Source: Nitrosococcus halophilus Nc 4 (GTDB lineage: Bacteria; Pseudomonadota; Gammaproteobacteria; Nitrosococcales; Nitrosococcaceae). Taken from it: a stretch of DNA of 64,000 bases. Position 1 is the first letter of the stretch. Every line of letters begins with the position of its first letter. The stretch spans positions 952,261-1,016,260 of the forward strand of contig NC_013960.1 of assembly GCF_000024725.1 (NCBI RefSeq). The letters run 5' to 3'. A program made the translations under genes and the position numbers. Positions 1-64,000 of this stretch are shown piece after piece. Below the pieces are notes generated by a model, which saw only the letters and a program-made list of their open reading frames with translations, was not told the DNA's origin and did no database searches.

Positions 1-1108
1 GGTGGAGCGGGTTTTGGAGGCTGAGCTGACTGAGCACCTAGGGTACGCGCCCCATGCTCAGGAAGGTCGGGGCAGTGGCAACAGCCGCAACGGCAAGAGC
101 AAGAAGCGGGTTCAGAGCGAGGCGGGGCAATTGGAAATCGAGGTGCCACGGGACCGCAATGGGAATTTTGAGCCGCAATTGGTCAAGAAACGTCAGCGTC
201 GGCTGGAGGGCTTTGATGAGAAGGTGCTAGCGCTGTATGCCCGGGGGCTCTCGACCCGAGAGATTGAGGCGCAGCTGGAAGAGCTCTATGGGGTGGAGGT
301 CTCCCCGGCGCTGATTTCCCAGGTGACCGATGCGGTGTTGGAGGAGGTGCGGGCCTGGCAAAGCCGGCCCCTATCGGCCGTCTATCCCATCCTATATTTT
401 GATGCCTTGTTTGTGAAATCACGCCAGGAGGGCATGGTGAAAACGAAAGCAGTGTACTTAGCCCTGGGGGTCAATCTAGAGGGAGAGAAAGAGCTGTTAG
501 GGATGTGGATGAGTGAAAACGAAGGGGCTAAATTCTGGCTGTCGGTATTCAATGAGCTGAAAAACCGGGGGGTCGAGGATTGCTTTATTGCCTGCGTGGA
601 CGGGCTCAAGGGCCTGCCTGAGGCCATCGAGGCGGTGTTTCCACAGGCCCAGGTTCAGCTGTGCATCGTGCACAAGGTGCGCGGCTCGCTGAAGTATGTC
701 CCCTGGAAACAGCGCCGGGCCGTGGCGGCCGACCTGCGGGCCATCTATGGCGCCGCGACCCTGGCCGAGGCCGAACAGGCCCTAGAGCGCTTCTCAGCGC
801 GTTGGGATGAGACATGTCCGGCCATCAGCCCCAGCTGGCGGGCCGATTGGTCACGGCTGACGGTCTTCTTTGATTACCCACCCCAGATCCGGCGAGCCAT
901 TTATACCACCAACGCCATCGAATCCTTGAACTATTCACTACGAAAAGTCTTGAAAAACCGGGGCGCTTTTCCCACGGATGAAGCCATTTTCAAGGTGCTC
1001 TATCTGGCCCTGAACAATATCACCAAAAAATGGACTCAACCCATTCGGGACTGGAAGGCCGCCCTCAATCAATTCGTCATCCTCTTCGCTGAGCGGATGC
1101 CCAAGTGA
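1..1108 (+). CDS. IS256-family transposase (5' end cut by window)
   Basis: Mutator-type DDE transposase that moves its own IS by cut-and-paste or copy-out. Visible catalytic signatures are the first Asp in YFDALFVKS, the second in [11 protein letters not shown] and the Glu in TTNAIESLN near the C-terminus. It has 368 residues here; the full gene at 7296-8519 has 407, so about 39 N-terminal residues lie before the window. The only protein difference from the other copy is a Cys for Tyr in DETCPAIS. Probably functional if its 5' end is intact. Confidence 0.9.
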
Positions 1109-1139
1109 AAATTAGTTACACAAAAAACTTGACACCCTC
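1..1139 (+). mobile_element. IS256-family insertion sequence, copy A (left end outside window)
   Basis: The stretch matches 7412-8550 base for base except position 816 (G here, A at 8227), so it is a recent copy of the same IS. It starts inside the transposase gene at the window edge and ends with the same right terminal repeat (through ACACCCTC at 1139) as copy B. The flank just beyond the end differs from that of copy B. The left end cannot be seen. Confidence 0.9.
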
Positions 1140-1263
1140 GGTTGCGGGTTAATCAGCGTGTTCTTGCCTGCGTGTCTGCGAATTTCTACGCCGCCGCAAC
1201 CTAAACGCTTTGCCCTTAATGTGTCCCCTGTGGAGACATTTGGGGCGTCGATAGGGAGAGATT

Positions 1264-1301
1264 ACAACTTAGGTTGTCAATATGTCAACAACTAAAGTTG
1301 T
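1264..1301 (-). promoter_or_regulatory. Early leftward promoter with two operators of the decayed element
   Basis: Two 14-bp palindromes of form ACAAC-N4-GTTGT lie at 1264-1277 and 1288-1301, centres exactly 24 bp apart. On the minus strand TTGACA (1283-1288) is followed after 16 bp by TGTAAT, a good sigma-70 promoter overlapping both palindromes. The same palindrome occurs three times at 6040-6101 beside the repressor gene, so these are inferred operators for the repressor at 5266-6027. The preceding 50 bp resembles 14930-14980 in the intact prophage, which places this as the PL equivalent. Its leftward genes have been lost next to the IS. Confidence 0.65.
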
Positions 1302-1445
1302 AAATAATTACAAATTTATTTTCTAAGGCTCCACAGCATTACCGCGATATTAGCGGGAAAGCGGGACATTAGCGGGCTCACTCCAGCCGCTGCCATATCG
1401 GAAAAGGGAAGGGGATGAGGAGGTTAGAGGGAGTATATTGCCTAT

Positions 1446-1712
1446 ATGCAATATATCGCCTACCATGATGATATGAAGACTAAATTGTTGGAGGCTGTTT
1501 GCAACAATCCCAAAGCGGTGCGGTTTGAGGATGCCTGCAAAGCTGCTGAGTATTTGGGATTTGCCCATAGGGGAGGTAAAGGCTCCCATCGTGTTTTTAA
1601 AAGGAAAGGCGAACCGGTACAGCTTAACTTCCAAAAGCGCCAAGGTTATATCCCGCCTTACCAAGCACGGCAGTTGATAGCGATGATCCAGAAATATGGA
1701 GGCGGCCTATGA
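1446..1712 (+). CDS. hicA: HicA-family mRNA interferase toxin
   Basis: HicA toxins are small double-stranded-RNA-binding-fold RNases that cleave mRNA. The protein has the family signature around GSHRVFKRKGEP, with the catalytic His in GSHR, and the typical C-terminal PYQARQLIAMIQKYG segment. It is 88 residues from ATG 1446, with GGGAG at 1430-1434 as a distant ribosome site; ATG 1473 would give 79 residues and cannot be excluded. It overlaps hicB by 4 bp, the usual translationally coupled arrangement. HicB normally neutralises it and represses the operon. Confidence 0.8.
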   Translation: MQYIAYHDDMKTKLLEAVCNNPKAVRFEDACKAAEYLGFAHRGGKGSHRVFKRKGEPVQLNFQKRQGYIPPYQARQLIAMIQKYGGGL

Positions 1713-1918
1713 AGTATTTGATTGAGATTTTCTGGAGCGAGGAGGATGAAGGTTATATCGCGGTAGTTCCTGATCTTCCGGGCTGTAGCGCCTGGGGCGC
1801 CACCCCGGAGGAAGCTATTCGAGAAATTCAGGACGCGGCTGCCGCGTGGGTTGAGGCTTGTAGGAAGTCTGGAGATTCCATACCCGAGCCTGTCACCAAA
1901 ACCAGAAATGCAGCCTAA
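1709..1918 (+). CDS. hicB: HicB-family antitoxin
   Basis: 69 residues with the HicB partial RNase-H-like fold: an N-terminal beta strand (YLIEIFWSEEDEGYIAVVP), the diagnostic VPDLPGCSAWG and an alpha-helical EEAIREIQDAAAAW. It starts inside hicA, consistent with toxin-antitoxin coupling. No C-terminal DNA-binding domain is visible at this length, so autoregulation may need another protein or may be absent. The next gene begins 15 bp downstream. Confidence 0.8.
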   Translation: MKYLIEIFWSEEDEGYIAVVPDLPGCSAWGATPEEAIREIQDAAAAWVEACRKSGDSIPEPVTKTRNAA

Positions 1919-1932
1919 TCAAAGCGTGATTT

Positions 1933-2301
1933 ATGGCCAACAAGGTTTTTATCGGCGTGGAGTCATTCGATGAAATGGCCCGCCGTGCGCGTGAAACCGC
2001 TCGGCGCATGGATGCGGGAGAGCGGGTGCCGGAGGCGGATTATTACCTGAATTTTTCGAGTGCGGCCCATCTTTTTTCCGAGCTGACTCCCGCTCGGCTT
2101 GCGCTTCTGGAGCTGTTGAAATCGGAAGGCCCCTTAACCATCTACGCCTTGGCAAAGTGTTTGGAGCGCAACTACAGCAACGTCCACGGGGATGCGCAGA
2201 AGCTGCTCAAGCATGAACTCATCGCTAAGGATGCAGAGGGGCGGCTGTATGTACCGTGGGATGAAATTCAAATTCACCTTTCATTGTGTACGGCGGCGTG
2301 A
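1933..2301 (+). CDS. HVO_A0114-type winged-helix DNA-binding protein
   Basis: 122 residues. After an N-terminal helix (SFDEMARRARETARRM) comes a winged-helix-like region, LTPARLALLELLKSEGPLTIYALAKCLER, then NYSNVHGDAQKLLKHELI and a short beta wing. This matches MarR-like proteins of the HVO_A0114 group, often the antitoxin partner of small RNase toxins. No partner toxin is next to it here, so it looks like an orphan antitoxin or a regulator. It sits in a same-strand run of antitoxin genes with spacing under 20 bp on both sides. Confidence 0.6.
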   Translation: MANKVFIGVESFDEMARRARETARRMDAGERVPEADYYLNFSSAAHLFSELTPARLALLELLKSEGPLTIYALAKCLERNYSNVHGDAQKLLKHELIAKDAEGRLYVPWDEIQIHLSLCTAA

Positions 2302-2304
2302 GGA

Positions 2305-2607
2305 ATGAACGGGAAATCAAAAAATATCGGGAGCGACTTGAAGAAAGTTGACGCTCATGCCATCCAGCCGGAGGAGTATGAGGAACTGCCGGAATTGACG
2401 GATGAGTTCTTTGATGAGGCTGACGAATACAGAGGCAATAAGCTGGTACGCGGGGGCAGGCCAAAGGCGAAGAACCGCAAGATATTATTGTCGATACGGT
2501 ATAGCCCAGAGGTGGTTGAATACTTCCGATCCACCGGCGAAGGCTGGCAGGCCCGCATGGATGAGGCTTTAAAGGAATGGATTAAGGAGCACCGCTCGGA
2601 GCGATGA
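2305..2607 (+). CDS. BrnA-like antitoxin, orphan
   Basis: 100 residues. An acidic N-terminal half (EEYEELPELTDEFFDEADEY) is followed by the BrnA ribbon-helix-helix end, KILLSIRYSPEVVEYFRST then GWQARMDEALKEWIKEH. BrnA antitoxins bind BrnT and repress their operon. No brnT precedes it, unlike the complete pair at 15174-15759, so it is orphaned. It overlaps the next gene by 4 bp, suggesting that the two are translated together. Confidence 0.7.
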   Translation: MNGKSKNIGSDLKKVDAHAIQPEEYEELPELTDEFFDEADEYRGNKLVRGGRPKAKNRKILLSIRYSPEVVEYFRSTGEGWQARMDEALKEWIKEHRSER

Positions 2608-2852
2608 AAGCCTCTGATTTTGACAGGAAGTTCAATGAGGGCAAGGATGTAACTGAGTTCCTTGATTTAGAAAAGGCCTGCCGCCCAGGGCTTGAGGCAA
2701 GGCGCGCCAACGTGGATTTCCCCGCCTGGATGGTGCAATTGCTTGATAGGGAAGCGCGCCGCCTCGGAGTCACACGCCAAGCGTTGATTAAGCTCTGGCT
2801 GGCAGACAAACTTGATCAAAGTTCCAGGAGAGATGCACTAACGCAGCGCTGA
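2604..2852 (+). CDS. CopG/RHH-type antitoxin-like protein, orphan
   Basis: 82 residues. The C-terminal half reads as a ribbon-helix-helix domain: VDFPAWMVQLLDREARRLGVTRQALIKLWLADKL, typical of antitoxins that bind operator DNA as dimers. The N-terminal part (FDRKFNEGKDVTEFLDLEKA) matches the toxin-binding segment of CopG/BrnA-type antitoxins. No toxin gene is adjacent. Start ATG lies in the stop of the preceding gene (ATGA overlap). Confidence 0.6.
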   Translation: MKASDFDRKFNEGKDVTEFLDLEKACRPGLEARRANVDFPAWMVQLLDREARRLGVTRQALIKLWLADKLDQSSRRDALTQR

Positions 2853-2868
2853 AGAGGAACGGCGGTAG

Positions 2869-3069
2869 TTGATTGCGGTGGATCACTATATCGAGGTGAG
2901 TAAGAAGCGCGGCGTTCCGGCGCAAAAACCTTATTCCTGCAAACTGATCCTTCGCATGCCGCCAGAAGTTCACGCGCGCTGCGCCATGATGGCCGAGGCC
3001 AATGGGAAGAGTCTCAATCAGTGGGTGGTGGAGGTGCTGGAGCAGGAGGTTTCAGCGCCAGTGGATTAG
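2869..3069 (+). CDS. HicB-type RHH antitoxin, N-terminally shortened
   Basis: 66 residues, TTG start at 2869 (GTG 2878 also possible). The C-terminal segment (KLILRMPPEVHARCAMMAEA followed by GKSLNQWVVEVLEQEV) is the Arc-like ribbon-helix-helix half of longer HicB antitoxins. The N-terminal HicB fold is missing, so this is either a minimal RHH repressor or the surviving 3' part of a longer gene. It closes the antitoxin run; the next genes are on the other strand. Confidence 0.5.
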   Translation: MIAVDHYIEVSKKRGVPAQKPYSCKLILRMPPEVHARCAMMAEANGKSLNQWVVEVLEQEVSAPVD

Positions 3070-3127
3070 TAAGCAAACGCCAGAAAGGTGCAAAAAGGCC
3101 TGCTCAGGGTGGGCTAGGAATAGTCTT

Positions 3128-4279
3128 TTACGACTCAAACAAATCCCTATTAGGGGATAGAATTCTAAATCCGCTATTATTTATGAGTTTTGCACTTCTA
3201 GGGGATATATGTAGGTCTCCACGACATTCTACTAATTGCCTATTTTCGTGCGCATGGATAGCGTTCAGATAATCATCTCCAGATAATTCAAACGTAATAT
3301 TCCGCTTTTTCTCATTTTCTAGTTCAGTTACCGTAACCAGTCCAGATTCGCTGTTCTCATCGCGTTCTAATTTCTTAACTATACCAAGAATCTTGGTGTC
3401 TTGTAGTATATAATTATCCTTGAAATATTCGGAAGCTTCTTCCAAATAAGGTATATAATCAGAGGAAAATGAATGCTCTAATTTTATTTTATCGATGCTC
3501 TTCTCGGCTTTTGAGAGGGATATAGAGATAGAGAAATTACGAGCTTTGGTTTCTCCACTTAGGCCTATAAGGGCATCGCAAAAATTTGCGCTTACACCTT
3601 GCTCAACGGCCTTATCGAAAACAAACAAGCTCGATTTTCTCCTGTACTCTTCTACGGAATATGAAATCGCTTCTAAGCTTTTTGCTAGAGTATTCATAAC
3701 TGCGCGCGCAAAAGATACTCTCTCTAATAACTCTGACTGGGCTTCTTTATTTTGTAGTATCGGGGAAATTAAGTTAATTATATAGCTGCCTGCTTCAGTT
3801 TGCCCGAGCCTTACATTCCTTATATGATCTTTCGCTTTCTGAGGATAATACCCAGAGAAAAGTTTTTTCTTTGAAAGAGTTGAAAGTGTCACTGACGTAA
3901 TTAGAGCTTGTGCCTTTTTAATTAGCAATACTCCATCTTCTATGGGAATTGAGCCGTCTTTAACATCAGTATGGACAACTCGTATCTGTACGAGGTCGGC
4001 ATAGAAATTTGCAACGTCCTTTAATACATCGTCATAAGATCTTTCTTCGAAGTGAGAAAGTATATGAATTATATCCCAGACACGTTTCTTGTAATCCTTG
4101 AGATATTGCGCTTCTGGCTGAACCACCTCGAAATTTGTATATTTGGCTTCTGTTCTGTGCCAAATCGATGCAATCTCTCCTATTGAGCCTTCCTCTATCC
4201 ATCCATTGGATACCAAGTAGCCTCGGATTTGGTCCGGCGTAATTGCTTCAATACGCTTCAAGAGGGTAGAGTTGCTCAT
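3128..4279 (-). CDS. Unknown 383-residue protein paired with a DUF4365 gene
   Basis: I do not recognise the family. The protein is mostly helical (residues about 60-230), with an N-terminal region TPDQIRGYLVSNGWIEEGSI and a C-terminal beta-rich part around ITFELSGDDYLNAIHAHENR ending in SPRSAKLINNSGFRILSP. No membrane segment or nuclease motif is apparent. The start overlaps the stop of the DUF4365 gene by 4 bp, so the two are co-translated. The pair is much more AT-rich than flanking genes, suggesting separate acquisition. Position inside a phage immunity region suggests a defence or host-interference role, which is inference. Confidence 0.6.
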   Translation of the reverse strand: MSNSTLLKRIEAITPDQIRGYLVSNGWIEEGSIGEIASIWHRTEAKYTNFEVVQPEAQYLKDYKKRVWDIIHILSHFEERSYDDVLKDVANFYADLVQIRVVHTDVKDGSIPIEDGVLLIKKAQALITSVTLSTLSKKKLFSGYYPQKAKDHIRNVRLGQTEAGSYIINLISPILQNKEAQSELLERVSFARAVMNTLAKSLEAISYSVEEYRRKSSLFVFDKAVEQGVSANFCDALIGLSGETKARNFSISISLSKAEKSIDKIKLEHSFSSDYIPYLEEASEYFKDNYILQDTKILGIVKKLERDENSESGLVTVTELENEKKRNITFELSGDDYLNAIHAHENRQLVECRGDLHISPRSAKLINNSGFRILSPNRDLFES

Positions 4280-4773
4280 AAGTACTCACCCTTGCTAGCA
4301 AGGGTCATAAGTTCCACTAAAGTCTCTTTTGTCAGCCTTTGCTTTAGCGGAATATCAACGGTGACTTTTGTTTTATTATAGGTTTTAGGATGATTTCTGA
4401 TAGATACCCAGTAACATGAGTTTCTCAAGATTAACTCTTCATCCTTGTATTCTACCCAGTCCTGTACATTTTCTGGAATGACTAAGACGGCTAAGTATCT
4501 GGGACATAGAACATTATCTCCACGGAGATCATTATAGTTCTTTAGGGACAATGGAAATTTAATAACGTTACCGTTCAGCAGATCACGGGAGGTGCACTTT
4601 AGTTGTAATTCAATTTTCGGGTTTCTGAGTATTCCTTTGAAATCTTTCCCTATAAGCTCTAAGTCGATGCTGTCATCGTCTACAGATGGATGAGCATTAT
4701 TAAGGCCTGCTTGAGCTGCGATAGCCTTTATATAAGCCACACTAAATTGTTCTTTTTGTTGAGCAAGATCCAT
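4276..4773 (-). CDS. DUF4365 protein, PD-(D/E)XK-like nuclease fold
   Basis: 165 residues. The DUF4365 family is thought to have a restriction-endonuclease-like fold. The plausible active-site pattern is Asp in DDDSIDLELIG followed by Glu-x-Gln-x-Lys-like IELQLKCTS. Later segments (YLAVLVIPENVQDWVEY, CYWVSIRNHPKTYNKTKVTVDI) fit the family. It is first in a two-gene leftward operon with the unknown 383-residue protein. Likely a DNA-targeting effector with the partner as sensor or regulator; this is inference. AT-rich composition marks it as cargo. Confidence 0.65.
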   Translation of the reverse strand: MDLAQQKEQFSVAYIKAIAAQAGLNNAHPSVDDDSIDLELIGKDFKGILRNPKIELQLKCTSRDLLNGNVIKFPLSLKNYNDLRGDNVLCPRYLAVLVIPENVQDWVEYKDEELILRNSCYWVSIRNHPKTYNKTKVTVDIPLKQRLTKETLVELMTLASKGEYL

Positions 4774-5036
4774 ACTAAGCTATCTACATTTTTAAATCTC
4801 AGTGCTATAAAGTGAAAGCTCCTTTATATTTTTCTTAAACAGCGGGCAAATCTTAGCGGTTAGTGGCCGTATCGTCTTAGCCTAGAGGTTCTTTAGGATT
4901 CTGAATAAACTGTCCAGAGCGCAATCGCATGCGGTGGGGAGGTGGATGTTTTCTAATACCCCCATCCCTTAGCCTGTTCTTGTTACTCCTCACCACCTGT
5001 CCTCGGCATCTTTATAGATGCTGAATGCCCCCCGAC

Positions 5037-5264
5037 TCAATACCTCCGCGTTTTGGCGCGGGCGAGAAGATCCTCACTCAAACCTTGCATAACCCCCATA
5101 GTGAAGTAGGGATCTTGGGCGGAATGCCCCGAGAATCCTTTGATGGGGCGGCGGCCCCGAAGAATACCCACGAATGCCACGCCAATAAGCTGCCCCTCAC
5201 GGGCTCTGCCAAGCAAGTCCTCCAGGGTTTTAATTGTCCCCTGTGACGTGAGATGGCCGTCCAT
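5037..5264 (-). CDS. Small conserved prophage protein beside repressor
   Basis: 75 residues, unknown function. It is clearly paralogous to the protein at 15949-16182: both contain GQLIGVAFVG followed by RGRR and KG(F/W)SG...QDP(Y/H)F. It follows the repressor with a 1-bp gap in both elements, so it probably belongs to the repressor operon and is expressed in the lysogen. Not an HTH protein by eye. Confidence 0.65.
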   Translation of the reverse strand: MDGHLTSQGTIKTLEDLLGRAREGQLIGVAFVGILRGRRPIKGFSGHSAQDPYFTMGVMQGLSEDLLARAKTRRY

Positions 5265-5265
5265 G

Positions 5266-6027
5266 TCAGGGTTCCTTATCCTTTTTTTTATTCTTCTCCT
5301 TTTCCTGTCTGGCCAAGAAATCAGCCAACGACTCCCCAGGTTCCATAATCACCGCCTCATCATCTCGCCTATCCAGCCCGCTCCTGCGCTCGAAGTCCAC
5401 TTCGTGGACGTTTTGCCGGCGGTCCCTGCCGCTGCGGCGTTCTTTGTGCGGTAAGGGGTAGATGGCCTCTTCCTTGACTCCTAGGAGGGTCAGGATGGCT
5501 TGAACCTTCTCGGGCGGGGCATCAATGATCGATTCAATGGCCCTAATCTTTTCTGGTGAGGCCGAGGCAATAAGCCGAGATAGTCGTAGTACGTATTCTG
5601 GGGTCTCCTCTTTTTTTGAGCGCGGACCCCCAGAAGAGAGTTCCTCAACAGTTACGCCGAAAACCCTAGCCAGTTCCATTAAGTACCGGGGTTGTTTAAC
5701 GGTTCCATCTTCAAGCTGCTGAATATTCTGAGGTTTCACTTTTACACGACGAGCCAGCTCTGACTGGCTCCAGCCTTGCTCCTCGCGCAACCGTTTCACT
5801 GTATCAGCAATATATTCTCCTAGGCGCATAGGTTCCTCTCCAGAGTCCAGCCACTCCGATCTTACCCCTAACGCTTTGGCAAGCGAGACAATATCTGAGG
5901 TTTCGGATGCACGCCCGACTTCCAGCTTTGAAATCATTTGCTGTTTGACGCCAGAGGTCTCTGCTAGCTGCCTCTGCGTCATATTCGCTTCCAGCCTGGC
6001 TTTCTTTAAACGCTCACCTAGGTTCAT
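5266..6027 (-). CDS. CI-type repressor with two HTH-XRE domains (decayed element)
   Basis: 253 residues from ATG 6027. It has two tandem XRE helix-turn-helix domains: residues about 1-60 (RLKKARLEANMTQRQLAETS) and about 65-125 (RLREEQGWSQSELARRVKV). The C-terminal part is highly charged, with the paired motif ERRSGRDRR and FERRSGLDRR, also found in the other repressor at 16166-16771. No LexA-like peptidase domain is visible. It is divergent from a Cro-like gene with three operators between them. Longer reading to 6528 overlaps the cro gene and is unlikely. Confidence 0.8.
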   Translation of the reverse strand: MNLGERLKKARLEANMTQRQLAETSGVKQQMISKLEVGRASETSDIVSLAKALGVRSEWLDSGEEPMRLGEYIADTVKRLREEQGWSQSELARRVKVKPQNIQQLEDGTVKQPRYLMELARVFGVTVEELSSGGPRSKKEETPEYVLRLSRLIASASPEKIRAIESIIDAPPEKVQAILTLLGVKEEAIYPLPHKERRSGRDRRQNVHEVDFERRSGLDRRDDEAVIMEPGESLADFLARQEKEKNKKKDKEP

Positions 6028-6039
6028 GCCAGGCAAATT

Positions 6040-6106
6040 ACAACTTGTGTTGTAACCATTCAAACATCTATAGTTGTTGACATTAAGACAACTCAGGTTG
6101 TATAAA
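6040..6106. promoter_or_regulatory. Three repressor operators and rightward early promoter
   Basis: Palindromes of form ACAAC-N4-GTTGT lie at 6040-6053, 6064-6077 (one mismatch in the left half) and 6088-6101; centres are exactly 24 bp apart. On the plus strand TTGACA (6077-6082) and TATAAA (6101-6106) with an 18-bp spacer form a strong promoter for the cro-like gene; the rightmost operator lies between the two boxes. Layout equals a lambda OR region, with leftward repressor transcription from the other side. Confidence 0.7.
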
Positions 6107-6112
6107 TTGGGC

Positions 6113-6358
6113 ATGGCTAATCGACCTGTATTAATTCCATCACTACAAAGAGCAGTTGAAATCGTCGGCGGACAAGTTGAGCTGGCAAAACGCTTGGGCG
6201 TTACGCAACAGCGTATTTGGAACTGGTTGTACCGGGACAAGTGCCAGCGAATTCCCGCTGAATACGTGCTTCCCATTGAGTGCGCCACTAATGGTCGTGT
6301 CACCCGGTACGAACTGCGGCCCGACATCTTCGGGGAAAGGGAAGAGGCTGCCGCATGA
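6113..6358 (+). CDS. Cro/YdaS-like HTH regulator (decayed element)
   Basis: 81 residues from ATG 6113 (an upstream in-frame ATG at 6074 lies inside the operator region). The HTH is VGGQVELAKRLGVTQQRIWN, typical of YdaS/Cro-like proteins, followed by IPAEYVLPIECATNGRVTRY and ELRPDIFG. This last block is identical in kind to the Cro-like protein at 16857-17075. Expected to oppose the divergent repressor at shared operators. It overlaps the next gene by 4 bp. Confidence 0.7.
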   Translation: MANRPVLIPSLQRAVEIVGGQVELAKRLGVTQQRIWNWLYRDKCQRIPAEYVLPIECATNGRVTRYELRPDIFGEREEAAA

Positions 6359-6543
6359 CCCCCACCTGCCTCCATGCCAAGCCTTGGCTCGTTCACGGTG
6401 GAATCTCCGTCGAATGCCTGGCCAAAGGCGAGCGAGGTTATGCCTGGGACATTGAGCGGCAGTGCGGGCAGTTTGAAAGGAAGGCATCGCCATCTCCTGA
6501 AAAATCGTTTGGCAGGAGTAAAGCCCATGGATTTAGGGAATGA
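6355..6543 (+). CDS. Small conserved prophage protein, zinc-site partly lost
   Basis: 62 residues, unknown function. It shares AKPW(L/F)VHGGISVECLAKGE and GYAWDIERQCGQFERK with the protein at 17072-17269. The paralogue begins CQHCLHA, giving four cysteines suited to a metal site; here the first pair is reduced to CLHA. It overlaps both neighbours by 4 bp, so it is part of the cro operon. Confidence 0.6.
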   Translation: MTPTCLHAKPWLVHGGISVECLAKGERGYAWDIERQCGQFERKASPSPEKSFGRSKAHGFRE

Positions 6544-6812
6544 CAGGGAATCAGAGGGGATTTATCACCGAGTCCGACCTGCTGCGTCGCATTGCCGTGA
6601 CACACCAGAACGCCATTTCGGAGCAGACGGGCCTGAGCACCACTCAGGTCAATCGGATCGTGTCCGGGAAAGCGGGAATCTCCCTAGGCAAGGTGGTGCT
6701 TTTTCTCTACGCCCTAGGCTACGAGGTCATCGAGAGGGAAGGGGAAATGATCAGTGTGCCCAGGGAGGAATACGAGGCCATGCGCACCTTGGCGCGGAAG
6801 GCGCTCGGATGA
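6540..6812 (+). CDS. CII-like phage transcription activator (decayed element)
   Basis: 90 residues. The HTH region LLRRIAVTHQNAISEQTGLS followed by TTQVNRIVSGKAGISLGKVV matches lambda CII-type regulators, which activate repressor establishment. C-terminal VPREEYEAMRTLARKALG is almost identical to the relative at 17266-17538. Third gene of the early rightward operon; downstream homology with the intact prophage continues until the MITE at 6891. Confidence 0.65.
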   Translation: MTGNQRGFITESDLLRRIAVTHQNAISEQTGLSTTQVNRIVSGKAGISLGKVVLFLYALGYEVIEREGEMISVPREEYEAMRTLARKALG

Positions 6813-6890
6813 ACAGATTACAACACCGCCATAGCCTTGGGGCGGCAATGCCGAGGCGTGCCACCGGGACCGTTTGGGCCTGGCGCCTTC

Positions 6891-6986
6891 TAATACCAAT
6901 TTCATGTAATTTTGCACTGTATAGGTCTAATTTAAACAAACACTTACAACCTTAATAAATTGCATTCTTTTGTCAAATTGGTATAA
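6891..6986. mobile_element. MITE-like element with TACCAATTT ends and TAA duplication
   Basis: A 90-bp AT-rich insert (6894-6983) starts TACCAATTT and ends AAATTGGTA, flanked on both sides by TAA. No coding capacity. It splits a hairpin (GGCCTGG before it, CCAGGCC after it) corresponding to the terminator at 17602-17635 of the related prophage. A 3-bp TNA duplication is typical of IS5-family movement, so a non-autonomous IS5-type MITE is the best guess. A further TACCAATTT sits at 7215-7223. Confidence 0.6.
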
Positions 6987-7008
6987 CCAGGCCGGAGGGT
7001 GGCGATAG

Positions 7009-7233
7009 GTGAAAGCGCTCATTGAGAAAGATTATGAAGGGCTCCTGGTGCAATTCACCGGAGAAGGGTGGTTCAATGCGACGGCTGTTGCTGAGAGATA
7101 CGGGAAAAGACCGAACGATTGGCTTGTGTTGGTCTCGACACAAGAATATATAGCGGCGATTTGTGAACACCATAAAGTGAGCCGAACTCACTTTATTAAA
7201 ACGAAAAGAGGAAATACCAATTTTTCTGGGTAA
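7009..7233 (+). pseudogene. KilA-N domain gene truncated by insertion elements
   Basis: GTG start. 74 residues containing the first two-thirds of a KilA-N DNA-binding domain (GLLVQFTGEGWFNATAVAER, then W..L..T.EYI and HFIKTKRGN). KilA-N proteins of phages are typically antirepressors. The reading frame departs from the family after KRGN, where a TACCAATTT end begins at 7215, and stops at the left edge of IS256 copy B. Its 3' part is not found beyond the IS. Confidence 0.65.
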
Positions 7234-7234
7234 T

Positions 7235-8550
7235 GGGGGTGTACAAATAACTGTGTAACTGGTGATCTGTAATTAACAACAAGGAGAAAGCACTGATGAC
7301 CAGTATTGAAAAAAAGACCGATGAGTTGCTGGATGAACTTCTGAAGGAGTGCAATAGCCCGAAAGAGGTTCTGGGCGAGCATGGGTTATTGAAGCAGCTG
7401 AGCAAGCGCTTGGTGGAGCGGGTTTTGGAGGCTGAGCTGACTGAGCACCTAGGGTACGCGCCCCATGCTCAGGAAGGTCGGGGCAGTGGCAACAGCCGCA
7501 ACGGCAAGAGCAAGAAGCGGGTTCAGAGCGAGGCGGGGCAATTGGAAATCGAGGTGCCACGGGACCGCAATGGGAATTTTGAGCCGCAATTGGTCAAGAA
7601 ACGTCAGCGTCGGCTGGAGGGCTTTGATGAGAAGGTGCTAGCGCTGTATGCCCGGGGGCTCTCGACCCGAGAGATTGAGGCGCAGCTGGAAGAGCTCTAT
7701 GGGGTGGAGGTCTCCCCGGCGCTGATTTCCCAGGTGACCGATGCGGTGTTGGAGGAGGTGCGGGCCTGGCAAAGCCGGCCCCTATCGGCCGTCTATCCCA
7801 TCCTATATTTTGATGCCTTGTTTGTGAAATCACGCCAGGAGGGCATGGTGAAAACGAAAGCAGTGTACTTAGCCCTGGGGGTCAATCTAGAGGGAGAGAA
7901 AGAGCTGTTAGGGATGTGGATGAGTGAAAACGAAGGGGCTAAATTCTGGCTGTCGGTATTCAATGAGCTGAAAAACCGGGGGGTCGAGGATTGCTTTATT
8001 GCCTGCGTGGACGGGCTCAAGGGCCTGCCTGAGGCCATCGAGGCGGTGTTTCCACAGGCCCAGGTTCAGCTGTGCATCGTGCACAAGGTGCGCGGCTCGC
8101 TGAAGTATGTCCCCTGGAAACAGCGCCGGGCCGTGGCGGCCGACCTGCGGGCCATCTATGGCGCCGCGACCCTGGCCGAGGCCGAACAGGCCCTAGAGCG
8201 CTTCTCAGCGCGTTGGGATGAGACATATCCGGCCATCAGCCCCAGCTGGCGGGCCGATTGGTCACGGCTGACGGTCTTCTTTGATTACCCACCCCAGATC
8301 CGGCGAGCCATTTATACCACCAACGCCATCGAATCCTTGAACTATTCACTACGAAAAGTCTTGAAAAACCGGGGCGCTTTTCCCACGGATGAAGCCATTT
8401 TCAAGGTGCTCTATCTGGCCCTGAACAATATCACCAAAAAATGGACTCAACCCATTCGGGACTGGAAGGCCGCCCTCAATCAATTCGTCATCCTCTTCGC
8501 TGAGCGGATGCCCAAGTGAAAATTAGTTACACAAAAAACTTGACACCCTC
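7235..8550 (+). mobile_element. IS256-family insertion sequence, copy B (complete)
   Basis: About 1316 bp, from GGGGGTGTAC (7235) to ACACCCTC (8550). The ends are imperfect inverted repeats sharing GGGTGT and TGTGTAACT. One transposase gene fills it. No 8-9 bp target duplication is visible: left flank CTGGGTAAT, right flank TATTGAGGC. The two flanks are different broken genes (KilA-N on the left, STAS on the right), so a deletion or IS-IS recombination has accompanied or followed insertion. Confidence 0.85.
7296..8519 (+). CDS. IS256-family transposase, complete
   Basis: 407 residues, the normal IS256-family length. N-terminal helical region (MTSIEKKTDELLDELLKE), then the RNase-H-like catalytic core with Asp in YFDALFVKS, Asp in CVDGLKG and Glu in TTNAIESLN; a C/DxxH-like region is seen at [18 protein letters not shown] at 7296 is preceded by AAGGAG at 7281-7286, a clear ribosome site. 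No frameshift or stop, so the protein should be active. Confidence 0.93.
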   Translation: MTSIEKKTDELLDELLKECNSPKEVLGEHGLLKQLSKRLVERVLEAELTEHLGYAPHAQEGRGSGNSRNGKSKKRVQSEAGQLEIEVPRDRNGNFEPQLVKKRQRRLEGFDEKVLALYARGLSTREIEAQLEELYGVEVSPALISQVTDAVLEEVRAWQSRPLSAVYPILYFDALFVKSRQEGMVKTKAVYLALGVNLEGEKELLGMWMSENEGAKFWLSVFNELKNRGVEDCFIACVDGLKGLPEAIEAVFPQAQVQLCIVHKVRGSLKYVPWKQRRAVAADLRAIYGAATLAEAEQALERFSARWDETYPAISPSWRADWSRLTVFFDYPPQIRRAIYTTNAIESLNYSLRKVLKNRGAFPTDEAIFKVLYLALNNITKKWTQPIRDWKAALNQFVILFAERMPK

Positions 8551-8785
8551 TATTGAGGCTGTCCTTCAACATCCAGAGCAGCGTATAACCGGAGTCGCGA
8601 ATCGAGTGGGTTTTGCTCAAGTCAATGATGACTTTCATCTCGGAATCGCGGACTTGTTGTGCTGCCTCCCAAAATTCCCGGCATAGGGCAAAATCCAGGA
8701 CCTCAGGGGAAGTTAAAAAGGTGGCGTGGTCTTCAACCTTAGCCCCGAGGCTGTGGGCTACCGCCAGGTGAGTCGCTAAGGACAT
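8551..8785 (-). pseudogene. STAS-domain (anti-sigma antagonist-like) gene, 3' end lost to IS
   Basis: Start ATG 8785 has GGGAGG at 8791-8796. About 78 residues of a STAS-like fold remain: LAVAHSLGAKVEDHATFLTS, then DSEMKVIIDLSKTHSIRDSG YTLLWMLK split over the phosphoacceptor loop with Ser in IRDSG. The normal continuation is missing because the frame runs into IS256 copy B at 8550. Likely non-functional. It looks like a host-type gene rather than a phage gene. Confidence 0.6.
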
Positions 8786-8839
8786 GATCGCCTCCCTTAA
8801 TTGCGAAAGCACTTGCTGCCATGGGGCCGCCGGTGCTTA

Positions 8840-8902
8840 ACAGGGGTTTTATCAATTGTTGTGAATTTAAAATGAATAGTAAGTAAAGACCAAAACCCCT
8901 GT
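8840..8902. repeat. 11-bp inverted repeat upstream of the STAS gene
   Basis: ACAGGGGTTTT (8840-8850) and AAAACCCCTGT (8892-8902) form a perfect inverted repeat around 41 bp. No gene lies between 8786 and 9268. Possible operator or recombination arm; nothing more can be said. Confidence 0.45.
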
Positions 8903-9146
8903 AATAAAAATGGGTATTTTTACGTACTTTGGTCTGTTTCCATAGCTTCTATAATAATTAAGATCATTAGGGTTAATGTATGGAGTAGCTCCAAATCTAA
9001 TCCAGCAGCGTCTCAACCAACTCATCCAGGCCGGGGAGGGCACTCTGCCTGTCTGGCTGCGCTCCTGATAGCCCTGCAGAGCACCAGCGGAAAGGAGGGG
9101 GCCAACTCAAGAATTTGCATTTGCATAGGTAAAGGATTAACCTTTT

Positions 9147-9213
9147 TAGCGTGACTAAATCGTGACGCAACGCTGTCAAAAGGGGGTGTTTCGTGACATA
9201 TTTAGTCACGCTA
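9147..9213. repeat. 14-bp inverted repeat close to tRNA-Arg attachment end
   Basis: TAGCGTGACTAAAT (9147-9160) and ATTTAGTCACGCTA (9200-9213) are perfect inverted copies with 39 bp between, and further CGTGAC copies lie inside. It is 56 bp from the tRNA-Arg fragment, where integrase arm sites of the left element would be expected. Alternative: a transcription terminator-like hairpin, although no T-run follows. Confidence 0.5.
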
Positions 9214-9268
9214 GGCGCGGGGCATGGCTAGTAAGTTGTTGAATTTATTAACCTATGTCTGTGAATTC

Positions 9269-9318
9269 TAGGCCTTCTAAGCCGAGGGTAGTAGGTTCGA
9301 ATCCTACCGGGCGCGCCA
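9269..9318 (+). other. 3' half of tRNA-Arg(TCT), right attachment site of left element
   Basis: The sequence begins in the anticodon stem, keeps loop CTTCTAA (anticodon TCT), a normal variable region, T-arm GTAGG-TTCGAAT-CCTAC and acceptor 3' strand ending in CCA (9316-9318). The D-arm and 5' acceptor are absent; one base pair of the anticodon stem is mismatched. Such 3' halves are left by integration at a tRNA gene. It lies just before tRNA-His and tRNA-Lys, as a split tRNA-Arg-His-Lys operon would. Confidence 0.75.
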
Positions 9319-9335
9319 TGTATTGCAGTTTAGAG

Positions 9336-9365
9336 GCTGCACCTTACCGCATACTGCGGTATAAT
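9336..9365 (+). promoter_or_regulatory. Possible promoter for tRNA-His and tRNA-Lys
   Basis: A perfect TATAAT lies at 9360-9365, 14 bp before tRNA-His. The matching -35 box (GCTGCA, 9336-9341) is poor. If the operon was cut off from its original promoter by the left element, this could now drive the two tRNAs. Confidence 0.3.
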
Positions 9366-9378
9366 TATCGGCTTTTAT

Positions 9379-9455
9379 GGTGGGCGTAGCTCAGTTGGTA
9401 GAGCGCAGGATTGTGGCTCCTGTGGTCGTGGGTTCAAATCCCATCGCTCACCCCA
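9379..9455 (+). tRNA. tRNA-His (GTG)
   Basis: Full cloverleaf: acceptor GTGGGCG pairs with CGCTCAC, with the extra G at -1 (9379) opposite C73 that is characteristic of tRNA-His. Anticodon loop TTGTGGC gives anticodon GTG. T-arm GTGGG-TTCAAAT-CCCAT. CCA is encoded. Confidence 0.95.
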
Positions 9456-9468
9456 AATTTTAGTGTTG

Positions 9469-9544
<76 letters not shown>

Positions 9545-9589
9545 TTAAATCAATAAGTTACGTTATTTTTGGGTGACGTAATTTTGACG

Positions 9590-9612
9590 AAATATTTGGC
9601 AGCCAAATATTT
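9590..9612. repeat. Integrase arm-type inverted repeat at left end
   Basis: AAATATTTGG-CAG-CCAAATATTT is a perfect 10-bp inverted repeat. The core (G)CCAAATAT also occurs near the right end at 54855-54864 and inverted at 54918-54927, so it is a good candidate for arm sites bound by integrase. It could also act as a terminator for the leftward integrase gene ending at 9615. Confidence 0.55.
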
Positions 9613-9614
9613 TT

Positions 9615-10577
9615 CTATCTAAGTGGGGTCACCTTGAGTGGTTTTCTCTTGTAATGCCGATAGAGAGTCCGCCTGTCCTCGTGCCCCAGCAAGTTGTCGT
9701 CGCTCGCATCTGAGCCTGCGGTCGTCCTTAAATCCTTAAAGGCAAACCGCATGCTAGGATCAAGTCTGCCTTCTTGAATAGCTTTCCGCATAGCCTTCTG
9801 CCAGAGCGTTCTAAAGCCGTCTCCCGTGTATGGCTGGCCGTGTTTAGTGTGCAGAATCCAGAGTGTGGCGATGGTGCTCGGAAGGTTTTGAGCGCGATTG
9901 ATGGCCTCTCGAAGATCCTCGGTCCAAGAGAACATCAGTGTACGCCCCGTCTTGCTGGTACCAACCAGCAGGCCCTCCTCTTTGCAGTCGGTACGTTTCA
10001 GCTTTAGCACATCCCCCTGGCGAAGACCTGTGAGCAGCGCAATATCCATGGCGCATTGGACGACTTCCGGCATAACGTCATAGACTAGGCGGTATTGTTC
10101 CGGATCCACATAGCGCCCGGATGGTGTTTCCGTATTACGCTTAACGTGTCGGCAGGGGTTGTCTTTGGCAGCGCCCCAGCGAATAGCGTATGAAAATATA
10201 TGGGATAGCAAGGCCTTTTCCCTGTTGGCGCTCACTGGGGGCCGTCGGTCCATGTAAGCATAAATCTCAGGCGGGGTGAGGTCATTCGGCGGCATGTGTC
10301 CGAAAACGGCTCGGAGGGGGACCAACTGCTTTAGATTGTCTTTCTGAGTCCGGGGCGCTTTCTTTGGGATGACTTCTTTCTGGTATCGGTCCATCACTTG
10401 GCCAAGAGTCATCATGGGCCTAGGTTGGGTGTTGATTTCAGCATATCGAACCATGGCTTGATGATAGTCGCGGCCGAGGTTATGCCATTTCCCCTGGCGG
10501 TCCACAAAGAAGTAGGTGTTGTGGTTGTGGTACACTCGCTGAGGTAAATCTTTGCGACCTTTACGCTTCCTGCCCAT
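9615..10577 (-). CDS. int: Tyrosine recombinase (phage integrase)
   Basis: 320 residues. It catalyses integration and excision at tRNA-Lys. The N-terminal arm-binding region (RVYHNHNTYFFVDRQGKWHN) is followed by a SAM-like core-binding domain and a catalytic domain with Arg in LLTGLRQGDVLKL, Lys/Arg box in FAFKDLRTTAGSDA and nucleophile Tyr in LLGHEDRRTLYRHY. The usual His of the HxLR box is Lys, a substitution seen in related phage integrases. It is the last gene of the leftward operon and overlaps the excisionase-like gene. Confidence 0.93.
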   Translation of the reverse strand: MGRKRKGRKDLPQRVYHNHNTYFFVDRQGKWHNLGRDYHQAMVRYAEINTQPRPMMTLGQVMDRYQKEVIPKKAPRTQKDNLKQLVPLRAVFGHMPPNDLTPPEIYAYMDRRPPVSANREKALLSHIFSYAIRWGAAKDNPCRHVKRNTETPSGRYVDPEQYRLVYDVMPEVVQCAMDIALLTGLRQGDVLKLKRTDCKEEGLLVGTSKTGRTLMFSWTEDLREAINRAQNLPSTIATLWILHTKHGQPYTGDGFRTLWQKAMRKAIQEGRLDPSMRFAFKDLRTTAGSDASDDNLLGHEDRRTLYRHYKRKPLKVTPLR

Positions 10578-10779
10578 TGCCTACCCTTTCAAGCGCCGAG
10601 AAGTCGGGCCTAGATTTTGGCTTTTCTTGCTTGCCCCCTTCAATCTCTGACCTTGCAACGCGCGGGTAGCCATCGGCGGCCACGAAAAAACGCAGGCCAT
10701 AAGACCGGAGCTGCCTGATCATGCAGCTCGGTTTTTTATAGCCGGTGAGTTCTTGCAATTCTGATCGAGTTAAGAACAT
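10561..10779 (-). CDS. DUF4224 protein, probable excisionase or integrase regulator
   Basis: 72 residues. LTRSELQELTGYKKPSCMIR followed by GLRFFVAADGYPRVARSEIE is the DUF4224 signature, a small winged-helix-like protein almost always found directly before phage integrases. Overlaps int by 17 bp. Recombination directionality is the likely role, inferred from position. Confidence 0.75.
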   Translation of the reverse strand: MFLTRSELQELTGYKKPSCMIRQLRSYGLRFFVAADGYPRVARSEIEGGKQEKPKSRPDFSALERVGNGQEA

Positions 10780-10806
10780 GGCTCATATATTTGGCTGGTT
10801 TGGGTT

Positions 10807-10826
10807 GCCCGGGCGCTACCCCGGGC
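10807..10826. terminator. GC-rich hairpin after the DUF2303 gene
   Basis: GCCCGGG (10807-10813) pairs with CCCGGGC (10820-10826), loop of 6. It lies in the 56-bp gap between the early genes and the excisionase/integrase pair. No long T-run in the leftward direction, so it may only attenuate. Confidence 0.45.
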
Positions 10827-10835
10827 GTTTTGAAT

Positions 10836-11657
10836 TTACGGACTACCGAGCAAAACAAGGACCTCTTTCCCCAGCTCATCCCGAATATACTCGTACACAT
10901 CATTGACGGCATCACGATAGGCCCGCTCCGGGCGCATGAGCTTGTACCACATTTTTAAGGACCCGCTGACGATTCGATACCGGAATTTTGCTTCCAGCTC
11001 ATAATGCTCGCCGCCCTCGATGACCTGGATCCCAAGCTTGATGCTTTCGGGAATGCGAAGCTCCCCTCTTTGACCGGCTCCGGCTTCGGACTCCTCCGAG
11101 TAAAGGAACTGGGTATTGCCATCCTGCAGGCGGGTGGCCTGATTGAACTCAACTTTGGTTTTACACCTGAGTGTGGTGCAAATTTCCAGCATTTGGGCGC
11201 CTATAGGCTCAACGATATCTTGTAGGTGATCTTCGATGAATTCAGCGAATTCGGTTTGGGACATTACCTTCTCGCTGTCGCCTTCCCAGCTTAAGAATTC
11301 AGGTGTTTTCTTGCATTTCAGGAATGCCCTATGATTACACCAATCGGCCGTTGATGGGCCATGGTAATCAATGATTCCACGAATGGAACCTTCTTCTATG
11401 TCACAGAATACAGCGGTGTTTTCCAACCGGTATTTTTTTATATAGGCGATAAATGAATCCGGGTTTGATGACCGAAACGATGAGACTGTCTTGGTTGGTC
11501 TTTCCATCAAATTACTTAATTCTTCAATATGATGATTTGATGGAATAATAGCGATGGGGCATTCGCCCACTTTTATGATTTCTGGTTTAGACTCCCTCCC
11601 TGCCTCAAAGGCTGCCTGAAAATCACTCGGTATCGATTCAAGATTTGTTTCGGTCAC
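10836..11657 (-). CDS. DUF2303 (YfdQ-like) phage protein
   Basis: 273 residues, usual length for the family found in phage early regions (YfdQ of E. coli CPS-53 is a member). The conserved block TAVFCDIEEGSIRGIIDYHG with WCNHRAFL and later EFAEFIEDHLQDI is visible. Function unknown. It lies 3 bp after the next upstream gene of the operon, the common neighbour arrangement. Confidence 0.7.
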   Translation of the reverse strand: MTETNLESIPSDFQAAFEAGRESKPEIIKVGECPIAIIPSNHHIEELSNLMERPTKTVSSFRSSNPDSFIAYIKKYRLENTAVFCDIEEGSIRGIIDYHGPSTADWCNHRAFLKCKKTPEFLSWEGDSEKVMSQTEFAEFIEDHLQDIVEPIGAQMLEICTTLRCKTKVEFNQATRLQDGNTQFLYSEESEAGAGQRGELRIPESIKLGIQVIEGGEHYELEAKFRYRIVSGSLKMWYKLMRPERAYRDAVNDVYEYIRDELGKEVLVLLGSP

Positions 11658-11660
11658 TGA

Positions 11661-12005
11661 TTATTTCTCCACTTTTTTGAGTTGCTGAGGCTTGTTGTCA
11701 CTGACGCTTTTTAAATCCATTTTCACTTGTCGCGGATCTTCTCTCTGGAGATTCCCTTCCGGGGTGCCGAACATGAGCGTCATTCCTTTGTCCAGCTCCG
11801 GGACTTGGGCTTTGATTTGCTCTCGGATTTCATATTGCCCGCTGTTCTGCCCGATGGGTTTGACGGTCAGGGTTAGCGTCAGTTTGGCTTGCTTGCCCGT
11901 GTCCCTCGCTCCCTGGACACACTCGTTTAATCTCTCGCTGAGTTCCTGGGCAGCGGCGCCATAACGTAGTTGGTTGATGGTGTACGCGAATAGATCAGGT
12001 CTCAT
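11661..12005 (-). CDS. Small phage early protein paired with DUF2303
   Basis: 114 residues from ATG 12005. Middle strand-rich segment KQAKLTLTLTVKPIGQNSGQ followed by AQVPELDKGMTLMFGTPEGN. Proteins of this type commonly precede DUF2303 in prophages; function unknown. Longer readings in frame upstream overlap other genes and lack a ribosome site. Confidence 0.6.
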   Translation of the reverse strand: MRPDLFAYTINQLRYGAAAQELSERLNECVQGARDTGKQAKLTLTLTVKPIGQNSGQYEIREQIKAQVPELDKGMTLMFGTPEGNLQREDPRQVKMDLKSVSDNKPQQLKKVEK

Positions 12006-12019
12006 GTTTTCTCCTGTGG

Positions 12020-12226
12020 TTAAAAAGTGGGTTTTTCGTTTAACTGCATTCCTATGATGACTTTGTCGAAGTCGATGGCCTCCAGGGCCACCGTAGCCGT
12101 CTGGGTCGCTTCGTCTATCCGGCCCTGGCGCAGATCGTTGGCAATGAAGGCGAGGGCATGAGCCGCGATTTCTAAATCGGTGCCTTTCCGGATGGGGCGA
12201 ATACAGTCCAGGTAAACTTCCATCAT
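12020..12226 (-). CDS. Small early protein, unknown
   Basis: 68 residues from ATG 12226, preceded by GGAGGAAA. It reads as an all-helical protein (EIAAHALAFIANDLRQGRID EATQTATVAL in two runs). It overlaps the upstream gene by 4 bp, so translation is coupled. No recognisable family. Confidence 0.55.
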   Translation of the reverse strand: MMEVYLDCIRPIRKGTDLEIAAHALAFIANDLRQGRIDEATQTATVALEAIDFDKVIIGMQLNEKPTF

Positions 12227-12408
12227 GCTTTCCTCCACCACTGGGCGTTTTCAAGGTACTCGCAAAACTCGGTGAGGTCTCGCTTTAGCTGAATAATCCC
12301 GGGTGCGTCGATCTCCCTTTTGTCGAGTTCGTTCTCCAGGTCATCAAGGGCCTTGATGGTGGCTTCCATTTTTCTGATAGCGGCTGGGACTTTTTTCTTG
12401 ATGCTCAC
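12223..12408 (-). CDS. Small coiled-coil early protein, unknown
   Basis: 61 residues, highly helical and charged: AAIRKMEATIKALDDLENEL then IIQLKRDLTEFCEYLENAQ. 4-bp overlaps on both sides tie it to the operon. No family recognised. Confidence 0.55.
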   Translation of the reverse strand: MSIKKKVPAAIRKMEATIKALDDLENELDKREIDAPGIIQLKRDLTEFCEYLENAQWWRKA

Positions 12409-12734
12409 CGCTTCACCTCCACGATCCGGTTCAGAATTTGCTCCTTAATCACATCGCCATGGCAAGCCCGCGGGGCACACCAGCACACTAGGTTGAGTTC
12501 TCCGGTCTCGCGATATATTTTCACCAGACGGTTGAACTCGGTTCTTGCCTGGCTTCTTCCCTCTAAAGTGACCTCCAGCAAGGCTTGATATTTAGCGATG
12601 ACTTCATCCCGGTTTCCGTCTCGGCCAATGACAAACGGGTTTCCCAGCGGCGAAGGGCGTCCGATATAGACACCCTGGCCGCCGTGGCGTTTGTTAAGCA
12701 CTCGGATGGTCATTGACTTACTTGGCTCAGACAT
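12405..12734 (-). CDS. DUF4326 phage protein
   Basis: 109 residues from ATG 12734. Signature: GGQGVYIGRPSPLGNPFVIG, then DEVIAKYQALL and NLVCWCAPRACHGDVIKEQI. DUF4326 proteins occur in phages; biochemical role is not established. The start overlaps the end of the truncated helicase gene by 8 bp. The open frame running further to 13388 is an out-of-frame shadow of that gene. Confidence 0.75.
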   Translation of the reverse strand: MSEPSKSMTIRVLNKRHGGQGVYIGRPSPLGNPFVIGRDGNRDEVIAKYQALLEVTLEGRSQARTEFNRLVKIYRETGELNLVCWCAPRACHGDVIKEQILNRIVEVKR

Positions 12735-13422
12735 GGGGCGGTTCGGTGTATTCACCGAAGCCTGTGAGATCCAGATTGAGCAGATAGTGATGGAGCGCCT
12801 CGACGCCGCCGTCGCGGATTTCCGCCGCCACGTCGTCATAGACTGCCTTGGGGAGTTTTTCCGGGGTCCAGATGATGCAATGGCGGCGGTCGTCTTCCTC
12901 GAGGACCACGGGCATGCGTTCGTTGGAGAAGAACACCATATTGACGTGGTTGCGCTCCTCGTAAGCGTCGACACCTTTGGAATTGATGAGGATCCACTCG
13001 TTGGTAACGATCTCTTTGAGCTTGTTTTCAATATAGGAGTCGGATCGGTTAACCACTTCGTCGACAATAATAAAAAGCTTTTTCGAGGCCCAGTCGTTGA
13101 ATTTGTCCTCCACGGCCGACTGGTCGATGATGCGGCCGTAGCGGCCGTAAATCTGCATGATGCACTCGAAAAATAGGTTTTTGCCGGTGCCCTGGGGACC
13201 GTGGATAACCAGGGCCGTTCGCATTTTTGCGCCTGGGTTTTGAATGGGATAGGCCAGCCACTTGAGCACCCAGTCGAGCAGTTCATCGCTACTATGATTC
13301 TCACGGCTGCATAGATGATCGAGCAGTTTAAGAAGAGACTGGCAGTTGCCCGCTTTCGGCTGCGTTGGCCAATCTGTGATTGGCTCATTTATCCATGATT
13401 CGAGTTTTTTATTAGTGTTCAT
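12727..13422 (-). CDS. Stand-alone SF3/D5-type helicase core, inverted partial copy of the primase-helicase
   Basis: 231 residues from ATG 13422, preceded by GGAGG. Walker A is VIHGPQGTGKNLFFE, Walker B-like KLFIIVDEVVNRS, sensor 1 NMVFFSNERMPV. From KAGNCQSLL to LNLDLTGF it is nearly identical to residues about 465-675 of the protein at 18470-20902, and the DNA matches that gene in inverted orientation. Primase domain and the C-terminal winged-helix part are absent; the N-terminus (MNTNKKLESWINEPITDW) is new. ATPase function may persist. It could act as an accessory helicase or compete for hexamer formation; both are inference. Confidence 0.75.
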   Translation of the reverse strand: MNTNKKLESWINEPITDWPTQPKAGNCQSLLKLLDHLCSRENHSSDELLDWVLKWLAYPIQNPGAKMRTALVIHGPQGTGKNLFFECIMQIYGRYGRIIDQSAVEDKFNDWASKKLFIIVDEVVNRSDSYIENKLKEIVTNEWILINSKGVDAYEERNHVNMVFFSNERMPVVLEEDDRRHCIIWTPEKLPKAVYDDVAAEIRDGGVEALHHYLLNLDLTGFGEYTEPPHV

Positions 13423-14036
13423 TGGTTTCCTCCAGCAATTTTTTTCCGAGACAATTGGACACGGCCAGGCACGGCTTCCCTCCACCACTCTGGTTGCTTT
13501 TCATCGGCGGCGGTGTAGTTCCACATCAGCGGAGCGATATCTTCATCCTCCATGGAGACGCCTGAGCGCACAGGACTAAGGAATCCCCAAACCTGCCCCG
13601 GTTGCCTTCTCCCGCAAGCGAATAAGGTCCAGGCCTCACCGCCGTTCACCTCGTGGCGATGAAATAGGCCGCGAGCATTCCCAACACGGCGAAACCGGAA
13701 CGGTTTGAGAGAGATCCTTTTCACGAGATAGCCAGGACCTATATAAAAGTTGAAACATTTCACGCTGGCGTTGGAATTTACTGCGGATGGAGCTAACCAG
13801 GGCAGGTTCAGGCAGTCTTCCACCAACCCCCGGGTCAGCGGAAGCGATATATGCCATTCCCAGGGATGATTATGAAGCCGCCCTTGTTCGGACGGTCCTA
13901 CGAAACGGTGAAGGTAAAGCTCAACGCCGAACACACGGCAAATGAAGTACCGCTCCAAAAAATGATCGCCCTTGCCCGTGCCGCCGATGAGGCGCGCAGG
14001 CAGGTAGCCGCTGAGCCAAAATAAAAACTTTTTCAC
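13419..14036 (-). CDS. Phage protein with cupin-like HxHPW motif, unknown
   Basis: 205 residues. The block FLERYFICRVFGVELYLHRF with RLHNHPWEWHISLPLTRG and later LFHRHEV resembles phage proteins with a possible metal-binding cupin-like barrel (His in HNHPW and RHEV). The N-terminus KKFLFWLSGYLPARL is hydrophobic but short. It overlaps both neighbours by 4 bp. Function not known. Confidence 0.55.
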   Translation of the reverse strand: MKKFLFWLSGYLPARLIGGTGKGDHFLERYFICRVFGVELYLHRFVGPSEQGRLHNHPWEWHISLPLTRGLVEDCLNLPWLAPSAVNSNASVKCFNFYIGPGYLVKRISLKPFRFRRVGNARGLFHRHEVNGGEAWTLFACGRRQPGQVWGFLSPVRSGVSMEDEDIAPLMWNYTAADEKQPEWWREAVPGRVQLSRKKIAGGNQ

Positions 14037-14251
14037 GCTTTAATTTCTCCTTTGAATTGCCGCCGGTAGCGGGGGAACTTAACCACGTTGGCATTTGTTT
14101 GGCTGGCCTTGATGATGTCCCTGGCGATGCGGTTAAGTGCGGTATCTGGCCACTGGCTAAAATCATCCAGCCGGACAAATGATTCTGCTCCCGTGCAGGT
14201 GGTCAGCACTCTTCTCGAGGGGAGGGTGCGCATAGTGATATGGGTGATCAT
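14033..14251 (-). CDS. Small early protein, unknown
   Basis: 72 residues; basic C-terminus (VVKFPRYRRQFKGEIKA) and a helical segment TALNRIARDIIKASQTNANV. Start chosen from the ATGA overlap with the preceding microgene. No family recognised. Confidence 0.5.
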   Translation of the reverse strand: MITHITMRTLPSRRVLTTCTGAESFVRLDDFSQWPDTALNRIARDIIKASQTNANVVKFPRYRRQFKGEIKA

Positions 14252-14331
14252 TGTTCAGTCTCCAATTGTTGTGCCGATACCCTGGTATCCCAGGATCTTT
14301 CCGCTTCTCCACAAAAAGGGCAGTTTTTCAT
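14248..14331 (-). CDS. 27-residue zinc-ribbon-like microprotein
   Basis: ATG 14331 overlaps the stop of the upstream gene (ATGA) and its own stop overlaps the next start (ATGA), so it is read as part of the operon. Sequence begins MKNCPFCGEAERSWDTR, a half zinc ribbon (CPFCG) as seen at the N-terminus of Lar-like phage proteins. Too short to fold alone; may dimerise around a metal or serve only for translational coupling. Confidence 0.45.
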   Translation of the reverse strand: MKNCPFCGEAERSWDTRVSAQQLETEQ

Positions 14332-14723
14332 CCCACCCCCAGCTCATCCAAACGATAGCCATTCACCGGATCGTGAAGGTCTTCCACCTTTTGGTCCGGT
14401 TCTTCGTTATCCGTCATGATCTCGTGCAATTGGCCCAAGATGTAATAACCAAAAAGAGTGGGATTGGCAGCCAGTTCGGCGAGCTGCTCGATATGCAGAT
14501 GGGCTAGCGCATCGCGTGCTAGGACGGGCTTTTCCCACATCCATTGCTGGAGATTACGGGCTTCGTGGTAGGGCGCTAGGCGGGACTGCTGTGCTTGCAA
14601 CTCGGCGCATTTCTTGGCCAGGTGAACGGCGCAGTAGGAATCTTCCAGGAGATGGAAGTTTCTCTTCCTGGCTTCCGTGATTCCCTCGGAGAGGAATTGC
14701 TGTATGTGTTCGTTGTTTGTCAT
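14328..14723 (-). CDS. Early phage protein, unknown
   Basis: 131 residues from ATG 14723, which overlaps the stop of the gene before it. Helical throughout: IQQFLSEGITEARKRNFHLL, CAELQAQQSRLAPYHEARNL, AHLHIEQLAELAANPTLFG. No family recognised. Confidence 0.55.
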   Translation of the reverse strand: MTNNEHIQQFLSEGITEARKRNFHLLEDSYCAVHLAKKCAELQAQQSRLAPYHEARNLQQWMWEKPVLARDALAHLHIEQLAELAANPTLFGYYILGQLHEIMTDNEEPDQKVEDLHDPVNGYRLDELGVG

Positions 14724-14881
14724 TTGGCGAATTCCTCCCACATCCATTCGCTTAACCCGCGTCCTGCGATCAAATCCACAAACCAGAAGTAGCAGTCGGA
14801 ACCAAAATCGACTGCTGCAAATACCATGATTGCTGTGAACAGGAACCACAGCGTTAAAGACACGTCTTCTCTATCCATCAT
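14720..14881 (-). CDS. 53-residue membrane microprotein, first gene of leftward operon
   Basis: ATG 14881 with GGAGAACG directly upstream. One hydrophobic segment, LTLWFLFTAIMVFAAV, then FGSDCYFWFVDLIAG. Overlaps the next gene by 4 bp. First gene after the early leftward promoter at 14978-15017. Possibly a superinfection or membrane-acting early protein, by position only. Confidence 0.5.
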   Translation of the reverse strand: MMDREDVSLTLWFLFTAIMVFAAVDFGSDCYFWFVDLIAGRGLSEWMWEEFAK

Positions 14882-14977
14882 CGTTCTCCTTTTTTAAGCA
14901 CGCTACCGCCGGGCAGCTGCCTTTAGTGGGTGCCCTCAATGTCCCTTGTGGGGGTATTTGTGGGCCGATGGAGAAAG

Positions 14978-15017
14978 TAAAGCATGACTTTATATTTTTA
15001 GTCAAGTATTACTTTAC
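14978..15017 (-). promoter_or_regulatory. Early leftward promoter with two operators (intact prophage)
   Basis: Palindromes TAAAG-N5-CTTTA (centre 14985) and AAGTA-T-TACTT (centre 15009) are 24 bp apart; aligned consensus GTMAAGYATKACTTTAY. On the minus strand TTGACT (15000-15005) and TTTACT form a promoter overlapping both. The same TAAAG-N5-CTTTA palindrome lies at 16830-16844 between repressor and cro, so both are inferred binding sites of the repressor at 16166-16771. Transcription would enter the operon at 14881. Confidence 0.65.
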
Positions 15018-15143
15018 TAGTAAATAAAATGGTGGATTACGTTTGATAAAACTGTAGTAGTTGTGTGTTCACCGACTTCCGTGTCGGAAAAGAAAAGAGG
15101 AATTGGGGGATTAGGGGAGGTAGAAAGTGGTTGCCGCCTTGAA

Positions 15144-15164
15144 GTATTTATACATTGTAAATAC
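15144..15164. promoter_or_regulatory. Probable BrnA operator before brnT
   Basis: GTATTTA-N7-TAAATAC, a perfect inverted repeat ending 9 bp before the brnT start. BrnA antitoxins repress their own operon by binding such palindromes in the promoter; the assignment here is from position. Confidence 0.6.
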
Positions 15165-15173
15165 ACTATAAAA

Positions 15174-15461
15174 ATGAACTACGAGTGGGATGAGAAGAAG
15201 CGCGCGGCTAATTTGGAAAAGCATGGCCTAGATTTCCTGAGCGCCATCGAAGTTCTGGAGAGTGCAGAGCTTCTTGTAGTACGTGATAACCGCAAGGACT
15301 ACGGCGAGGAGCGGCTTATTGCCTATGGCTGCTTGAATAATAGAGTTTATGTCGTGGTCTACGTACAGCGCAGGCCGAAGGTGGTGCGCCTCATCTCCTT
15401 CCGCAAAGCCAATCGCAGAGAGGTAATGTTTTATGAAACGGCCCTATCCAGAGGAACCTGA
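15174..15461 (+). CDS. brnT: BrnT ribonuclease toxin
   Basis: 95 residues from ATG 15174. Family signature FEWDE-type start (MNYEWDEKKRAANLEKHGLD F), central RKDYGEERLIAYG and C-terminal RLISFRKANRREVMFYE. BrnT is a RelE-fold RNase neutralised by BrnA; Arg and Lys residues of the signature are present. Lies between the early leftward promoter and the repressor operon. Confidence 0.88.
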   Translation: MNYEWDEKKRAANLEKHGLDFLSAIEVLESAELLVVRDNRKDYGEERLIAYGCLNNRVYVVVYVQRRPKVVRLISFRKANRREVMFYETALSRGT

Positions 15462-15759
15462 TGTAGTGAGGTATACCGAAGAGGAAATCAAAGAGATGAT
15501 CGCGCGCGGGGAAGATCGGACCGACTGGGATCGAGTGAAGAAGATGCGCGACGAGGATATCGCCATTGATGAGGATTCCCCGGAAATCACTGAAGAGATG
15601 ATGGCGCACGCCGAAGTTATCCGCCGCCCCAAGGAAATTGTGACGCTACGCCTGGATGCCGAGGTGCTGGAGTGGTTTAAAGCCCAAGGGAAGGGTTACC
15701 AGACGCGCATCAACGCGGTGCTGAAGGCGTATATGAAAGCACGCGAGGAACGGCGGTAA
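15433..15759 (+). CDS. brnA: BrnA antitoxin
   Basis: 108 residues. Acidic N-terminal part (YTEEEIKEMIARGEDRTDWD) wraps the toxin; the C-terminal ribbon-helix-helix is RPKEIVTLRLDAEVLEWFKA followed by GYQTRINAVLKAYM. Starts inside brnT (29-bp overlap). Homologous to the orphan at 2305-2607. Represses the operon with BrnT, probably at 15144-15164. Confidence 0.88.
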   Translation: MKRPYPEEPDVVRYTEEEIKEMIARGEDRTDWDRVKKMRDEDIAIDEDSPEITEEMMAHAEVIRRPKEIVTLRLDAEVLEWFKAQGKGYQTRINAVLKAYMKAREERR

Positions 15760-15893
15760 CGGGTTATTGGGCCTGGCCTAACTGATGCTCCTTTGACATT
15801 CCCTTTTTTAGGGAGATGATGATTTATTCTAGCAGAGCCACTATCTTTTTTGGATGGTGCTTTACCGCCGCTTTGTGGTTTCTTATTGGTCAC
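15696..15893 (-). CDS. Possible small basic protein antisense to brnA end
   Basis: GTG 15893 has an excellent AGGGAGG six bases upstream. 65 residues, very basic (KKPQSGGKAPSKKDSGSARI). It overlaps the last 64 bp of brnA on the other strand, so part may be chance. No family. Kept because of the ribosome site and because the gap 15760-15948 would otherwise be empty. Confidence 0.3.
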   Translation of the reverse strand: MTNKKPQSGGKAPSKKDSGSARINHHLPKKGNVKGASVRPGPITRYRRSSRAFIYAFSTALMRVW

Positions 15894-15948
15894 CAAATAC
15901 CTCCCTAATTTATAAATACCCACGCTCCCTAGCAGGGGGGCATACCCC

Positions 15949-16182
15949 TTACTGGTGCTCTCTCTTGGCGTACATGATTAATTCATGGTCAAGTTGCCGG
16001 AGAGCGCCCAAAGCAAAGTGAGGGTCTTGCCCGGCATATCCAGACCAGCCTTTAGTAACCCGTCGCCCTCTCATAACTCCCACAAAAGCAACTCCTATAA
16101 GCTGCCCTTTTTGTGCATCTTCTAGGAGTTTTTTTAAAGTGTCTACTGTCCCCGCAGAGATATGATTACTTTGTGGGGCCAT
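15949..16182 (-). CDS. Small conserved prophage protein beside repressor
   Basis: 77 residues from ATG 16182 (GGAG upstream; other ATGs at 16191 and 16194 possible). Paralogue of 5037-5264, sharing GQLIGVAFVGVMRGRR and KGWSGYAGQDPHF. Overlaps the repressor end, so co-transcribed with it in the lysogen. Function unknown. Confidence 0.65.
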   Translation of the reverse strand: MAPQSNHISAGTVDTLKKLLEDAQKGQLIGVAFVGVMRGRRVTKGWSGYAGQDPHFALGALRQLDHELIMYAKREHQ

Positions 16183-16771
16183 CGTCTCCATCATCTCTTT
16201 TTTTTATCTCGTCCCTAAAAAAATCTTCTATAGATTCACCGGGGCCTAGGATCACGCCTTTATCTTTTCTTCGATCTAATCCACTCCTGCGCTCGAAATC
16301 CACTTCTTGGACATTCCGCCGGCGCTCCTTACCGCTACGGCGTTCCTGGGAGGCATTGGGTTTAGAGGATTTCTTTTTCGTTAGCCTTTGATCCTGTTCG
16401 TATTTGCTTTTTAGCTCGAAGTAGAGTTCCTCGTTCTTTCGCTTCGCCTCCCGCATAGACTCCAGAAAATCCTTTTGTTGCCTATCCGTTAGGCTTTCGA
16501 AAAGGTTCAGGACCTCTCTCTGTTGAGGGGTTAACAGCGATTCAGTATCTGAAAGCCTCATAGATCCTTGGCCGGTCAGTAGCCAATCAATTGATATGCC
16601 TAACGCTGCCCTAATACCTGGAAGTCTATCTCTAGCAATTTTTCCTGTTTTCAGCCACCCACCTATTGCTTGCAAAGACATATCAAGATTAGTCGCAAGC
16701 TTGGCATTCGAGACGCCGGTCTCGTCCATCGCCTGGCGGAGTCGTTTGGCTACATCTTTGTCATCAAGCAT
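16166..16771 (-). CDS. CI-type phage repressor
   Basis: 201 residues from ATG 16771. One N-terminal XRE HTH: RLRQAMDETGVSNAKLATNL followed by MSLQAIGGWLKTGKIARD. A helical middle (EVLNLFESLTDRQQKDFLES) leads to the same double ERRSGxxRR tail as the other repressor (ERRSGKERR, FERRSGLDRR, then GVILGPGES). No LexA-type protease domain, so induction is more likely by the antirepressors than by RecA cleavage. An earlier start at 16855 would overlap the operators. Confidence 0.8.
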   Translation of the reverse strand: MLDDKDVAKRLRQAMDETGVSNAKLATNLDMSLQAIGGWLKTGKIARDRLPGIRAALGISIDWLLTGQGSMRLSDTESLLTPQQREVLNLFESLTDRQQKDFLESMREAKRKNEELYFELKSKYEQDQRLTKKKSSKPNASQERRSGKERRRNVQEVDFERRSGLDRRKDKGVILGPGESIEDFFRDEIKKRDDGDDGPTK

Positions 16772-16846
16772 AACTTGATTATTCAGGTTGTATACATTTT
16801 CTCCAAGCAAACTGGGATTGACCTTTTGATAAAGTTGTGCTTTATT
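16772..16846. promoter_or_regulatory. Repressor/cro intergenic operators and rightward promoter
   Basis: TAAAG-N5-CTTTA at 16830-16844 matches the leftward operator. It sits between TTGACC (16818-16823) and TTTATT (16841-16846), spacer 17, the promoter for the cro-like gene. A second palindrome, AACTTGA-N4-TCAGGTT (16772-16789, one mismatch), abuts the repressor start codon; its half sites resemble the ACAAC-type operators of the left element. Confidence 0.6.
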
Positions 16847-16856
16847 AAATGGCATT

Positions 16857-17075
16857 ATGAAAACTCCACTTGATATTTCTATTGAAATCCTCGGAAGCCA
16901 GGCGGCCTTAGCGCGTGAAGTTGGAGTCACCCTCCAGGCTGTGAATCAATGGGTTAAAAAAGGGAGAGTCCCTCCAGGGCGGGCCATCGCAATCGAGCAG
17001 GCCACCAAACGCCGTGTCACTCGTTATGAACTCAGGCCCGACATCTTCGGAGAAAAAGAAAGCGCCGCCGCATGA
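16857..17075 (+). CDS. Cro/YdaS-like HTH regulator
   Basis: 72 residues. HTH: LGSQAALAREVGVTLQAVNQ, then PPGRAIAIEQATKRRVTRYE and LRPDIFGEKESAAA, the end block shared with 6113-6358. Divergent from the repressor, expected to repress it during lytic growth. Overlaps the following gene by 4 bp. Confidence 0.75.
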   Translation: MKTPLDISIEILGSQAALAREVGVTLQAVNQWVKKGRVPPGRAIAIEQATKRRVTRYELRPDIFGEKESAAA

Positions 17076-17269
17076 CTGTCTCCTGCCAACATTGCCTCCA
17101 TGCCAAGCCTTGGTTCGTCCATGGCGGAATTTCCGTGGAATGCCTGGCCAAAGGCGAGCGGGGCTATGCCTGGGACATTGAGCGGCAGTGCGGGCAATTT
17201 GAAAGAAAGCCATCGGATTCTCCTGGTAAGTCACATGCACGGATTAAAGCGCATGGTTGGGGGGGATGA
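17072..17269 (+). CDS. Small Cys-rich conserved prophage protein
   Basis: 65 residues. CQHC near the N-terminus plus Cys in VECLAKGERG and RQCGQFE could bind zinc. Shares AKPW(F/L)VHGGISVECLAKGE with the protein at 6355-6543. Second gene of the early rightward operon; overlaps both neighbours. Function unknown. Confidence 0.65.
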   Translation: MTVSCQHCLHAKPWFVHGGISVECLAKGERGYAWDIERQCGQFERKPSDSPGKSHARIKAHGWGG

Positions 17270-17538
17270 CAGGGGATCGCGCGGGATTTTTAACCGAGGC
17301 GGATTTGCTGCGGCGGATCGCCATGACTCGGCAAAACGTCATCTCGGAGCGCACGGGCTTGAGCGACAGCCAAGTCAACCGGATCGTTTCCGGTCAATCG
17401 GGGCTGACCTTGGGCAAAGTGGTGCCCTTTCTCCACGCCATCGGCTACGAGGTTATCGAAAGAGAAGGGGATAGGGTCAGCGTGCCCAGGGAGGAATACG
17501 AAGCCATACGTATTTTGGCAAGGAAGGCCTTGGGATGA
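17266..17538 (+). CDS. CII-like phage transcription activator
   Basis: 90 residues from ATG 17266. HTH-like region LLRRIAMTRQNVISERTGLS then DSQVNRIVSGQSGLTLGKVV; C-terminal VPREEYEAIRILARKALG. Resembles lambda CII, which activates repressor establishment. Start chosen by overlap with the previous stop and by alignment to 6540-6812. Confidence 0.7.
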   Translation: MTGDRAGFLTEADLLRRIAMTRQNVISERTGLSDSQVNRIVSGQSGLTLGKVVPFLHAIGYEVIEREGDRVSVPREEYEAIRILARKALG

Positions 17539-17601
17539 ACAGATTACAGCACCGCCATAACCTCGGGGCGGCAATGCCGAGGCGTATCACCGGGACCGTT
17601 T

Positions 17602-17635
17602 GGGCCGGGAGTTTCCTGATCCGGCCCGTTTTTTT
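17602..17635 (+). terminator. Intrinsic terminator fused to a ribosome site
   Basis: GGGCCGG (17602-17608) pairs with CCGGCCC (17621-17627), followed by seven Ts (17629-17635). GGAGG at 17636-17640, the ribosome site of the next gene, begins directly after the T-run. Transcription into the replication genes must pass it, so an antitermination or attenuation step is plausible. The matching hairpin in the left element is split by the MITE. Confidence 0.75.
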
Positions 17636-17647
17636 GGAGGGTTACCC

Positions 17648-17995
17648 ATGCTAGCGGAACATCGCCCCGCTAACCCGTCGATCTACGGCAACGACTTTAT
17701 GCGCCATGTGGGCTACACCACCTGCAAGCAATGGCAGGAAGGGATGTGGCGAGAGGAAATCCCGGCCAGTGCTGAACCCCCCGCAGGATGGGAGGCTTCC
17801 TACGCCTTAGGACCCAACCTCAACGATCTCGCACGCCGGGAGTTTGCCGACGGCTGGGACAAGCGCCTGGAAGAGACCCAGGACTGTCGTCGGCCCGTAC
17901 AAGCAGCAAGGGACCGAGAGGGAAAACGAATTTTATTGGCGCTGCTTCTGGGCTGCGTCTTGTGTTGGATAGCCGTTTTCAAGCTGATTTTTTAA
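17648..17995 (+). CDS. Unknown protein with C-terminal membrane anchor
   Basis: 115 residues, ATG 17648 after GGAGG. Soluble N-terminal part with NPSIYGNDFMRHVGYTTCKQ and LNDLARREFADGWDKRLEET, then one C-terminal transmembrane helix ILLALLLGCVLCWIAVFKLI. No family recognised. First gene past the terminator. Confidence 0.6.
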   Translation: MLAEHRPANPSIYGNDFMRHVGYTTCKQWQEGMWREEIPASAEPPAGWEASYALGPNLNDLARREFADGWDKRLEETQDCRRPVQAARDREGKRILLALLLGCVLCWIAVFKLIF

Positions 17996-17998
17996 GCC

Positions 17999-18166
17999 AT
18001 GGAGATCACCGAAGACGACAAAGAGTTTTTCGAGGAGCGGGCCGCAATCATGGAATACGAGGGAGGGTTATCCAGAGAAGAAGCTGAGAGAGAGGCTAGG
18101 AAACTGATGAGGCGAAGAATTCAACGGCGCGCCTACCTGATCGATGAAGCGAAACAAGAGGATTAA
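17999..18166 (+). CDS. 55-residue acidic/helical early protein
   Basis: Reads MEITEDDKEFFEERAAIMEY then EGGLSREEAEREARKLMRRR. The EYEGGLSREEAE block is common in short phage and mobile-element proteins next to primase genes. Starts 3 bp after the previous gene. Function unknown. Confidence 0.55.
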   Translation: MEITEDDKEFFEERAAIMEYEGGLSREEAEREARKLMRRRIQRRAYLIDEAKQED

Positions 18167-18168
18167 AC

Positions 18169-18294
18169 GTGGGCAATATCGGAATACAAGAAGCGATTTT
18201 TGAACAGCTAGAGCTGTGGGGCATAAAAGCGATCACCGTTATCGTCTTGGTTGGGCTTGGCGTGATGCTTTGGAAATTATGGCGCGACGAATAA
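18169..18294 (+). CDS. 41-residue single-pass membrane microprotein
   Basis: GTG start 2 bp after the previous stop. Helix AITVIVLVGLGVMLWKLW spans the membrane, with a short amphipathic N-terminus. Overlaps the next gene by 16 bp. No family recognised. Confidence 0.45.
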   Translation: MGNIGIQEAIFEQLELWGIKAITVIVLVGLGVMLWKLWRDE

Positions 18295-18464
18295 TCCAAC
18301 CGGCCCACTGTAACCCTTTCCCCCTGGGGAATCCTAACCGGCTGCGCCTGCATCAGTTGAAACACGGTTCAGAAAAAACCGGTCAATGGGTCCTCCTGAC
18401 GGGCCTGAGCAAGGGTACTAAGAGGCTCGGTTTTTGGGTAAATAGCACGGCTCAAAATCAATAA
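18279..18464 (+). CDS. Small early protein, unknown
   Basis: 61 residues from ATG 18279: NPFPLGNPNRLRLHQLKHGS then GQWVLLTGLSKGTKRLGFWV. Ends 5 bp before the primase gene. No family recognised. Confidence 0.5.
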   Translation: MARRIIQPAHCNPFPLGNPNRLRLHQLKHGSEKTGQWVLLTGLSKGTKRLGFWVNSTAQNQ

Positions 18465-18469
18465 TCAAT

Positions 18470-20902
18470 ATGCTACAGAATTACGATAGCGTCCTGGCGC
18501 AATTGCGCGACGCCGGATTAATCATCCGGCACCTGGATACCTCCGGGCGGTTCAAACGCTGCAAGGTGGAAGGGGATCGAGAGAAGCGGGGCTGGTACAT
18601 CCTGCATGAAATATCCGGAGATTCCGGACCGTTGATTGTGGGCTCCTTTGGGATTTGGCGGGGGAATGATAACAACGCCCAGAAGATCCAGATCGAGCGC
18701 TCCGAGATTTCTGAGCAGCAGCAAAAAGCGTTGGCGGAACGGATCCGGGCGGATCGGAAAAAGGCGGAAGCGGCACGCCGACGGGAAGCCGAACGGGCCG
18801 CACTGCGAGCCCAGAAAATGTGGGCCAAGTGTTTGCCCACCGACCAGAGCGGCACCCAGGATTACCTGAGCCGCAAAGGCATCCAAGCCCACGGTGTGCG
18901 GTTCACGCCGAGCGGCGCCCTGGTGATCCCGATGATGGATATTGCCGGGCGGATTCATGGCTTGCAGTTCATTCTCAGCCGCCAGGCCCACGCCAAGCGG
19001 ATCGACAAATTCCAGCGAGACAAAGAATACTGGCCCCCTGGGTTACAGAAGCAAGGCCATTTTTTTCAGGTCGGCGGGGTGCCCAATGGCGTGGGGGTCA
19101 TCGTCGAGGGCTACGCCACCGGCGCATCGATCTATGAAGCCACCGGCTTGCCGGTCTTCGTCGCCTTCGATGCCCACAACCTCCAGCCGGTCGCCCTGGC
19201 GCTGGCCAAGCGCTACAAAACCGTCAAATGGCTCATCGCCGCGGATGACGACAATTTCCAGAAATGCCGGGAGTGCAAGCTGCCGGTCAAAGTTTCGGAC
19301 GGCGACGACTGCCCCCATTGCGGCGAGCCCCATGGGAAGAAAAACGCCGGTGTCGATGCCGCCTACGCCACCGCCCTGGCGATTGACGGCGCGGTGGCGG
19401 TCCCTCGTTTTGAAGACCAAGAAGGCCGCTGGCAGGCCTTCGAAAAACGCGGCAAGAAAACCACCGACTTCAACGATCTCCACCTGGCCGAAGGCCTCCA
19501 GTCTGTTCGCCGGCAAATCGAGGAAATCATCGAGTCACGCAAATGGCGGCAACGCATTGCCGGGCCCGCGCGCAGCGGCGACGAATCGCCGGGGGAAGAG
19601 GGGACTCTGGTTCCCGTTCAAGGTTTGGACGAACTCCTAGACCGGTTTTCCATGGTTTATGGCCATGGGGGCACGGCCTTCGATCACCGGGAACATATGC
19701 TTGTGGCCATGTCCGACGTTCGGGATCTGTGCATCCGCCGGGAACTCTACCGGGCCTGGATGGAGCATCCAGATCGCAAAATCGTGCGGGTGGACGAAGT
19801 AGGATTTGACCCGGCGGGCCGAGACACGCAAATCAAATGCAATCTTTGGGAGGGTTGGCCGACAGAGCCGAAAGCGGGCAATTGCCAGTCTCTTCTGGAG
19901 CTCCTCGAGTACATGTGTGGCCGGGAAAACCAGAACTCTCAGGCGCTGCTTGATTGGGTGCTGAAATGGCTGGCCTATCCCATTCAAAACCCAGGCGCAA
20001 AAATGCGAACGGCCCTGGTTATCCACGGTCCCCAGGGCACCGGCAAAAACCTATTTTTCGAGTGCATCATGCAAATTTACGGCCGCTACGGCCGCATCAT
20101 CGACCAGTCGGCGGTGGAAGATAAATTCAACGACTGGGCCTCGAAAAAGCTCTTTCTCATCGCCGACGAAGTGATCGCCCGCTCCGAACTCTTCCACATC
20201 AAAAACAAACTCAAGGGGCTCATTACGGGAGAATGGATTCGCATCAATCCCAAAAACATCGGCGCGTACGAGGAACGCAACCATGTCAACATGGTGTTCC
20301 TCTCGAACGAGCGCATGCCCGTGGTCCTCGAGGAAGACGACCGCCGCCATTGCATCATCTGGACCCCGGAAAAGCTCCCCAAGGCAGTCTATGACGAAGT
20401 GGCGGCGGAAATCCGCGACGGCGGCGTCGAGGCGCTCCATCACTATCTGCTCAATCTGGATCTCACCGGCTTCAACGAACACACCCGGCCGCCCCACACC
20501 GAGGCCAAGCAGGAACTCATCGAGCTGTCCATGGATACCTGCACCGAGTTCTACCACGATCTTGCAGACGGGGAGTTCGGCGACCTTCATCAATGGCCGG
20601 TGCTGTCCGACGACCTGTTCGACCTCTACCGGTCCTGGTGCTCCCTCCGGGGACACCGATCCCCGGCCAGCCAAAGGCGGTTCAATGACATCCTGATACG
20701 CAAGCACGGCGCCCAAAAGCTTCGCAAGCAGATCATGACTCCCGCTGGGCGCAGCAATCAAAGGACTTTTTTGATCTTCAGGGACGCGGTTGATAAGCCC
20801 CCCGATGAGAGCGAGGCCGTTTGGTATGGCCGATGTGTGGAGAAGGTCCGGTACTTGATTTCCGATTGGAAGGAGTCCAGACCATTCCGTGTCGTCAAAT
20901 AA
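18470..20902 (+). CDS. Phage primase-helicase (TOPRIM + SF3/D5-like)
   Basis: 810 residues. It should prime and unwind DNA at the prophage origin. N-terminal region about 1-130 is helical and charged; 135-400 holds the TOPRIM primase with VGVIVEGYATGASIYEATGL and WLIAADDD, plus an inserted zinc finger CRECKLPVKVSDGDDCPHCG. The SF3-like helicase at about 460-680 has Walker A VIHGPQGTGKN, Walker B-like KLFLIADEV and sensor 1 NMVFLSNERMPV. The C-terminal about 100 residues (EFGDLHQWPVLSDDLFDLYR) form a winged-helix-like domain shared with the BRO protein at 23274-24224. Iterons follow directly. Confidence 0.9.
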   Translation: MLQNYDSVLAQLRDAGLIIRHLDTSGRFKRCKVEGDREKRGWYILHEISGDSGPLIVGSFGIWRGNDNNAQKIQIERSEISEQQQKALAERIRADRKKAEAARRREAERAALRAQKMWAKCLPTDQSGTQDYLSRKGIQAHGVRFTPSGALVIPMMDIAGRIHGLQFILSRQAHAKRIDKFQRDKEYWPPGLQKQGHFFQVGGVPNGVGVIVEGYATGASIYEATGLPVFVAFDAHNLQPVALALAKRYKTVKWLIAADDDNFQKCRECKLPVKVSDGDDCPHCGEPHGKKNAGVDAAYATALAIDGAVAVPRFEDQEGRWQAFEKRGKKTTDFNDLHLAEGLQSVRRQIEEIIESRKWRQRIAGPARSGDESPGEEGTLVPVQGLDELLDRFSMVYGHGGTAFDHREHMLVAMSDVRDLCIRRELYRAWMEHPDRKIVRVDEVGFDPAGRDTQIKCNLWEGWPTEPKAGNCQSLLELLEYMCGRENQNSQALLDWVLKWLAYPIQNPGAKMRTALVIHGPQGTGKNLFFECIMQIYGRYGRIIDQSAVEDKFNDWASKKLFLIADEVIARSELFHIKNKLKGLITGEWIRINPKNIGAYEERNHVNMVFLSNERMPVVLEEDDRRHCIIWTPEKLPKAVYDEVAAEIRDGGVEALHHYLLNLDLTGFNEHTRPPHTEAKQELIELSMDTCTEFYHDLADGEFGDLHQWPVLSDDLFDLYRSWCSLRGHRSPASQRRFNDILIRKHGAQKLRKQIMTPAGRSNQRTFLIFRDAVDKPPDESEAVWYGRCVEKVRYLISDWKESRPFRVVK

Positions 20903-20920
20903 ATGAAACTTTATAACAAA

Positions 20921-21184
20921 GTAGTAGGAATAGTAGGGTTCGCAGCAGGAACAGTAGCAGGGTTTTTTGATGGAAATATTCAGCACAATCAGAAACTTAT
21001 TAAAAGTAGTAGGAATAGTGGGGCTCTACGTGCGCGGGCGCGTGAGAAAAGAAAAATTTCTTCCGGTATTAACCGATATAAATTTCTCCCGCGCGTAAGA
21101 CCCCTCTATTCCCACTATTCCTACTACTGTATTGATTTTTAAATAATTTTGACCAAAAAAACCCTACTACTGTTCCCGCTACTG
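20921..21184. repeat. Iteron cluster with long hairpin, candidate replication origin
   Basis: Five related units of consensus GYAGYAGGAAYAGTRGYRGGG occur directly after the primase gene: forward at 20921-20938, 20942-20962 and 21005-21022, inverted at 21111-21128 and 21162-21184. Units 3 and 4 form an 18-bp perfect inverted repeat 88 bp apart. Inside are more inverted segments (GCGCG, AAATTT) and AT-rich DNA. The open frame across it (20903-21142) translates the repeats and is doubtful. Origin role is inferred from repeats plus position. Confidence 0.6.
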
Positions 21185-21223
21185 ATCAATAAACCCAACT
21201 ATTTAGAAAAAAGAGGAAAAATC

Positions 21224-21421
21224 ATGGCCGATACGGCAGATAAAGCCAGCGATTGGGAAACCAGAGAACGAGAAGCCAGCCTCCAGGCCATCCGGCGGGC
21301 CGCCGCGGCGATACCCCCCGGCAAGCCCGGCGATTGCGAGACCTGTGGCGAATACTCCCCTCGACTGGTGGGGGGCATATGTGCGCCCTGCCGAGACTTT
21401 TTGGCGATGACAAAGGGGTAA
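21224..21421 (+). CDS. TraR/DksA-type zinc-finger protein
   Basis: 65 residues from ATG 21224 with AGAGG upstream. C-terminal CETCGEYSPRLVGGICAPCR is a CxxC-x(n)-CxxC zinc finger as in phage TraR/DksA-like proteins, which bind the RNA polymerase secondary channel. N-terminal helix DWETREREASLQAIRRAAAA fits. Likely modulates host transcription. Confidence 0.65.
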   Translation: MADTADKASDWETREREASLQAIRRAAAAIPPGKPGDCETCGEYSPRLVGGICAPCRDFLAMTKG

Positions 21422-21464
21422 CAAATAGTGACTCCCTGACGGCAATCAAGAAATCACCATACCC

Positions 21465-22103
21465 ATGATGACCGAAGAAAAACTCACCCTCACCGAATTC
21501 GCCCGGCGGGCCGGTTTCCGGCCAAGCTACGCCTCCCAGCTCAAGCGCAACGGCCGGCTGGTGATGGACGGGCGCAAGGTCCTCTTCCGCGCCTCCCTGG
21601 AGCGGATTGAAGAGACCCGAGACCCCTCCAAAATCACCCCCAAGCCGGCCAGCGGCATCCCGACCCCGGAAGCCCAGGCCATTCGGGAGGGGATGGCGGC
21701 CAAGGCCGCGGTGGAAAGACCGCCCCAGACCGTCCAGGCGTCGTTTTCAGGCGATGACTCCGATAGGGAAGGGCAAGACGACCTAGAGGACACCAGCGAC
21801 GCCCCTGTGGGCTACCAAGCCGCCCGGGCCAAGCGCGAACACTTCAACGCCGAAATGGCCCGGCTGGAATACGAAAAGGCCATCGGTCAACTGGTGGAAA
21901 TCGACCTGGTGCGGGAAGTCATTCTCAACGCCACCACCACCTTCCGCGCCAAGCTCGAACAAATGGCCGAAAACATCGCCGGCCGGGTTCAGGCCGCCCC
22001 GGATGAAGCCGAGGGGAGGGCAGTGGTGATGGAGGAAGTCGAACACGCCCTGGGGGATTTGTCACGGGCGTTTGAGAAGCTGGCTAGGGATGGGGGGCAG
22101 TAG
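21465..22103 (+). CDS. Terminase small subunit (Nu1-like)
   Basis: 212 residues. An N-terminal winged helix (LTLTEFARRAGFRPSYASQL) for DNA recognition, a linker, then the helical oligomerisation part ARAKREHFNAEMARLEYEKA followed by LVREVILNATTTFRAKLEQM. Resembles lambda Nu1-type subunits. Unusually two BRO genes separate it from the large subunit at 24226. Confidence 0.75.
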   Translation: MMTEEKLTLTEFARRAGFRPSYASQLKRNGRLVMDGRKVLFRASLERIEETRDPSKITPKPASGIPTPEAQAIREGMAAKAAVERPPQTVQASFSGDDSDREGQDDLEDTSDAPVGYQAARAKREHFNAEMARLEYEKAIGQLVEIDLVREVILNATTTFRAKLEQMAENIAGRVQAAPDEAEGRAVVMEEVEHALGDLSRAFEKLARDGGQ

Positions 22104-22136
22104 ATGGGTATGTTATTAACCAACCCCTCCCTGCAT

Positions 22137-22406
22137 TTGACAGTCGCGCCCGCTCGGGCCTATATTGACCCTGCCGCGGCAAAATCCGTGGCCGGGATTG
22201 ACAGCCCGAAAGACCATGAGGCGCAAACGCGCCGCCAACATCCGTTGGGTGCGTTTTTTTATGCCCGCAAGATTATCTATGGCGGGCCATTTCGGGAGAC
22301 CTTCGGGTCTGCCGGTGTCCTTGTGGGCCGGTCTGTCAACCCGTTATGGCCCGTCACCCTATTGACAGGGGGTGATGGCTCCAAAACTAACCGCAAGGAG
22401 TCCATC
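22137..22406 (+). promoter_or_regulatory. Antirepressor leader A: promoter, attenuator, structured RNA
   Basis: TTGACA (22137-22142) and TATATT with an 18-bp spacer give a strong promoter. About 90 bp later a hairpin with arms AACGC/GCGTT and CAAC/GTTG ends in a T7 run near 22255. Then follows TTATGCCCGCA, structured GC-rich DNA, and AAGGAG before the BRO start. Very similar architecture precedes 31142 and 54583. Translations in two frames resemble phage Ash-like leader proteins, so the region may be an antisense or attenuator RNA of the C4 kind; this is inference. Confidence 0.5.
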
Positions 22407-23165
22407 ATGACACCTATCACTCAAGGCACCACTGCGCCTGCCGTTTTTCAGTTCCAACAATCCTATCCCGTCCGCGTCATCGTCCTCGAGGGAGAACCCT
22501 GGTTCTGCCTGCGTGATGTGTGCGACGTATTGGAGATTAAGCAGCCAACAAAGGTCGTTTCTACCCAGCTAAATGAGGATGGGGTGAATAAAATTCACGT
22601 CACCGATTCGCTAGGAAGAAACCAAGAAACATGGTTTATCTCCGAACCCAACCTCTACCGGGTCATTTTCCGCAGCAACAAAAAAGAAGCCCGCCAGTTT
22701 CAAGACTGGGTCTTTGAAGAAGTCCTCCCGGCCATCCGCAAAACGGGCCGATACGACGCCCACGACTTTGAACCCGAACCCCGCCTCTCTTCCGCCCAAC
22801 GCCTTGAATTGGATCAAGCGATCAAACACGCCCTTACAGGTCTTTGGGACGAATGCAGCGACGAAACGGGCAGGCAGTGGGCCTGTAATCGGCTTCGAGT
22901 CATGCTTCATCTTCGCCGCATCGAGGACATGCATCCCGACCAACTGCCCTTGGCGTTCGCGGAGCTGGAGCGGCTGAAGGAGGACCTCAGCGCTTTTTTT
23001 GAGTACCGGGCAAAGGAGCGGCGCTTTCTTTGCCGAGAGATCATCGGCGCGGGCACGCCTTGGACGCCTCACCTGACTAAGCAATTGATGGCGGAGTTGA
23101 AGCAAACCGTCCCGCCCCGCCCGGATTGGCTGGAAATGCGCAAGAAACTGCTGAATCAGGATTAG
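22407..23165 (+). CDS. BRO-N antirepressor-like protein with shared C-terminal module
   Basis: 252 residues from ATG 22407, AAGGAG upstream. N-terminal BRO domain (VIVLEGEPWFCLRDVCDVLE, then WFISEPNLYRVIFRSNKKEA and WVFEEVLPAIRKTG), a DNA-binding fold found in phage antirepressors. The C-terminal about 130 residues (LDQAIKHALTGLWDECSDET to the end) is nearly identical at DNA level to the ORF6N protein at 31142-32203 and related to 53561-54583. Expected to inactivate or compete with the repressor. Confidence 0.8.
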   Translation: MTPITQGTTAPAVFQFQQSYPVRVIVLEGEPWFCLRDVCDVLEIKQPTKVVSTQLNEDGVNKIHVTDSLGRNQETWFISEPNLYRVIFRSNKKEARQFQDWVFEEVLPAIRKTGRYDAHDFEPEPRLSSAQRLELDQAIKHALTGLWDECSDETGRQWACNRLRVMLHLRRIEDMHPDQLPLAFAELERLKEDLSAFFEYRAKERRFLCREIIGAGTPWTPHLTKQLMAELKQTVPPRPDWLEMRKKLLNQD

Positions 23166-23273
23166 ATTAGGAAATGGAGTAGTGAATAGCTACCCCACTT
23201 CACGCGAATCTACAAAGTTAAGTTCAACTGAGGTCGTTATGACCATAGTTGCTGGGGAAAAAGGTAGAAAAAA

Positions 23274-24224
23274 ATGAACGACTTAATTCCTTTCAATTTT
23301 GATGGACATGATATCCGTGTGGTGATGATTGATGGCGAGCCTTGGTTTGTCGCCAAGGATTTGTGTGATGTACTGGAAATTGGAAATCCATCTGAAGCCA
23401 TGAAGCGTTTGGACGATGATGAAAAAATGACCCTCAGTAATACTGAGGGTCAAAAAATTAATACCGAGAGCCATTCTGGTAAACGTGGTGGTGCGCAGTT
23501 TTTTAACGTGGTAAATGAATCTGGGGTATACAACCTAATATTCGCCAGCAGAAAACCAGAAGCAAGACGTTTCAGACGCTGGGTCACTTCCGAACTTCTG
23601 CCCACCCTCCGCAAAACCGGCCACTACGCCATGCTCGGCGCTGAACCGAGCGGACCCCGCGTTCCCGCCCACGAGGCCGACAAACTAGTCGCGGCGGATC
23701 GGGTCTTCCGGGCCATGCTGCGCGCGGGCCGCGCGGCGGGCTTGCCGACGCCGACGGCTTTGAAGCGGGCCAACCTGGAAGTCGTTCGCCAGACCGGCAT
23801 CGACATCCTAGAGAAAACCGGCTGTGTCACGGGAGACGACGTTCAAGGCCCGGATTGGAGCGAGCACAGCAGCGCCTTCCAATTCGTTCGGGCCTTGACC
23901 CAGGGGGAATTCTCGTCGCTCCACGAATACCCGATGAGATCCCAGGACCTGTTCGAGTTCTACCGGGACTGGTGCAAATCCTCCCAGCGCTGGCCGGAAT
24001 CGCAACGCGCCTTGAACGCGGCCATGGTCGGCTACGGGCTGGCGCGCCGGGTGCGCGCAAAGATGATGGATCTGGAAACCGGAGAATATGGCAATCAGCA
24101 AAGGGTCTTCGTCCTTCCTGGAATAGACGTGCCCCATTCCGGGATTTCGAAATGGTATAGCTATTGGTCGGAGCAAGCCCTGTCCGTCATGGATAGCCTA
24201 CGCCACCAATGGGTCAACGCCTAA
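23274..24224 (+). CDS. BRO-N protein fused to a primase-type C-terminal domain
   Basis: 316 residues. Residues about 1-115 are a BRO domain (VVMIDGEPWFVAKDLCDVLE, VVNESGVYNLIFASRKPEAR, WVTSELLPTLRKTGHYA). Residues about 215-300 (GEFSSLHEYPMRSQDLFEFY) align with the C-terminal winged-helix region of the primase at 18470-20902 (GEFGDLHQWPVLSDDLFDLY). The link suggests that this protein acts at the origin or competes with the primase, in addition to or instead of antirepression. Ends 1 bp before terL. Confidence 0.75.
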   Translation: MNDLIPFNFDGHDIRVVMIDGEPWFVAKDLCDVLEIGNPSEAMKRLDDDEKMTLSNTEGQKINTESHSGKRGGAQFFNVVNESGVYNLIFASRKPEARRFRRWVTSELLPTLRKTGHYAMLGAEPSGPRVPAHEADKLVAADRVFRAMLRAGRAAGLPTPTALKRANLEVVRQTGIDILEKTGCVTGDDVQGPDWSEHSSAFQFVRALTQGEFSSLHEYPMRSQDLFEFYRDWCKSSQRWPESQRALNAAMVGYGLARRVRAKMMDLETGEYGNQQRVFVLPGIDVPHSGISKWYSYWSEQALSVMDSLRHQWVNA

Positions 24225-24225
24225 C

Positions 24226-26184
24226 ATGACTCCATCCGCCAACCGTCAAGGAAAACTTGACGCTTCACCCCTCTACTCAGCCTTCGCCCGGGGCATTGCC
24301 CCCCGGCGCAAAATCAGCGTCTCCCAATGGGCGGACGGCCACCGGGTGCTGTCCACCAAGGAAAGCGCCGAGCCGGGACGCTGGCGGACCTCGCGGAACG
24401 GGCTGCTGCGCGAGCCCATGGACTGCTTCTCGGCCCGCTCGCCGGTTCAGGAAGTCGTGCTCAAATTCCCCATCCAGTTCGGCAAATCGAGCGTGGCCCA
24501 AAACGTCCTCGGCTACGCCATGACCGAACGGCCCGGCCCCATCATGGTCGCCCTGCCGGCGGAAGTCTCCATGAACAAATGGATCGTGCAAAAGCTCAAT
24601 CCCATGCTGGAGTCCACCACCGTCCTGCAGGACGTGCTCACCAGCACCGCCAGTCGGGACGGGGCCAATCGCCGGGAATTCAAGGAATTCGCCGGCGGCC
24701 AGCTCTACCTGGAACACGCCGGCAGCCCCGCCCGGCTCAAGTCCACCAGCGTCAAGCTGCTCATCGTCGACGAGCTGGACGAATTCGCCGCCAATCTCAA
24801 GGGCGGCGACGATCCCGTCGCCCTCCTGGAAGGGCGGGTCTCCGCCTTTATCTCCGTCGCCAAGCAACTTTACATCGGCACGCCGACCATTTTAGGGCTC
24901 TCCCGGATTGACGAAAAATACCAAGACAGCGACCAGCGCCGCCCCTACGTGCCGTGCCCCCACTGCGGCCACCAGCAGCCCCTGGAGTGGAAGGGTCTGC
25001 AATGGCTCATCGACGAGACCAAGAAAAAGATTATCAGCGTCGCCTACGTCTGCCGGGACTGTGGCGCGCTCATCGACGAAAGCCACAAGCCCCAAATGCT
25101 GGCCAACGCCCGTTGGGTCCCAGAAAATCCCGGCCACTGGCGGCGGGGCTATACCGCCAATTGCCTCTACTATCCCGTGGGCCTCGGCCCCAACTGGAAG
25201 CAACTGGCCCAGAACTGGCTGGAAGTCCAGGACGATCCCGCCCGGCTCAAAACCTTCGTCAACGACCGCCTGGCCGAAACCTGGGAAGATCCCACCACCC
25301 GCCTGCTCCGTCACAACGCCATCGCCGAGCGGGCCCAACCCTACCCCCTGCGCACGGCCCCCGAGGGCGTCCTGGCGGTCACCGCCGGGGTGGACACCCA
25401 AGACAACCGCCTGGAAGCGGTCATCATCGGCTGGGGCCGCAAAATGCGCTTCTGGGTGCTGGATTACGCCGTCCTCTACGGCGATCCGGCGGAGGAGGGC
25501 GTCTGGACCGCTCTGACCGATCTGCTCAACCGGCCCCTCCAACACGAAAACGGCGCGCTTCTTCAGGTGCTGGCCACCGCCATCGACATGGGCGGCCACC
25601 GCACCGAAGCGGTCAAGTCCTACGTCCGGGACCGGCGCATCGCCCGCCCCATGGCCATCAAAGGGGCCAGCGCCAACACCGCCCCGATCCTGGGCAAGCC
25701 CACCATGGCCGACGTGGATTGGCGGGGCCGCTACGACAAGCGAGGGGTGATGATTTACCAAGTGGGCACCGTGGCCGCCAAACACTGGCTTTATGCCCGC
25801 CTGTCCCGAGATACCGAGAAGGAACCGGAGCAACGCCTTTGCCATTTCTCCAGCGAACTGCCGCCGGAGTTCTTCCCCGGCCTCACCGCCGAGACCTACA
25901 ACCCGGCCAAAAACCGTTTTGAACTGAAGCGCAACGTGAGGAACGAACCGCTTGATACCACAATTTATTCATTCGCCGCCGCCCACCATCCGGAACTTCG
26001 TCTCCACCGGGCCACCCACGCCGACTGGGATCGCTACCAGCGGCTCATCCAGGCCCAGCAGGGTAAAAACAAAGTCGAGAGCAGGAACCCCACGCCAACC
26101 CAGCCGACCCAGCGGCCCAGAAGATCCGCGCCCCGTCCGGTGACACCTTCGCTGGGGAACTCCGATTGGAACAGCAAACTTTAG
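24226..26184 (+). CDS. Terminase large subunit (GpA family)
   Basis: 652 residues, typical GpA length. It cuts concatemers and powers packaging. ATPase region about 60-260: Walker A-like FPIQFGKSSVAQN, Walker B VKLLIVDELDEF. A zinc-binding insertion CPHCGHQQ with CRDCGA lies at about 243-280. Nuclease half contains VTAGVDTQDNRLEAVI and LATAIDMGGHRT with catalytic Asp residues, and a C-terminal basic proline-rich tail. Confidence 0.92.
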   Translation: MTPSANRQGKLDASPLYSAFARGIAPRRKISVSQWADGHRVLSTKESAEPGRWRTSRNGLLREPMDCFSARSPVQEVVLKFPIQFGKSSVAQNVLGYAMTERPGPIMVALPAEVSMNKWIVQKLNPMLESTTVLQDVLTSTASRDGANRREFKEFAGGQLYLEHAGSPARLKSTSVKLLIVDELDEFAANLKGGDDPVALLEGRVSAFISVAKQLYIGTPTILGLSRIDEKYQDSDQRRPYVPCPHCGHQQPLEWKGLQWLIDETKKKIISVAYVCRDCGALIDESHKPQMLANARWVPENPGHWRRGYTANCLYYPVGLGPNWKQLAQNWLEVQDDPARLKTFVNDRLAETWEDPTTRLLRHNAIAERAQPYPLRTAPEGVLAVTAGVDTQDNRLEAVIIGWGRKMRFWVLDYAVLYGDPAEEGVWTALTDLLNRPLQHENGALLQVLATAIDMGGHRTEAVKSYVRDRRIARPMAIKGASANTAPILGKPTMADVDWRGRYDKRGVMIYQVGTVAAKHWLYARLSRDTEKEPEQRLCHFSSELPPEFFPGLTAETYNPAKNRFELKRNVRNEPLDTTIYSFAAAHHPELRLHRATHADWDRYQRLIQAQQGKNKVESRNPTPTQPTQRPRRSAPRPVTPSLGNSDWNSKL

Positions 26185-26192
26185 GACATCGA

Positions 26193-26474
26193 ATGAAAAG
26201 CGAATCGCAACGGATACTGAAAGAGGCTTTTGAAAATATCGACAACCGCGCCGCTGAACGTGATACCGAGCAGGAGCGCAGCATGGCCAGGGCGGTCGCG
26301 CTTTTCAACGCGTATTCCGGCAAGGATTTGACAGAGACCGAAGGCTGGATGTTCATGTGCTGCCTCAAGATGTCAAGGTCAAGGGCAGGCAGTTTTAATC
26401 GGGATGACTACGTGGATTTGGCGTCTTATGCGGCGCTGGCAGGGGAATGCGAGCAAGAAAAACATTCAGACTAA
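26193..26474 (+). CDS. DUF6378 phage protein
   Basis: 93 residues from ATG 26193. Signature SMARAVALFNAYSGKDLTET then EGWMFMCCLKMSRSRAG and DDYVDLASYAALAGE. Members are small phage proteins, possibly nucleotide-metabolism-like; role not established. An earlier ATG at 26166 would overlap terL. Confidence 0.65.
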   Translation: MKSESQRILKEAFENIDNRAAERDTEQERSMARAVALFNAYSGKDLTETEGWMFMCCLKMSRSRAGSFNRDDYVDLASYAALAGECEQEKHSD

Positions 26475-26504
26475 TCGGCAATTCCAACAAACACAGGAAA
26501 GCCC

Positions 26505-26792
26505 ATGAGGACCGACAACACCCAAGACGACGCCGCCGTGGAGCTGCGAAACATCCTCACCGCCGCCATCGGTCAGGCCTTCGACATGAACGAGAACGTG
26601 GCCCTGCCCCTGGCTGAGCGGATCGCCGAGCATTTGTTCACCCTCGCGGGGGGTAGCAAGCTGTACGTGCCTAAGCTAGACCGGCAGCAGCGCAATGCCG
26701 CCATTCTGGAACAGTTTAATGGCCGTAATGCCGCCGAGCTGTGTGGCCGGTATGGGATTTCTAAAGCCCAGTTCTATCGGATTTTGGGGTAG
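26505..26792 (+). CDS. Mor-like transcription activator
   Basis: 95 residues. C-terminal HTH LDRQQRNAAILEQFNGRNAA then ELCGRYGISKAQFYRILG matches the Mor/C family of Mu-like phages, which switch on middle or late genes. In this prophage it is the best candidate for a late activator; the palindrome at 32841-32868 in front of the head genes could be its site. Inference on target. Confidence 0.7.
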   Translation: MRTDNTQDDAAVELRNILTAAIGQAFDMNENVALPLAERIAEHLFTLAGGSKLYVPKLDRQQRNAAILEQFNGRNAAELCGRYGISKAQFYRILG

Positions 26793-26881
26793 GCGGGCGT
26801 TGAGAGGTATCTGCCAACATGGAACCTTTTTCGTTGTTTCTCTCTCAGAAAATAGGTTTGAGATCGATATATAGATAGTTG

Positions 26882-26964
26882 GGGCCTATTTTAGGCCCGT
26901 AATAGGGCCATAAAATGGCCCGATATTTGCCCAATTGACATTTGTAGGCTTAAGTGACTTAAAT
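26882..26964 (+). promoter_or_regulatory. Twin palindromes and promoter before GNAT pair
   Basis: GGGCCTA-TTT-TAGGCCC (26882-26898) and GGGCCAT-AAA-ATGGCCC (26905-26921) are perfect 17-bp palindromes 23 bp apart. TTGACA (26935-26940) and TTAAAT (26959-26964), spacer 18, follow. The region drives the small genes from 27082. The palindromes could be operators for the antitoxin-like protein or sites for the Mor-like activator just upstream. Confidence 0.6.
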
Positions 26965-27081
26965 AGCATTGTGGCATAGTAGCTGCATGTTACCCACGGG
27001 TGTGGGGATGAACCAGCAATAGAAGGCTGCCTATTCTAAGCTATTGAGATATTAGGAGATGGGAAATGGGAGTGAAAAGTT

Positions 27082-27267
27082 ATGAGTGTCAAAACAACGG
27101 TTTTTGGTGGAATCCACCTCTCAGGTGAGGATGCAGAAAAGTTTGAGCGACAAGTAACCTATGGTCGTCCTAAAAAAGCTGCAAAAGAAGGATATGAGCG
27201 AGGAAAACTCCTTGTAGAAGAATATTCCAAGAAGGGTTATTCAACAATAACCCCACGGAAAAAATAG
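27082..27267 (+). CDS. Small protein preceding GNAT, probable antitoxin
   Basis: 61 residues: a short beta-like start (VKTTVFGGIHLSGEDAEKFE) and a helix-rich basic end (AAKEGYERGKLLVEEYSKKG). It could be a ribbon-helix-helix protein. Position before a GNAT acetyltransferase, AT-rich composition and a palindromic promoter fit an antitoxin; family not recognised. Confidence 0.5.
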   Translation: MSVKTTVFGGIHLSGEDAEKFERQVTYGRPKKAAKEGYERGKLLVEEYSKKGYSTITPRKK

Positions 27268-27295
27268 CTGGCAGCAGAATATTTAGAATAAAGAA

Positions 27296-27841
27296 TTGTC
27301 AGATAATATACCGGAACTAATACTTAGACCTATAAAGCCCGAGGATAAACCCTCGGGCTTTTCTCTTGGCTCAGAAGAAGCCGCTCCACTAAAGGCGTTT
27401 CTTCGGAAAGATGCGAAGGTATACCATTCAGAGAATATCTCAAAAACTTTCGTATTGGTTGAAGCAATCCCCCAACCACGTATCAAAGGCTATTTGACGC
27501 TCGTTTGTAGCGAGATTTCCCATGAAGGTTGCATTGAACTCCAAGAGTGCCCACAGGCAAGTAAATATAATTATCCTGCTATAAAGTTAGCTCGCCTTGC
27601 CATACATAAAGACATTCAAGGGGCGGGATATGGTAGAGGCATGATTGACTGGTGCATAGCGCATGTGACTGAAAATATAATGCCCCATACCGGTTGCCGC
27701 TTTCTGGTGGTTGACTCAAAGCCTTCTGCCGTTAAGTTTTATGAGCGGTCCGGGTTTACGATACTGGATACATCGGGTAATCGTAGTAGCCCCTCCCCGG
27801 TCATGTATATCGATTTGCATAAGGTTAAAAGCAGTATTTAA
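27296..27841 (+). CDS. GNAT-family acetyltransferase, probable toxin
   Basis: 181 residues from a TTG start. Acetyl-CoA-binding motif A is seen in LARLAIHKDIQGAGYGRGMI (Q-x-x-G-x-G/A type) and the C-terminal beta-strand pair in FLVVDSKPSAVKFYERSGF. The size and arrangement after a small basic protein resemble GNAT toxins that acetylate aminoacyl-tRNA. A ribosomal or small-molecule acetyltransferase is the alternative. Confidence 0.7.
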   Translation: MSDNIPELILRPIKPEDKPSGFSLGSEEAAPLKAFLRKDAKVYHSENISKTFVLVEAIPQPRIKGYLTLVCSEISHEGCIELQECPQASKYNYPAIKLARLAIHKDIQGAGYGRGMIDWCIAHVTENIMPHTGCRFLVVDSKPSAVKFYERSGFTILDTSGNRSSPSPVMYIDLHKVKSSI

Positions 27842-27903
27842 TTGACAACCTTTACCCTTTCGGCAACTCTAATCCTTTAAGGGGTTTGCGAGGTGGTTTT
27901 GTG

Positions 27904-28263
27904 ATGACGGTCATTGTCCAAGAGGTGTACACGGCTTTCAAGGAAGCGGGGGTCAGCGAGGAAAGCGCCCGAAGCGCGGCGGAGGCGCTTACCGGCTATG
28001 GCGACAGGTTCCATGATTTGGAGCGGGAGATGGACCGCCGTTTCAACGAAGTGGATCAGCGCTTCAATGAGATAACGCGGGAAATGGACCGCCGGTTTAA
28101 TGAGGTCGATCACCGCTTCAATGAGGTGGATCAGCGCTTTAATCGTGTGGATGTGGAGTTCGAAAAATCTAAAGGGGTGCAACGGCTGCTCCAGTGGATG
28201 CTGGGCTTTAACCTGGCGTTGACGGCCGCCGTGCTGTTTTTGCTGCTTAGGTCAGGGATTTAG
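27904..28263 (+). CDS. Coiled-coil membrane-anchored protein with RFNEVD repeats
   Basis: 119 residues from ATG 27904. After VYTAFKEAGVSEESARSAAE come repeated heptad-like units MDRRFNEVDQRFNE, MDRRFNEVDHRFNE, VDQRFNRVD, forming a coiled coil, then a C-terminal membrane helix MLGFNLALTAAVLFLLLRSG. Resembles DUF1640/CCDC90-type proteins, often carried by mobile elements. Function unknown. Confidence 0.6.
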   Translation: MTVIVQEVYTAFKEAGVSEESARSAAEALTGYGDRFHDLEREMDRRFNEVDQRFNEITREMDRRFNEVDHRFNEVDQRFNRVDVEFEKSKGVQRLLQWMLGFNLALTAAVLFLLLRSGI

Positions 28264-28454
28264 TTTTTGAGTTGACAGCTCCCTGCTTGCAACCAGTTTG
28301 GGGTGTAGTGGCGCGGGCACACCTTGGACTCTGCATAGGTAAAGGGTCTAGCCTTATTCAGTGCTTCTTTGGGGGCTGGCTTTTAGTTAGCAATAGACAA
28401 GACCTAATTCCTAGACGTTTAACCCATTTTTAATATAGATGCTTCCTTCACTTG

Positions 28455-29330
28455 TTAAACTGCCATAGGCAAAGCGGAAGTTGCCTTATCAGAAATTTCG
28501 AGCGTGTCTGGATAAATAAGAATCTCTTTCCCTCTACGACGCTTGTAAGCACTATAACTTAGGTAAAACTCCTTCTGCCTCATACTTGAGTAAAGGTGTC
28601 GGATAGATTCGACATCATCATACGTCATGATCCATGGAAATTGCGCCTGTAATTCTAGATATTGAGCAAGCAATCTATGATCCTCGTGAGAAAACCTATT
28701 CATGTACAGTTTAGCCCCCTTAACGTAGTAAGGAGGATCCAAGTAAATGAATAGCCTTCCGCTCGCTCTCACTCTCTTACCGATACCCTTTAACAACTCG
28801 ATTCCATCTTTCTCATAAATATTAATCCTTTCAGAGTACATTCCTATTCTTCTAATTCTTCGCGCGAGTGTATCACGATTAAACCTGGCATCAATCTTGT
28901 AGTCTCCTGATTGCTTGTAGCCCCCAATTGGCCCGCCATTATGGATAATTCCGGAACGAGTTGTTCTGTTTAAGTAAAACGTTGCGAATCCAAGGCTAAG
29001 TTTATCTTTGCAATCACAAGCTTCGTATATTTTTCTTTGTCGCCGCCACTCTCTAACACTCAACTCTGCATCATAAATAAGGCTAATAAAATGATCATTG
29101 TATTCAGTCACAGCTCGCCAAAAAGATGAGATTCTAGGATCCGCATCGTTTATCGTTATTGACTCAACATATCCTTCAAAAAGCAAGCGAAGTGCTGCGC
29201 CCCCACCACCAGCATATGGCTCTATATAATGAGGCTCAATTAATTCATTGCTTCTCATAACTTCAATCAAAAAAGAGGAAAGAGCAGCCTTTCCACCAGG
29301 ATAGCGCAATGGACTATAATGTTCTGCCAT
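28455..29330 (-). CDS. D12-class DNA adenine-N6 methyltransferase
   Basis: 291 residues. Dam-like: target/AdoMet motifs PLRYPGGKAAL at the N-terminus, IEPYAGGGGAALRLLF, catalytic LDPPYYVKG and YDDVESIRHLY. Transfers methyl groups to adenine in a short DNA site. It is AT-rich compared with phage genes and lies 24 bp after the ParB-like gene on the same strand, in the middle of rightward genes, so the pair is a cargo operon. An upstream restriction gene is not evident. Confidence 0.88.
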   Translation of the reverse strand: MAEHYSPLRYPGGKAALSSFLIEVMRSNELIEPHYIEPYAGGGGAALRLLFEGYVESITINDADPRISSFWRAVTEYNDHFISLIYDAELSVREWRRQRKIYEACDCKDKLSLGFATFYLNRTTRSGIIHNGGPIGGYKQSGDYKIDARFNRDTLARRIRRIGMYSERINIYEKDGIELLKGIGKRVRASGRLFIYLDPPYYVKGAKLYMNRFSHEDHRLLAQYLELQAQFPWIMTYDDVESIRHLYSSMRQKEFYLSYSAYKRRRGKEILIYPDTLEISDKATSALPMAV

Positions 29331-29354
29331 ATCTGTTCTTAAGAATTATTCTTA

Positions 29355-30854
29355 TTAATTTAATATGATTTCTAACATTGGTTCCGCTCGTTGCCAAAGT
29401 ACTCTTAAATCTCCTTCCGTCGGAGTAACATAAGGATTATGTGTAAACTCATTAAAGCCATCAATGGTAATAAAATACAAAGTATCCCTAGATGCCAGCG
29501 ATCTAACAGATTTATAACCATCAGCCGTCATTCCAGGGAAAATGCGCTTATCGACCGCATAGCTGATCATATCCCTTAATCGGGGTGTCCAGTCTGGATT
29601 ACGAGTGCGCTGCTTTCCATTTTTATCAAAATGATTGCAAACTGCTTTCGCATGACCCTCTTTCTTTATATACTCCCACAATGCTATATCAATTAAAACT
29701 CGGAGCATCACTCCAGTGGAATTTCTTTGTTCTATGATCTTAAAAGATTTTATCTCCTTGAAGAGCGTGCTGATCTTGCTATTTCTAGATCTACATACAA
29801 ACCCACGAGGCACAACTGAAGGAGACGGCTTCGGAGAGTACTTCCTCTGCGCGGCAGATCTTTTTGTCCCAGCATCAGGTACAATAAAGTCATCTTTCCT
29901 TCCCAAAAATTCATCTGGATCAAAAGAGCCCCGCTTATTCGTTTTCGGAAGTTTTTCCTCTACCTCCTTAATATAACCTTTGAACCCGGATTCATCATTT
30001 ATCTTCCGAGTCATCCCTTTTGTTGTCGCTACATCTGACACAACTTGGGAAAGAACTGCCTTAAACCTATCTGGATGAACAATTCCCCGAAAGCCTTTTT
30101 CATCATTGAGTTCTATACCAAGAAACTTTCTTCCTACCTGCGACTCTATAAACCGTTCCAAGGTGGTTAATGGAAACCTTGGATCTTCTATCTTTTGACG
30201 GATTTCTGCATCCAGGTCAAGCGATAAGGCAATTCGATGAAGTTTCTCAGAACGCAGAAAATTTCGAACCTGTGCCAATGAAACACCTATTCTTTCAGAA
30301 ATTTCTAACGGAGTGAGTCCTTCCTCAACTAGCTCATAATAAAATCGAGCTTGTTGAAGAGAAGACCACTTACGTTTGGCATCTCCAGTATGCAGTGCAG
30401 CGATTATAGGCACTGCTGACAGCCTATCTGGGACAATTGCAACATCAATTCTCTCTAGCTCTGATAGGTCAGTCTCGGAGGACAGCTTGCGAAAGTAGTT
30501 GACCTGTGTGTCAGTAGGGGCTAGTTCAGGCTTCAACAGCAATTTTATTGCTGCAAGGCGTCGATTACCTTCCAGAACAGTAAATCGCGGTCCGTTCGAG
30601 ACTACTACCAGGCGTTCGTTCGCAAATAATCCTAGCTTAGCTATAGAAGATGCTAGGCTTTTAACGTTTTCATGGGCAAGTAGCTCTTGTAGAAGCTGCC
30701 TCTGGTTATCCGAACGCCTATCGGAAGGAATTCTAGTGTTCTTCGGATCAAGCAGAAGACTTCCTACTTTTACTTGAGCTGATTTGGTTTCAACCGCCAC
30801 ATCGCCTCTCTTTTTTATGTGATATTCAATACTGCTTAAGCGAGCTATAGTCAC
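29355..30854 (-). CDS. ParB/Srx-domain protein paired with methylase
   Basis: 499 residues. N-terminal ParB-like domain: KSLASSIAKLGLFANERLVV and the box-II motif VLEGNRRLAAIKLL. A ParB-type HTH, LTPLEISERIGVSLAQVRNF, sits near residue 195. The C-terminal 110 residues (FNEFTHNPYVTPTEGDLRVL) resemble HEPN-like domains found at the ends of defence proteins, but no R-x4-H active site is clear. First gene of a two-gene operon with an adenine methylase. May be a nuclease or CTP-switch sensor governed by methylation; inference. Confidence 0.7.
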   Translation of the reverse strand: MTIARLSSIEYHIKKRGDVAVETKSAQVKVGSLLLDPKNTRIPSDRRSDNQRQLLQELLAHENVKSLASSIAKLGLFANERLVVVSNGPRFTVLEGNRRLAAIKLLLKPELAPTDTQVNYFRKLSSETDLSELERIDVAIVPDRLSAVPIIAALHTGDAKRKWSSLQQARFYYELVEEGLTPLEISERIGVSLAQVRNFLRSEKLHRIALSLDLDAEIRQKIEDPRFPLTTLERFIESQVGRKFLGIELNDEKGFRGIVHPDRFKAVLSQVVSDVATTKGMTRKINDESGFKGYIKEVEEKLPKTNKRGSFDPDEFLGRKDDFIVPDAGTKRSAAQRKYSPKPSPSVVPRGFVCRSRNSKISTLFKEIKSFKIIEQRNSTGVMLRVLIDIALWEYIKKEGHAKAVCNHFDKNGKQRTRNPDWTPRLRDMISYAVDKRIFPGMTADGYKSVRSLASRDTLYFITIDGFNEFTHNPYVTPTEGDLRVLWQRAEPMLEIILN

Positions 30855-30894
30855 CTATCGGCATCCTATTCTTGTCCTTAACCCTCCAAGGCAG

Positions 30895-31141
30895 TTGACA
30901 ACCCGCTCCCCTTCCGCTACCGTTAATTTAGGTGCTGAACACACCTCACAGGCGGCTAACCGCACCCGTCAGACTTGCGGTTTTTTTGTGCCCACAGATT
31001 ATCGAGTACTTATGGCCGGGTGGCGCGCAGCTATACAAGACCCGAAAGGGAAAATCTGCGGGCGGCCCTGTGACCGTGTTCAAGCGCCCGGCCGCCTCCT
31101 ACACAGGGGGCAACAAATGAACGAAATCACAGGAGACTGCT
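30895..31141 (+). promoter_or_regulatory. Antirepressor leader B: promoter, terminator, structured RNA
   Basis: TTGACA at 30895-30900 begins a leader that shares CCCTTCCGCTACCGTT with leader C. A terminator AACCGCA...TGCGGTT with T7 follows near 30960-30990, then a GC-rich structured stretch (GGCCGGGTGGCGCGCAGC to CGCCCGGCCGCC) before the ORF6N start. Short frames across it resemble phage Ash-like peptides. Organisation equals leaders A (22137) and C (54830). Confidence 0.5.
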
Positions 31142-32203
31142 ATGAACACTATAGCGCCCATCACCATTAACAACACTCCGCTTTCCCCTATCGTTTTTAA
31201 CAACACGCCAGTCATCACCCTAGCGATGATGGACAAGGTTCATGAGCGCCCTGAAGGTACAGCCCGCCGCAACTTCAACACCAACAAAGATAAGCTGATT
31301 GAAAGGGAGGATTATTTTCACGTTACCCGGAAAACCCCAATGCCCGAAAAACGGACATTGGACGAAATTCGTACATTGGGAATCCCACCGAAAGGAATCA
31401 TCCTCCTCACCGAATCAGGCTACCTGCTTTTAGTTAAGAGTTTCACGGACGATCTAGCTTGGAAAGTCCAGCGGCAATTAGTGAACGGGTACTTCAAGGC
31501 CATTGGCCGAGACAACCTTAACACTGAGCAGGAACCACCCCACCTTCCCTACGCCACCAAAGAACAACGCGAACCCCTCATCAAAGCCGTGCGCCGTCTG
31601 GTCAGCGTCTCCAACGCCAAGGGTAGGCCCCTGACCCATGAAGACGCCCACAGCATCATCAACCTGAAAATGGGCGTGGACAGCGTGGAAGCTCTCACCC
31701 TGGAGCAAATCCCCAAGGCCATGACCCTGGTGGGCGAAATCCTGGAGCGGGTCGTCCTGGAAGGGGAGTACATCGGCAAGGATGACGCCCCTTACCCTGA
31801 TCCCGAATGTTACCTTTCTCCGGCCCAGCGCCTCGAATTGGATCAGGCGATTAAACACGCCCTTACGGGTCTCTGGGACGAATGCAGCGACGAAACGGGC
31901 AGGCAGTGGGTCTGTAACCGGCTTCGAGTCATGCTTCATCTACGCCGCATCGAGGACATGCATCCCGACCAACTCCCCTTGGCGCTGGCGGAGCTGGAGC
32001 GGCTGAAACAAGATCTCAGCGCTTTTTTTGAATTTAGGGCAAAGGAGCGGCGCTTTCTTTGTCGGGAGATTATCGGCGCGGGCACGCCCTGGACTCCTCA
32101 TCTGGCCAAGCAATGGAAGGCGGAGCTGAAGCAGACCGTGCCGCCCCGCCCGGATTGGTTGGCCATGCGCGAGAAACTGTTGCGCCAAGCCGAGGATAAC
32201 TAG
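31142..32203 (+). CDS. ORF6N antirepressor with shared middle and C-terminal modules
   Basis: 353 residues. N-terminal ORF6N DNA-binding domain (VITLAMMDKVHERPEGTARR, FHVTRKT, ILLTESGYLLLVKSFTDDLA, WKVQRQLVNGYF). Middle module about 135-215 (ATKEQREPLIKAVRRLVSVS then VDSVEALTLEQIPKAM) matches the P22-type protein at 53561-54583. The C-terminal module matches the BRO protein at 22407-23165. Probable antirepressor. Confidence 0.8.
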   Translation: MNTIAPITINNTPLSPIVFNNTPVITLAMMDKVHERPEGTARRNFNTNKDKLIEREDYFHVTRKTPMPEKRTLDEIRTLGIPPKGIILLTESGYLLLVKSFTDDLAWKVQRQLVNGYFKAIGRDNLNTEQEPPHLPYATKEQREPLIKAVRRLVSVSNAKGRPLTHEDAHSIINLKMGVDSVEALTLEQIPKAMTLVGEILERVVLEGEYIGKDDAPYPDPECYLSPAQRLELDQAIKHALTGLWDECSDETGRQWVCNRLRVMLHLRRIEDMHPDQLPLALAELERLKQDLSAFFEFRAKERRFLCREIIGAGTPWTPHLAKQWKAELKQTVPPRPDWLAMREKLLRQAEDN

Positions 32204-32218
32204 AAGCCCTCCACTCCG

Positions 32219-32242
32219 GCCCCGCCGCCAAGGTGGCGGGGC
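32219..32242 (+). terminator. GC hairpin after ORF6N gene
   Basis: GCCCCGCC/GGCGGGGC 8-bp stem, loop of 8, 16 bp after the stop codon. No T-run, but placed as a gene-end structure. A similar one follows the next gene. Confidence 0.5.
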
Positions 32243-32292
32243 TAATATAACCGTTATACTTGTGTAATGCGTAAAAACTGATTGGAGGGTTT

Positions 32293-32733
32293 ATGCCGAA
32301 TCCTACCCAAGACTATTATGCCTGGACTCAAGAGACTATTGAGAAGCTGCGTCAGGGCAAATGGAATGAGGTCAATATGGAGGACTTGATCGAGGAGATT
32401 GAAGATATGGGGGCCGGTGAGCGCAACGAGCTAGAGAATAGACTTGTGGTGCTACTGGCTCATTTGCTTAAGTGGCGATACCAGCCGGAGCGTAGGAGCC
32501 GAAGCTGGCGCCTGACCATTGAAGAGCAGAGACAGCGAATTGCGAGACGTTTGAAGAAAAGTCCGAGTTTGCGGCCACGTCTGCCCGAATTGGGCGAGGA
32601 AGACTCGTATCCTATCGCGGTCATCGTGGCGGCAAGGGAAACAAACCTAGAAAAATCCACCTTCCCCGCCACCTTCGAGGAAACGGGCTGGACCTGGGAG
32701 CAGGTGCAGGACATGGAGTATCTTCCAGACTAA
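32293..32733 (+). CDS. DUF29 protein
   Basis: 146 residues. DUF29 signature YYAWTQETIEKLRQGKWNEV then NMEDLIEEIEDMGAGERNEL and HLLKWRYQPERRSRSWRLTI. Common in bacteria with many mobile elements, especially cyanobacteria and gammaproteobacteria; function unknown. Own hairpins on both sides suggest an independent cargo gene. Confidence 0.8.
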   Translation: MPNPTQDYYAWTQETIEKLRQGKWNEVNMEDLIEEIEDMGAGERNELENRLVVLLAHLLKWRYQPERRSRSWRLTIEEQRQRIARRLKKSPSLRPRLPELGEEDSYPIAVIVAARETNLEKSTFPATFEETGWTWEQVQDMEYLPD

Positions 32734-32753
32734 AGCGCACTTGCGGCACTAAC

Positions 32754-32779
32754 GGCCCCGCTGCTTCGGTGGCGGGGCC
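32754..32779 (+). terminator. GC hairpin after DUF29 gene
   Basis: GGCCCCGC/GCGGGGCC stem around TGCTTCGGTG, 20 bp after the stop. No T-run. Separates cargo from the head genes. Confidence 0.5.
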
Positions 32780-32840
32780 GCTTGCTTGACAAATCATCTC
32801 ATAAACCCATTCGGCGGATAATTTTCCCACCCTAAAAAAT

Positions 32841-32907
32841 AGTCTCATTTTGGGCCTGAAATGAGACTCCATCCTAGCGGACAATGCCCCCAATCAACTT
32901 TTGGGGG
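32841..32907 (+). promoter_or_regulatory. Late-region palindrome and ribosome-site hairpin
   Basis: AGTCTCATTT (32841-32850) and AAATGAGACT (32859-32868) form a perfect 10-bp inverted repeat directly before the structural genes, a candidate binding site for a late activator. Next, CCCCCAA (32887-32893) pairs with TTGGGGG (32901-32907), covering the GGGGGAA ribosome site of the first head gene, so translation may be regulated. Confidence 0.45.
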
Positions 32908-32914
32908 AATCGCC

Positions 32915-33145
32915 GTGAGTACCGCCACCGACATGCTCGCCAAGTATCTGGCCGCTGAATCCGCCTTAACGGAAGGCAAAAGTATCAGTTGGGTGGATGG
33001 CCGCCAGCTCACCCGTGAAGATCTAGCCGAAATCCGCAAAGGCCGCAAGGAATGGGAACGGCGGGTGGCCGCCGAGGAGGCCCAGGCCGCCGGAGCGCCC
33101 ACCATCGGCGGGTTAGGCTATGCCGTGGCCCGGTTGGACGGCTGA
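32915..33145 (+). CDS. gpW-like head-tail joining protein (DUF6148-like)
   Basis: 76 residues from GTG 32915 with GGGGGAA upstream. Helical and small: MLAKYLAAESALTEGKSISW then RQLTREDLAEIRKGRKEWER, with a Gly-rich end. Size and place before the portal equal lambda gpW. Stop overlaps the lysozyme start (TGATG). Confidence 0.65.
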   Translation: MSTATDMLAKYLAAESALTEGKSISWVDGRQLTREDLAEIRKGRKEWERRVAAEEAQAAGAPTIGGLGYAVARLDG

Positions 33146-33561
33146 TGGAAGACCTCTTCCAGCAACTCAAGCGCCATGAGGGCCTGCGGCTCAAGCCTTA
33201 CCGGGACACGGTAGGCAAGATGACCGTGGGTTATGGCCGCAATTTGGAGGACCGGGGCATCTCCGAGCAAGAAGCGGAGCTGATGCTGATGAACGACGTT
33301 CTCCATTTTCAGTCCCGGCTATCACAATATTCCTGGTTCCTGGTCATGAACGAAACCCGCCAGGGGGTCATTATCAACATGGCCTATAACCTGGGGATGG
33401 GCGGTCTGCTCAGCTTCAAGCGCATGATCGCCGCCCTGGGAGATCGCAATTACACCCTGGCGGCTTGTGAAATGGTGGATTCACTTTGGGCGAAACAAGT
33501 GGGGAACCGCGCCGCGGAGCTGGCCGAGCAAATGCGCCTGGGCTGGAGGATTCCCTTTTGA
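33145..33561 (+). CDS. Phage lysozyme (GH24, T4-type endolysin)
   Basis: 138 residues from ATG 33145. Catalytic Glu lies in LKRHEGLRLKPYRDTVGK, followed by MTVGYGRNLEDRGISEQEAE, the glycosidase signature. It hydrolyses peptidoglycan. No signal peptide or SAR anchor, so release needs a holin (37406-37819). Its location between head genes rather than in a lysis cassette is unusual. Overlaps portal start. Confidence 0.88.
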   Translation: MEDLFQQLKRHEGLRLKPYRDTVGKMTVGYGRNLEDRGISEQEAELMLMNDVLHFQSRLSQYSWFLVMNETRQGVIINMAYNLGMGGLLSFKRMIAALGDRNYTLAACEMVDSLWAKQVGNRAAELAEQMRLGWRIPF

Positions 33562-35036
33562 ACCCCATCGATAGGCTCGTCGAATACTTTGCCCCTCAGG
33601 CGGCCCTCAAGCGCCACGCCGCCCGGCAGGTGCTGGCCTATTACGAGGCCGCCCGGCCCTCCCGCAAGCGCAAGTTTTATCGGGATAACGCCGGACCCAA
33701 CCGCCAGACGGAACAGGGCGCGGTCCCCATTCGCATTCAGGCCCGGCACCTGGAGCAAAACCACGATCTCACTCGCGGGGCCATCCGTACTCTGGTGAAT
33801 AATGTCGTTGGTCCGGGCGGGATTGGCATCGAGCCTCAGCCCCGCCGGGCGGATGGCAGCATTCACGAAGAATACGCCAATATCTTGCTGGAAGCCTGGC
33901 GGGACTGGTCACGCAAACCGGAAGTCACCCATCGCCATCATTTTTCCAAGGTTCAACGTATTGCCGCCCGCTCCTGGATACGGGATGGTGAAATGTTCGC
34001 CCAAATACTCCCCGGGCGGGTGCCGTTTCTCGATCACGGTACTCGAGTCCCGTTCTCTCTGGAATTGATCGAGGCGGATATGGTGCCCTTCGAGTTTACC
34101 GACGAAGGGCGCGGTATCCGGCAAGGAGTCCAGCTCAACCAGTGGGGCCGCGCTATCGGCTATTGGGTCTATAAATCCCATCCCACCGATGGGCTCCGGT
34201 TCGTCAGCCAGCGGGATTTGAAATTCGTTCCCGCCAGCCGGATGCTTCACCCCGCCTTTATCGACCGTATCGGCCAGGTGCGGGGCGTGTCCGAGTTCGC
34301 CTCGGTGATTACCCGGTTGGAGGACATCAAGGACTACGAAGAGTCCGAGCGGGTGGCCGCCAAGATCGCCGCCATGCTCACCGCCTACGTCAAGCGGGGC
34401 AATCCGGACCTGTACGACCCCAACGCCTTGCCCCGGGACGAAGAAGGCAACCCCCTGCCTCGGGAGATTAACTTCCAGCCCGGCATGGTCATTGACACCC
34501 TCAACATGGGAGAAGAGATCGGGCTCATCGACTCCAAGCGGCCCAATCCCAACGTGGTCACCTTCCGCCAAGGCCAGCTCAAGGCCTTCGCCGCCGGTTT
34601 GGGGGCCAGCTATTCCAGCGTCAGCCGGGATTACGATGGTACCTATTCCGCCCAGCGGCAGGAGCTGGTGGAGCAATGGGTCCATTACGCGGTCCTGACC
34701 GATGACTTTGTGGGGGATTTCATCCAGCCCATTTGGGAGGAATTCGTCAATGTGGCCGCGCTTAGCGTCGCGCCGGTGCCCGCCGATGTGGTGCCCGGCA
34801 CGGAAAACGACGCCAGTTACATCGGTCAATCCATGCCTTGGATCGACCCTCTCAAGGAAGCCATGGGCTATCTGCGTCTGGTGCGGGCCGGTTTCGCCTC
34901 CGAGGCGGAGGTGATCCGCAAGCGGGGCCGCAACCCCAAGGACGTGCTGGAGCAAATCAGCGATTTCCGCAAGCGAGCCAAGGAGCGGGATTTGACCTTG
35001 GATTCCGACGCTTCCGTCTCAAGCAGCACACGGTAA
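33558..35036 (+). CDS. Lambda-type portal protein
   Basis: 492 residues from TTG 33558 (GGAGGA eight bases upstream; overlaps lysozyme stop). Forms the dodecameric DNA gate of the head. Family blocks: RHLEQNHDLTRGAIRTLVNN VVG, WIRDGEMFAQILPG, IEADMVPFEF and SYSSVSRDYDGTYSAQRQE near the C-terminus. Length is usual for lambda gpB-like portals. Confidence 0.9.
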   Translation: MNPIDRLVEYFAPQAALKRHAARQVLAYYEAARPSRKRKFYRDNAGPNRQTEQGAVPIRIQARHLEQNHDLTRGAIRTLVNNVVGPGGIGIEPQPRRADGSIHEEYANILLEAWRDWSRKPEVTHRHHFSKVQRIAARSWIRDGEMFAQILPGRVPFLDHGTRVPFSLELIEADMVPFEFTDEGRGIRQGVQLNQWGRAIGYWVYKSHPTDGLRFVSQRDLKFVPASRMLHPAFIDRIGQVRGVSEFASVITRLEDIKDYEESERVAAKIAAMLTAYVKRGNPDLYDPNALPRDEEGNPLPREINFQPGMVIDTLNMGEEIGLIDSKRPNPNVVTFRQGQLKAFAAGLGASYSSVSRDYDGTYSAQRQELVEQWVHYAVLTDDFVGDFIQPIWEEFVNVAALSVAPVPADVVPGTENDASYIGQSMPWIDPLKEAMGYLRLVRAGFASEAEVIRKRGRNPKDVLEQISDFRKRAKERDLTLDSDASVSSSTR

Positions 35037-35041
35037 AACCT

Positions 35042-37399
35042 ATGCGATTAAAACCATTTCGACTGTTCAACCGGGGCAGGCGAAGCTCCAGAGCCACCGA
35101 GATTCGCCGGGGCCCCTTCAGCCTCCGGGCCTTGGCCGACGATTCGGCGGAGATCTACATCTACGGCGATATCGGCGGATGGGACGAGGAATCCATCGAC
35201 GCCCGCCGTTTCGTCCAGGACCTGGCCAGTTTGGAAGCTCGTCTGATCACGGCGCGGATCAACTCCATCGGTGGTTCCGTCTACGACGGCCTGGCCATTC
35301 ACAACGCCCTGGTCCGCCATCCGGCCCAGGTCACTACGACTATCGACGGCATCGCCGCGTCTATCGCTTCCCTGATTGCCATGGCGGGCGAGGAGCGGAC
35401 CATGGCCAGCAATGCCCTGCTGATGGTTCACGCCCCGTGGACGTTGGCCATAGGCAACTCGGAAGAATTCCGGCGAATGGCGGATATGCTCGACAAACAT
35501 TCCGAGGCCATGACGGCGGCCTATGCCGAGGCCACCGGCCAATCCGCCGAGGATATTTTGGCCCTGTTGACCGACGGGGAAGATCACTACTACACCGCCG
35601 AGGAAGCCCAGGCCCTAGGTTTCGTCCATTCCGTCGGGAGCGAGCAACCCGTGCCGGAGGACCTGACGGCGATGCTGGCCCGGCGTTATCCCTCCTTTCA
35701 CTCAAACAAAAGGAATCAACACATGTTGTTTGGCAAGAAAAAATCCCGAACTCGACCCGCGCCACGGGCCGGGACCCGGTTGGCGGCGGTGCTCAATGGT
35801 CGCATTGACGCCCTGACCGACGAGGACACCTCCCGCAGCGATATCATCGCCGAGATGGCCCGCGAGGCGGGCATTCGAGAGGATACGGTCAATCAAATTT
35901 TGAACGGGTCAATCGACTGCCCGCCCCTCAACCGGCTGGAAGGCTTTAGCCAAACCCTGGAGATGCCCCTGGCAGACCTGCGCAGCGCCGCCGAAGCCGA
36001 TGGCGTGAACTTTGGCGAGGAGGGCAATCCCGCCGCCTTCGGGACTCGTCGCCTGGCCACCCCCCAAGGCAGCGCCGGCGAGGGCCACTCGGAAGCGGTG
36101 CAAGCCGCCCTCCGCCTGGAAGCCAATCGCCGCAAGGACATTAAAAACCGCTTCCAGCGGTTCATGAACCGGGAGGGCGTGGCCGCCTTGCTGGAGGAAT
36201 GCCTGGACGATCCCAGCATTCAGCCCCAGGACGCCTCCGATCAGCTCTTGGCCCACATGGGCCAGGGCGTCGAGCCCATCCAGGGGCGTAACTTCGTCTC
36301 CGGTGAAGACAGCCGGGACAAATTCGTCCGGGGTGCGACTTCGGCCCTGCTGGCCCGCATGGGCGCGGAGAAGCACGACCGGGCCAATCCCTACCGGGGC
36401 ATGCGGCTCCATGAGATCGCCCGGTCCTGTTTGAAGGATGCGGGGCTCAACGTGGACGGCCAAACGCCGGAGGAATACGCCGCCAAGGCCCTCAGCCATG
36501 GTTTGATTCGCGGCGCGCAAACCACCTCGGATTTCCCGGTCATCCTGGAAAACACCCTCCATAAGATGATCCTCACCGGCTTTATGGCCATCGCCACCAC
36601 CTGGGACCGGATCTGCAAAGTGGGGGACGTGACCGATTTCCGGGCCTGGAATCGACTGGTGCCGGGCCTCATCGGCAATTTGGATGGGGTCAATCAAGCC
36701 GGGGAATATCTCAACAAGAACATCCCGGACGCGGAAAAAAACACCATCCAGGTCAGCCGCCACGGCAACATCATTCAGATCACGCCGGAAACCATCGTCA
36801 ACGACGACTTGGGTTATGTCCAAGACATGGCCAACGGTCTCGGCGGGGCCGGTGGCCGGGCAATCGAGCGGGCGGTGTATACCTTACTGGAAAGCAATCC
36901 CACCATGAGCGACGGGACGGCCCTGTTCCACGCCAATCACGGCAACCTGGCCGCCAGCGGAGCCGCGCCCACCGTGGACCTACTCGACAGCGCCGCCGTG
37001 GCCATGGCCCAGCAAAAGGCGCCCGGCGATGACGCCGAATACCTGGACATTCGTCCCGCCGTGGCCCTGGTGAATACATCTCTGCGGGGCAACATGCGGG
37101 TATTGGTGGACGCGGTGTTCGATCCCGATACCGCCAACAAGCTCCAGAAGCCCAACAAGGTCAACGGCATCGTCCAGGACATCGTGGACACCCCACGGGT
37201 CGCCGCCAATCCCTGGTATCTGTTCGCGGACCCGGCCATCGCCCCGGTGCTGGAAGTGGTCTTCCTCAACGGCCAGCGGGAGCCCCGTCTTGAAATGGAA
37301 GAAAACTTCCGCACCAGCGGCCTGGCCTGGAAGGTGGAGCTGCCCTTTGGGGTGGCGGCCATCGATTACCGGGGCGCATTTAAAAATCCGGGAGCCTAG
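35042..37399 (+). CDS. Prohead protease / major capsid fusion protein
   Basis: 785 residues from ATG 35042. Residues about 25-215 are a ClpP-like S14/S49-type head maturation protease: NSIGGSVYDGLAIHNAL, catalytic Ser in DGIAASIASLIAM, His in LMVHAPW. Residues about 225-330 form a linker with an HTH-like segment (DIIAEMAREAGIREDTVNQI). From about 430 on is a Mu gpT-like major capsid (TTSDFPVILENTLHKMILTG, AERAVYTLLESN-type region, ending AIDYRGAFKNPG). An internal ATG at 35723 with AAAGGAA seven bases before could give a separate capsid chain. Confidence 0.85.
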   Translation: MRLKPFRLFNRGRRSSRATEIRRGPFSLRALADDSAEIYIYGDIGGWDEESIDARRFVQDLASLEARLITARINSIGGSVYDGLAIHNALVRHPAQVTTTIDGIAASIASLIAMAGEERTMASNALLMVHAPWTLAIGNSEEFRRMADMLDKHSEAMTAAYAEATGQSAEDILALLTDGEDHYYTAEEAQALGFVHSVGSEQPVPEDLTAMLARRYPSFHSNKRNQHMLFGKKKSRTRPAPRAGTRLAAVLNGRIDALTDEDTSRSDIIAEMAREAGIREDTVNQILNGSIDCPPLNRLEGFSQTLEMPLADLRSAAEADGVNFGEEGNPAAFGTRRLATPQGSAGEGHSEAVQAALRLEANRRKDIKNRFQRFMNREGVAALLEECLDDPSIQPQDASDQLLAHMGQGVEPIQGRNFVSGEDSRDKFVRGATSALLARMGAEKHDRANPYRGMRLHEIARSCLKDAGLNVDGQTPEEYAAKALSHGLIRGAQTTSDFPVILENTLHKMILTGFMAIATTWDRICKVGDVTDFRAWNRLVPGLIGNLDGVNQAGEYLNKNIPDAEKNTIQVSRHGNIIQITPETIVNDDLGYVQDMANGLGGAGGRAIERAVYTLLESNPTMSDGTALFHANHGNLAASGAAPTVDLLDSAAVAMAQQKAPGDDAEYLDIRPAVALVNTSLRGNMRVLVDAVFDPDTANKLQKPNKVNGIVQDIVDTPRVAANPWYLFADPAIAPVLEVVFLNGQREPRLEMEENFRTSGLAWKVELPFGVAAIDYRGAFKNPGA

Positions 37400-37405
37400 T
37401 CCGGC

Positions 37406-37819
37406 ATGACCCCTGTTATCGGTGATCTCATCCAAGGCGGCGTCAACGCGGCCCTGGACGTGGTGAAGTCCTACTTCCCGCCGGACATGCCGCCGGAGGA
37501 AAAGGCGCGGTTGGAGCGGGACCTGACCCAAGCCCTGGCCGCCCACCAGCTCACCCAAGAGCGGGAGCGCACCCAGCGCCACGGCGCGGACATGGCCAGC
37601 GATTCCTGGCTGTCCAAAAACATCCGCCCCTTGGTGCTGGTGTATCTGATGATCGCCTGGACGGTGTTTTCAGTGCTGTCCATTTCCGGCGGCATGGTGG
37701 ATGCGGTTTATGTGGGGATGCTCAAGGAAATGCTCATGGCCGCCTTCGGCTTCTATTTCGCCGGGCGCAGCGTGGAGAAGATCACCGCTATTTTGAAAGA
37801 ACGTAAGGTTAGGAGCTAA
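37406..37819 (+). CDS. Holin of the 3-TM family
   Basis: 137 residues. An N-terminal amphipathic region (IGDLIQGGVNAALDVVKSYF) and coiled helix, then hydrophobic segments PLVLVYLMIAWTVFSVLSIS and AVYVGMLKEMLMAAFGFYFA. Matches GTA-type three-TM holins. It would form the membrane lesion releasing the lysozyme at 33145. Confidence 0.8.
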   Translation: MTPVIGDLIQGGVNAALDVVKSYFPPDMPPEEKARLERDLTQALAAHQLTQERERTQRHGADMASDSWLSKNIRPLVLVYLMIAWTVFSVLSISGGMVDAVYVGMLKEMLMAAFGFYFAGRSVEKITAILKERKVRS

Positions 37820-37824
37820 AGATC

Positions 37825-38187
37825 ATGTCCAATAATTATATTCAGCCGGGCAATGTCATCGACTACACCGCCGGCAGCGACATTGCCTCCGGGGATGTGG
37901 TCGTCATCGGCAACATGCTCGGGGTTGCCAAGACCGACATCGCCACCGGCGAAACCGGCTCGGTGCAAATTACCGGCGTTTTCAAATGCCCCAAGGTCAG
38001 CGCGGCGGTCATTGCCCAGGGCGAAAGCCTCACTTGGGATGTGTCCGCCGGGGCCTTCGATGATAACGCCGCCACGCCAGCCAGCGGGGATGTGACCGGA
38101 CCGCCGGCGGTGGCCTTCGCCGCGGCGGGTAATGGAGACACGACCTTGCTGGTCAAATTCACGGGCGTTCCCGGCACGGTCACCTAA
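37825..38187 (+). CDS. DUF2190 capsid cement/decoration protein
   Basis: 120 residues. Family features YIQPGNVIDYTAGSDIASGD, VVVIGNMLGVAKTDIATGE and VFKCPKVSAAVIAQGE are visible. Decorates and stabilises the head. Placed just after capsid and holin. Confidence 0.85.
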   Translation: MSNNYIQPGNVIDYTAGSDIASGDVVVIGNMLGVAKTDIATGETGSVQITGVFKCPKVSAAVIAQGESLTWDVSAGAFDDNAATPASGDVTGPPAVAFAAAGNGDTTLLVKFTGVPGTVT

Positions 38188-38492
38188 TGGCCGTGGCTGA
38201 TGATAGCTTCCATGCGCAGATTCTTTCCCGCCTCGATGACCACGGGGAAGAAATCCGGGCCTTGCGGGGTTTGGTGGAGCGGCTGGTGCGCATCGAGGAG
38301 CGCCAGCAAGCCCACTCGGACACCTTCGCCCGCTTTGGCGTGCGCATCGAGCGCCTGGAATATCAAATTCAGCAACTCAATACGGAACATGGACAATCCT
38401 CTGTCTCCATCGCTTGGTTGGAGCGGGGGTTGTGGCTGATGTGCATCATCGGCGCTTGGCTGGTGAACCAGTGGATCCATCACGGTGGCTGA
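38187..38492 (+). CDS. Coiled-coil protein with C-terminal membrane helix
   Basis: 101 residues. Heptad-rich LDDHGEEIRALRGLVERLVR then FGVRIERLEYQIQQLN, and a C-terminal hydrophobic WLMCIIGAWLVNQWI. Could be a second lysis membrane protein (holin or spanin-like) or a head component; not recognised. Start overlaps the previous stop. Confidence 0.5.
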   Translation: MAVADDSFHAQILSRLDDHGEEIRALRGLVERLVRIEERQQAHSDTFARFGVRIERLEYQIQQLNTEHGQSSVSIAWLERGLWLMCIIGAWLVNQWIHHGG

Positions 38493-38784
38493 GTTCAGCG
38501 GCATCCTGGTCAACGCCATGACCTCGGCCATGGCGGTCTTCGGCGAGCCGGTGACGGTCATCAAAAAAGATGACAGCCAGATCGAAGTCCTAGCGGTAGT
38601 GGAGAAGAACGTGGAGATTGTAGGCGAATACGGCCAACGAATAGACCGGCGGGATCGGCTCTGGTTCCTGAACCACCAGGTTTTGGTGGAAATCGGGGAT
38701 CGAGTGGTCCTGGATGACGTGGAACGGACGGTGGACGCCAGGGACACGGACGACGGCGTTTCCCGGGCGGTGTGGTTGCGCTGA
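38485..38784 (+). CDS. Head-tail connector (head closure) protein
   Basis: 99 residues from GTG 38485. Beta-rich: VTVIKKDDSQIEVLAVVEKN, RIDRRDRLWFLNHQVLVEIG, DVERTVDARDTDDGVSR. Size and order match ATP-binding-sugar-transporter-like/gpFII connectors of lambdoid phages. Overlaps both neighbours. Confidence 0.55.
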   Translation: MAEFSGILVNAMTSAMAVFGEPVTVIKKDDSQIEVLAVVEKNVEIVGEYGQRIDRRDRLWFLNHQVLVEIGDRVVLDDVERTVDARDTDDGVSRAVWLR

Positions 38785-39395
38785 TGGCCATCACCCTTCA
38801 AGGCCGAGGACTGGGCGAGACGCTGCAAACGGTACGGCAAATGCCTACCCGCTTGGCGCGGACCCGAACCCGAGCCATCAACCGCACGGCCAGGGAGGGC
38901 AAAAAGTTCACCGCCCAGAAAGTGTTTGAGAGCGTGAATCTGAAAAAGTCCGATATCAATAAACGGCTGAAAGTGGAAAAGGCCACGCGATCAAGACCCG
39001 AGGCTAAATTGACTGCCGGTTTCCGTCCCCGCTTGCTGTCCCGGTTCGGGGCCCGGGCGAGAACTCAACGGGTGAAACATCCCGAGCGGTCCCAGGGCTT
39101 TCCCCGTTTCGGCATCCCGCCAGGGCGTAAGTTCGCCGGGGTCAGCGTCAAGGTCAAACGGGGCGGGAGCCGGGCGCGACTTCCTGGCGGCTTTCTCTTG
39201 GAGCTTAAAACCTCTGGCGCGGTGGGTCTGGCCGTGCGCACCGGACGCGGTCCGCAGGCGTACAAAGTGCTGCACGGCCCCTCCGTGCATCAGGTGGTTG
39301 GGTGGCACGAGGAGGCCATCGAGGCGTTCATCCGCGAGGACCTGGCTCGGACCTTTGACGAAGAATGGGCCAAAGAATTGGAGCAGATCCGATGA
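38784..39395 (+). CDS. Minor tail protein Z-like
   Basis: 203 residues from ATG 38784. N-terminal ARTRTRAINRTAREGKKFTA and basic middle match lambda gpZ-like tail-terminator neighbours; the late block YKVLHGPSVHQVVGW is typical. Needed for head-tail joining. Confidence 0.7.
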   Translation: MAITLQGRGLGETLQTVRQMPTRLARTRTRAINRTAREGKKFTAQKVFESVNLKKSDINKRLKVEKATRSRPEAKLTAGFRPRLLSRFGARARTQRVKHPERSQGFPRFGIPPGRKFAGVSVKVKRGGSRARLPGGFLLELKTSGAVGLAVRTGRGPQAYKVLHGPSVHQVVGWHEEAIEAFIREDLARTFDEEWAKELEQIR

Positions 39396-39832
39396 CCCTT
39401 TCCGGCCAAATTGGCAACGCCCTTAAAGCGCGCTTGGACAACATTCTCACCGCCAACGGCTATCGCACCGATGCGGGGCAGGACGTGGCCCTGGGTTGGC
39501 GTCATCAGGATGACTCCTTTCCTCTGCCCAACTTGACGGTCGTGGAAACCGGCTACGAGATTTTGGGCGACGCCAAGCGGGGCGGAAATTTACGGATACA
39601 GATTGAATGGACTGTAGAGGCGCTCACGGAAATCGGCCCTTCCGCCCAGGAAACCCTCTATGACATGGAGGCCGATGTGATCCGGGCGGTCCATGACCCC
39701 AATCCCGATCTGGATGGCCTGGTGCGTAGCCTGCGCTATACCGGGCGGCAGCTTGCCGGGCCGGAAGAAGGCAGCCGCCTGGCGGCGGTGCAAGTGCGAT
39801 TTATTAGCGAACATGCCGAGCAGATACCCTGA
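39392..39832 (+). CDS. Tail terminator (gpU-like)
   Basis: 146 residues. Segments GNALKARLDNILTANGYRTD, ALGWRHQDDSFPLPNLTVVE and LAAVQVRFISEHAEQIP are strand-rich, as in tail-completion proteins. It follows gpZ-like with a 4-bp overlap, the lambda order Z-U. Confidence 0.6.
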   Translation: MTLSGQIGNALKARLDNILTANGYRTDAGQDVALGWRHQDDSFPLPNLTVVETGYEILGDAKRGGNLRIQIEWTVEALTEIGPSAQETLYDMEADVIRAVHDPNPDLDGLVRSLRYTGRQLAGPEEGSRLAAVQVRFISEHAEQIP

Positions 39833-39888
39833 TGCGATGTAATGCGGTTCAGTGCAATTCAATGCGGTTATAAATGAGGAATCAAACC

Positions 39889-40050
39889 ATGGCAGAAGAC
39901 ACACAAAAAACGGAAAAGCCCATGAACCGGGTGAAAGTGAAACTCAAGAAAAACCACACCCATAAAGGAAAAATGCTCAAGCCGGGCGACACGATGGATG
40001 TCCGAGAGGACCAAGTCAAATGGCTCAAGTCCCACGGCATCATCGAATAA
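39889..40050 (+). CDS. DUF7210-like small phage protein
   Basis: 53 residues from ATG 39889. RVKVKLKKNHTHKGKMLKPG then DVREDQVKWLKSHGIIE matches short phage proteins placed between tail terminator and tail tube genes. Function unknown. Confidence 0.6.
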   Translation: MAEDTQKTEKPMNRVKVKLKKNHTHKGKMLKPGDTMDVREDQVKWLKSHGIIE

Positions 40051-40064
40051 TTCAATTAAGCCAA

Positions 40065-40099
40065 CCGTAGGATGGGTAGAGCGTAGCGAAACCCATCAA
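40065..40099. repeat. REP-like dispersed repeat
   Basis: CGTAGGATGGGT followed by AGAGCGTAGCGAA and ACCCATC forms a short hairpin (GATGGGT/ACCCATC). Very similar sequences are scattered through many gammaproteobacterial chromosomes between genes. Its presence in a phage tail operon is unusual. Confidence 0.5.
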
Positions 40100-40122
40100 G
40101 ACCAAACAACGAGGTAAAGAAA

Positions 40123-40869
40123 ATGGCAGGGTTTCTAGGCTCAGGAGATTTATATTTCAACCGCAAAGTGAGCGGCGTGGATCAAGGCTGGATCTTGCTC
40201 GGCAACGCCACCAAATTCGCTATCCAAGAACAATCCGAAATCAAAGAGCGGCCCTCCAGAATGCGGGCCACTTATGGTCAGGTTCTGGACACGGTCCCCA
40301 TCAAGCAACCGGCCCAGATTAGCGTCACCCTGGACGACATCAACAAGGATAACTTGGCCTTGGCCTTTATGGGCATCGTCAGCGATTACAGCCAATCCTC
40401 CGGCTCGGTGACCGACGAATCGGTGACGGGTAAACACGACGTTTACGTCGATCTGGCCAACCGCAACGTTTCATCGGTAGTCCTCACCGACGATCCCATG
40501 AGCGAGACCTATGTGGAAGGCACCGACTACGAGGTGAATACTCGGCTAGGCATGTTGAAGATCCTCTCTACCGGCAATATCGCCGACGGGGCGGCGCTGC
40601 TGGTGGATTACGACTACGGCGCCATCTCCGGCAATCAAGTCCAGGGCGGGGCGGAGCCCCTCATCCGGGGCGCGTTTCGCTTGGACGGGCGCAACTTCGC
40701 CGATGATTCCTTGGTGATTGTGGATGTGTGGGAAGGGACTTTGGCCCCGTCTAGTGAGTTCGATTTCCTTTCCGAGGATTTTGCCCCGATTGAGCTAGGT
40801 GGTTCCATGACGACTCCGAGCGGCAAATCCGAGCCGTACATCGTCCAAACCGACGTGGTGTTGAGCTAA
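40123..40869 (+). CDS. Major tail tube protein
   Basis: 248 residues. GSGDLYFNRKVSGVDQGWIL, FAIQEQSEIKERPSRMRATY and GGSMTTPSGKSEPYIVQTDV are beta-rich segments; order just before the tape measure and length fit a siphovirus tube subunit. Confidence 0.75.
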   Translation: MAGFLGSGDLYFNRKVSGVDQGWILLGNATKFAIQEQSEIKERPSRMRATYGQVLDTVPIKQPAQISVTLDDINKDNLALAFMGIVSDYSQSSGSVTDESVTGKHDVYVDLANRNVSSVVLTDDPMSETYVEGTDYEVNTRLGMLKILSTGNIADGAALLVDYDYGAISGNQVQGGAEPLIRGAFRLDGRNFADDSLVIVDVWEGTLAPSSEFDFLSEDFAPIELGGSMTTPSGKSEPYIVQTDVVLS

Positions 40870-40899
40870 CCGCCGCTCATTAAGAGGATCGCATCCGCT

Positions 40900-43800
40900 A
40901 TGGCTCGTCGTGACGTAGAATTCAACATTGGCGCCCAGGTCGAGGGATTGAAAGACCTGGAGCGCCTCGCCAAGGAGCTGGATACCCTAGGCCGGGAGTC
41001 CAAGGAAAGCGCCCCGGAAGTGTCCCTGCTCTCGGCCCGATTAACGGAAATCGCCCGGCAGCAAAATCTCATCGACCAATTTCGGCGGCAGCGAACGGCC
41101 CTGCAAGGCGCGACCGAGGCCCTGGATAAAGCCAAGGAACGGACCCGGCAATTGGCCTTGGAGATGCGCAACACGGAAAACCCCAGCCGGAGCCTGCAAA
41201 ATCAATTCGAGCGTTCCCGGCAAACGGTCCGCCGCCTGTCCCAGGCGGAACAGGATCAGCGGGTGGAATTACAGCGCCTGCGCGGTTCATTGCAGCAAGC
41301 GGGGCTTTCCACCCGTAACCTGGCAGACGGGCAAATCCGCCTCAACCAGCGGATGCGGGAAGCTTCTGGAGAGGCTAGCCAACTGCGCACCCGCCTGTCA
41401 TTGGCGGGCCGGTCCACCCGAGAGATGGGCCGAGCGGGCGAGGAAACCGGCCGGCAATTCGATTCCCTGCGGGGCAATATCGGCAGTTTGTTGGCCGAGA
41501 TCGGGGGCCTGACCGCCATCGGGGCCATACTTCAGTCCTCCAGCCAGGAGGCGACGGAGTTCGAGACCCGTTTCAAGACCCTGGAGCAGGTCATCGAGGC
41601 CACCGGCGGCGCGGCGGGGCTCACCGCCAAGGAAATCCGGGAAATGTCACGGGAGTTGGCCCTGGCGACTCTCGGCAGCGTGGAAGGATTCGAACGGGCC
41701 GCCACGGAGCTGCTCACCTTCAAGTCCATTTCAGAGGAGTCCTTTGGGAGGGCGCTGGAGCTTTCCCAGGATTTGGCCCAAGCGGGCTTCGGGACGTTGG
41801 AGGGCAACGCCAAGCAACTGGGCAAAGCCCTGGAAGATCCCATCCTGGGTCTTAATTCCATGCGCCGCTCGGGGCTGACCTTTTCACGGGATCAACAAAA
41901 AGTCATCCGCGCTTTGGTGGAGACCGGCGAGGTGGCGAAAGCCCAAGCGGTCATCCTGGATGCGGTGGCCGGTCAAGTGGGCGGCGCGGGCCGCGCGGCG
42001 GCGGAGGGTTTGGCCGGGGTCATCGACACCTTGGATCAGCGCTTCGAGGAACTGCGGATTGCCACCGGGCAGGCCATCAATCCCGAGCTGGAACAATTTT
42101 ACGGCAATCTGTCCGAAGCGATGGTCTTTTTGACCCGCAATATCGATTCGGTCATCGGCGCGTCCAAGCTGTTGGCGGGCGCGCTCGCCGCCATCGTGGC
42201 GCAAAGGTTTCTCGGCCAAATGGCCAGCGTGATTTCATCCATCGGCCGGATCGGGACCGTGGCGACCGGCGCCACCCGAGCGGTGGTTGGACTGAGCGCG
42301 GCCATGCGGGGCATTTCTTTCACGCTCATCGCCAATGAACTCGTGCAGCTTATCTCCTTGTCCCTAGAATGGATCAAGGTCAGCAACCAGCAGGCGGAAG
42401 CCCTGGAGAGTCTGGAGACCGCCCAATCCCGGCTACAGGATAAACTGGCCGAGATATCTGCCCAAACCGGCGTGGCCATGGACAGCATGGACGATTTCAA
42501 TCGCGCCCTGGAACAGGGACGGATTGTCTTCGACGAGGCCAGCGGGACCTATCGCAACGGCGCGGAAGCCATCGACCAGGTGACCCAATCGGTGGAAACG
42601 GCCAGCCAGGAAATGCCCCGCCTCAATACCGCCTACCGCAAGGCCGCCGAGGAAATGGTCCGGACCGCGCTGGCGGCCCGGGAGATGAGTCAGGATCTGG
42701 ACCGGTCCTCCGAGCAAGTGCAAGGGGCCATTGAACGCCTGGAGATCGATGTCCAGCAGGCCACCTCCGGCATTCGGACCGAATTCAGCACCCTAGCGGA
42801 TTCCTTCACGCAAGTGGTGCGGGGGTTTGAGTCCGGTAGCCCCGTCATCGACCAAGCCGCGCAAAAACTGGTGGAAAACGCCAAGAGCGCCGAGGAAGTC
42901 GGCCTGGCGATGAAAAAGCTTAAGGCCGCCTATGACGCGGGTGAAATCAGCGCGAAAACTTATAACGAGAAGGTGGCCCAACTGACCCAGGGCCTGAGCC
43001 AGCAAATCCTGCAATCGGTCAATGCCGCCCAATCCTCTGGACAGCTAGGAGAAGCCCTGGCCTTCGCCAGTCAGCAATTCGAGGAAGGCCATATCACCGC
43101 CGAGCAGTACCTGGAAACCTTGGCCGCCGGGCGGGACCGGATGAACGAGCTGGCCGCCGGCACGGACGCTTCCTCCGAGGCCACCGAACGGCTCACCCAG
43201 CGTATTAGGGAACTGCAACAACTCCAGCAGGGCGGCGACGAACAAGAGGAAGATATCCATGAGCGGCGGCAGCAACGGCACGAGGAAGAAGAAGAAAAAA
43301 TCACCAGCATCACCTCCCTATTCGCTGTCCAGCGGGAGGAATTTCGCAAGGTCAGCGAAGTGGCGGCCACCATGTACGACCGCATGTTGGAGAAGGCCAC
43401 CAAAATCCGGCGCAACACCACCGACTTTTTCGGCGCGCTCATCGAGGCCACGGAAACCACCCAATTCGCCATCGACCGGGCCAATGATCGTTTTGACAGC
43501 CTCATTGAACGGCTCCAGAGCGGGGAAAACGTCACCACCGATTTCCTGAAAGTCGCCCAGGGGGCCACCAACGAACTGTCCATTCTCGGCAAACAGAAAA
43601 TGGATCGGCTCCGGGCCGAGATTGAAAGCGCCCGGCAACGCTTGCAGCAACTGGAAGACCAAGCCGAGCAAGCGCGGGAATCCCTGGAAGGCATGGCCGA
43701 TCAACTTCAGGACGAACTGGATCGCATTGCCGGCAACCAGGAAGAGATTGAAAAGCGCCGATTCCAGCAACAGCTCGAACGGATCGCCGAACTGGAGCGC

Positions 43801-44193
43801 CAAGGCGGCGAAACCGCCCGGCGGGAAGCCGCCCGGGCGCGGAGAAACGCGCAAGAATTGCATGAACAAAAGCTGGCCAACATCCGCAAGGAGGAAGAAG
43901 AACGGGCCCAACGGGAGAGAGAGCGCGCCCAGCGGGAAAAAGAACGGGAGGAAGAACGGCAGAGGCGAGAGGAGAGGGACAACAATGAGGAGCCCGAGGA
44001 AACCTCACGGAGGACCACGCCCACCCGGCGAACCCCCCAGGCCACGGCAGCCGCCGCGCCATCACCCCAACAAGTGACCAAGGTGATCCGGGTGGAATAC
44101 GGCAATGGCCGCTCCTTCGACGTTCCCGCCGATCAAGAGGACAACCTGATCGACTTCATCGAAATGCTGGAACGGGCCAAGCGGGTGACTTGA
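40900..44193 (+). CDS. Tail tape measure protein
   Basis: 1097 residues, the longest tail helix protein; its length sets tail length. Long coiled coils at the start (LARQ/ERTRQLALEMRNTEN region) and at about 880-1040 (IAGNQEEIEKRRFQQQLERI, REEERQRREERDNNEE). Hydrophobic stretches near 420-470 (LLAGALAAIVAQRFLGQMAS) likely insert in the host membrane. No visible lytic domain. Confidence 0.88.
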   Translation: MARRDVEFNIGAQVEGLKDLERLAKELDTLGRESKESAPEVSLLSARLTEIARQQNLIDQFRRQRTALQGATEALDKAKERTRQLALEMRNTENPSRSLQNQFERSRQTVRRLSQAEQDQRVELQRLRGSLQQAGLSTRNLADGQIRLNQRMREASGEASQLRTRLSLAGRSTREMGRAGEETGRQFDSLRGNIGSLLAEIGGLTAIGAILQSSSQEATEFETRFKTLEQVIEATGGAAGLTAKEIREMSRELALATLGSVEGFERAATELLTFKSISEESFGRALELSQDLAQAGFGTLEGNAKQLGKALEDPILGLNSMRRSGLTFSRDQQKVIRALVETGEVAKAQAVILDAVAGQVGGAGRAAAEGLAGVIDTLDQRFEELRIATGQAINPELEQFYGNLSEAMVFLTRNIDSVIGASKLLAGALAAIVAQRFLGQMASVISSIGRIGTVATGATRAVVGLSAAMRGISFTLIANELVQLISLSLEWIKVSNQQAEALESLETAQSRLQDKLAEISAQTGVAMDSMDDFNRALEQGRIVFDEASGTYRNGAEAIDQVTQSVETASQEMPRLNTAYRKAAEEMVRTALAAREMSQDLDRSSEQVQGAIERLEIDVQQATSGIRTEFSTLADSFTQVVRGFESGSPVIDQAAQKLVENAKSAEEVGLAMKKLKAAYDAGEISAKTYNEKVAQLTQGLSQQILQSVNAAQSSGQLGEALAFASQQFEEGHITAEQYLETLAAGRDRMNELAAGTDASSEATERLTQRIRELQQLQQGGDEQEEDIHERRQQRHEEEEEKITSITSLFAVQREEFRKVSEVAATMYDRMLEKATKIRRNTTDFFGALIEATETTQFAIDRANDRFDSLIERLQSGENVTTDFLKVAQGATNELSILGKQKMDRLRAEIESARQRLQQLEDQAEQARESLEGMADQLQDELDRIAGNQEEIEKRRFQQQLERIAELERQGGETARREAARARRNAQELHEQKLANIRKEEEERAQRERERAQREKEREEERQRREERDNNEEPEETSRRTTPTRRTPQATAAAAPSPQQVTKVIRVEYGNGRSFDVPADQEDNLIDFIEMLERAKRVT

Positions 44194-44209
44194 TGGCCAT
44201 TCCAGACAG

Positions 44210-44542
44210 TCAAAAATCCAACTGCTCTACATGGAGGCCTAAGGCCCCTGCAATCTTGCGTAGGGTAGATTTACGCACCTTGGCGCTTGAGGCTTCCATC
44301 TGGGCAAAAGCGGATTGGGAGATAGCCATGCGGGAAGCCACTTCCCCTTGGGTGAGCCCCAGATGTTCACGCCAGGCGCGAATGGGCGTCATCTCTTCCA
44401 TGACCACGCGTTCCACCACCTCCTGGGGGACCAGGTGCTCGGCGCGTTCGCGCAGCCGTAGAAACTCGGCATATGGAATCACCACAAAGGCCGGATTACC
44501 CGCTTCATCCTTGATAGTTTGGTATTCAATAGGTGTGCTCAT
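44210..44542 (-). CDS. XRE-family antitoxin
   Basis: 110 residues. The N-terminal half (IEYQTIKDEAGNPAFVVIPY AEFLRLR) resembles a Phd-like toxin-binding segment; the C-terminal half is an XRE HTH (WREHLGLTQGEVASRMAISQ). Overlaps the RelE-type toxin gene by 17 bp, toxin first. Opposite to the tail operon, so transcribed on its own. Confidence 0.8.
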   Translation of the reverse strand: MSTPIEYQTIKDEAGNPAFVVIPYAEFLRLRERAEHLVPQEVVERVVMEEMTPIRAWREHLGLTQGEVASRMAISQSAFAQMEASSAKVRKSTLRKIAGALGLHVEQLDF

Positions 44543-44780
44543 GGCGCTTTCTTACCTCTTCAATGCGAACAATGCAAACCTGGCTGTCGAACTCGAAGAA
44601 CACCCGATAGTCGCCCACCCGCAGCCGGTAGGGGTAAGTGTGCCGGATCAATTTCTTCACGTTAGCGCAATGGGGAAAGTCCTTGAGTACGCGCACACCC
44701 GTGACGATTTGCTGCTGGCGGGGGCGGTCCAGTTTACGCAATTGTTTAAGTGCCTTGGGCTGCCAATCAATCTTATTCAC
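44526..44780 (-). CDS. RelE/ParE-family toxin
   Basis: 84 residues. IDWQPKALKQLRKLDRPRQQ, then the family core LIRHTYPYRLRVGDYRVFFE and IVRIEEVRKRHEHTY with Arg residues and the final Tyr needed by RelE-type RNases. Either mRNA cleavage (RelE) or gyrase poisoning (ParE) is possible; the RVGDYRV block and the end favour RelE. Confidence 0.82.
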   Translation of the reverse strand: MNKIDWQPKALKQLRKLDRPRQQQIVTGVRVLKDFPHCANVKKLIRHTYPYRLRVGDYRVFFEFDSQVCIVRIEEVRKRHEHTY

Positions 44781-44849
44781 GAGAAAAAATTATAAGTTAT
44801 TTATAAGTTTTCTCAACTTGCCATGTTGGAGTTGACATAAGCGTTATCT

Positions 44850-45233
44850 ATGGCCATTACCCTGGACGCCATCACCTTGCCGGAAGACCTGAGCTGGACC
44901 GATGAATATAGCTGGTCGCCGGTGGTGCAAAATTCCGAGTTCACCTTAACCGGTGCCCTCATTTTGGAAGAGGGAACCCAACAGGCCGGGCGGCCCATCA
45001 CCTTGCAATCCCCCGCCGGCGGCGCGTGGACCACCCGCGCCACGGCGGAGGCCTTGCGGGCCAAGCTCTTGGCCAATAACGACATGACCTTGACCCTCCA
45101 TGATGGCCGCGCCTTCACGGTCCGCTGGCGCCATGGGGACACGCCGCTGGAAGCCGCACCGGTGTTGGAGGGCCTGGCCGATCCGGATACCGACACCCTT
45201 TATGACCTAACCCTACGCTTGCTGGAAATCTAA
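44850..45233 (+). CDS. Tail assembly protein
   Basis: 127 residues. Beta-rich: LTGALILEEGTQQAGRPITL, LTLHDGRAFTVRWRHGDTPL, TLYDLTLRLLEI. Ends 1 bp before the next gene. By order probably a distal tail component; family not named with certainty. Confidence 0.5.
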   Translation: MAITLDAITLPEDLSWTDEYSWSPVVQNSEFTLTGALILEEGTQQAGRPITLQSPAGGAWTTRATAEALRAKLLANNDMTLTLHDGRAFTVRWRHGDTPLEAAPVLEGLADPDTDTLYDLTLRLLEI

Positions 45234-48200
45234 ATGCCCATCACTAAAGACGATATTAAACTCCTTGAATCCCAGCGCATGACCGACTTCGACGACGGCG
45301 GCGGCCGGATGACCGGCAACGTCATCGTGGACGGGCAGAGCAATAATATTTTCCCCGATGTGTCCGAACTGGATCGCACCTTTGGCCGGGTCAACCTGCG
45401 CAAAACCTTCCCGGCGGTGCTGACGCCAAACACGGATGTCTACTTCGGCGCCCATGTCATCGTGGAGCAGCCGCCCCAGGACGACAACATCGACGTGCTG
45501 CTATTCAGCACCGAGGACTGGAACGACGTGCGCACCCAAGCCAGGGATGTGATTGAGCGTTACGTGGTGGCCGGTCCCATCGGTCCCTGGTTTTTGTTCG
45601 ACACCCAAGTGGAGGGGCAAAAGCAGCTATTGATGTTCGCCCGGGTCGGAGATGGCTTGCCCAATGTGGGCGATGTGCTCTATCTCATCGAAAATGAAGA
45701 TCAGGTGGATGAATATAGCCAGTTTGTGCGGGTGACGGAGGTCAGTAGCGAGGACCAGACTTTCACCGATACCCAGGGGACCTTCCACCGCCAGGTGTTT
45801 ACCTGTCAGATTTCCGACCCGCTCCGGGACACTTACCACGGCCCCAATATCAGCCGGGAGGATGTGATCAACCCGGACGCCAGGGTGCGCACCACTTTAG
45901 TGGCGGACGCCAGCCAATATTTCGGGGTTAAGCCCTTGGCCCAGCAAGCCCTGACCGGCGCGACCCAATTGACCGTGGACTCCGTTTACGGGCAGTTGGT
46001 GCCCTCGGCCCGTTCCGAGACGCCGGTGGTGGATACGCCCCTGCCCACCAAACCCGTGAGCATCACTTCCGGGGCGGAGACCTTCGACATCATCGGCCCG
46101 AGCCATACCCACGCCATCGAGGTGACTTTGGGCAACCGGGCTTTTAGTTACGTGGCCTCCCTCAAGCCGATTCCCTCCCCAGGCCGATTGGTGGTGGAAT
46201 ACCGGGCCTTGGGGCAGTGGCAACGGCTGGAAGACGACGGCACGGGCATTCTCGACGGGGCCGGCTCCGGCTCGGTGAATTTCCAGACGGGCTCGGTGAG
46301 CGTCACCCTCCAGGCCCTGCCGGATGTGGGCAGCTCGGTGGTCTTTACCTGGAGCACCACGGTCCACTACGTCAATCGGGCCGGGACCACCATCAACGAT
46401 CTGCCCATCGCGCCCATCCAGCTCAATGGCGGCGCGGTGCCTGGAAGCGTCACCCTCTCCTGGACGGCGGGAGGACTGGCCAAGTCCGCCACCGTGGCCA
46501 ATGATGGGGTGATTAGCGGCGATGCCAGCGGCAACTTCGTCCATGCCACCGGGGAAGGCTACATCGAGTTTACCGAGTACCCGGACAACGGCACCCAGAT
46601 CACCGTGGACTGGGACGAGGCGCCCAATCTTTTTCACGAGACCTTCAACCCCGATACGGGCGGCCCCCAGGTCCAATTTAATCTAGCCAATCCCCCGGTC
46701 AAGCCCGGCTCGGTGGAGATCTCCATCCGCCTCAAATCCCAGAAATCCTTCGAGCGGGTGAAAAAGGGCTATCACTTCTTTTTCATTGTGGACGATATCA
46801 ACCGGCAGAAGGCGCTGGGCTGGAGCCCACCGGTGAATATCGAAAGCCTGGAGAAGAACGAGAAGGGCTACCTTTTGGTGGATCACGCCAACCCGGACGT
46901 GGACAATAAAGGCTCTCTTGCCCTCAACGGGGGCATCAACTACGGCACCGGCGCGGTCATCTTCAACACCGCCGACACCATTACCGCCGAGTCCAGTTTC
47001 TATCAAAGCGCGGAAGGGGATTGGACCCGCTCTTCCACTATCATTCGCTTTCAAGGCCAAATCGTCGCCACCTACGCCCAGGACTCGGGGACTCCCGTGA
47101 CCCACAGCACTCCGGTGTCCCTGCCTTCCTTGCAATTTGATTTGCTCCCGAACGTGTCGGACTCCATTATTCCCGGTACCTTGCGCTTTAGCTATGGCGG
47201 CCAGAATTACTCGGACCGGGCCGGCGGCGGCGTGTTGTACCTGGACGATGGCACGGTGGCGGGGGAAGTGGAGTACGACGCGGGGATGGTGACCCTGAGC
47301 GTCTTCAACGCCGGGGCGACCCTCACCATCAATTCCCTGGTTTCGGTTTTTGGGGATTGGTATGACGATGAATTTTTCTTCCGCACCTCCGGCAGCCCCC
47401 TCCAGCCCGGCTCCCTCATCGTTAACGCCACCACCCTGGACGGCACCGCCCTGACTGAAAGCTCGGACCCCAATGGGTTGATGTCCAGCGCCACCGCCGA
47501 GGGTCAAGTGGAACAGGAAATGGGCGTGGTGCAAATCCGGTTTGGGGCGCTGGTGGCGGATAGCAGCCTGACCACGGAGGAAAAGTCGGAACCTTGGTAC
47601 GACCCCGCCAATGTGGACGGGGACGGCAACATTTGGAAGCCCACGTTTGTCTTTCCCAACACCGTCCGCCATAACGAAGTGGTGTTCAAGTTCCTGCCCC
47701 TGGATGCGGATATTCTGGGGCTGGACCCGGTGCGCCTGCCCTCCGATGGCCGGGTGCCCATTTACCGCCCCGGCGGGGTGGTGGTGGTCCATCACACAGG
47801 GCAAATCATCGAAAACTCACCCACCAACGGGCAGGTCATCGACACTTTGAGAAATCGGCTGACCAAAGTGCGCATTGAGGATGATAACGGGCAAGTGATG
47901 GCGGAAGCGGATTTCTCCGCCGATTTGGATGCCGGGACGGTGACTCTGGTGAATGTGGCCCCCTATACCGCGCCCCTGACGATTTTCCACACCATCGCCG
48001 ACATGGCCATGGTCTCCGATGTGCAAATCGACGGCACCCTGACCCTGACCCGGCAGTTGACCCATGATTTCCCGGTGGATGAGTCCCTGGCCTCCAGCAC
48101 GCTGCTTATCGGGGATATGCAGGCCCGGTTCACCAACCTGTTCGATCAGGCCTCCTGGACCGGCGAGTGGTCGGATACCGTGATTGGCTCCGAGGCCACC

Positions 48201-48575
48201 GCCACTTTCAACGAGGTGCAAAATCCCATTGTCGTCACTAACGACGGGGCCTTGACCGAGCGCTGGTATTGCCGGTTTTTAAATACCACCGAAGTAGAAA
48301 TCTTCGGGGAAAACGTCGGCGGGCTATTGCTGGCGGGGGAAAACCGCTGGGCCATCGCCGGCGATATCGCGCCGGTGAATCCGGCCACCAACGAGCCCTA
48401 TTTCACCATTCCCGCCGCCGGTTGGGGCGCGGGCTGGGCCACCGGCAATGTGCTCAGGTTTAACACCATCGGAGCCAATTATCCCCTCTGGATCGCCCGT
48501 TCCATTCAGCAATCGGAGGGCTCCAGCGGCTCGGATAAATTCTGTATTCAAATCAGAGGAGACATTGACGCATGA
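45234..48575 (+). CDS. Large beta-repeat tail protein
   Basis: 1113 residues. After an N-terminal phage-like region (TDVYFGAHVIVEQPPQDDNI), it contains several beta modules of about 100 residues starting with (P/V)PGSVTLSW, KPGSVEISIRLK, IPGTLRFSYGG, QPGSLIVNATT, each leading to EGYIEF/EVEYDAGMV-like strands. Likely a tail fibre or baseplate spike protein contacting the cell surface. No enzymatic motif seen. Confidence 0.6.
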   Translation: MPITKDDIKLLESQRMTDFDDGGGRMTGNVIVDGQSNNIFPDVSELDRTFGRVNLRKTFPAVLTPNTDVYFGAHVIVEQPPQDDNIDVLLFSTEDWNDVRTQARDVIERYVVAGPIGPWFLFDTQVEGQKQLLMFARVGDGLPNVGDVLYLIENEDQVDEYSQFVRVTEVSSEDQTFTDTQGTFHRQVFTCQISDPLRDTYHGPNISREDVINPDARVRTTLVADASQYFGVKPLAQQALTGATQLTVDSVYGQLVPSARSETPVVDTPLPTKPVSITSGAETFDIIGPSHTHAIEVTLGNRAFSYVASLKPIPSPGRLVVEYRALGQWQRLEDDGTGILDGAGSGSVNFQTGSVSVTLQALPDVGSSVVFTWSTTVHYVNRAGTTINDLPIAPIQLNGGAVPGSVTLSWTAGGLAKSATVANDGVISGDASGNFVHATGEGYIEFTEYPDNGTQITVDWDEAPNLFHETFNPDTGGPQVQFNLANPPVKPGSVEISIRLKSQKSFERVKKGYHFFFIVDDINRQKALGWSPPVNIESLEKNEKGYLLVDHANPDVDNKGSLALNGGINYGTGAVIFNTADTITAESSFYQSAEGDWTRSSTIIRFQGQIVATYAQDSGTPVTHSTPVSLPSLQFDLLPNVSDSIIPGTLRFSYGGQNYSDRAGGGVLYLDDGTVAGEVEYDAGMVTLSVFNAGATLTINSLVSVFGDWYDDEFFFRTSGSPLQPGSLIVNATTLDGTALTESSDPNGLMSSATAEGQVEQEMGVVQIRFGALVADSSLTTEEKSEPWYDPANVDGDGNIWKPTFVFPNTVRHNEVVFKFLPLDADILGLDPVRLPSDGRVPIYRPGGVVVVHHTGQIIENSPTNGQVIDTLRNRLTKVRIEDDNGQVMAEADFSADLDAGTVTLVNVAPYTAPLTIFHTIADMAMVSDVQIDGTLTLTRQLTHDFPVDESLASSTLLIGDMQARFTNLFDQASWTGEWSDTVIGSEATATFNEVQNPIVVTNDGALTERWYCRFLNTTEVEIFGENVGGLLLAGENRWAIAGDIAPVNPATNEPYFTIPAAGWGAGWATGNVLRFNTIGANYPLWIARSIQQSEGSSGSDKFCIQIRGDIDA

Positions 48576-49666
48576 CCATCCCGGTGAAATGGTTTCATAG
48601 TGATATGGTGGGCGCGCCGCAAATTAGCGGGAACGATGTGGCCCCAGGCGAAATGATCAGCGTACTGGATGCCTGCTTGCTTAACGGCTTCAATACCCAG
48701 GGGCTGGATAGCCTCACCTATGACTCCGGGACGGGCGAGGCCACCGCTACCGTATCCGGTGGGCATGGCTTTCTAAAATATCAAGTGGCGCTCATCGAGG
48801 GTGCCAATGAGTCCGAATTTAATGGCGAGCAGCGGGTGACCTTTGTAGACTCTACCACTTTTAAGTTTACGCCCAGCGGAACGCCGCCCGCTACCGCTAC
48901 GGGAACCATCACCGCCAAGGCCGCGCCCATTGGCCAATGGGAAAAGGCCTTTTCGGGCACGGATAAGGCCGCCTATCGCAGCACCGACCCGCTCGCCACC
49001 GGCTTTTATTTGCGTTTGGATGACAGCACAACGGCTCGTTCCAAGGCCGTTTCCGGTTATGAATCCATGACCGATGTGGATACCGGCACCAATCCCTTTG
49101 ACAATTCGTGTTATTTCGCCGCGGGGGTAAATTCGCCCATAAAATGGGCGGTGGTGGGGGACAGCCGGTTGTTTTATGTGTATTTTGAAGCGGGAACGAA
49201 TAAAACGGGAATAGCTGTCTTTGGCGACATCCAGAGCTTCAAGCCCGCCGATGCCTATCATTGCGTTTTGATCGCTAATGGAAATAATTCAAACGCGCAA
49301 CCCCATAATCATACCCCATCGTCCAAAATGAATGATGGTTCTAGTGTTTGGCGGATCGCGCGAAGTTCTAATATCGGCAACCTTAATTTTCAGGTTAGTT
49401 TGCATGGCCCAAAACTATTAGTCGCCGACCCTAATCTTTCCGATGGCCAGTTTTATATTAACGAGAGCCCAATTTTGGTTGCGGCCGACAACGATCTGCG
49501 GGGCATGCTGCCGGGCCTGGGGATGGCCCATAATGATCTGGGAGTAGGATTTCACATCATTGATGACGCCAGTAACTCCTCTGACGTTTTTTTTGTGGTA
49601 AAAGAATTAAATTTTAATATTCCACTGAACCAACCCGCCTTCAACCTCACCGGAGCCTGGCGGTGA
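48572..49666 (+). CDS. Distal tail/fibre protein
   Basis: 364 residues starting in the previous stop (ATGA). VKWFHSDMVGAPQISGNDVA and ACLLNGFNTQGLDSLTYDSG, with a FNGEQRVTFVDSTTFKFTP block, resemble phage tip proteins. The 3' half is notably AT-richer. Host-contact role by position. Confidence 0.5.
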   Translation: MTIPVKWFHSDMVGAPQISGNDVAPGEMISVLDACLLNGFNTQGLDSLTYDSGTGEATATVSGGHGFLKYQVALIEGANESEFNGEQRVTFVDSTTFKFTPSGTPPATATGTITAKAAPIGQWEKAFSGTDKAAYRSTDPLATGFYLRLDDSTTARSKAVSGYESMTDVDTGTNPFDNSCYFAAGVNSPIKWAVVGDSRLFYVYFEAGTNKTGIAVFGDIQSFKPADAYHCVLIANGNNSNAQPHNHTPSSKMNDGSSVWRIARSSNIGNLNFQVSLHGPKLLVADPNLSDGQFYINESPILVAADNDLRGMLPGLGMAHNDLGVGFHIIDDASNSSDVFFVVKELNFNIPLNQPAFNLTGAWR

Positions 49667-49953
49667 GCTCGGTTGTCCTCAGCGGGCAATTGATCGTCAA
49701 GCGGACCGATCAATATGCCGGCAACCACCGCATCCACGGCACGGTGCGCCTGGAGGCCACGCCGGCGGATACCCGGCGGGTGCTGCTGCTGGATAAACGA
49801 AATTTCCATGTCATCGCCCAGACCTTCACCGCCCAAGAGGGCACTTACGCCTTCGAGCACATCGCCTCCGGGACGTTTCTCGTGGCCGGGCAGGATCTCC
49901 AGACCAATTTTCACCCGGATATCGTCCGCGTGGATTCGGAGCCCATGCCATGA
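49663..49953 (+). CDS. Small beta-rich tail protein (carboxypeptidase-regulatory-like)
   Basis: 96 residues from GTG. HGTVRLEATPADTRRVLLLD then TAQEGTYAFEHIASGTFLV has the pattern of a carboxypeptidase-regulatory-like Ig domain, common in tail fibres. Overlaps both neighbours by 4 bp. Confidence 0.5.
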   Translation: MSSVVLSGQLIVKRTDQYAGNHRIHGTVRLEATPADTRRVLLLDKRNFHVIAQTFTAQEGTYAFEHIASGTFLVAGQDLQTNFHPDIVRVDSEPMP

Positions 49954-50339
49954 CCATTGCCGTGACCGTCAGCGCCAAAACCGCCCGCCTCACTGCCCTG
50001 CGGGACGCCATCGACACCGGCGCGGGCACGGCGCAACTCACGCTCTACGACGGTGTCCGGCCCGCTGCCGGTGGGGCCGCCACCAACGCCTTGGGTATCG
50101 TCGACTTGGGCAGCCCCGCCGGTACGGTCTCGGGTAATGTCCTAACCCTGGCCCTGCCGGACAGCATCAACGCCGCCGCCGATGGCACCGTCACCTGGGC
50201 CCGAATCACCGACAAGGACGGCAATTGGATCATGGACATGGATGCGGCCGATGATCCCAATGCCGATTTGTCGATATCCCCCGCCAGCGTCTTCACCGGG
50301 GGACTGATTAACTTCACCACCAAAACTTTGAGCGAGTAG
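49950..50339 (+). CDS. Tail-associated protein, unknown
   Basis: 129 residues. RLTALRDAIDTGAGTAQLTL then VLTLALPDSINAAADGTVTW resembles small phage proteins found next to fibre genes. No named family. Confidence 0.5.
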   Translation: MTIAVTVSAKTARLTALRDAIDTGAGTAQLTLYDGVRPAAGGAATNALGIVDLGSPAGTVSGNVLTLALPDSINAAADGTVTWARITDKDGNWIMDMDAADDPNADLSISPASVFTGGLINFTTKTLSE

Positions 50340-50342
50340 TGG

Positions 50343-52319
50343 GTGCCTGCCGATCTCAAGCTTCTCGACCGCTCCCCGGGAGACCTGCGCCTGGCGCGGG
50401 ATCGGACCGGCGCGGATTTATGGCTGCAAGATCGCGCCCTTGGGGATTTGCGCCTGGCGAGACCGCCGGATCGGACTCTCGCGCTCCAGGGCTTTCTGCC
50501 CCCACTTCAATCCCAGATCAGCGCCCAGGTCGAGGGGGTCCACAATGCCGAGCTGCATGGGAAACTGCCGGAGCTTCAATCCCAAATCGCGGCAATCTAT
50601 GCGGCGGATGGGAAGCTGCACGGCAATCTACCGGCTCTGGCCAGCAACATGGAAGCCGTCTACGACAATGCCGTCTGGCGGGGGATCGAGTCCCCGGCTT
50701 GCGGGGTATGGCAGCCGGGCCTAGGAGAGTCCCCCTCCACATGCACCACATTCGCCCAGACCGAGAAACTCCGGACAGAGGCCTGCTTTCCCTGGCGGCT
50801 CGGGGAAAAAATACGAGGGGAAACGGCGTCTGCTTTTGGTCCCTTGTCGCCTTTGCCCGGCAGCACCTGCGCGGTAGCGGAGGCGGGGGCACCGCTGATG
50901 ACCGGCCTTTGTGGGACCTTCGCCGATCTCACCCGCCAGCATCTGGGCCGCTGCGCAGCTTACGAACCCGCCAGATCCCTCCTGACGGTTGCTTGCCTGG
51001 ACTGGATCGACCTCCTGCGCACCGAAAGACCCGCCAAGTGCAACCCTTACCAGGAAGCGGTGCTGTTGGTTCAGGACTGGTGTGGCGACTACACCGACGC
51101 CCTGAGAACCCGGCTGGACTATTGTGGAATTTGGGAAACGGGCCGCATCCAGTATGGCTGGGGCGGACTCATCATCATCCCGCCGCCGCCACCACCGCCG
51201 GACCCGTGCCGCAATGTGGGCCAGGCCGATCTGGTATTACGTCAGTTTCGGGACACCTCCACCCTCATTTTGCGGGAGTGCCTGCATCAACCCGGCAGCC
51301 GCACCCGTTATATTCCCCGTCTCAAGGTGTACTTTGTGAGTAACGACGTTCATTTAATCCGCGTTGCCGACAGTCTGGAGTTGCCCACTTTCGCCATGAG
51401 CGTGGCCATCGATGCCGATAACTGGGGTTGGGAGTTCTCGGCGGAGCTGCCCGCCGATCAATTGGCCAATGTCCAGCCGGTTGCCGAGCCGGTGGAAGTG
51501 GAAGCCCAGATCAACACCATCACCTGGCGTTTTCTCGTCGAGCAAATTCGCCGCACCCGTTCCTTTGGACGCTCCCGGATCAACATTTCCGGCCGGAGCC
51601 TCGCCGCCCGCCTCGATGCCCCCTATGTGGGGCCGGTCAATCGCAAGAACACCATTGATCTCAACGCCACCCAAATCCTCGATGACCTGCTCACCGAAAA
51701 CGGCGTTCCCATCGGCTGGAACATTAATTGGCAGTTGTCGGACTGGCTGGTGACCGCCGGCGCTTGGGCCCATGCGGGCACCTATTTGGAAGGCGTCAAG
51801 ACCGTGGCCGAAGCGGCGGGCGCTATTATTCAAGCGGATCGCACCGGCCAAACCTTGCATCTTCTCCATCGCTACCCGGTCGCGCCCTGGGATTGGAGCA
51901 GCGCCGGTCCCGCCTATGTGGTGCCGGAATCCATCGTCACCACCGAGGGCGTGGAGTGGCTGGAAAAACCGCCCTATAACGCCGTATTCGTCTCCGGGGA
52001 GAGCCTGGGAATCCTAGGGCACGTCACCCGCAGCGGCACAGCGGGGGACATCGCCGCCCAGATGGTGGTGCATCCCCTGGTGACCGCCCAGGCCGCCGCC
52101 CGTCAGCGGGGCCTCTTCATCCTGGCGGATACCGGCAAGCAGCAACGGCTTGAGCTATCCATGCCCTTCGACCCGGCGACCTACGGGATTGGACTCATGA
52201 CTCCCACCATGCTCATCGAATACGGCCCCAACCCCCTGCGCGGGATGGTCCGCGCCACCCGCATCGAGGTCCGCAGCGGCAGCGTGCGCCAAACAATTAG
52301 CCTGGAGACCCACACATGA
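50343..52319 (+). CDS. Putative baseplate hub / host-interaction protein
   Basis: 658 residues, GTG start. N-terminal 280 residues hold Leu-rich segments (SPGDLRLARDRTGADLWLQD, LPPLQSQISAQVEGVHNAEL) and many Cys, ending in a proline run (IIIPPPPPPPDPC). From about 320 a structured C-terminal half (RIADSLELP-like, RTRSFGRSRINISGRSLAAR) looks like a hub/central-tail domain. Last large tail gene. Confidence 0.5.
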   Translation: MPADLKLLDRSPGDLRLARDRTGADLWLQDRALGDLRLARPPDRTLALQGFLPPLQSQISAQVEGVHNAELHGKLPELQSQIAAIYAADGKLHGNLPALASNMEAVYDNAVWRGIESPACGVWQPGLGESPSTCTTFAQTEKLRTEACFPWRLGEKIRGETASAFGPLSPLPGSTCAVAEAGAPLMTGLCGTFADLTRQHLGRCAAYEPARSLLTVACLDWIDLLRTERPAKCNPYQEAVLLVQDWCGDYTDALRTRLDYCGIWETGRIQYGWGGLIIIPPPPPPPDPCRNVGQADLVLRQFRDTSTLILRECLHQPGSRTRYIPRLKVYFVSNDVHLIRVADSLELPTFAMSVAIDADNWGWEFSAELPADQLANVQPVAEPVEVEAQINTITWRFLVEQIRRTRSFGRSRINISGRSLAARLDAPYVGPVNRKNTIDLNATQILDDLLTENGVPIGWNINWQLSDWLVTAGAWAHAGTYLEGVKTVAEAAGAIIQADRTGQTLHLLHRYPVAPWDWSSAGPAYVVPESIVTTEGVEWLEKPPYNAVFVSGESLGILGHVTRSGTAGDIAAQMVVHPLVTAQAAARQRGLFILADTGKQQRLELSMPFDPATYGIGLMTPTMLIEYGPNPLRGMVRATRIEVRSGSVRQTISLETHT

Positions 52320-52543
52320 CCAATCCCTGGAAGCGCCTGGAACAGCTCCTGCCCAACAATCCCCTGCTAGTGGGGGACGTGATTCTCCATAACGGGGATG
52401 GCACCAGCACGATAACTCTTCCTGACGGGCGGGAAATCCGGGTGCGGGGGCAATCCGTGGCGGTGGGGGAAAAGGCTTTTATTCAAGGCGGCGAGATCCG
52501 CAGCCAGGCCCCTAATCTAACGGTGGTGAATATTACGGTTTAG
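52316..52543 (+). CDS. Small terminal tail protein
   Basis: 75 residues, overlapping the hub stop by 4 bp. VGDVILHNGDGTSTITLPDG REIRVRGQSVAVGEKAF is beta-rich, like short phage proteins at the end of tail operons. Unknown. Confidence 0.5.
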   Translation: MTNPWKRLEQLLPNNPLLVGDVILHNGDGTSTITLPDGREIRVRGQSVAVGEKAFIQGGEIRSQAPNLTVVNITV

Positions 52544-52547
52544 CCTC

Positions 52548-52609
52548 GCTCTCTCGCGAAAAGTAGCGGACCAAGCCCCAGCAAATTGACTCAGATTTCG
52601 CGAGAGAGC
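52548..52609. terminator. Inverted repeat between convergent operons
   Basis: GCTCTCTCGCGAAA (52548-52561) and TTTCGCGAGAGAGC (52596-52609) are perfect 14-bp inverted copies. The position after the structural genes and before the convergent gene at 52628 suggests a bidirectional transcription end, although the 34-bp loop is long. Confidence 0.5.
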
Positions 52610-52627
52610 ACTGGCAAAAAGTTGATT

Positions 52628-52924
52628 TTAACGCCGATGATGAAGCCTATCCCGGTCGTGTCGGGGTGGGTTGATAATCACCGTGGTTCGATCCGGCATC
52701 GGCTGCCCCGTCTGCCGGGACACCCGGGCCTCGGTCTCCAGCCGCTGTAGCTCGATCAAATCCCTGACCCGTTGACAGCTCGGCGTGCCGTGCCGATCCC
52801 TCAGCATGGAAGTTTTCTCGATCTCGCAGGAGCGCTGCGCCTGCCGGATTTGGTAGCTGTAGTCCCTAGCCATGGCAGGCTCCATCAGGATCATCGCGGT
52901 GATAACAAATAATGCGTAACGCAT
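52628..52924 (-). CDS. Secreted small protein
   Basis: 98 residues from ATG 52924. N-terminal signal-like MRYALFVITAMILMEPAMA, then a soluble helical part with two Cys (QRSCEIEKTS, TPSCQRVRD) that could pair. No family recognised. Follows the DUF4124 gene on the same strand; the pair may be lysogenic-conversion genes. Confidence 0.5.
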   Translation of the reverse strand: MRYALFVITAMILMEPAMARDYSYQIRQAQRSCEIEKTSMLRDRHGTPSCQRVRDLIELQRLETEARVSRQTGQPMPDRTTVIINPPRHDRDRLHHRR

Positions 52925-52946
52925 GGGCGTGTCCTCCATAAAAGTA

Positions 52947-53456
52947 TTATAGCTCTTCAAATTTTCGTATCTTCTCGGCCAGTCTATCCGCCTGGCGTTG
53001 AAGCCGGTCCATATCCCGATGAAGACCATCGAGTTTGATCTGATATTTCCGGGTGATGGAATTCATCTCCTCCGAGATGCTTTGCTCCCACGTCGCCCCG
53101 GCCAGGTTATTATTGGCGAAGCGTTTTTCATAGCGTAATGCTTTTAGTTCCGCCTCCATCTCGTCATTGAGAGAATCAAGCCGGAATTGGTTCCGCCTGA
53201 TTTCCCTCAAGACGGCATCCCGCTTTTGGATGAGCTTCTGCCTGGCGATACCCTTTCCCCACTTATCCACCTGCTGTTCCATCAGGGCGCGATCTTCGGT
53301 GCTGGGCTTGTTGACCTTAAGCTCGATCTTTTCCGCATCCTGGGCGCAAGGAGAGCCGCTGAAAACGGTTTTGCCGTTGACGATGCATTTGTAAATGTCG
53401 GCCACCGCCAAGGCGGGAATAAATAACCCAATGATGATAAGGGATTTTTTACCCAT
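52947..53456 (-). CDS. DUF4124 secreted protein
   Basis: 169 residues from ATG 53456. Signal peptide KKSLIIIGLFIPALAVA, then DIYKCIVNGKTVFSGSPCAQ, the DUF4124 signature with a Cys pair, and a long coiled-coil (REIRRNQFRLDSLNDEMEAE, MDRLQRQADRLAEKIRKFEE). Common in gammaproteobacterial envelopes. A moron gene expressed in the lysogen is likely. Confidence 0.7.
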   Translation of the reverse strand: MGKKSLIIIGLFIPALAVADIYKCIVNGKTVFSGSPCAQDAEKIELKVNKPSTEDRALMEQQVDKWGKGIARQKLIQKRDAVLREIRRNQFRLDSLNDEMEAELKALRYEKRFANNNLAGATWEQSISEEMNSITRKYQIKLDGLHRDMDRLQRQADRLAEKIRKFEEL

Positions 53457-53560
53457 TGTTGTACCCTCATTTTGTTGTTCAGTAGTACACCGACTATTCG
53501 GCAGCATGGCTGGAAAATGAAGGAAACGGGGCGCCCATGAGCCAGGCACCCCGATGAGGA

Positions 53561-54583
53561 TTATTGGCTCAACAGTTTTTCGCGCATCACCAACCAATCC
53601 GGGCGGGGCGGTACGGCCTGCTTCAGCTCCGCCTCCCATTGCTTGGCCAGGTGAGGAGTCCACGGGGTGCCCGCGCCGATGATCTCCCGGCAAACAAATT
53701 GCCGCAGCTCGGCGCGCAATTTGAAGTAGCCGCCGAGGTCTTGGTCTAACTGTTCTATCTCCGCCATGGCCTCGGGAAACTGGTCCGGGTGCATGTCCTC
53801 GATGTGGCGAAGGTTGAGTTTCACCCGCAGGCGGTTGTGGACCCATTGTTGGCCGCTCTCGCCGCATTCACGGTGCGCCCCGCCTAGTGCCCGGACGATG
53901 GCTTCATGGAGTTTCCGGCGTTGGTCGTGGGAGATGCGCGGTTCGGGTTCATAGTAAGGGGCATCATCCTTGCCGATGTACTCGCCTTCCAGGACCACCC
54001 GCTCCAGGATTTCGCCCACCAGGGTCATGGCCTTTGGGATTTGCTCAAGCGTCAGGGCCTCCACGCTATCCACACCCATTTTCAGGTTGATGATGCTGTG
54101 GGCGTCCTCATAGGTCAGGGGCCTGCCCTTGGCGTGGGAGACGCTGACCAAACGGCGCACGGCTTTGATGAGGGGTTCGCGTTGTTCTTTGGTGGTGAGG
54201 CGGAGTGGTTCGGGTTGGGTGGCTTCGCGTGTTACCTGCCCTTCAGTCCAGTATCGCCACAGCACATCATCGCACTCGTTTTGATACCGGATGATATTGT
54301 CGCGGATTTCTGGCTTGACTTTATTTGGGTAAATCGTCATCAGCCAGCCCACAAGCTTGCGCAAGGGCATGCAGAGCATTTCCCTTATTTTTCCATCTCC
54401 TGCAACTATGGTGGAAATCACCATGGTTGACCAACGCGATTGATTTTCTTGTAGTTTTGCGTGCTGGCTTTTCCAGTCCAATCCCATACCCTCAACGATG
54501 GGCTTCATGGGCGTGTAGGGCTGGCCTTGGTATTCGACGACAAACAGATCGGTGCCGTGGAAGGGAACGGTAATGGCGTTCAT
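53561..54583 (-). CDS. P22-type antirepressor with shared C-terminal modules
   Basis: 340 residues. N-terminal P22 Ant-N domain (VPFHGTDLFVVEYQGQPYTP MKPIVEGMGLDW, LRKLVGWLMTIYPNKVKPEI) that binds repressors. The middle module (TKEQREPLIKAVRRLVSVSH) is shared with the ORF6N protein at 31142-32203, the C-terminal one (RIEDMHPDQ, FVCREIIGAGTPWTPHLAKQ-type) with both others. Rightmost prophage gene, next to attR. Confidence 0.85.
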   Translation of the reverse strand: MNAITVPFHGTDLFVVEYQGQPYTPMKPIVEGMGLDWKSQHAKLQENQSRWSTMVISTIVAGDGKIREMLCMPLRKLVGWLMTIYPNKVKPEIRDNIIRYQNECDDVLWRYWTEGQVTREATQPEPLRLTTKEQREPLIKAVRRLVSVSHAKGRPLTYEDAHSIINLKMGVDSVEALTLEQIPKAMTLVGEILERVVLEGEYIGKDDAPYYEPEPRISHDQRRKLHEAIVRALGGAHRECGESGQQWVHNRLRVKLNLRHIEDMHPDQFPEAMAEIEQLDQDLGGYFKLRAELRQFVCREIIGAGTPWTPHLAKQWEAELKQAVPPRPDWLVMREKLLSQ

Positions 54584-54830
54584 AGGCGGGCTCCTTGATT
54601 TTCCAAGTAAATATTTACCCTAATGGGCGGCTGTAGGAGCTTGGAACCTGCAAGGACAGGCGCGCGCTATTGGGTATTCACGCACACTCCCACAGCCTTG
54701 TTAATGATAACAAATTGTTAAAAACTGCGGGCATAAAAAAACGCCATGACTATCGGGTGGCGTATCCGCCTTGGGAGTTTCCAAGCTCCGTTACTCAACG
54801 CTAGCGGAAAGGGTGGAGCCTGTCAACCAT
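54584..54830 (-). promoter_or_regulatory. Antirepressor leader C: promoter, terminator, structured RNA
   Basis: On the minus strand TTGACA (rc of 54821-54826) is followed by CCCTTTCCGCTAGCGTTG, nearly as in leader B. A hairpin ends in GCGTTTTTTTATGCCCGCA (near 54725-54745), the exact string also found in leader A. Further repeats continue to the start of the P22-type gene, preceded by AAGGAG. Proposed attenuation or antisense control, as for leaders A and B. Confidence 0.5.
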
Positions 54831-54854
54831 CGCCACTCAAGCAGGCCAAAAATC

Positions 54855-54958
54855 TGCCAAATATCGCGCCAAACTCATTTTTAAGCGATTGATTTATAAA
54901 GCATTCATAAATATTGGATATTTGGCAAAAAAGACTTTAAGCTATTGATTTATAACGC
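54855..54958. repeat. Right-end arm-type repeats
   Basis: TGCCAAATAT at 54855-54864 and its inverted form at 54918-54927 match the left-end site. Two 22-bp direct copies of TTAAGCKATTGATTTATAAMGC (54881-54902, 54937-54958) alternate with them. All lie within 120 bp of attR, as integrase and excisionase sites do. Confidence 0.55.
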
Positions 54959-54970
54959 TTTACTCACAGC

Positions 54971-55015
54971 CTCTTAATCAGTAGGTTCAAGGTTCGAGTC
55001 CTTGATGGCCCACCA
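54971..55015. other. attR core (45 bp)
   Basis: Identical to 9500-9544, the 3' end of tRNA-Lys. It lacks the 5' part of the tRNA. Marks the right end of the prophage. Confidence 0.92.
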
Positions 55016-55025
55016 AAGAAATCAA

Positions 55026-55058
55026 AGGCTTACCATAATTTGGTAGGCCTTTTTTATT
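55026..55058 (+). terminator. Original terminator of the tRNA operon
   Basis: AGGCTTACCA pairs with TGGTAGGCCT (one G-U) around 5 nt, followed by TTTTTATTTTTT. It starts 11 bp after attR, exactly where the terminator of the tRNA-Arg-His-Lys operon would be before the prophage separated it by 45 kb. Confidence 0.75.
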
Positions 55059-55172
55059 TTTTGGGTATACTTTTGGGTATACTTTGGTAGATTTTGCTAG
55101 GATGTTAGAAAGGGGTAGATGTAACGATCCTCACAGAATCATGCCTGGTGGCGGATGCATGCCCACGGGTTA

Positions 55173-55281
55173 TTTTTGAGCCATCGGGGCTTTAAAATCG
55201 ATGAGATTGCGCAGACTTATGCGGTGTACCGGGATATGGTAGTGTGTTGGCTCAACCGTTGGGAACAGTGGGCAATTATTG
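55173..55281 (+). pseudogene. IS630-family transposase fragment
   Basis: About 35 residues, FLSHRGFKIDEIAQTYAVYR then DMVVCWLNRWEQW, match the N-terminal HTH of IS630-type transposases. No start and no catalytic part. A remnant only. Confidence 0.55.
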
Positions 55282-55366
55282 GTTTACATAGAAAATCTCA
55301 TCCAGGCATTGCCGGTACTGCCTGATAAATTAAATACTGATTTTTACATGTTCTACAGGTCATCAC

Positions 55367-56500
55367 TCAATCTTCGATCTCAGCGGCGAACCGCCCTATG
55401 TCTTCGAGCGTCTCGTGCATCCGCCAAATGCGCCATCCGGCTTTCCGTGCAGTGTCTCTATCTTCGTCTGAAATGGCGAGCCCCACCCGCTTTTGAGGCC
55501 ATGCGAGCTCAAGGTTAGCCACTACTGCATCCTTGGTATCCTGTACATCGAAGCCCACCTCCGGGACATTCGTTTTCCAATGGCAGCAGGCATCCAGCAC
55601 CCCCCTCAGGCCAGGGTCACAAAGCTCAAATATTTTGTTCCATCCGACGTTATGCAGCAAACCTTGCTCTCGGCGCAGACGATTGATCGTTTGCATACCC
55701 TCATGGGATACACACAAATGCCCATGATGGGGCTGTTGCCGATGGCAGGCCGCACACAGCGCCATAAGGTTGCTTTCTCGGTTATCACTTTTGACGCCGT
55801 TGCGGTGATGACTATGGAGAAGCTCCTTGCACGATCTTAAGTTGACGCCGCAGGACTCGCAGGTGAATTTTTTGCTGTCCTTGTAGCGAGCCGTCACTTG
55901 AGGCCAATCAGCAGTGTAATCTTCTTCCTCTTTCCGCCCAGCCCAACGCCGCGGCAAGTGGCTGAAGAATGAACTGTAGGTCGAATAAAATTCTTGGATA
56001 TCGAAGCTTTGGGCAATCTCGATTTTCCTCCTGTGCTGAGCGCCCTTGTAATTCAGTGCCTCAAGACAGTTCTGACAAACCTGAAGCCGGACGTACCCCT
56101 CCATGTTCTGCCTAGTGTGCCAATCACGTCCGACGATATAAAATTGGCCATTAAGTCTATGTGTTACCACGTAGCGTTCGAATCTACCTTTTGCCCTCAT
56201 ATTTTTAAGCGTTTTGCAATCGGCGACATGAAATTTTCTTCCTTGCGAACCATCCTCTAGTACCTTCTTTATCGAATTGCCTTGGTCTTGGATATATAAC
56301 AGTATCTGCCGTCCCTTGTAGCTAAGCAGGCCGTTATTGCTTTCAACTTCCTTAAGGTTGAGTAGCTCAATACCTTCTTCCAGCTTTATATCAATCGGGT
56401 CCAGGGGTTCGGCTTGATGCTCCAGTGAAAATGCTACAGGCTCCGCGCCCATGCGCCGAACGGCAGCATGCAGAGCGCTCAAGTCCACATTCAAGCGCAC
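55367..56500 (-). CDS. zorE: Zorya type II effector ZorE (HNH nuclease)
   Basis: 377 residues from GTG 56500. Residues about 70-190 contain a zinc-like unit (YVVTHRLNGQFYIVGRDW, LQVCQNCLEALNYKG). The HNH nuclease at about 215-270 is FTCESCGVNLRSCKELLHSH then HRNGVKSDNRESNLMALCAA CH, with the HNH His, Asn and four zinc Cys. C-terminal part (KRVGLAISDEDRDTARKAGW) resembles the DUF559-like end of host nucleases. Third gene of the Zorya operon, overlapping zorB by one base. Confidence 0.85.
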   Translation of the reverse strand: MRLNVDLSALHAAVRRMGAEPVAFSLEHQAEPLDPIDIKLEEGIELLNLKEVESNNGLLSYKGRQILLYIQDQGNSIKKVLEDGSQGRKFHVADCKTLKNMRAKGRFERYVVTHRLNGQFYIVGRDWHTRQNMEGYVRLQVCQNCLEALNYKGAQHRRKIEIAQSFDIQEFYSTYSSFFSHLPRRWAGRKEEEDYTADWPQVTARYKDSKKFTCESCGVNLRSCKELLHSHHRNGVKSDNRESNLMALCAACHRQQPHHGHLCVSHEGMQTINRLRREQGLLHNVGWNKIFELCDPGLRGVLDACCHWKTNVPEVGFDVQDTKDAVVANLELAWPQKRVGLAISDEDRDTARKAGWRIWRMHETLEDIGRFAAEIED

Positions 56501-57213
56501 TATGACGGCTCCTCGATAATTTTGCGGATTTGCATCTCGGCATTGGTGATCACCCGGAAGCTAACCCGGCGGGAGCGGGCGCGGTCTTCGTTGCCTTGAT
56601 CATCCAGCACCAGTCGTGAAGAGGAGAAGCCGACAGCGGCAAAGTGCCGCTTGACCCAGCCCCGATCGCTTTCCACCTTTGGTAGCTCATACACGTAGTG
56701 CAGCACCGACCGCGTTCTGCCCTGAGACAGCAACATATTGAGGAAATAAGCCTCAGTTTCGCTAACTTGGTTATTCCAGACACTGCTGGTATGACCCTCG
56801 ATGCGGATCTCGTCAATGGAGTCCTTGTAATGTTTTAGAATGACCAGATAGCGAGGGAAGAAGTCTGCAAGGATTTCCTTGAAGCGCTGCCGTATTTCCG
56901 TCGACCCCGTGGCGAAAAGGACCTCCGGGGACTGGAACTCAAAGGCCAGAGTATCGGAATCGATTCGGGCGTCCCAGCGCTCGAGATCCTTTTCGAACTC
57001 CTTCATCAGCGCCTCATAGATAGCAACCTGGTTTTCCTGATAGGCCACCGCGATCTCCTTGATCCGGTCGCGCTCCAGAAAAGCATTTCGCATCAGGGCA
57101 ATAGCAATGAACATGAACACTATCATCAGCCCGGCCATCAAATCGGAGACCGAGAGCCAGTGAGCCCCCTCGCCCTCGCCACTGACCCGTGGTTTGCCGA
57201 ATATGGTTTCCAT
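56500..57213 (-). CDS. zorB: Zorya ZorB (MotB/OmpA-like stator subunit)
   Basis: 237 residues. One N-terminal membrane helix, SDLMAGLMIVFMFIAIALMR, with the Asp of SDLMAG as the likely ion-binding residue. The periplasmic OmpA/MotB-like peptidoglycan-binding part has LFATGSTEIRQRFKEILADF, IDEIRIEGHTSSV and LSQGRTRSVLHYVYELP. With ZorA it forms a proton-driven motor sensing phage attack. Ten bases after zorA. Confidence 0.9.
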   Translation of the reverse strand: METIFGKPRVSGEGEGAHWLSVSDLMAGLMIVFMFIAIALMRNAFLERDRIKEIAVAYQENQVAIYEALMKEFEKDLERWDARIDSDTLAFEFQSPEVLFATGSTEIRQRFKEILADFFPRYLVILKHYKDSIDEIRIEGHTSSVWNNQVSETEAYFLNMLLSQGRTRSVLHYVYELPKVESDRGWVKRHFAAVGFSSSRLVLDDQGNEDRARSRRVSFRVITNAEMQIRKIIEEPS

Positions 57214-57221
57214 TGCTTGCC

Positions 57222-59042
57222 TCAGTTACTCAATCTTTGCTGATTGCTAAAAGCCCGCGCTTGGGAGACCACTTGGACCATCTGGTCGGTGAGCCGGGAA
57301 TAGTCGTCCGTGAACTGGTTACTGATCGCCGCCAGGGCTTTACCCATCTCATTCATGACCCGCTCCACCTCTTGTTGCATAGTCCTATCGATGGCCTCGA
57401 GCTGTTTCTGGAAGATCTCTTCTAGTGCGCCCTCTAGGCGCTTCTGCATCGTTTCCATAGAATCGGTAACCTGGCGCTGTGACTCCTTGAGGCTAGATTG
57501 GAGGTCCTTGTGGGCGTTCCCCAGGGTAGTGGTGATCTCTTTGACGTTTTCTGCCGCGCCTGCCATCGTGTCCCGAACATGCTGATTGGTACTCTGAACC
57601 GATTCTTCCAAACGCTTTTGCATCGTTTCCATCGAATCGGTAACTTGGTGTTGCACCTCTTTGATGCTGGTCTCTAACGCCTTGTTAGCATTCACCAGGG
57701 TGTCACCGACCGTCTTGGTGTTTTCTGTTACTCCCGCCGCCATGTTCCGAACCTGGTCATTGATTTCCTTGACCGTGTCCTCCAACTGTTCGCGGATGCG
57801 TTCGCTATTGTTAGCCAGTTGGTCCGAGGCGCTTGTGAGGCCTTCGTTGGTTCGGTGCACCCGGTCCTCGAACTCCTTGGCGCCTTCCACGATGGCCTGG
57901 TTGACCACCTGGCTGGCGGTCACGATTTGCTCGCCCGCGCCTTTGACCGCCGAGGAGACCTCATTGACCATGGTGTCCATTTGCTCGCGGATCTGGGGGA
58001 CGGCTTCTACTGCACGGTCGCGCATATCCCGGAAGGCCTCCAGGTGCCGTTCAAGCTCGGTGAGCTGATGCTGGGTAGTGTCGAGCACGGTTTTGAGTTC
58101 GCCCATGGCCACCGGGATTTGTTTGGACTCCTCGCTGATGCGGGTCACGGCAGTTTCGGTTTGGGTGATGGCCCGCACGCCCTGGTCGTACTGGTCGATC
58201 ATCTGGCCGATTTGCTCTCGGTAGTTCTCCTGCCACTGGACCAGCTTCTCCACGGCGGCGTTTAGTGCCTTGAAGTTCTCACCAAACTGCTCGGTAAGAT
58301 TCCGATTGAAGTCGGCGATGACCTCCTTCAGCGCATTAACCACCTGCTCGGTGGCCGACTTGGAAAGCATCTCCGCGAACTCATCTAATTTCTTCCACAG
58401 ATCGGTGCTGAACTGGTTGAACTGCTCGTGTTGAGAGGCAATGGCCTCGGCAATAACTTCCTGCCGGTCACTTTGTTTGCGAAGCTGCTCCAATGCGCTC
58501 TTGGACTGCTCCTGGCCGTCACTCCGCAAGAGGCGGATCTGGCTAATCAGGGTGGAATCTTCATCGCCAGAGATGGCTCGGCCCAGCCGCTCCATGGATT
58601 CCCGCTGGGCCTGTAATTCAGCATAAATTTCCCCAGGGCCCACCTGTTCAACAGAGCCCTCCTTCTTTTTCCTCATCCGAGGAATGATGCTATCCAGCAT
58701 TTTGAAAGATATGGCGAGCAGCATACCCCACAAGCTGGTAATAAAGGCAGTCTTGAGGCCTTCGAGCAGGGGGTCGATACTACCGTCGATGTTGCTGACA
58801 TTGAAATTCAGCAGGCCAATGACAATGCCCGCGAAGGTGCCGAGGATACCGAGTGAGGTCAACAGGTTTGGCGTGTAATGCACAAACCCAACGCCCCCAA
58901 GCCCAACCCTGAATCGGTTAGCAATCAAAATGATGAAGGCGATTATAAATATAGTGTTCAGAACGAAGAGAACACCATCGGTCACCAAGGGCGCAGACCA
59001 CTGGCGTAATTGCTCCTCGATCATTCCTCCCAAGTTATACAT
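57222..59042 (-). CDS. zorA: Zorya ZorA (MotA-like stator with long coiled-coil tail)
   Basis: 606 residues from ATG 59042 (GAGGAG upstream). Three membrane segments: VLFVLNTIFIIAFIILIA, NLLTSLGILGTFAGIVIGLL and LKTAFITSLWGMLLAISFKM, the MotA/ExbB-like core. Residues about 140-600 form a long helical tail. It carries near-repeats of 58 residues (174 bp in DNA, around 57450 and 57624) with VTDSMETMQKRLE, HVRDTMAGAAENV and related VRNMAAGVTENTK. In Zorya the tail transmits rotation or signal to the effector. Confidence 0.92.
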   Translation of the reverse strand: MYNLGGMIEEQLRQWSAPLVTDGVLFVLNTIFIIAFIILIANRFRVGLGGVGFVHYTPNLLTSLGILGTFAGIVIGLLNFNVSNIDGSIDPLLEGLKTAFITSLWGMLLAISFKMLDSIIPRMRKKKEGSVEQVGPGEIYAELQAQRESMERLGRAISGDEDSTLISQIRLLRSDGQEQSKSALEQLRKQSDRQEVIAEAIASQHEQFNQFSTDLWKKLDEFAEMLSKSATEQVVNALKEVIADFNRNLTEQFGENFKALNAAVEKLVQWQENYREQIGQMIDQYDQGVRAITQTETAVTRISEESKQIPVAMGELKTVLDTTQHQLTELERHLEAFRDMRDRAVEAVPQIREQMDTMVNEVSSAVKGAGEQIVTASQVVNQAIVEGAKEFEDRVHRTNEGLTSASDQLANNSERIREQLEDTVKEINDQVRNMAAGVTENTKTVGDTLVNANKALETSIKEVQHQVTDSMETMQKRLEESVQSTNQHVRDTMAGAAENVKEITTTLGNAHKDLQSSLKESQRQVTDSMETMQKRLEGALEEIFQKQLEAIDRTMQQEVERVMNEMGKALAAISNQFTDDYSRLTDQMVQVVSQARAFSNQQRLSN

Positions 59043-59574
59043 ATATGCTCCTCAAAAAATTCTCGGACTGTCCTTAAGAAAAAGTCCAGGCAATGCGATA
59101 GTCGTTTTCCCTGTCCGGACAGTAGAAAGGCGCGTGCAATGGTTCTCTCCATCGGGCCGCCGGGCAGCGCATCGTCCATAAACGTCTTTCTGACGGCCCC
59201 TTTGGGGAGATCTTTAATGCCTTCCCAGCCGAGAGGGAGGTCGGTCTCAGTGCGGTCCGGGGTGTGCAGAGCGTAGCGGTTTCCTCCCTGGAGCTCCTGT
59301 TTGAGAGCTTTGCGCGGAAAGCCGACGCCAATCAGTCCCTTACTGGAGTGAAGACGATGCGGCCTTGAGAAGCGCCTGACGGCGGGTGAAGTTATGGTGT
59401 AGGGCACAGTCCCGTTGCTCCTTGGCATTAGCTACCTACTGGCTAACTTACCCAGGCGGGAAAAAAGCAGGGAGCCTCGTTTGAGACCCCCTGCGTATTG
59501 CGCTACTTCATGGCATCAAAGGCTGACCTCTACTTTGGCAGTATGCATCAACCTTCATTGGCACACGGCCCCTT
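59043..59574. other. Gap between Zorya and the DCL-like gene
   Basis: 532 bp. A leftward open frame (59021-59428) with Arg-rich sequence ALHTPDRTETDLPLG and FMDDALPGGPMER exists but overlaps zorA's start and shows no ribosome site. I cannot name it. No tRNA or clear terminator found. Confidence 0.4.
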
Positions 59575-60348
59575 TTATCTCTCTGCATCCTCCTGAGTAG
59601 TATTACCAGAGTGTACGGGGGAGAGTAATTCAGGAAGAATCACCACGGGGCGGCGCGAGGGCGTGATTCTCTCCGCGCCTCCCAGGCTGAGGTTTAATCC
59701 TGCTTTAATGATTCTCAGGTCCGCTATTTTGTGATGAAAGCGTCTAAATTTCTCCTTGAGGTCGACATCAACGAAGGCTGTTTGAAACTGCCCGTCTTGA
59801 TGCATGGACAGCATCTCCCGCGTGATTTCAATCTCATGGGCCCCCATAAACGTTTGGACCAAGGTTTGAAAAGTCAACGGCTTTTTATGGTCCAGGTGAC
59901 TTTCATGGAAGGCGACACGCTCCCCGGTGATATCACATTTCACTTTCCCCTCGGCATCGGCATGGATAGCAAAATGGTTTTTCTTCATGAGGCGCAAGTC
60001 TTCATCCACCGCTTGGCGGCAAGCCTCAGCAAACTCCTGGTACAAGGATTTCTCTTTGGCTCGAATTGCTTCTCGGTAGGAGAAATCGGTCACGCTGCCA
60101 TCCTGGCGTTCTATCCAAAAGCAGCTCGTGGTCTTCGCAGTTTTATCTTTATAAAGCCGCTTGACCCCACCGCCTATTTTGGTCACTGCCCGGGGATGCC
60201 GCTCAAGCAGGGCAAGCAACATTTCAAAGTCCTCGCCGAGGATCTCTTCCCCGTCTCGATACCTTCCCAGCATCGCGCGGAAATAGGTGATGGCGTCTTG
60301 TTGTGAATGAAAGGGGATACTATTAATTATCAGTGGCTGACGTGCCAT
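59575..60348 (-). CDS. DCL/DUF3223-like protein with HNH-like motif
   Basis: 257 residues. The N-terminal part FHSQQDAITYFRAMLGRYRD then EDFEMLLALLERHPRAVTKI and GGVKRLYKDKTAKTTSCFWI is the DCL/DUF3223 domain. The C-terminal half has CDITGERVAFHESHLDHKKP, which resembles an HNH-type nuclease (Cys, His-Asp-His), then helices. Such proteins occur in defence islands; activity unknown. Confidence 0.65.
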   Translation of the reverse strand: MARQPLIINSIPFHSQQDAITYFRAMLGRYRDGEEILGEDFEMLLALLERHPRAVTKIGGGVKRLYKDKTAKTTSCFWIERQDGSVTDFSYREAIRAKEKSLYQEFAEACRQAVDEDLRLMKKNHFAIHADAEGKVKCDITGERVAFHESHLDHKKPLTFQTLVQTFMGAHEIEITREMLSMHQDGQFQTAFVDVDLKEKFRRFHHKIADLRIIKAGLNLSLGGAERITPSRRPVVILPELLSPVHSGNTTQEDAER

Positions 60349-60454
60349 AGTGGATTGACCTCATCGTGGTTTTTAGACCATAGGGAATGAGCGACGCCGA
60401 CTTCCCCCGTAATGGGGGAGTCGGTGTGTAAAGCAAGCATTGATGGAGGCTCTC

Positions 60455-60682
60455 TCATGCTCTCGACCTCTTCAGGGGACGAGGGGAATGGATCGCCCCC
60501 GCCACTGGGGAACGGGATCGATTCTTGGGATGTTTGTTTTTCGCTTCTTCCCGCACGATCGGAGTCGTTTTGGGGGCTTTAATCCCTATCCTCACTTGTC
60601 CGCCATGGATCTCCAGGACGGTAAGTTGGATATCCTGGCCAATGACAATGCTTTCTAGGGATCTGCGGGTCAGTACTAACAT
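60455..60682 (-). CDS. CsrA-family regulator, accessory copy
   Basis: 75 residues from ATG 60682 (AAAGGAAAA upstream). CsrA core MLVLTRRSLESIVIGQDIQL then TVLEIHGGQVRIGIKAP and IVREEAK, with a basic tail of about 25 residues. CsrA proteins bind GGA motifs in mRNA leaders. Extra copies on mobile elements control element genes; here targets are unknown. The longer frame upstream is an artefact. Confidence 0.85.
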   Translation of the reverse strand: MLVLTRRSLESIVIGQDIQLTVLEIHGGQVRIGIKAPKTTPIVREEAKNKHPKNRSRSPVAGAIHSPRPLKRSRA

Positions 60683-61405
60683 GGTTTTTTCCTTTGGTTG
60701 AATGAAAATAAAGGGATGCACCTCAGGTGCTAAATCACGGTGGAACAGAGTTAATGCCGCGATTCTCCCGAGAGGCACTGGAGAAGTGCCCATCGGGGGC
60801 AAGGCAGGCATTGGGGAGTAAAAAAATAGAAAGCCTTCCGAGGCATTGGCTGTTTCACCCGGGAGACCTTTGTACATTCGGGCAGCATGAAGTCGCGCGA
60901 CTTCGCTGCGCCGTTCGATGCACGCCGTGGTGCGTCTTTGGGGGATTGCCTTTGAATAGGCAATAGAAATGACAGTCACCACCTTGTCTCAAGGCGGTAG
61001 CCAATCTTCGTTATGATTTGTTGATGGGCGTTTGCTGTTGAGAAGCACGGCGGGTGGAGCCGTTACGCTATTTTGCTTCTCGGCACCAGCACCGAGCTGA
61101 ATCGAGCAGGTGGGTTACTTTGCTACACCAGGTACTCACTTGCCTAGTGTTGGGAGCGTCGCGGCTTCGCGGCGAAGGGCTTCGGTTACCTTGTTGCGCC
61201 TTTTCGGTGCTGACAGCTTCTGCCACTAGAAGGAGCTGGGTCCCGCGCCCCTAACGGACACGGTGCTTCTTCAGTAGAGGTGATGGAACAGAGCGTTCAC
61301 GGGCAGCGCTACATCGCGGCTAGAATGAATTTATTGGCCCCTTTAATTCGATTGACCTGCCCGCGAAAACAGAAGAGGTTCCCGTTTCCTGGTGGACGGA
61401 AAGCA
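60683..61405. other. Non-coding stretch between csrA and HicAB
   Basis: 723 bp with no convincing gene. It contains a hairpin-like CGTCGCGGCTTCGCGGCG near 61168 and stretches rich in GGTGCT and TTCGGT. Possibly structured RNA or decayed coding DNA. No repeat of 30 bp or more recognised by eye. Confidence 0.4.
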
Positions 61406-61621
61406 CTAGATGGCGGATACCTCCACATAGTCCACCTCCGAATGGGGCTCGGGGAGGGGTTCGCCGTCCGCTCTAAGCTCTTCCAAGTGAAGCTCAATTG
61501 CCCCCTGGATAAGCTCTAAAACCTCCTCTTTCGTCTCCCCTACAGCGGCACAGCCGGGAAGATCGGGCACATACGCGCCCCAGCTCTTGGGGCCTCGCTC
61601 AATCACGACCCTATATCTCAT
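61406..61621 (-). CDS. hicB: HicB-family antitoxin
   Basis: 71 residues from ATG 61621 (GAGG 8 bases before; GTG 61630 also possible). RYRVVIERGPKSWGAYVPDL then PGCAAVGETKEEVLELIQGA is the HicB fold with VPDLPGC. No DNA-binding domain visible. Follows hicA. Confidence 0.82.
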   Translation of the reverse strand: MRYRVVIERGPKSWGAYVPDLPGCAAVGETKEEVLELIQGAIELHLEELRADGEPLPEPHSEVDYVEVSAI

Positions 61622-61631
61622 CCTCTGCACC

Positions 61632-61817
61632 TCACTTTAGACCCGCCTGCTTCAGAATATTATTGAGCGTCCCCGGCGGAACATCCACGCTGGGTTTGCC
61701 CGCCACGGTGACTTTTCCGGGCTTTTCGGGATGCTTGAACTGGCAGTGGCTACCTCGTACCCGAACGAGATACCCACCCTCGTACTCAAGCATTTGAATG
61801 ACCTCCTCTACTTTCAT
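61632..61817 (-). CDS. hicA: HicA-family mRNA interferase toxin
   Basis: 61 residues. MLEYEGGYLVRVRGSHCQFK then HPEKPGKVTVAGKPSVDVPP and LNNILKQAGLK form a complete small HicA with catalytic His in GSHCQF. Toxin first, antitoxin second, on the minus strand. Confidence 0.82.
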   Translation of the reverse strand: MKVEEVIQMLEYEGGYLVRVRGSHCQFKHPEKPGKVTVAGKPSVDVPPGTLNNILKQAGLK

Positions 61818-62023
61818 TTCAACCCTGTTCTGTCAAACGGGGGCTTTGCCGACTTTTACCTGACTATTAAAGTAGTCCTATCGGTAAGTTGCCATCACCT
61901 GTTTTGAAGGCGGTTATCCTTGTTCTTTAAAACGCTGAGAAAATGCCCCGTGTGGGTTTGTACCCAGAGTACTGGGGCGCCGGAAGAAAGAATCCGCTGG
62001 CAATCTGCTTACGCTTGGAAGCG

Positions 62024-62956
62024 TTATCCACCCACTTTATTGTATGCCAGTTCGATAAAAGGCTTAACCTGCTCAAACTCCGTCTCCGTGGAGAGCGTAA
62101 ATTCTGTATCTCCGGTCCCGTAATGGCCCACATTCGTCACATCACGATACGATTTTGGCGGTGCCTCTACATCGCTCGCCCTTAATTTGACAAAAAGCTT
62201 AATATTTTTGTTTTGGGGCTCCATGCAAACAATATTCTGGGATATCTTATAAGCGACATAAAATTTCTTGGGTACTTCTTCCACTGCGGGATCAAGGCCC
62301 AGAATATATTCGCGAATGCTATGTATGAGCGACTGAATAGCTTTGGATTTTCTTTCCAAGTGTTCTTCAAAGGTGTAGGTGGCCGTTGCCCGCACCTGAG
62401 CGGCCTTCTTGCCGGCTTCCACCATGACCGAGTTTTTGCTGTTCGCCTGCACTGAGGTAGGAATCTTGGCGGCCTGGAACACCTCTTCAAAATACAAAGA
62501 ACCATTCTTAAACAAGCGGTATTTCCATAACTCGATGTTTGCCCCCATCACTTGAACGGCATGAAGGTCATATTTCTTGTAGTTGGGGGCGATACAGATA
62601 ACCCGGACATCCGACCAATCCACCTCAACACCATTGCCTAATTCCCGCTGGACTGCAATCTCAAAGTCTCCCTTGTGGTCTTCAATCCAATGTAAATAGA
62701 ATAGGCTCTGGTTAATGAGCTCAGAGGATTCGACCTTCTTGTATTCAATAATCACGGGGTTATTATCCTCGGATAACGCAAGGCTATCGATGCGTCCCGC
62801 ATGCAGGGCGCCGGTGGAAAACTCTGAGGCCACAAAGCGACAATTGAAGACAGCTGCAAGGTTTTTCTCAATGAGAATTTGCAGTTCCTTCTCGATGGAG
62901 AAATTCGTCTGCTCAACAGGAATGAGGCTATTGCCAGTAATTTCAAATAGGGGCAT
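62024..62956 (-). CDS. DUF5655 protein with PD-(D/E)XK-like nuclease motif
   Basis: 310 residues. N-terminal half holds a likely restriction-like fold: GRIDSLALSEDNNPVIIEYK KVESSE (Asp, then Glu-x-Lys). The C-terminal 100 residues (LIHSIREYILGLDPAVEEVP KKFYVAYK and FVKLRASDVEAPPKSYRDV) match DUF5655. May act on DNA; similar proteins occur near restriction systems. Solo gene. Confidence 0.65.
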   Translation of the reverse strand: MPLFEITGNSLIPVEQTNFSIEKELQILIEKNLAAVFNCRFVASEFSTGALHAGRIDSLALSEDNNPVIIEYKKVESSELINQSLFYLHWIEDHKGDFEIAVQRELGNGVEVDWSDVRVICIAPNYKKYDLHAVQVMGANIELWKYRLFKNGSLYFEEVFQAAKIPTSVQANSKNSVMVEAGKKAAQVRATATYTFEEHLERKSKAIQSLIHSIREYILGLDPAVEEVPKKFYVAYKISQNIVCMEPQNKNIKLFVKLRASDVEAPPKSYRDVTNVGHYGTGDTEFTLSTETEFEQVKPFIELAYNKVGG

Positions 62957-63055
62957 TGTGCTCGATTCTTCTTTTCGTTCTTAAACTGCTCACACCATCC
63001 GCAAACCATACTGCTAGGGACGCAGCGTGCTAGATTGGCGGGTTTTACGGCTTTA

Positions 63056-63778
63056 TTATAATTCTACTGTCTTGAGACCAAAATCCATGGACTCATCCCT
63101 TACTATCTTGCACAGAGTCACTTCATAACCACAGTTCTCTATCAGCTCTTTGACCAATTGAATATCTGACTCGGAAGTACTCATGCCAAAGCAGATCTGT
63201 TTCAGATGTCGTCTATCGAGTCGCTGGACTCCATCGCTTCTGCGTATTATCCGAACTTCCTTTTCATAGCCCCACGATAAGGACTTCACAGTCAGCACTT
63301 TTTTAATCAAAGCGATACTCAGTTGCTCGAAAGAATTAATATTTGCTGCTTCCTCGATAAACCACTTGGACAAAGGGTTAAGACCATAGTCGACTTGGTC
63401 TATCCCGATAATGGGCTCAACGTAAAAAAATGACTCCGGGAAAGCATAGGTTAGGCAGACGCCGCGATGCCCATCCGCATAATGCGACCACATCAACGGA
63501 TTAATCAATTCGAGCGAAAATGAGCATACCCCAACATGCCGTAAATCTGCCTGAACCTTATCAATGAAACAATTCATAGCGCGGAGTTGTTCCAGTCTCG
63601 TTCGAATAGTGGACTGAGATCTTGAAATGGCCTTCTCTAAGGCGTTGAAGATATCCACACTGCAATCGAAGGGATCATTGAGTCGCTCCGGTTGCGCGAA
63701 ATAGATTTCACCGTGCACAAGGGACTTGAGTAGAGTCTTATCAATCTTCTTAAACTTGAAGAGAACGTAATCCGTCAC
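63056..63778 (-). CDS. DUF2971 protein
   Basis: 240 residues. LVHGEIYFAQPERLNDPFDC near the start, then WSHYADGHRGVCLTYAF and WGYEKEVRIIRR are the DUF2971 signature. Found in defence and mobile regions; biochemical role unknown. About 220 bp after it, to the window end, hold no gene. Confidence 0.8.
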   Translation of the reverse strand: MTDYVLFKFKKIDKTLLKSLVHGEIYFAQPERLNDPFDCSVDIFNALEKAISRSQSTIRTRLEQLRAMNCFIDKVQADLRHVGVCSFSLELINPLMWSHYADGHRGVCLTYAFPESFFYVEPIIGIDQVDYGLNPLSKWFIEEAANINSFEQLSIALIKKVLTVKSLSWGYEKEVRIIRRSDGVQRLDRRHLKQICFGMSTSESDIQLVKELIENCGYEVTLCKIVRDESMDFGLKTVEL

Positions 63779-64000
63779 TTTAAAATATAACCAGTAACTC
63801 GCAAATAAAGAGATTGTATACGAAGAATTGGATTACCTTTTTAAGAGATAACATTAAAGGAGAGTCCTCCGGCCAACACCTCGCATTCTCATGTGCTTTC
63901 CTTAGCAGACAGATTCCTTGCCATTTCTCTGGCGCAACCACCACCTATGAATAGCATCATTAATAGCACCATTTTATATATATATTCACCATCTTTTTAC

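Follow-up and report, generated by a model that had tools for sequence, protein, structure and literature searches.

We conclude that a pair of genes carried by a prophage of Nitrosococcus halophilus is, by sequence-family assignment, a further member of the already described PD-Lambda-5 system. With a probability of roughly 0.6, we propose that this prophage PD-Lambda-5 is a methylation-gated toxin, in which the methylase would mark DNA, the ParB part would survey it and the HEPN-like domain would attack RNA. The window, that is, the whole stretch of DNA that was analysed, is 64,000 nucleotides long and contains the pair as follows:

28455..29330, minus strand: PD-Lambda-5 B, D12-class adenine-N6 DNA methyltransferase (assigned by PADLOC PDLC04018 and Pfam PF02086)
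29355..30800, minus strand: PD-Lambda-5 A, with a predicted ParB-like NTPase-fold/DNA-binding part (~1-290) and a predicted C-terminal HEPN-like domain (~337-481) (PADLOC, AlphaFold2 model)
30801..30854, minus strand: 5' extension of the mechanical open reading frame, probably a non-coding leader, with no counterpart in the relatives L021, L022 and L004

Both genes matched their PADLOC families over nearly the entire profile. The ParB-like protein aligned to PDLC03998 with an E-value of 4.9e-58 (residues 26-498 of the 499-aa frame to positions 5-464 of 466), and the methylase to PDLC04018, the PD-Lambda-5_B model, with 1.2e-109 (residues 1-284 to positions 1-280 of 291). The PADLOC-DB models matching the ParB-like protein at E-values up to 1 numbered 26, and 24 of the 25 listed were PD-Lambda-5_A. 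These matches support the original prediction of a methylation-linked defence pair. PD-Lambda-5 was described in 2022 from a functional phage-defence screen of E. coli strains, and anti-phage activity is established there for the E. coli system (Vassallo et al., PMC9519451). By analogy with this published relative, defence activity would be expected of the N. halophilus pair. Among the portions of open-licence PMC articles covered, we found no worked-out mechanism for PD-Lambda-5 beyond a one-sentence view in PMC9519451, repeated in PMC10799925.

The pair consists of two open frames on the minus strand separated by 24 nt, one of 291 aa starting with ATG (28455-29330) and one of 499 aa starting with GTG (29355-30854). 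A ParB-like protein of 499 residues had been announced; the open frame is real, and the likelier gene is one of 481 aa beginning at GTG 30800 (29355-30800). The start is probably GTG 30800 rather than 30854, because the relatives from Billgrantia (L021, 481 aa) and Marinobacter (L022, 481 aa), together with L004 (489 aa), have their first residue at the equivalent of codon 19, and because a purine-rich AGAGAGG lies immediately 5' of this GTG. Residue numbers of the ParB-like protein are therefore counted from GTG 30800 (481 aa), unless the 499-aa frame is named. Strand and the 24-nt gap suggest that the ParB-like gene and the methylase gene are co-transcribed. A promoter scan returned 6 promoter-like sites against 5.4 expected, no excess over shuffled sequences, and terminator-like sites numbered 8 against 3.1 expected. 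As had been claimed, the pair is AT-rich and inverted relative to the late genes: GC content is 0.409 for the methylase and 0.424 for the ParB-like gene, compared to 0.641 for the terminase large subunit (TerL), 0.616 for the portal gene and 0.575 for the region 18470-52319, and TerL and portal are encoded on the plus strand.

The predicted structure of the ParB-like protein points to a DNA-binding part of the ParB type. Its AlphaFold2 model, built from a 40-row alignment, had a mean pLDDT of 89.8 and a pTM of 0.66; confidence drops in the linker formed by residues 303-321. Foldseek returned 22 matches under 0.001, which were ParB, Spo0J, Noc and KorB chains. KorB was also the top match in a second fold comparison (8qa9_B, Z 11.6 over 198 residues, model residues 6-288), where the model further resembled Noc, ParB, Srx and SerK. 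The ParB-like box that had been read from the sequence, VLEGNRRLAAIKLL, was found in the 499-aa frame. R80 and R81, which we take to be the arginines of ParB box II, are conserved in all 39 rows having a residue there. Both the ParB fold, as modelled, and a conserved arginine pair are thus present, as in the ParB/Srx NTPase superfamily. Sequence profiles gave fainter signals: the Pfam and NCBIfam cut-offs for ParB were not reached (HTH_ParB 0.013, TIGR00180 0.00016; no PF02195 match listed), and a PDB sequence profile search with the ParB alignment returned weak ParB matches N-terminally, a designed protein for the middle and no match for the HEPN-like part.

The C-terminal domain looks HEPN-like in fold, with a catalytic signature that is not the classical one. 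Among the 50 fold matches listed, the seven falling in residues 337-481 were all HEPN-type entries: 2jpu (Z 8.6), 2q00 (7.7), Csm6 8jh1 (7.6), 1wwp (7.5), 8xeh (7.0), 8yuf (6.8) and 8xdj (6.8). These values of 6.8-8.6, obtained with the full-length model, are modest for a helical domain, as helical bundles reach them by chance. Chain D of 8xeh is presumably a HEPN chain, and the matched part of Csm6 presumably its HEPN domain. 2q00 and 1wwp are given as HEPN in a table of PMC3710099, and 2jpu and 2q00 represent one and the same target. In the 40-row alignment, which includes L045 and L086 although the C-terminal profile found no domain in them, E349 is conserved in 36 rows, R367 in 38 and H454 in 39. 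The Rx4-6H motif of classical HEPN RNases was present in just one of the 39 rows having the conserved histidine; N/H/D/G/Q-x3-H and a distant R367 are seen instead. RNase catalysis may consequently differ or be lost, given the absence of Rx4-6H in 38 of these 39 rows. Fold comparison therefore backs the HEPN-like C-terminus of the original prediction, without the catalytic motif that the name would classically imply.

The second protein is a D12-class methylase by family match (Pfam PF02086, 1.9e-13). Its DPPY motif is intact, as in 14 of 14 aligned sequences, and against the PDB its alignment matched 7m6b best (3e-32), followed by the DpnII methylase 2dpm (3.6e-7). Mrr acts on methylated DNA, and the mrr-deleted E. 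coli host of the published system would fit an active adenine methylase. No restriction endonuclease was found beside the methylase in the TerL-to-portal frames run against family libraries.

We examined 102 loci (L001-L102), gathered by searches with the ParB-like protein and then with an alignment, the latter contributing the best 80 of 225 viral relatives; a scan of the genome collection with the single ParB-like protein yielded 2 loci. Some ParB-like relative is carried by 17 of the 369 genomes sampled from the same class, the source genome included. The D12 methylase is directly adjacent in 55 of the 56 loci that have the C-terminal domain, the window itself excluded: downstream on the same strand in 53, downstream and convergent in 2, and missing in one, L088, which ends at a contig end. 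These 56 loci represent 54 distinct proteins, and 43 of them lie outside the profile used for recognition. The suspicion that relatives of the two genes might rarely be neighbours is thereby refuted for relatives of full architecture. Chance adjacency was rejected as well, since in 80 control phage loci chosen by their portal relatives (1,135,719 bases) the methylase profile matched in 3 loci and the ParB profile in none. Leaving the window aside, 16 of the 21 loci in the first set of relatives had a methylase; L011, L015, L017, L018 and L019 matched neither methylase nor C-terminal domain, L011 being cut by a contig end. The same pair occurs in Marinobacter phage AS1 as AS1_27 and AS1_26. At 596-2601 of L013 the order is swapped, with the methylase placed upstream, not downstream, of the ParB-like gene.

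A sister clade lacks the HEPN-like domain. The ParB-like protein had no detectable C-terminal domain in 45 of the 102 loci, several of them truncated at contig ends or matching only weakly. D12 methylase was out of reach in 26 of these 45, with a C5 methylase instead in 19 rows. A gene for a further protein, X, occurs in 36 of these 45 loci and is absent from all 56 that have the C-terminal domain, as counted by X profile matches anywhere in the fetched locus (our 'REase' label). Where it could be placed, X is the product of a gene of ~300-350 aa directly downstream of the ParB-like gene, usually followed by a convergent methylase. The methylases linked to X are D12 in some loci and C5-cytosine in others (PF00145, 5.1e-62 in L080). 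No match above cut-off was obtained for X in Pfam (5 members), PADLOC (5) or NCBIfam (4). Its alignment shows invariant acidic residues and a near-invariant Q and K, and its model (pLDDT 78, pTM 0.83) was closest to MspJI in Foldseek (1.7e-4), both matches under 0.001 being MspJI. In the second fold comparison, every one of the first 28 rows was a nuclease, and 27 were restriction or nicking endonucleases, led by SdaI (Z 6.8), MspJI (6.7) and FokI (6.2); these values, at most 6.8, lie below the 8 that marks the tool's confidence level. X is thus predicted from its model to have a restriction-endonuclease-like fold, and X with a D12 or C5 methylase looks, at the level of predicted structures, like restriction-modification.

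The two clades separate in a quick tree of the ParB part (99 rows, long branches, midpoint root; L002, L017 and L040, at <250 aa, were left out). X with a methylase accounts for 35 rows (19 C5, 16 D12) and HEPN with D12 for 55; one or both marks are missing in 9. All 36 X rows fall within one group of 38 rows (SH-aLRT 99), which contains none of the HEPN rows. Members of the sister clade include E. coli phage WPhi (gp98/gp96/mth) and Pseudomonas phage D14A, which matched the X profile at 1.8e-107 and 4.3e-54 and whose methylases are 83% and 62% identical to the C5 enzyme of L080. In WPhi, gp96, annotated as 'hypothetical', is homologous to X (gp98, gp96 and mth occupy 96-3266 of L104), and, judged by the predicted fold of X, the WPhi cassette resembles restriction-modification linked to a ParB-like protein. 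This cassette matched 139 of 5426 E. coli genomes, 103 of them with at least 80% of its length; the 8 rows listed with annotation read ParB N-terminal domain-containing protein, hypothetical protein and DNA cytosine methyltransferase. In the parts of open-licence PMC articles covered, no description of a cassette of ParB, nuclease and methylase was found beyond the view in PMC9519451 and the table in PMC3710099.

Our proposal for the mechanism is as follows. The D12 methylase would mark adenines on host and prophage DNA, while the ParB-like protein would survey DNA through its ParB-type nucleotide-binding part and its helix-turn-helix part. Incoming phage DNA without the mark, or a phage that disables the methylase, would be the trigger. 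The C-terminal HEPN-like domain would then be released to attack RNA, and the infection would be stopped or the infected cell killed or arrested. Gating by methylation, sensing by the ParB part and the targeting of RNA are what we infer; the ParB part could act as a nuclease or a CTP switch, as the original prediction had it. The sister clade supports gating, because effector and methylase type are swapped while the ParB part stays, as expected of a gate; methylation-gated sensing with exchangeable effectors would account for this pattern. T-even phage DNA is modified, and the strong published effect of E. coli PD-Lambda-5 on T-even phages therefore fits simple sensing of unmethylated DNA less neatly. 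The missing classical HEPN motif and the modest Z-scores of both effectors also speak against a methylation-gated toxin. A broader version, on which we put even odds, would make the ParB-like protein a general gate between self and non-self with plug-in effectors, HEPN or PD-(D/E)XK-like, and with m6A or m5C as the mark. If this holds, ParB-gated restriction systems would make up a broader family that includes immunity by cutting DNA as well as by cutting RNA. The comparison with the sister clade turns the mechanism of PD-Lambda-5 into a testable idea; it is our main new argument and worth following.

The strict one-to-one adjacency (55 of 56) would also fit a PrrC-like guard, in which binding by the methylase keeps the ParB-HEPN protein inactive and a phage that inhibits the methylase sets the toxin free. 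This has a precedent in the PrrC/PrrI model and in the linkage of HEPN to restriction-modification, as set out in PMC3710099. We nevertheless find it unlikely: the first 290 residues have a predicted DNA-binding fold of the ParB/KorB type, and the ParB part of the sister clade pairs with D12 and C5 methylases alike, a pattern better explained by a protein that reads DNA than by one that binds a single methylase.

The genomic setting bears on a further alternative. The surroundings of the pair form a prophage, with an integrase beside a tRNA-Lys, a CI-type repressor, a primase, TerL, a portal and a tail protein, and the landmarks used here are:

9615..10577, minus strand: phage integrase beside tRNA-Lys (9469-9544) (phrog_1 9.1e-39, PF00589 1.9e-6)
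24226..26184, plus strand: phage terminase large subunit, TerL (phrog_15 6.3e-206)
26505..26792, plus strand: Mor-family transcription activator, left edge of the cargo site (PF08765 9.2e-12)
32861..33145, plus strand: small pre-portal gene, right edge of the cargo site (no Pfam match)
33486..35036, plus strand: phage portal protein (phrog_21 2.9e-106)
27296-27841, 27886-28263, 31142-32203 and 32293-32733: cargo neighbours of the pair, namely GNAT, coiled-coil, ORF6N and DUF29

TerL was also found in 58 of the 80 portal-relative loci, which served as the comparison set for this site. The distance between TerL and portal has a median of 749 bases in these 58 loci and exceeds 3 kb in one (L106); in the window it is ~7.3 kb. 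Within the stretches covered, a relative of Mor is present in 46 of the 58 and one of the small pre-portal gene in 54, and relatives of the ParB-like protein, the methylase and GNAT in none. We therefore regard the pair and its neighbours as cargo of this site. At the same site, L106 (on the same contig as L002) carries a BRO antirepressor, sub-threshold DUF4145/HepT matches and HicB/HicA, and its contig has a ParB-methylase pair of its own at another position. The cargo at this site thus varies between at least two phages of the group, in which the pair occurs at differing sites.

Several regulatory genes and RNAs were seen in the same region. Antirepressor-type genes occur four times in the prophage region (Bro-N 22104, Ant 23274, ORF6N 31142 and P22_AR_N 53561). 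An Rfam match to sRNA-Xcc1 (82.8 bits; 31014-31101, plus strand) lies just upstream of the ORF6N gene at 31142 and may be the leader of this antirepressor gene. Matches to C4 antisense RNA, its a1/b1 targets and isrK (22160-22361, plus strand) lie within the 5' portion of frame 22104-23165, in which the Bro-N domain does not start until residue 123, after the RNA matches.

HicA/HicB, found at the corresponding site of L106, is a toxin-antitoxin pair, and the N. halophilus genes are likewise prophage-borne and strictly linked. An addiction module, with the methylase as antidote and the ParB-HEPN protein as poison, would retain the prophage and give phage defence as a side effect. We consider this improbable in view of the origin of the E. 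coli relative in a phage-defence screen (PMC9519451), although the two readings are compatible.

KorB, the top structural match, is a repressor, and a KorB-like ParB with an orphan methylase could control the phage or its maintenance. We set this partition or regulatory reading aside as very improbable: none of the 29 window frames scanned had a ParA-type Pfam match, the methylase is a linked gene in 55 of 56 relatives, the C-terminus is HEPN-like, and the family's defence phenotype weakens it further. Orphan methylases are common phage genes, and one shielding the phage genome from host restriction, with the ParB-like protein as an accessory, is scarcely credible either, given the HEPN-like domain, the near-perfect linkage (55 of 56) and the published defence activity.

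Other defence genes lie nearby in the window. PADLOC identified a Zorya type II set at 55367-59042 on the minus strand:

57222-59042, minus strand: ZorA2 (2.4e-218)
56500-57213, minus strand: ZorB2 (9.1e-104)
55367-56500, minus strand: ZorE2 HNH (3.4e-161)

Further PADLOC defence-type matches, to HamC2, PDC-S18, PDC-S31 and the PDC-M02 A/B pair, flank the prophage on both sides (59575-60348, 62024-62956, 63056-63778 and 3128-4773, minus strand).

Among known systems, E. coli PD-Lambda-5 shares with the N. halophilus pair two adjacent genes, carriage by a prophage and nearly full-length matches to the A and B models; no difference of kind was seen in this comparison, which was made through the PADLOC models. 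PrrC/PrrI, as presented in PMC3710099, is alike in coupling a HEPN effector to a methylation system, whereas PrrC has an ABC-type NTPase part and a full type I restriction-modification system and the Nitrosococcus pair comes without a restriction subunit. The table in the same paper (Anantharaman et al. 2013) includes a fusion of HEPN with ParB (Saro_3948) and a HEPN gene that shares its operon with genes for ParB and DNA methylase (MAE_28990); these ParB-HEPN fusions and HEPN-linked restriction-modification systems are alike by the description in that table. The cassettes of WPhi (AY135739) and D14A likewise combine a methylase with a homologue of the ParB-like protein within a single phage cassette, but no HEPN-like domain was detected in their ParB protein, they encode the restriction-endonuclease-like fold, as predicted, in a protein of its own, and their methylase is convergent and of the C5-cytosine type.
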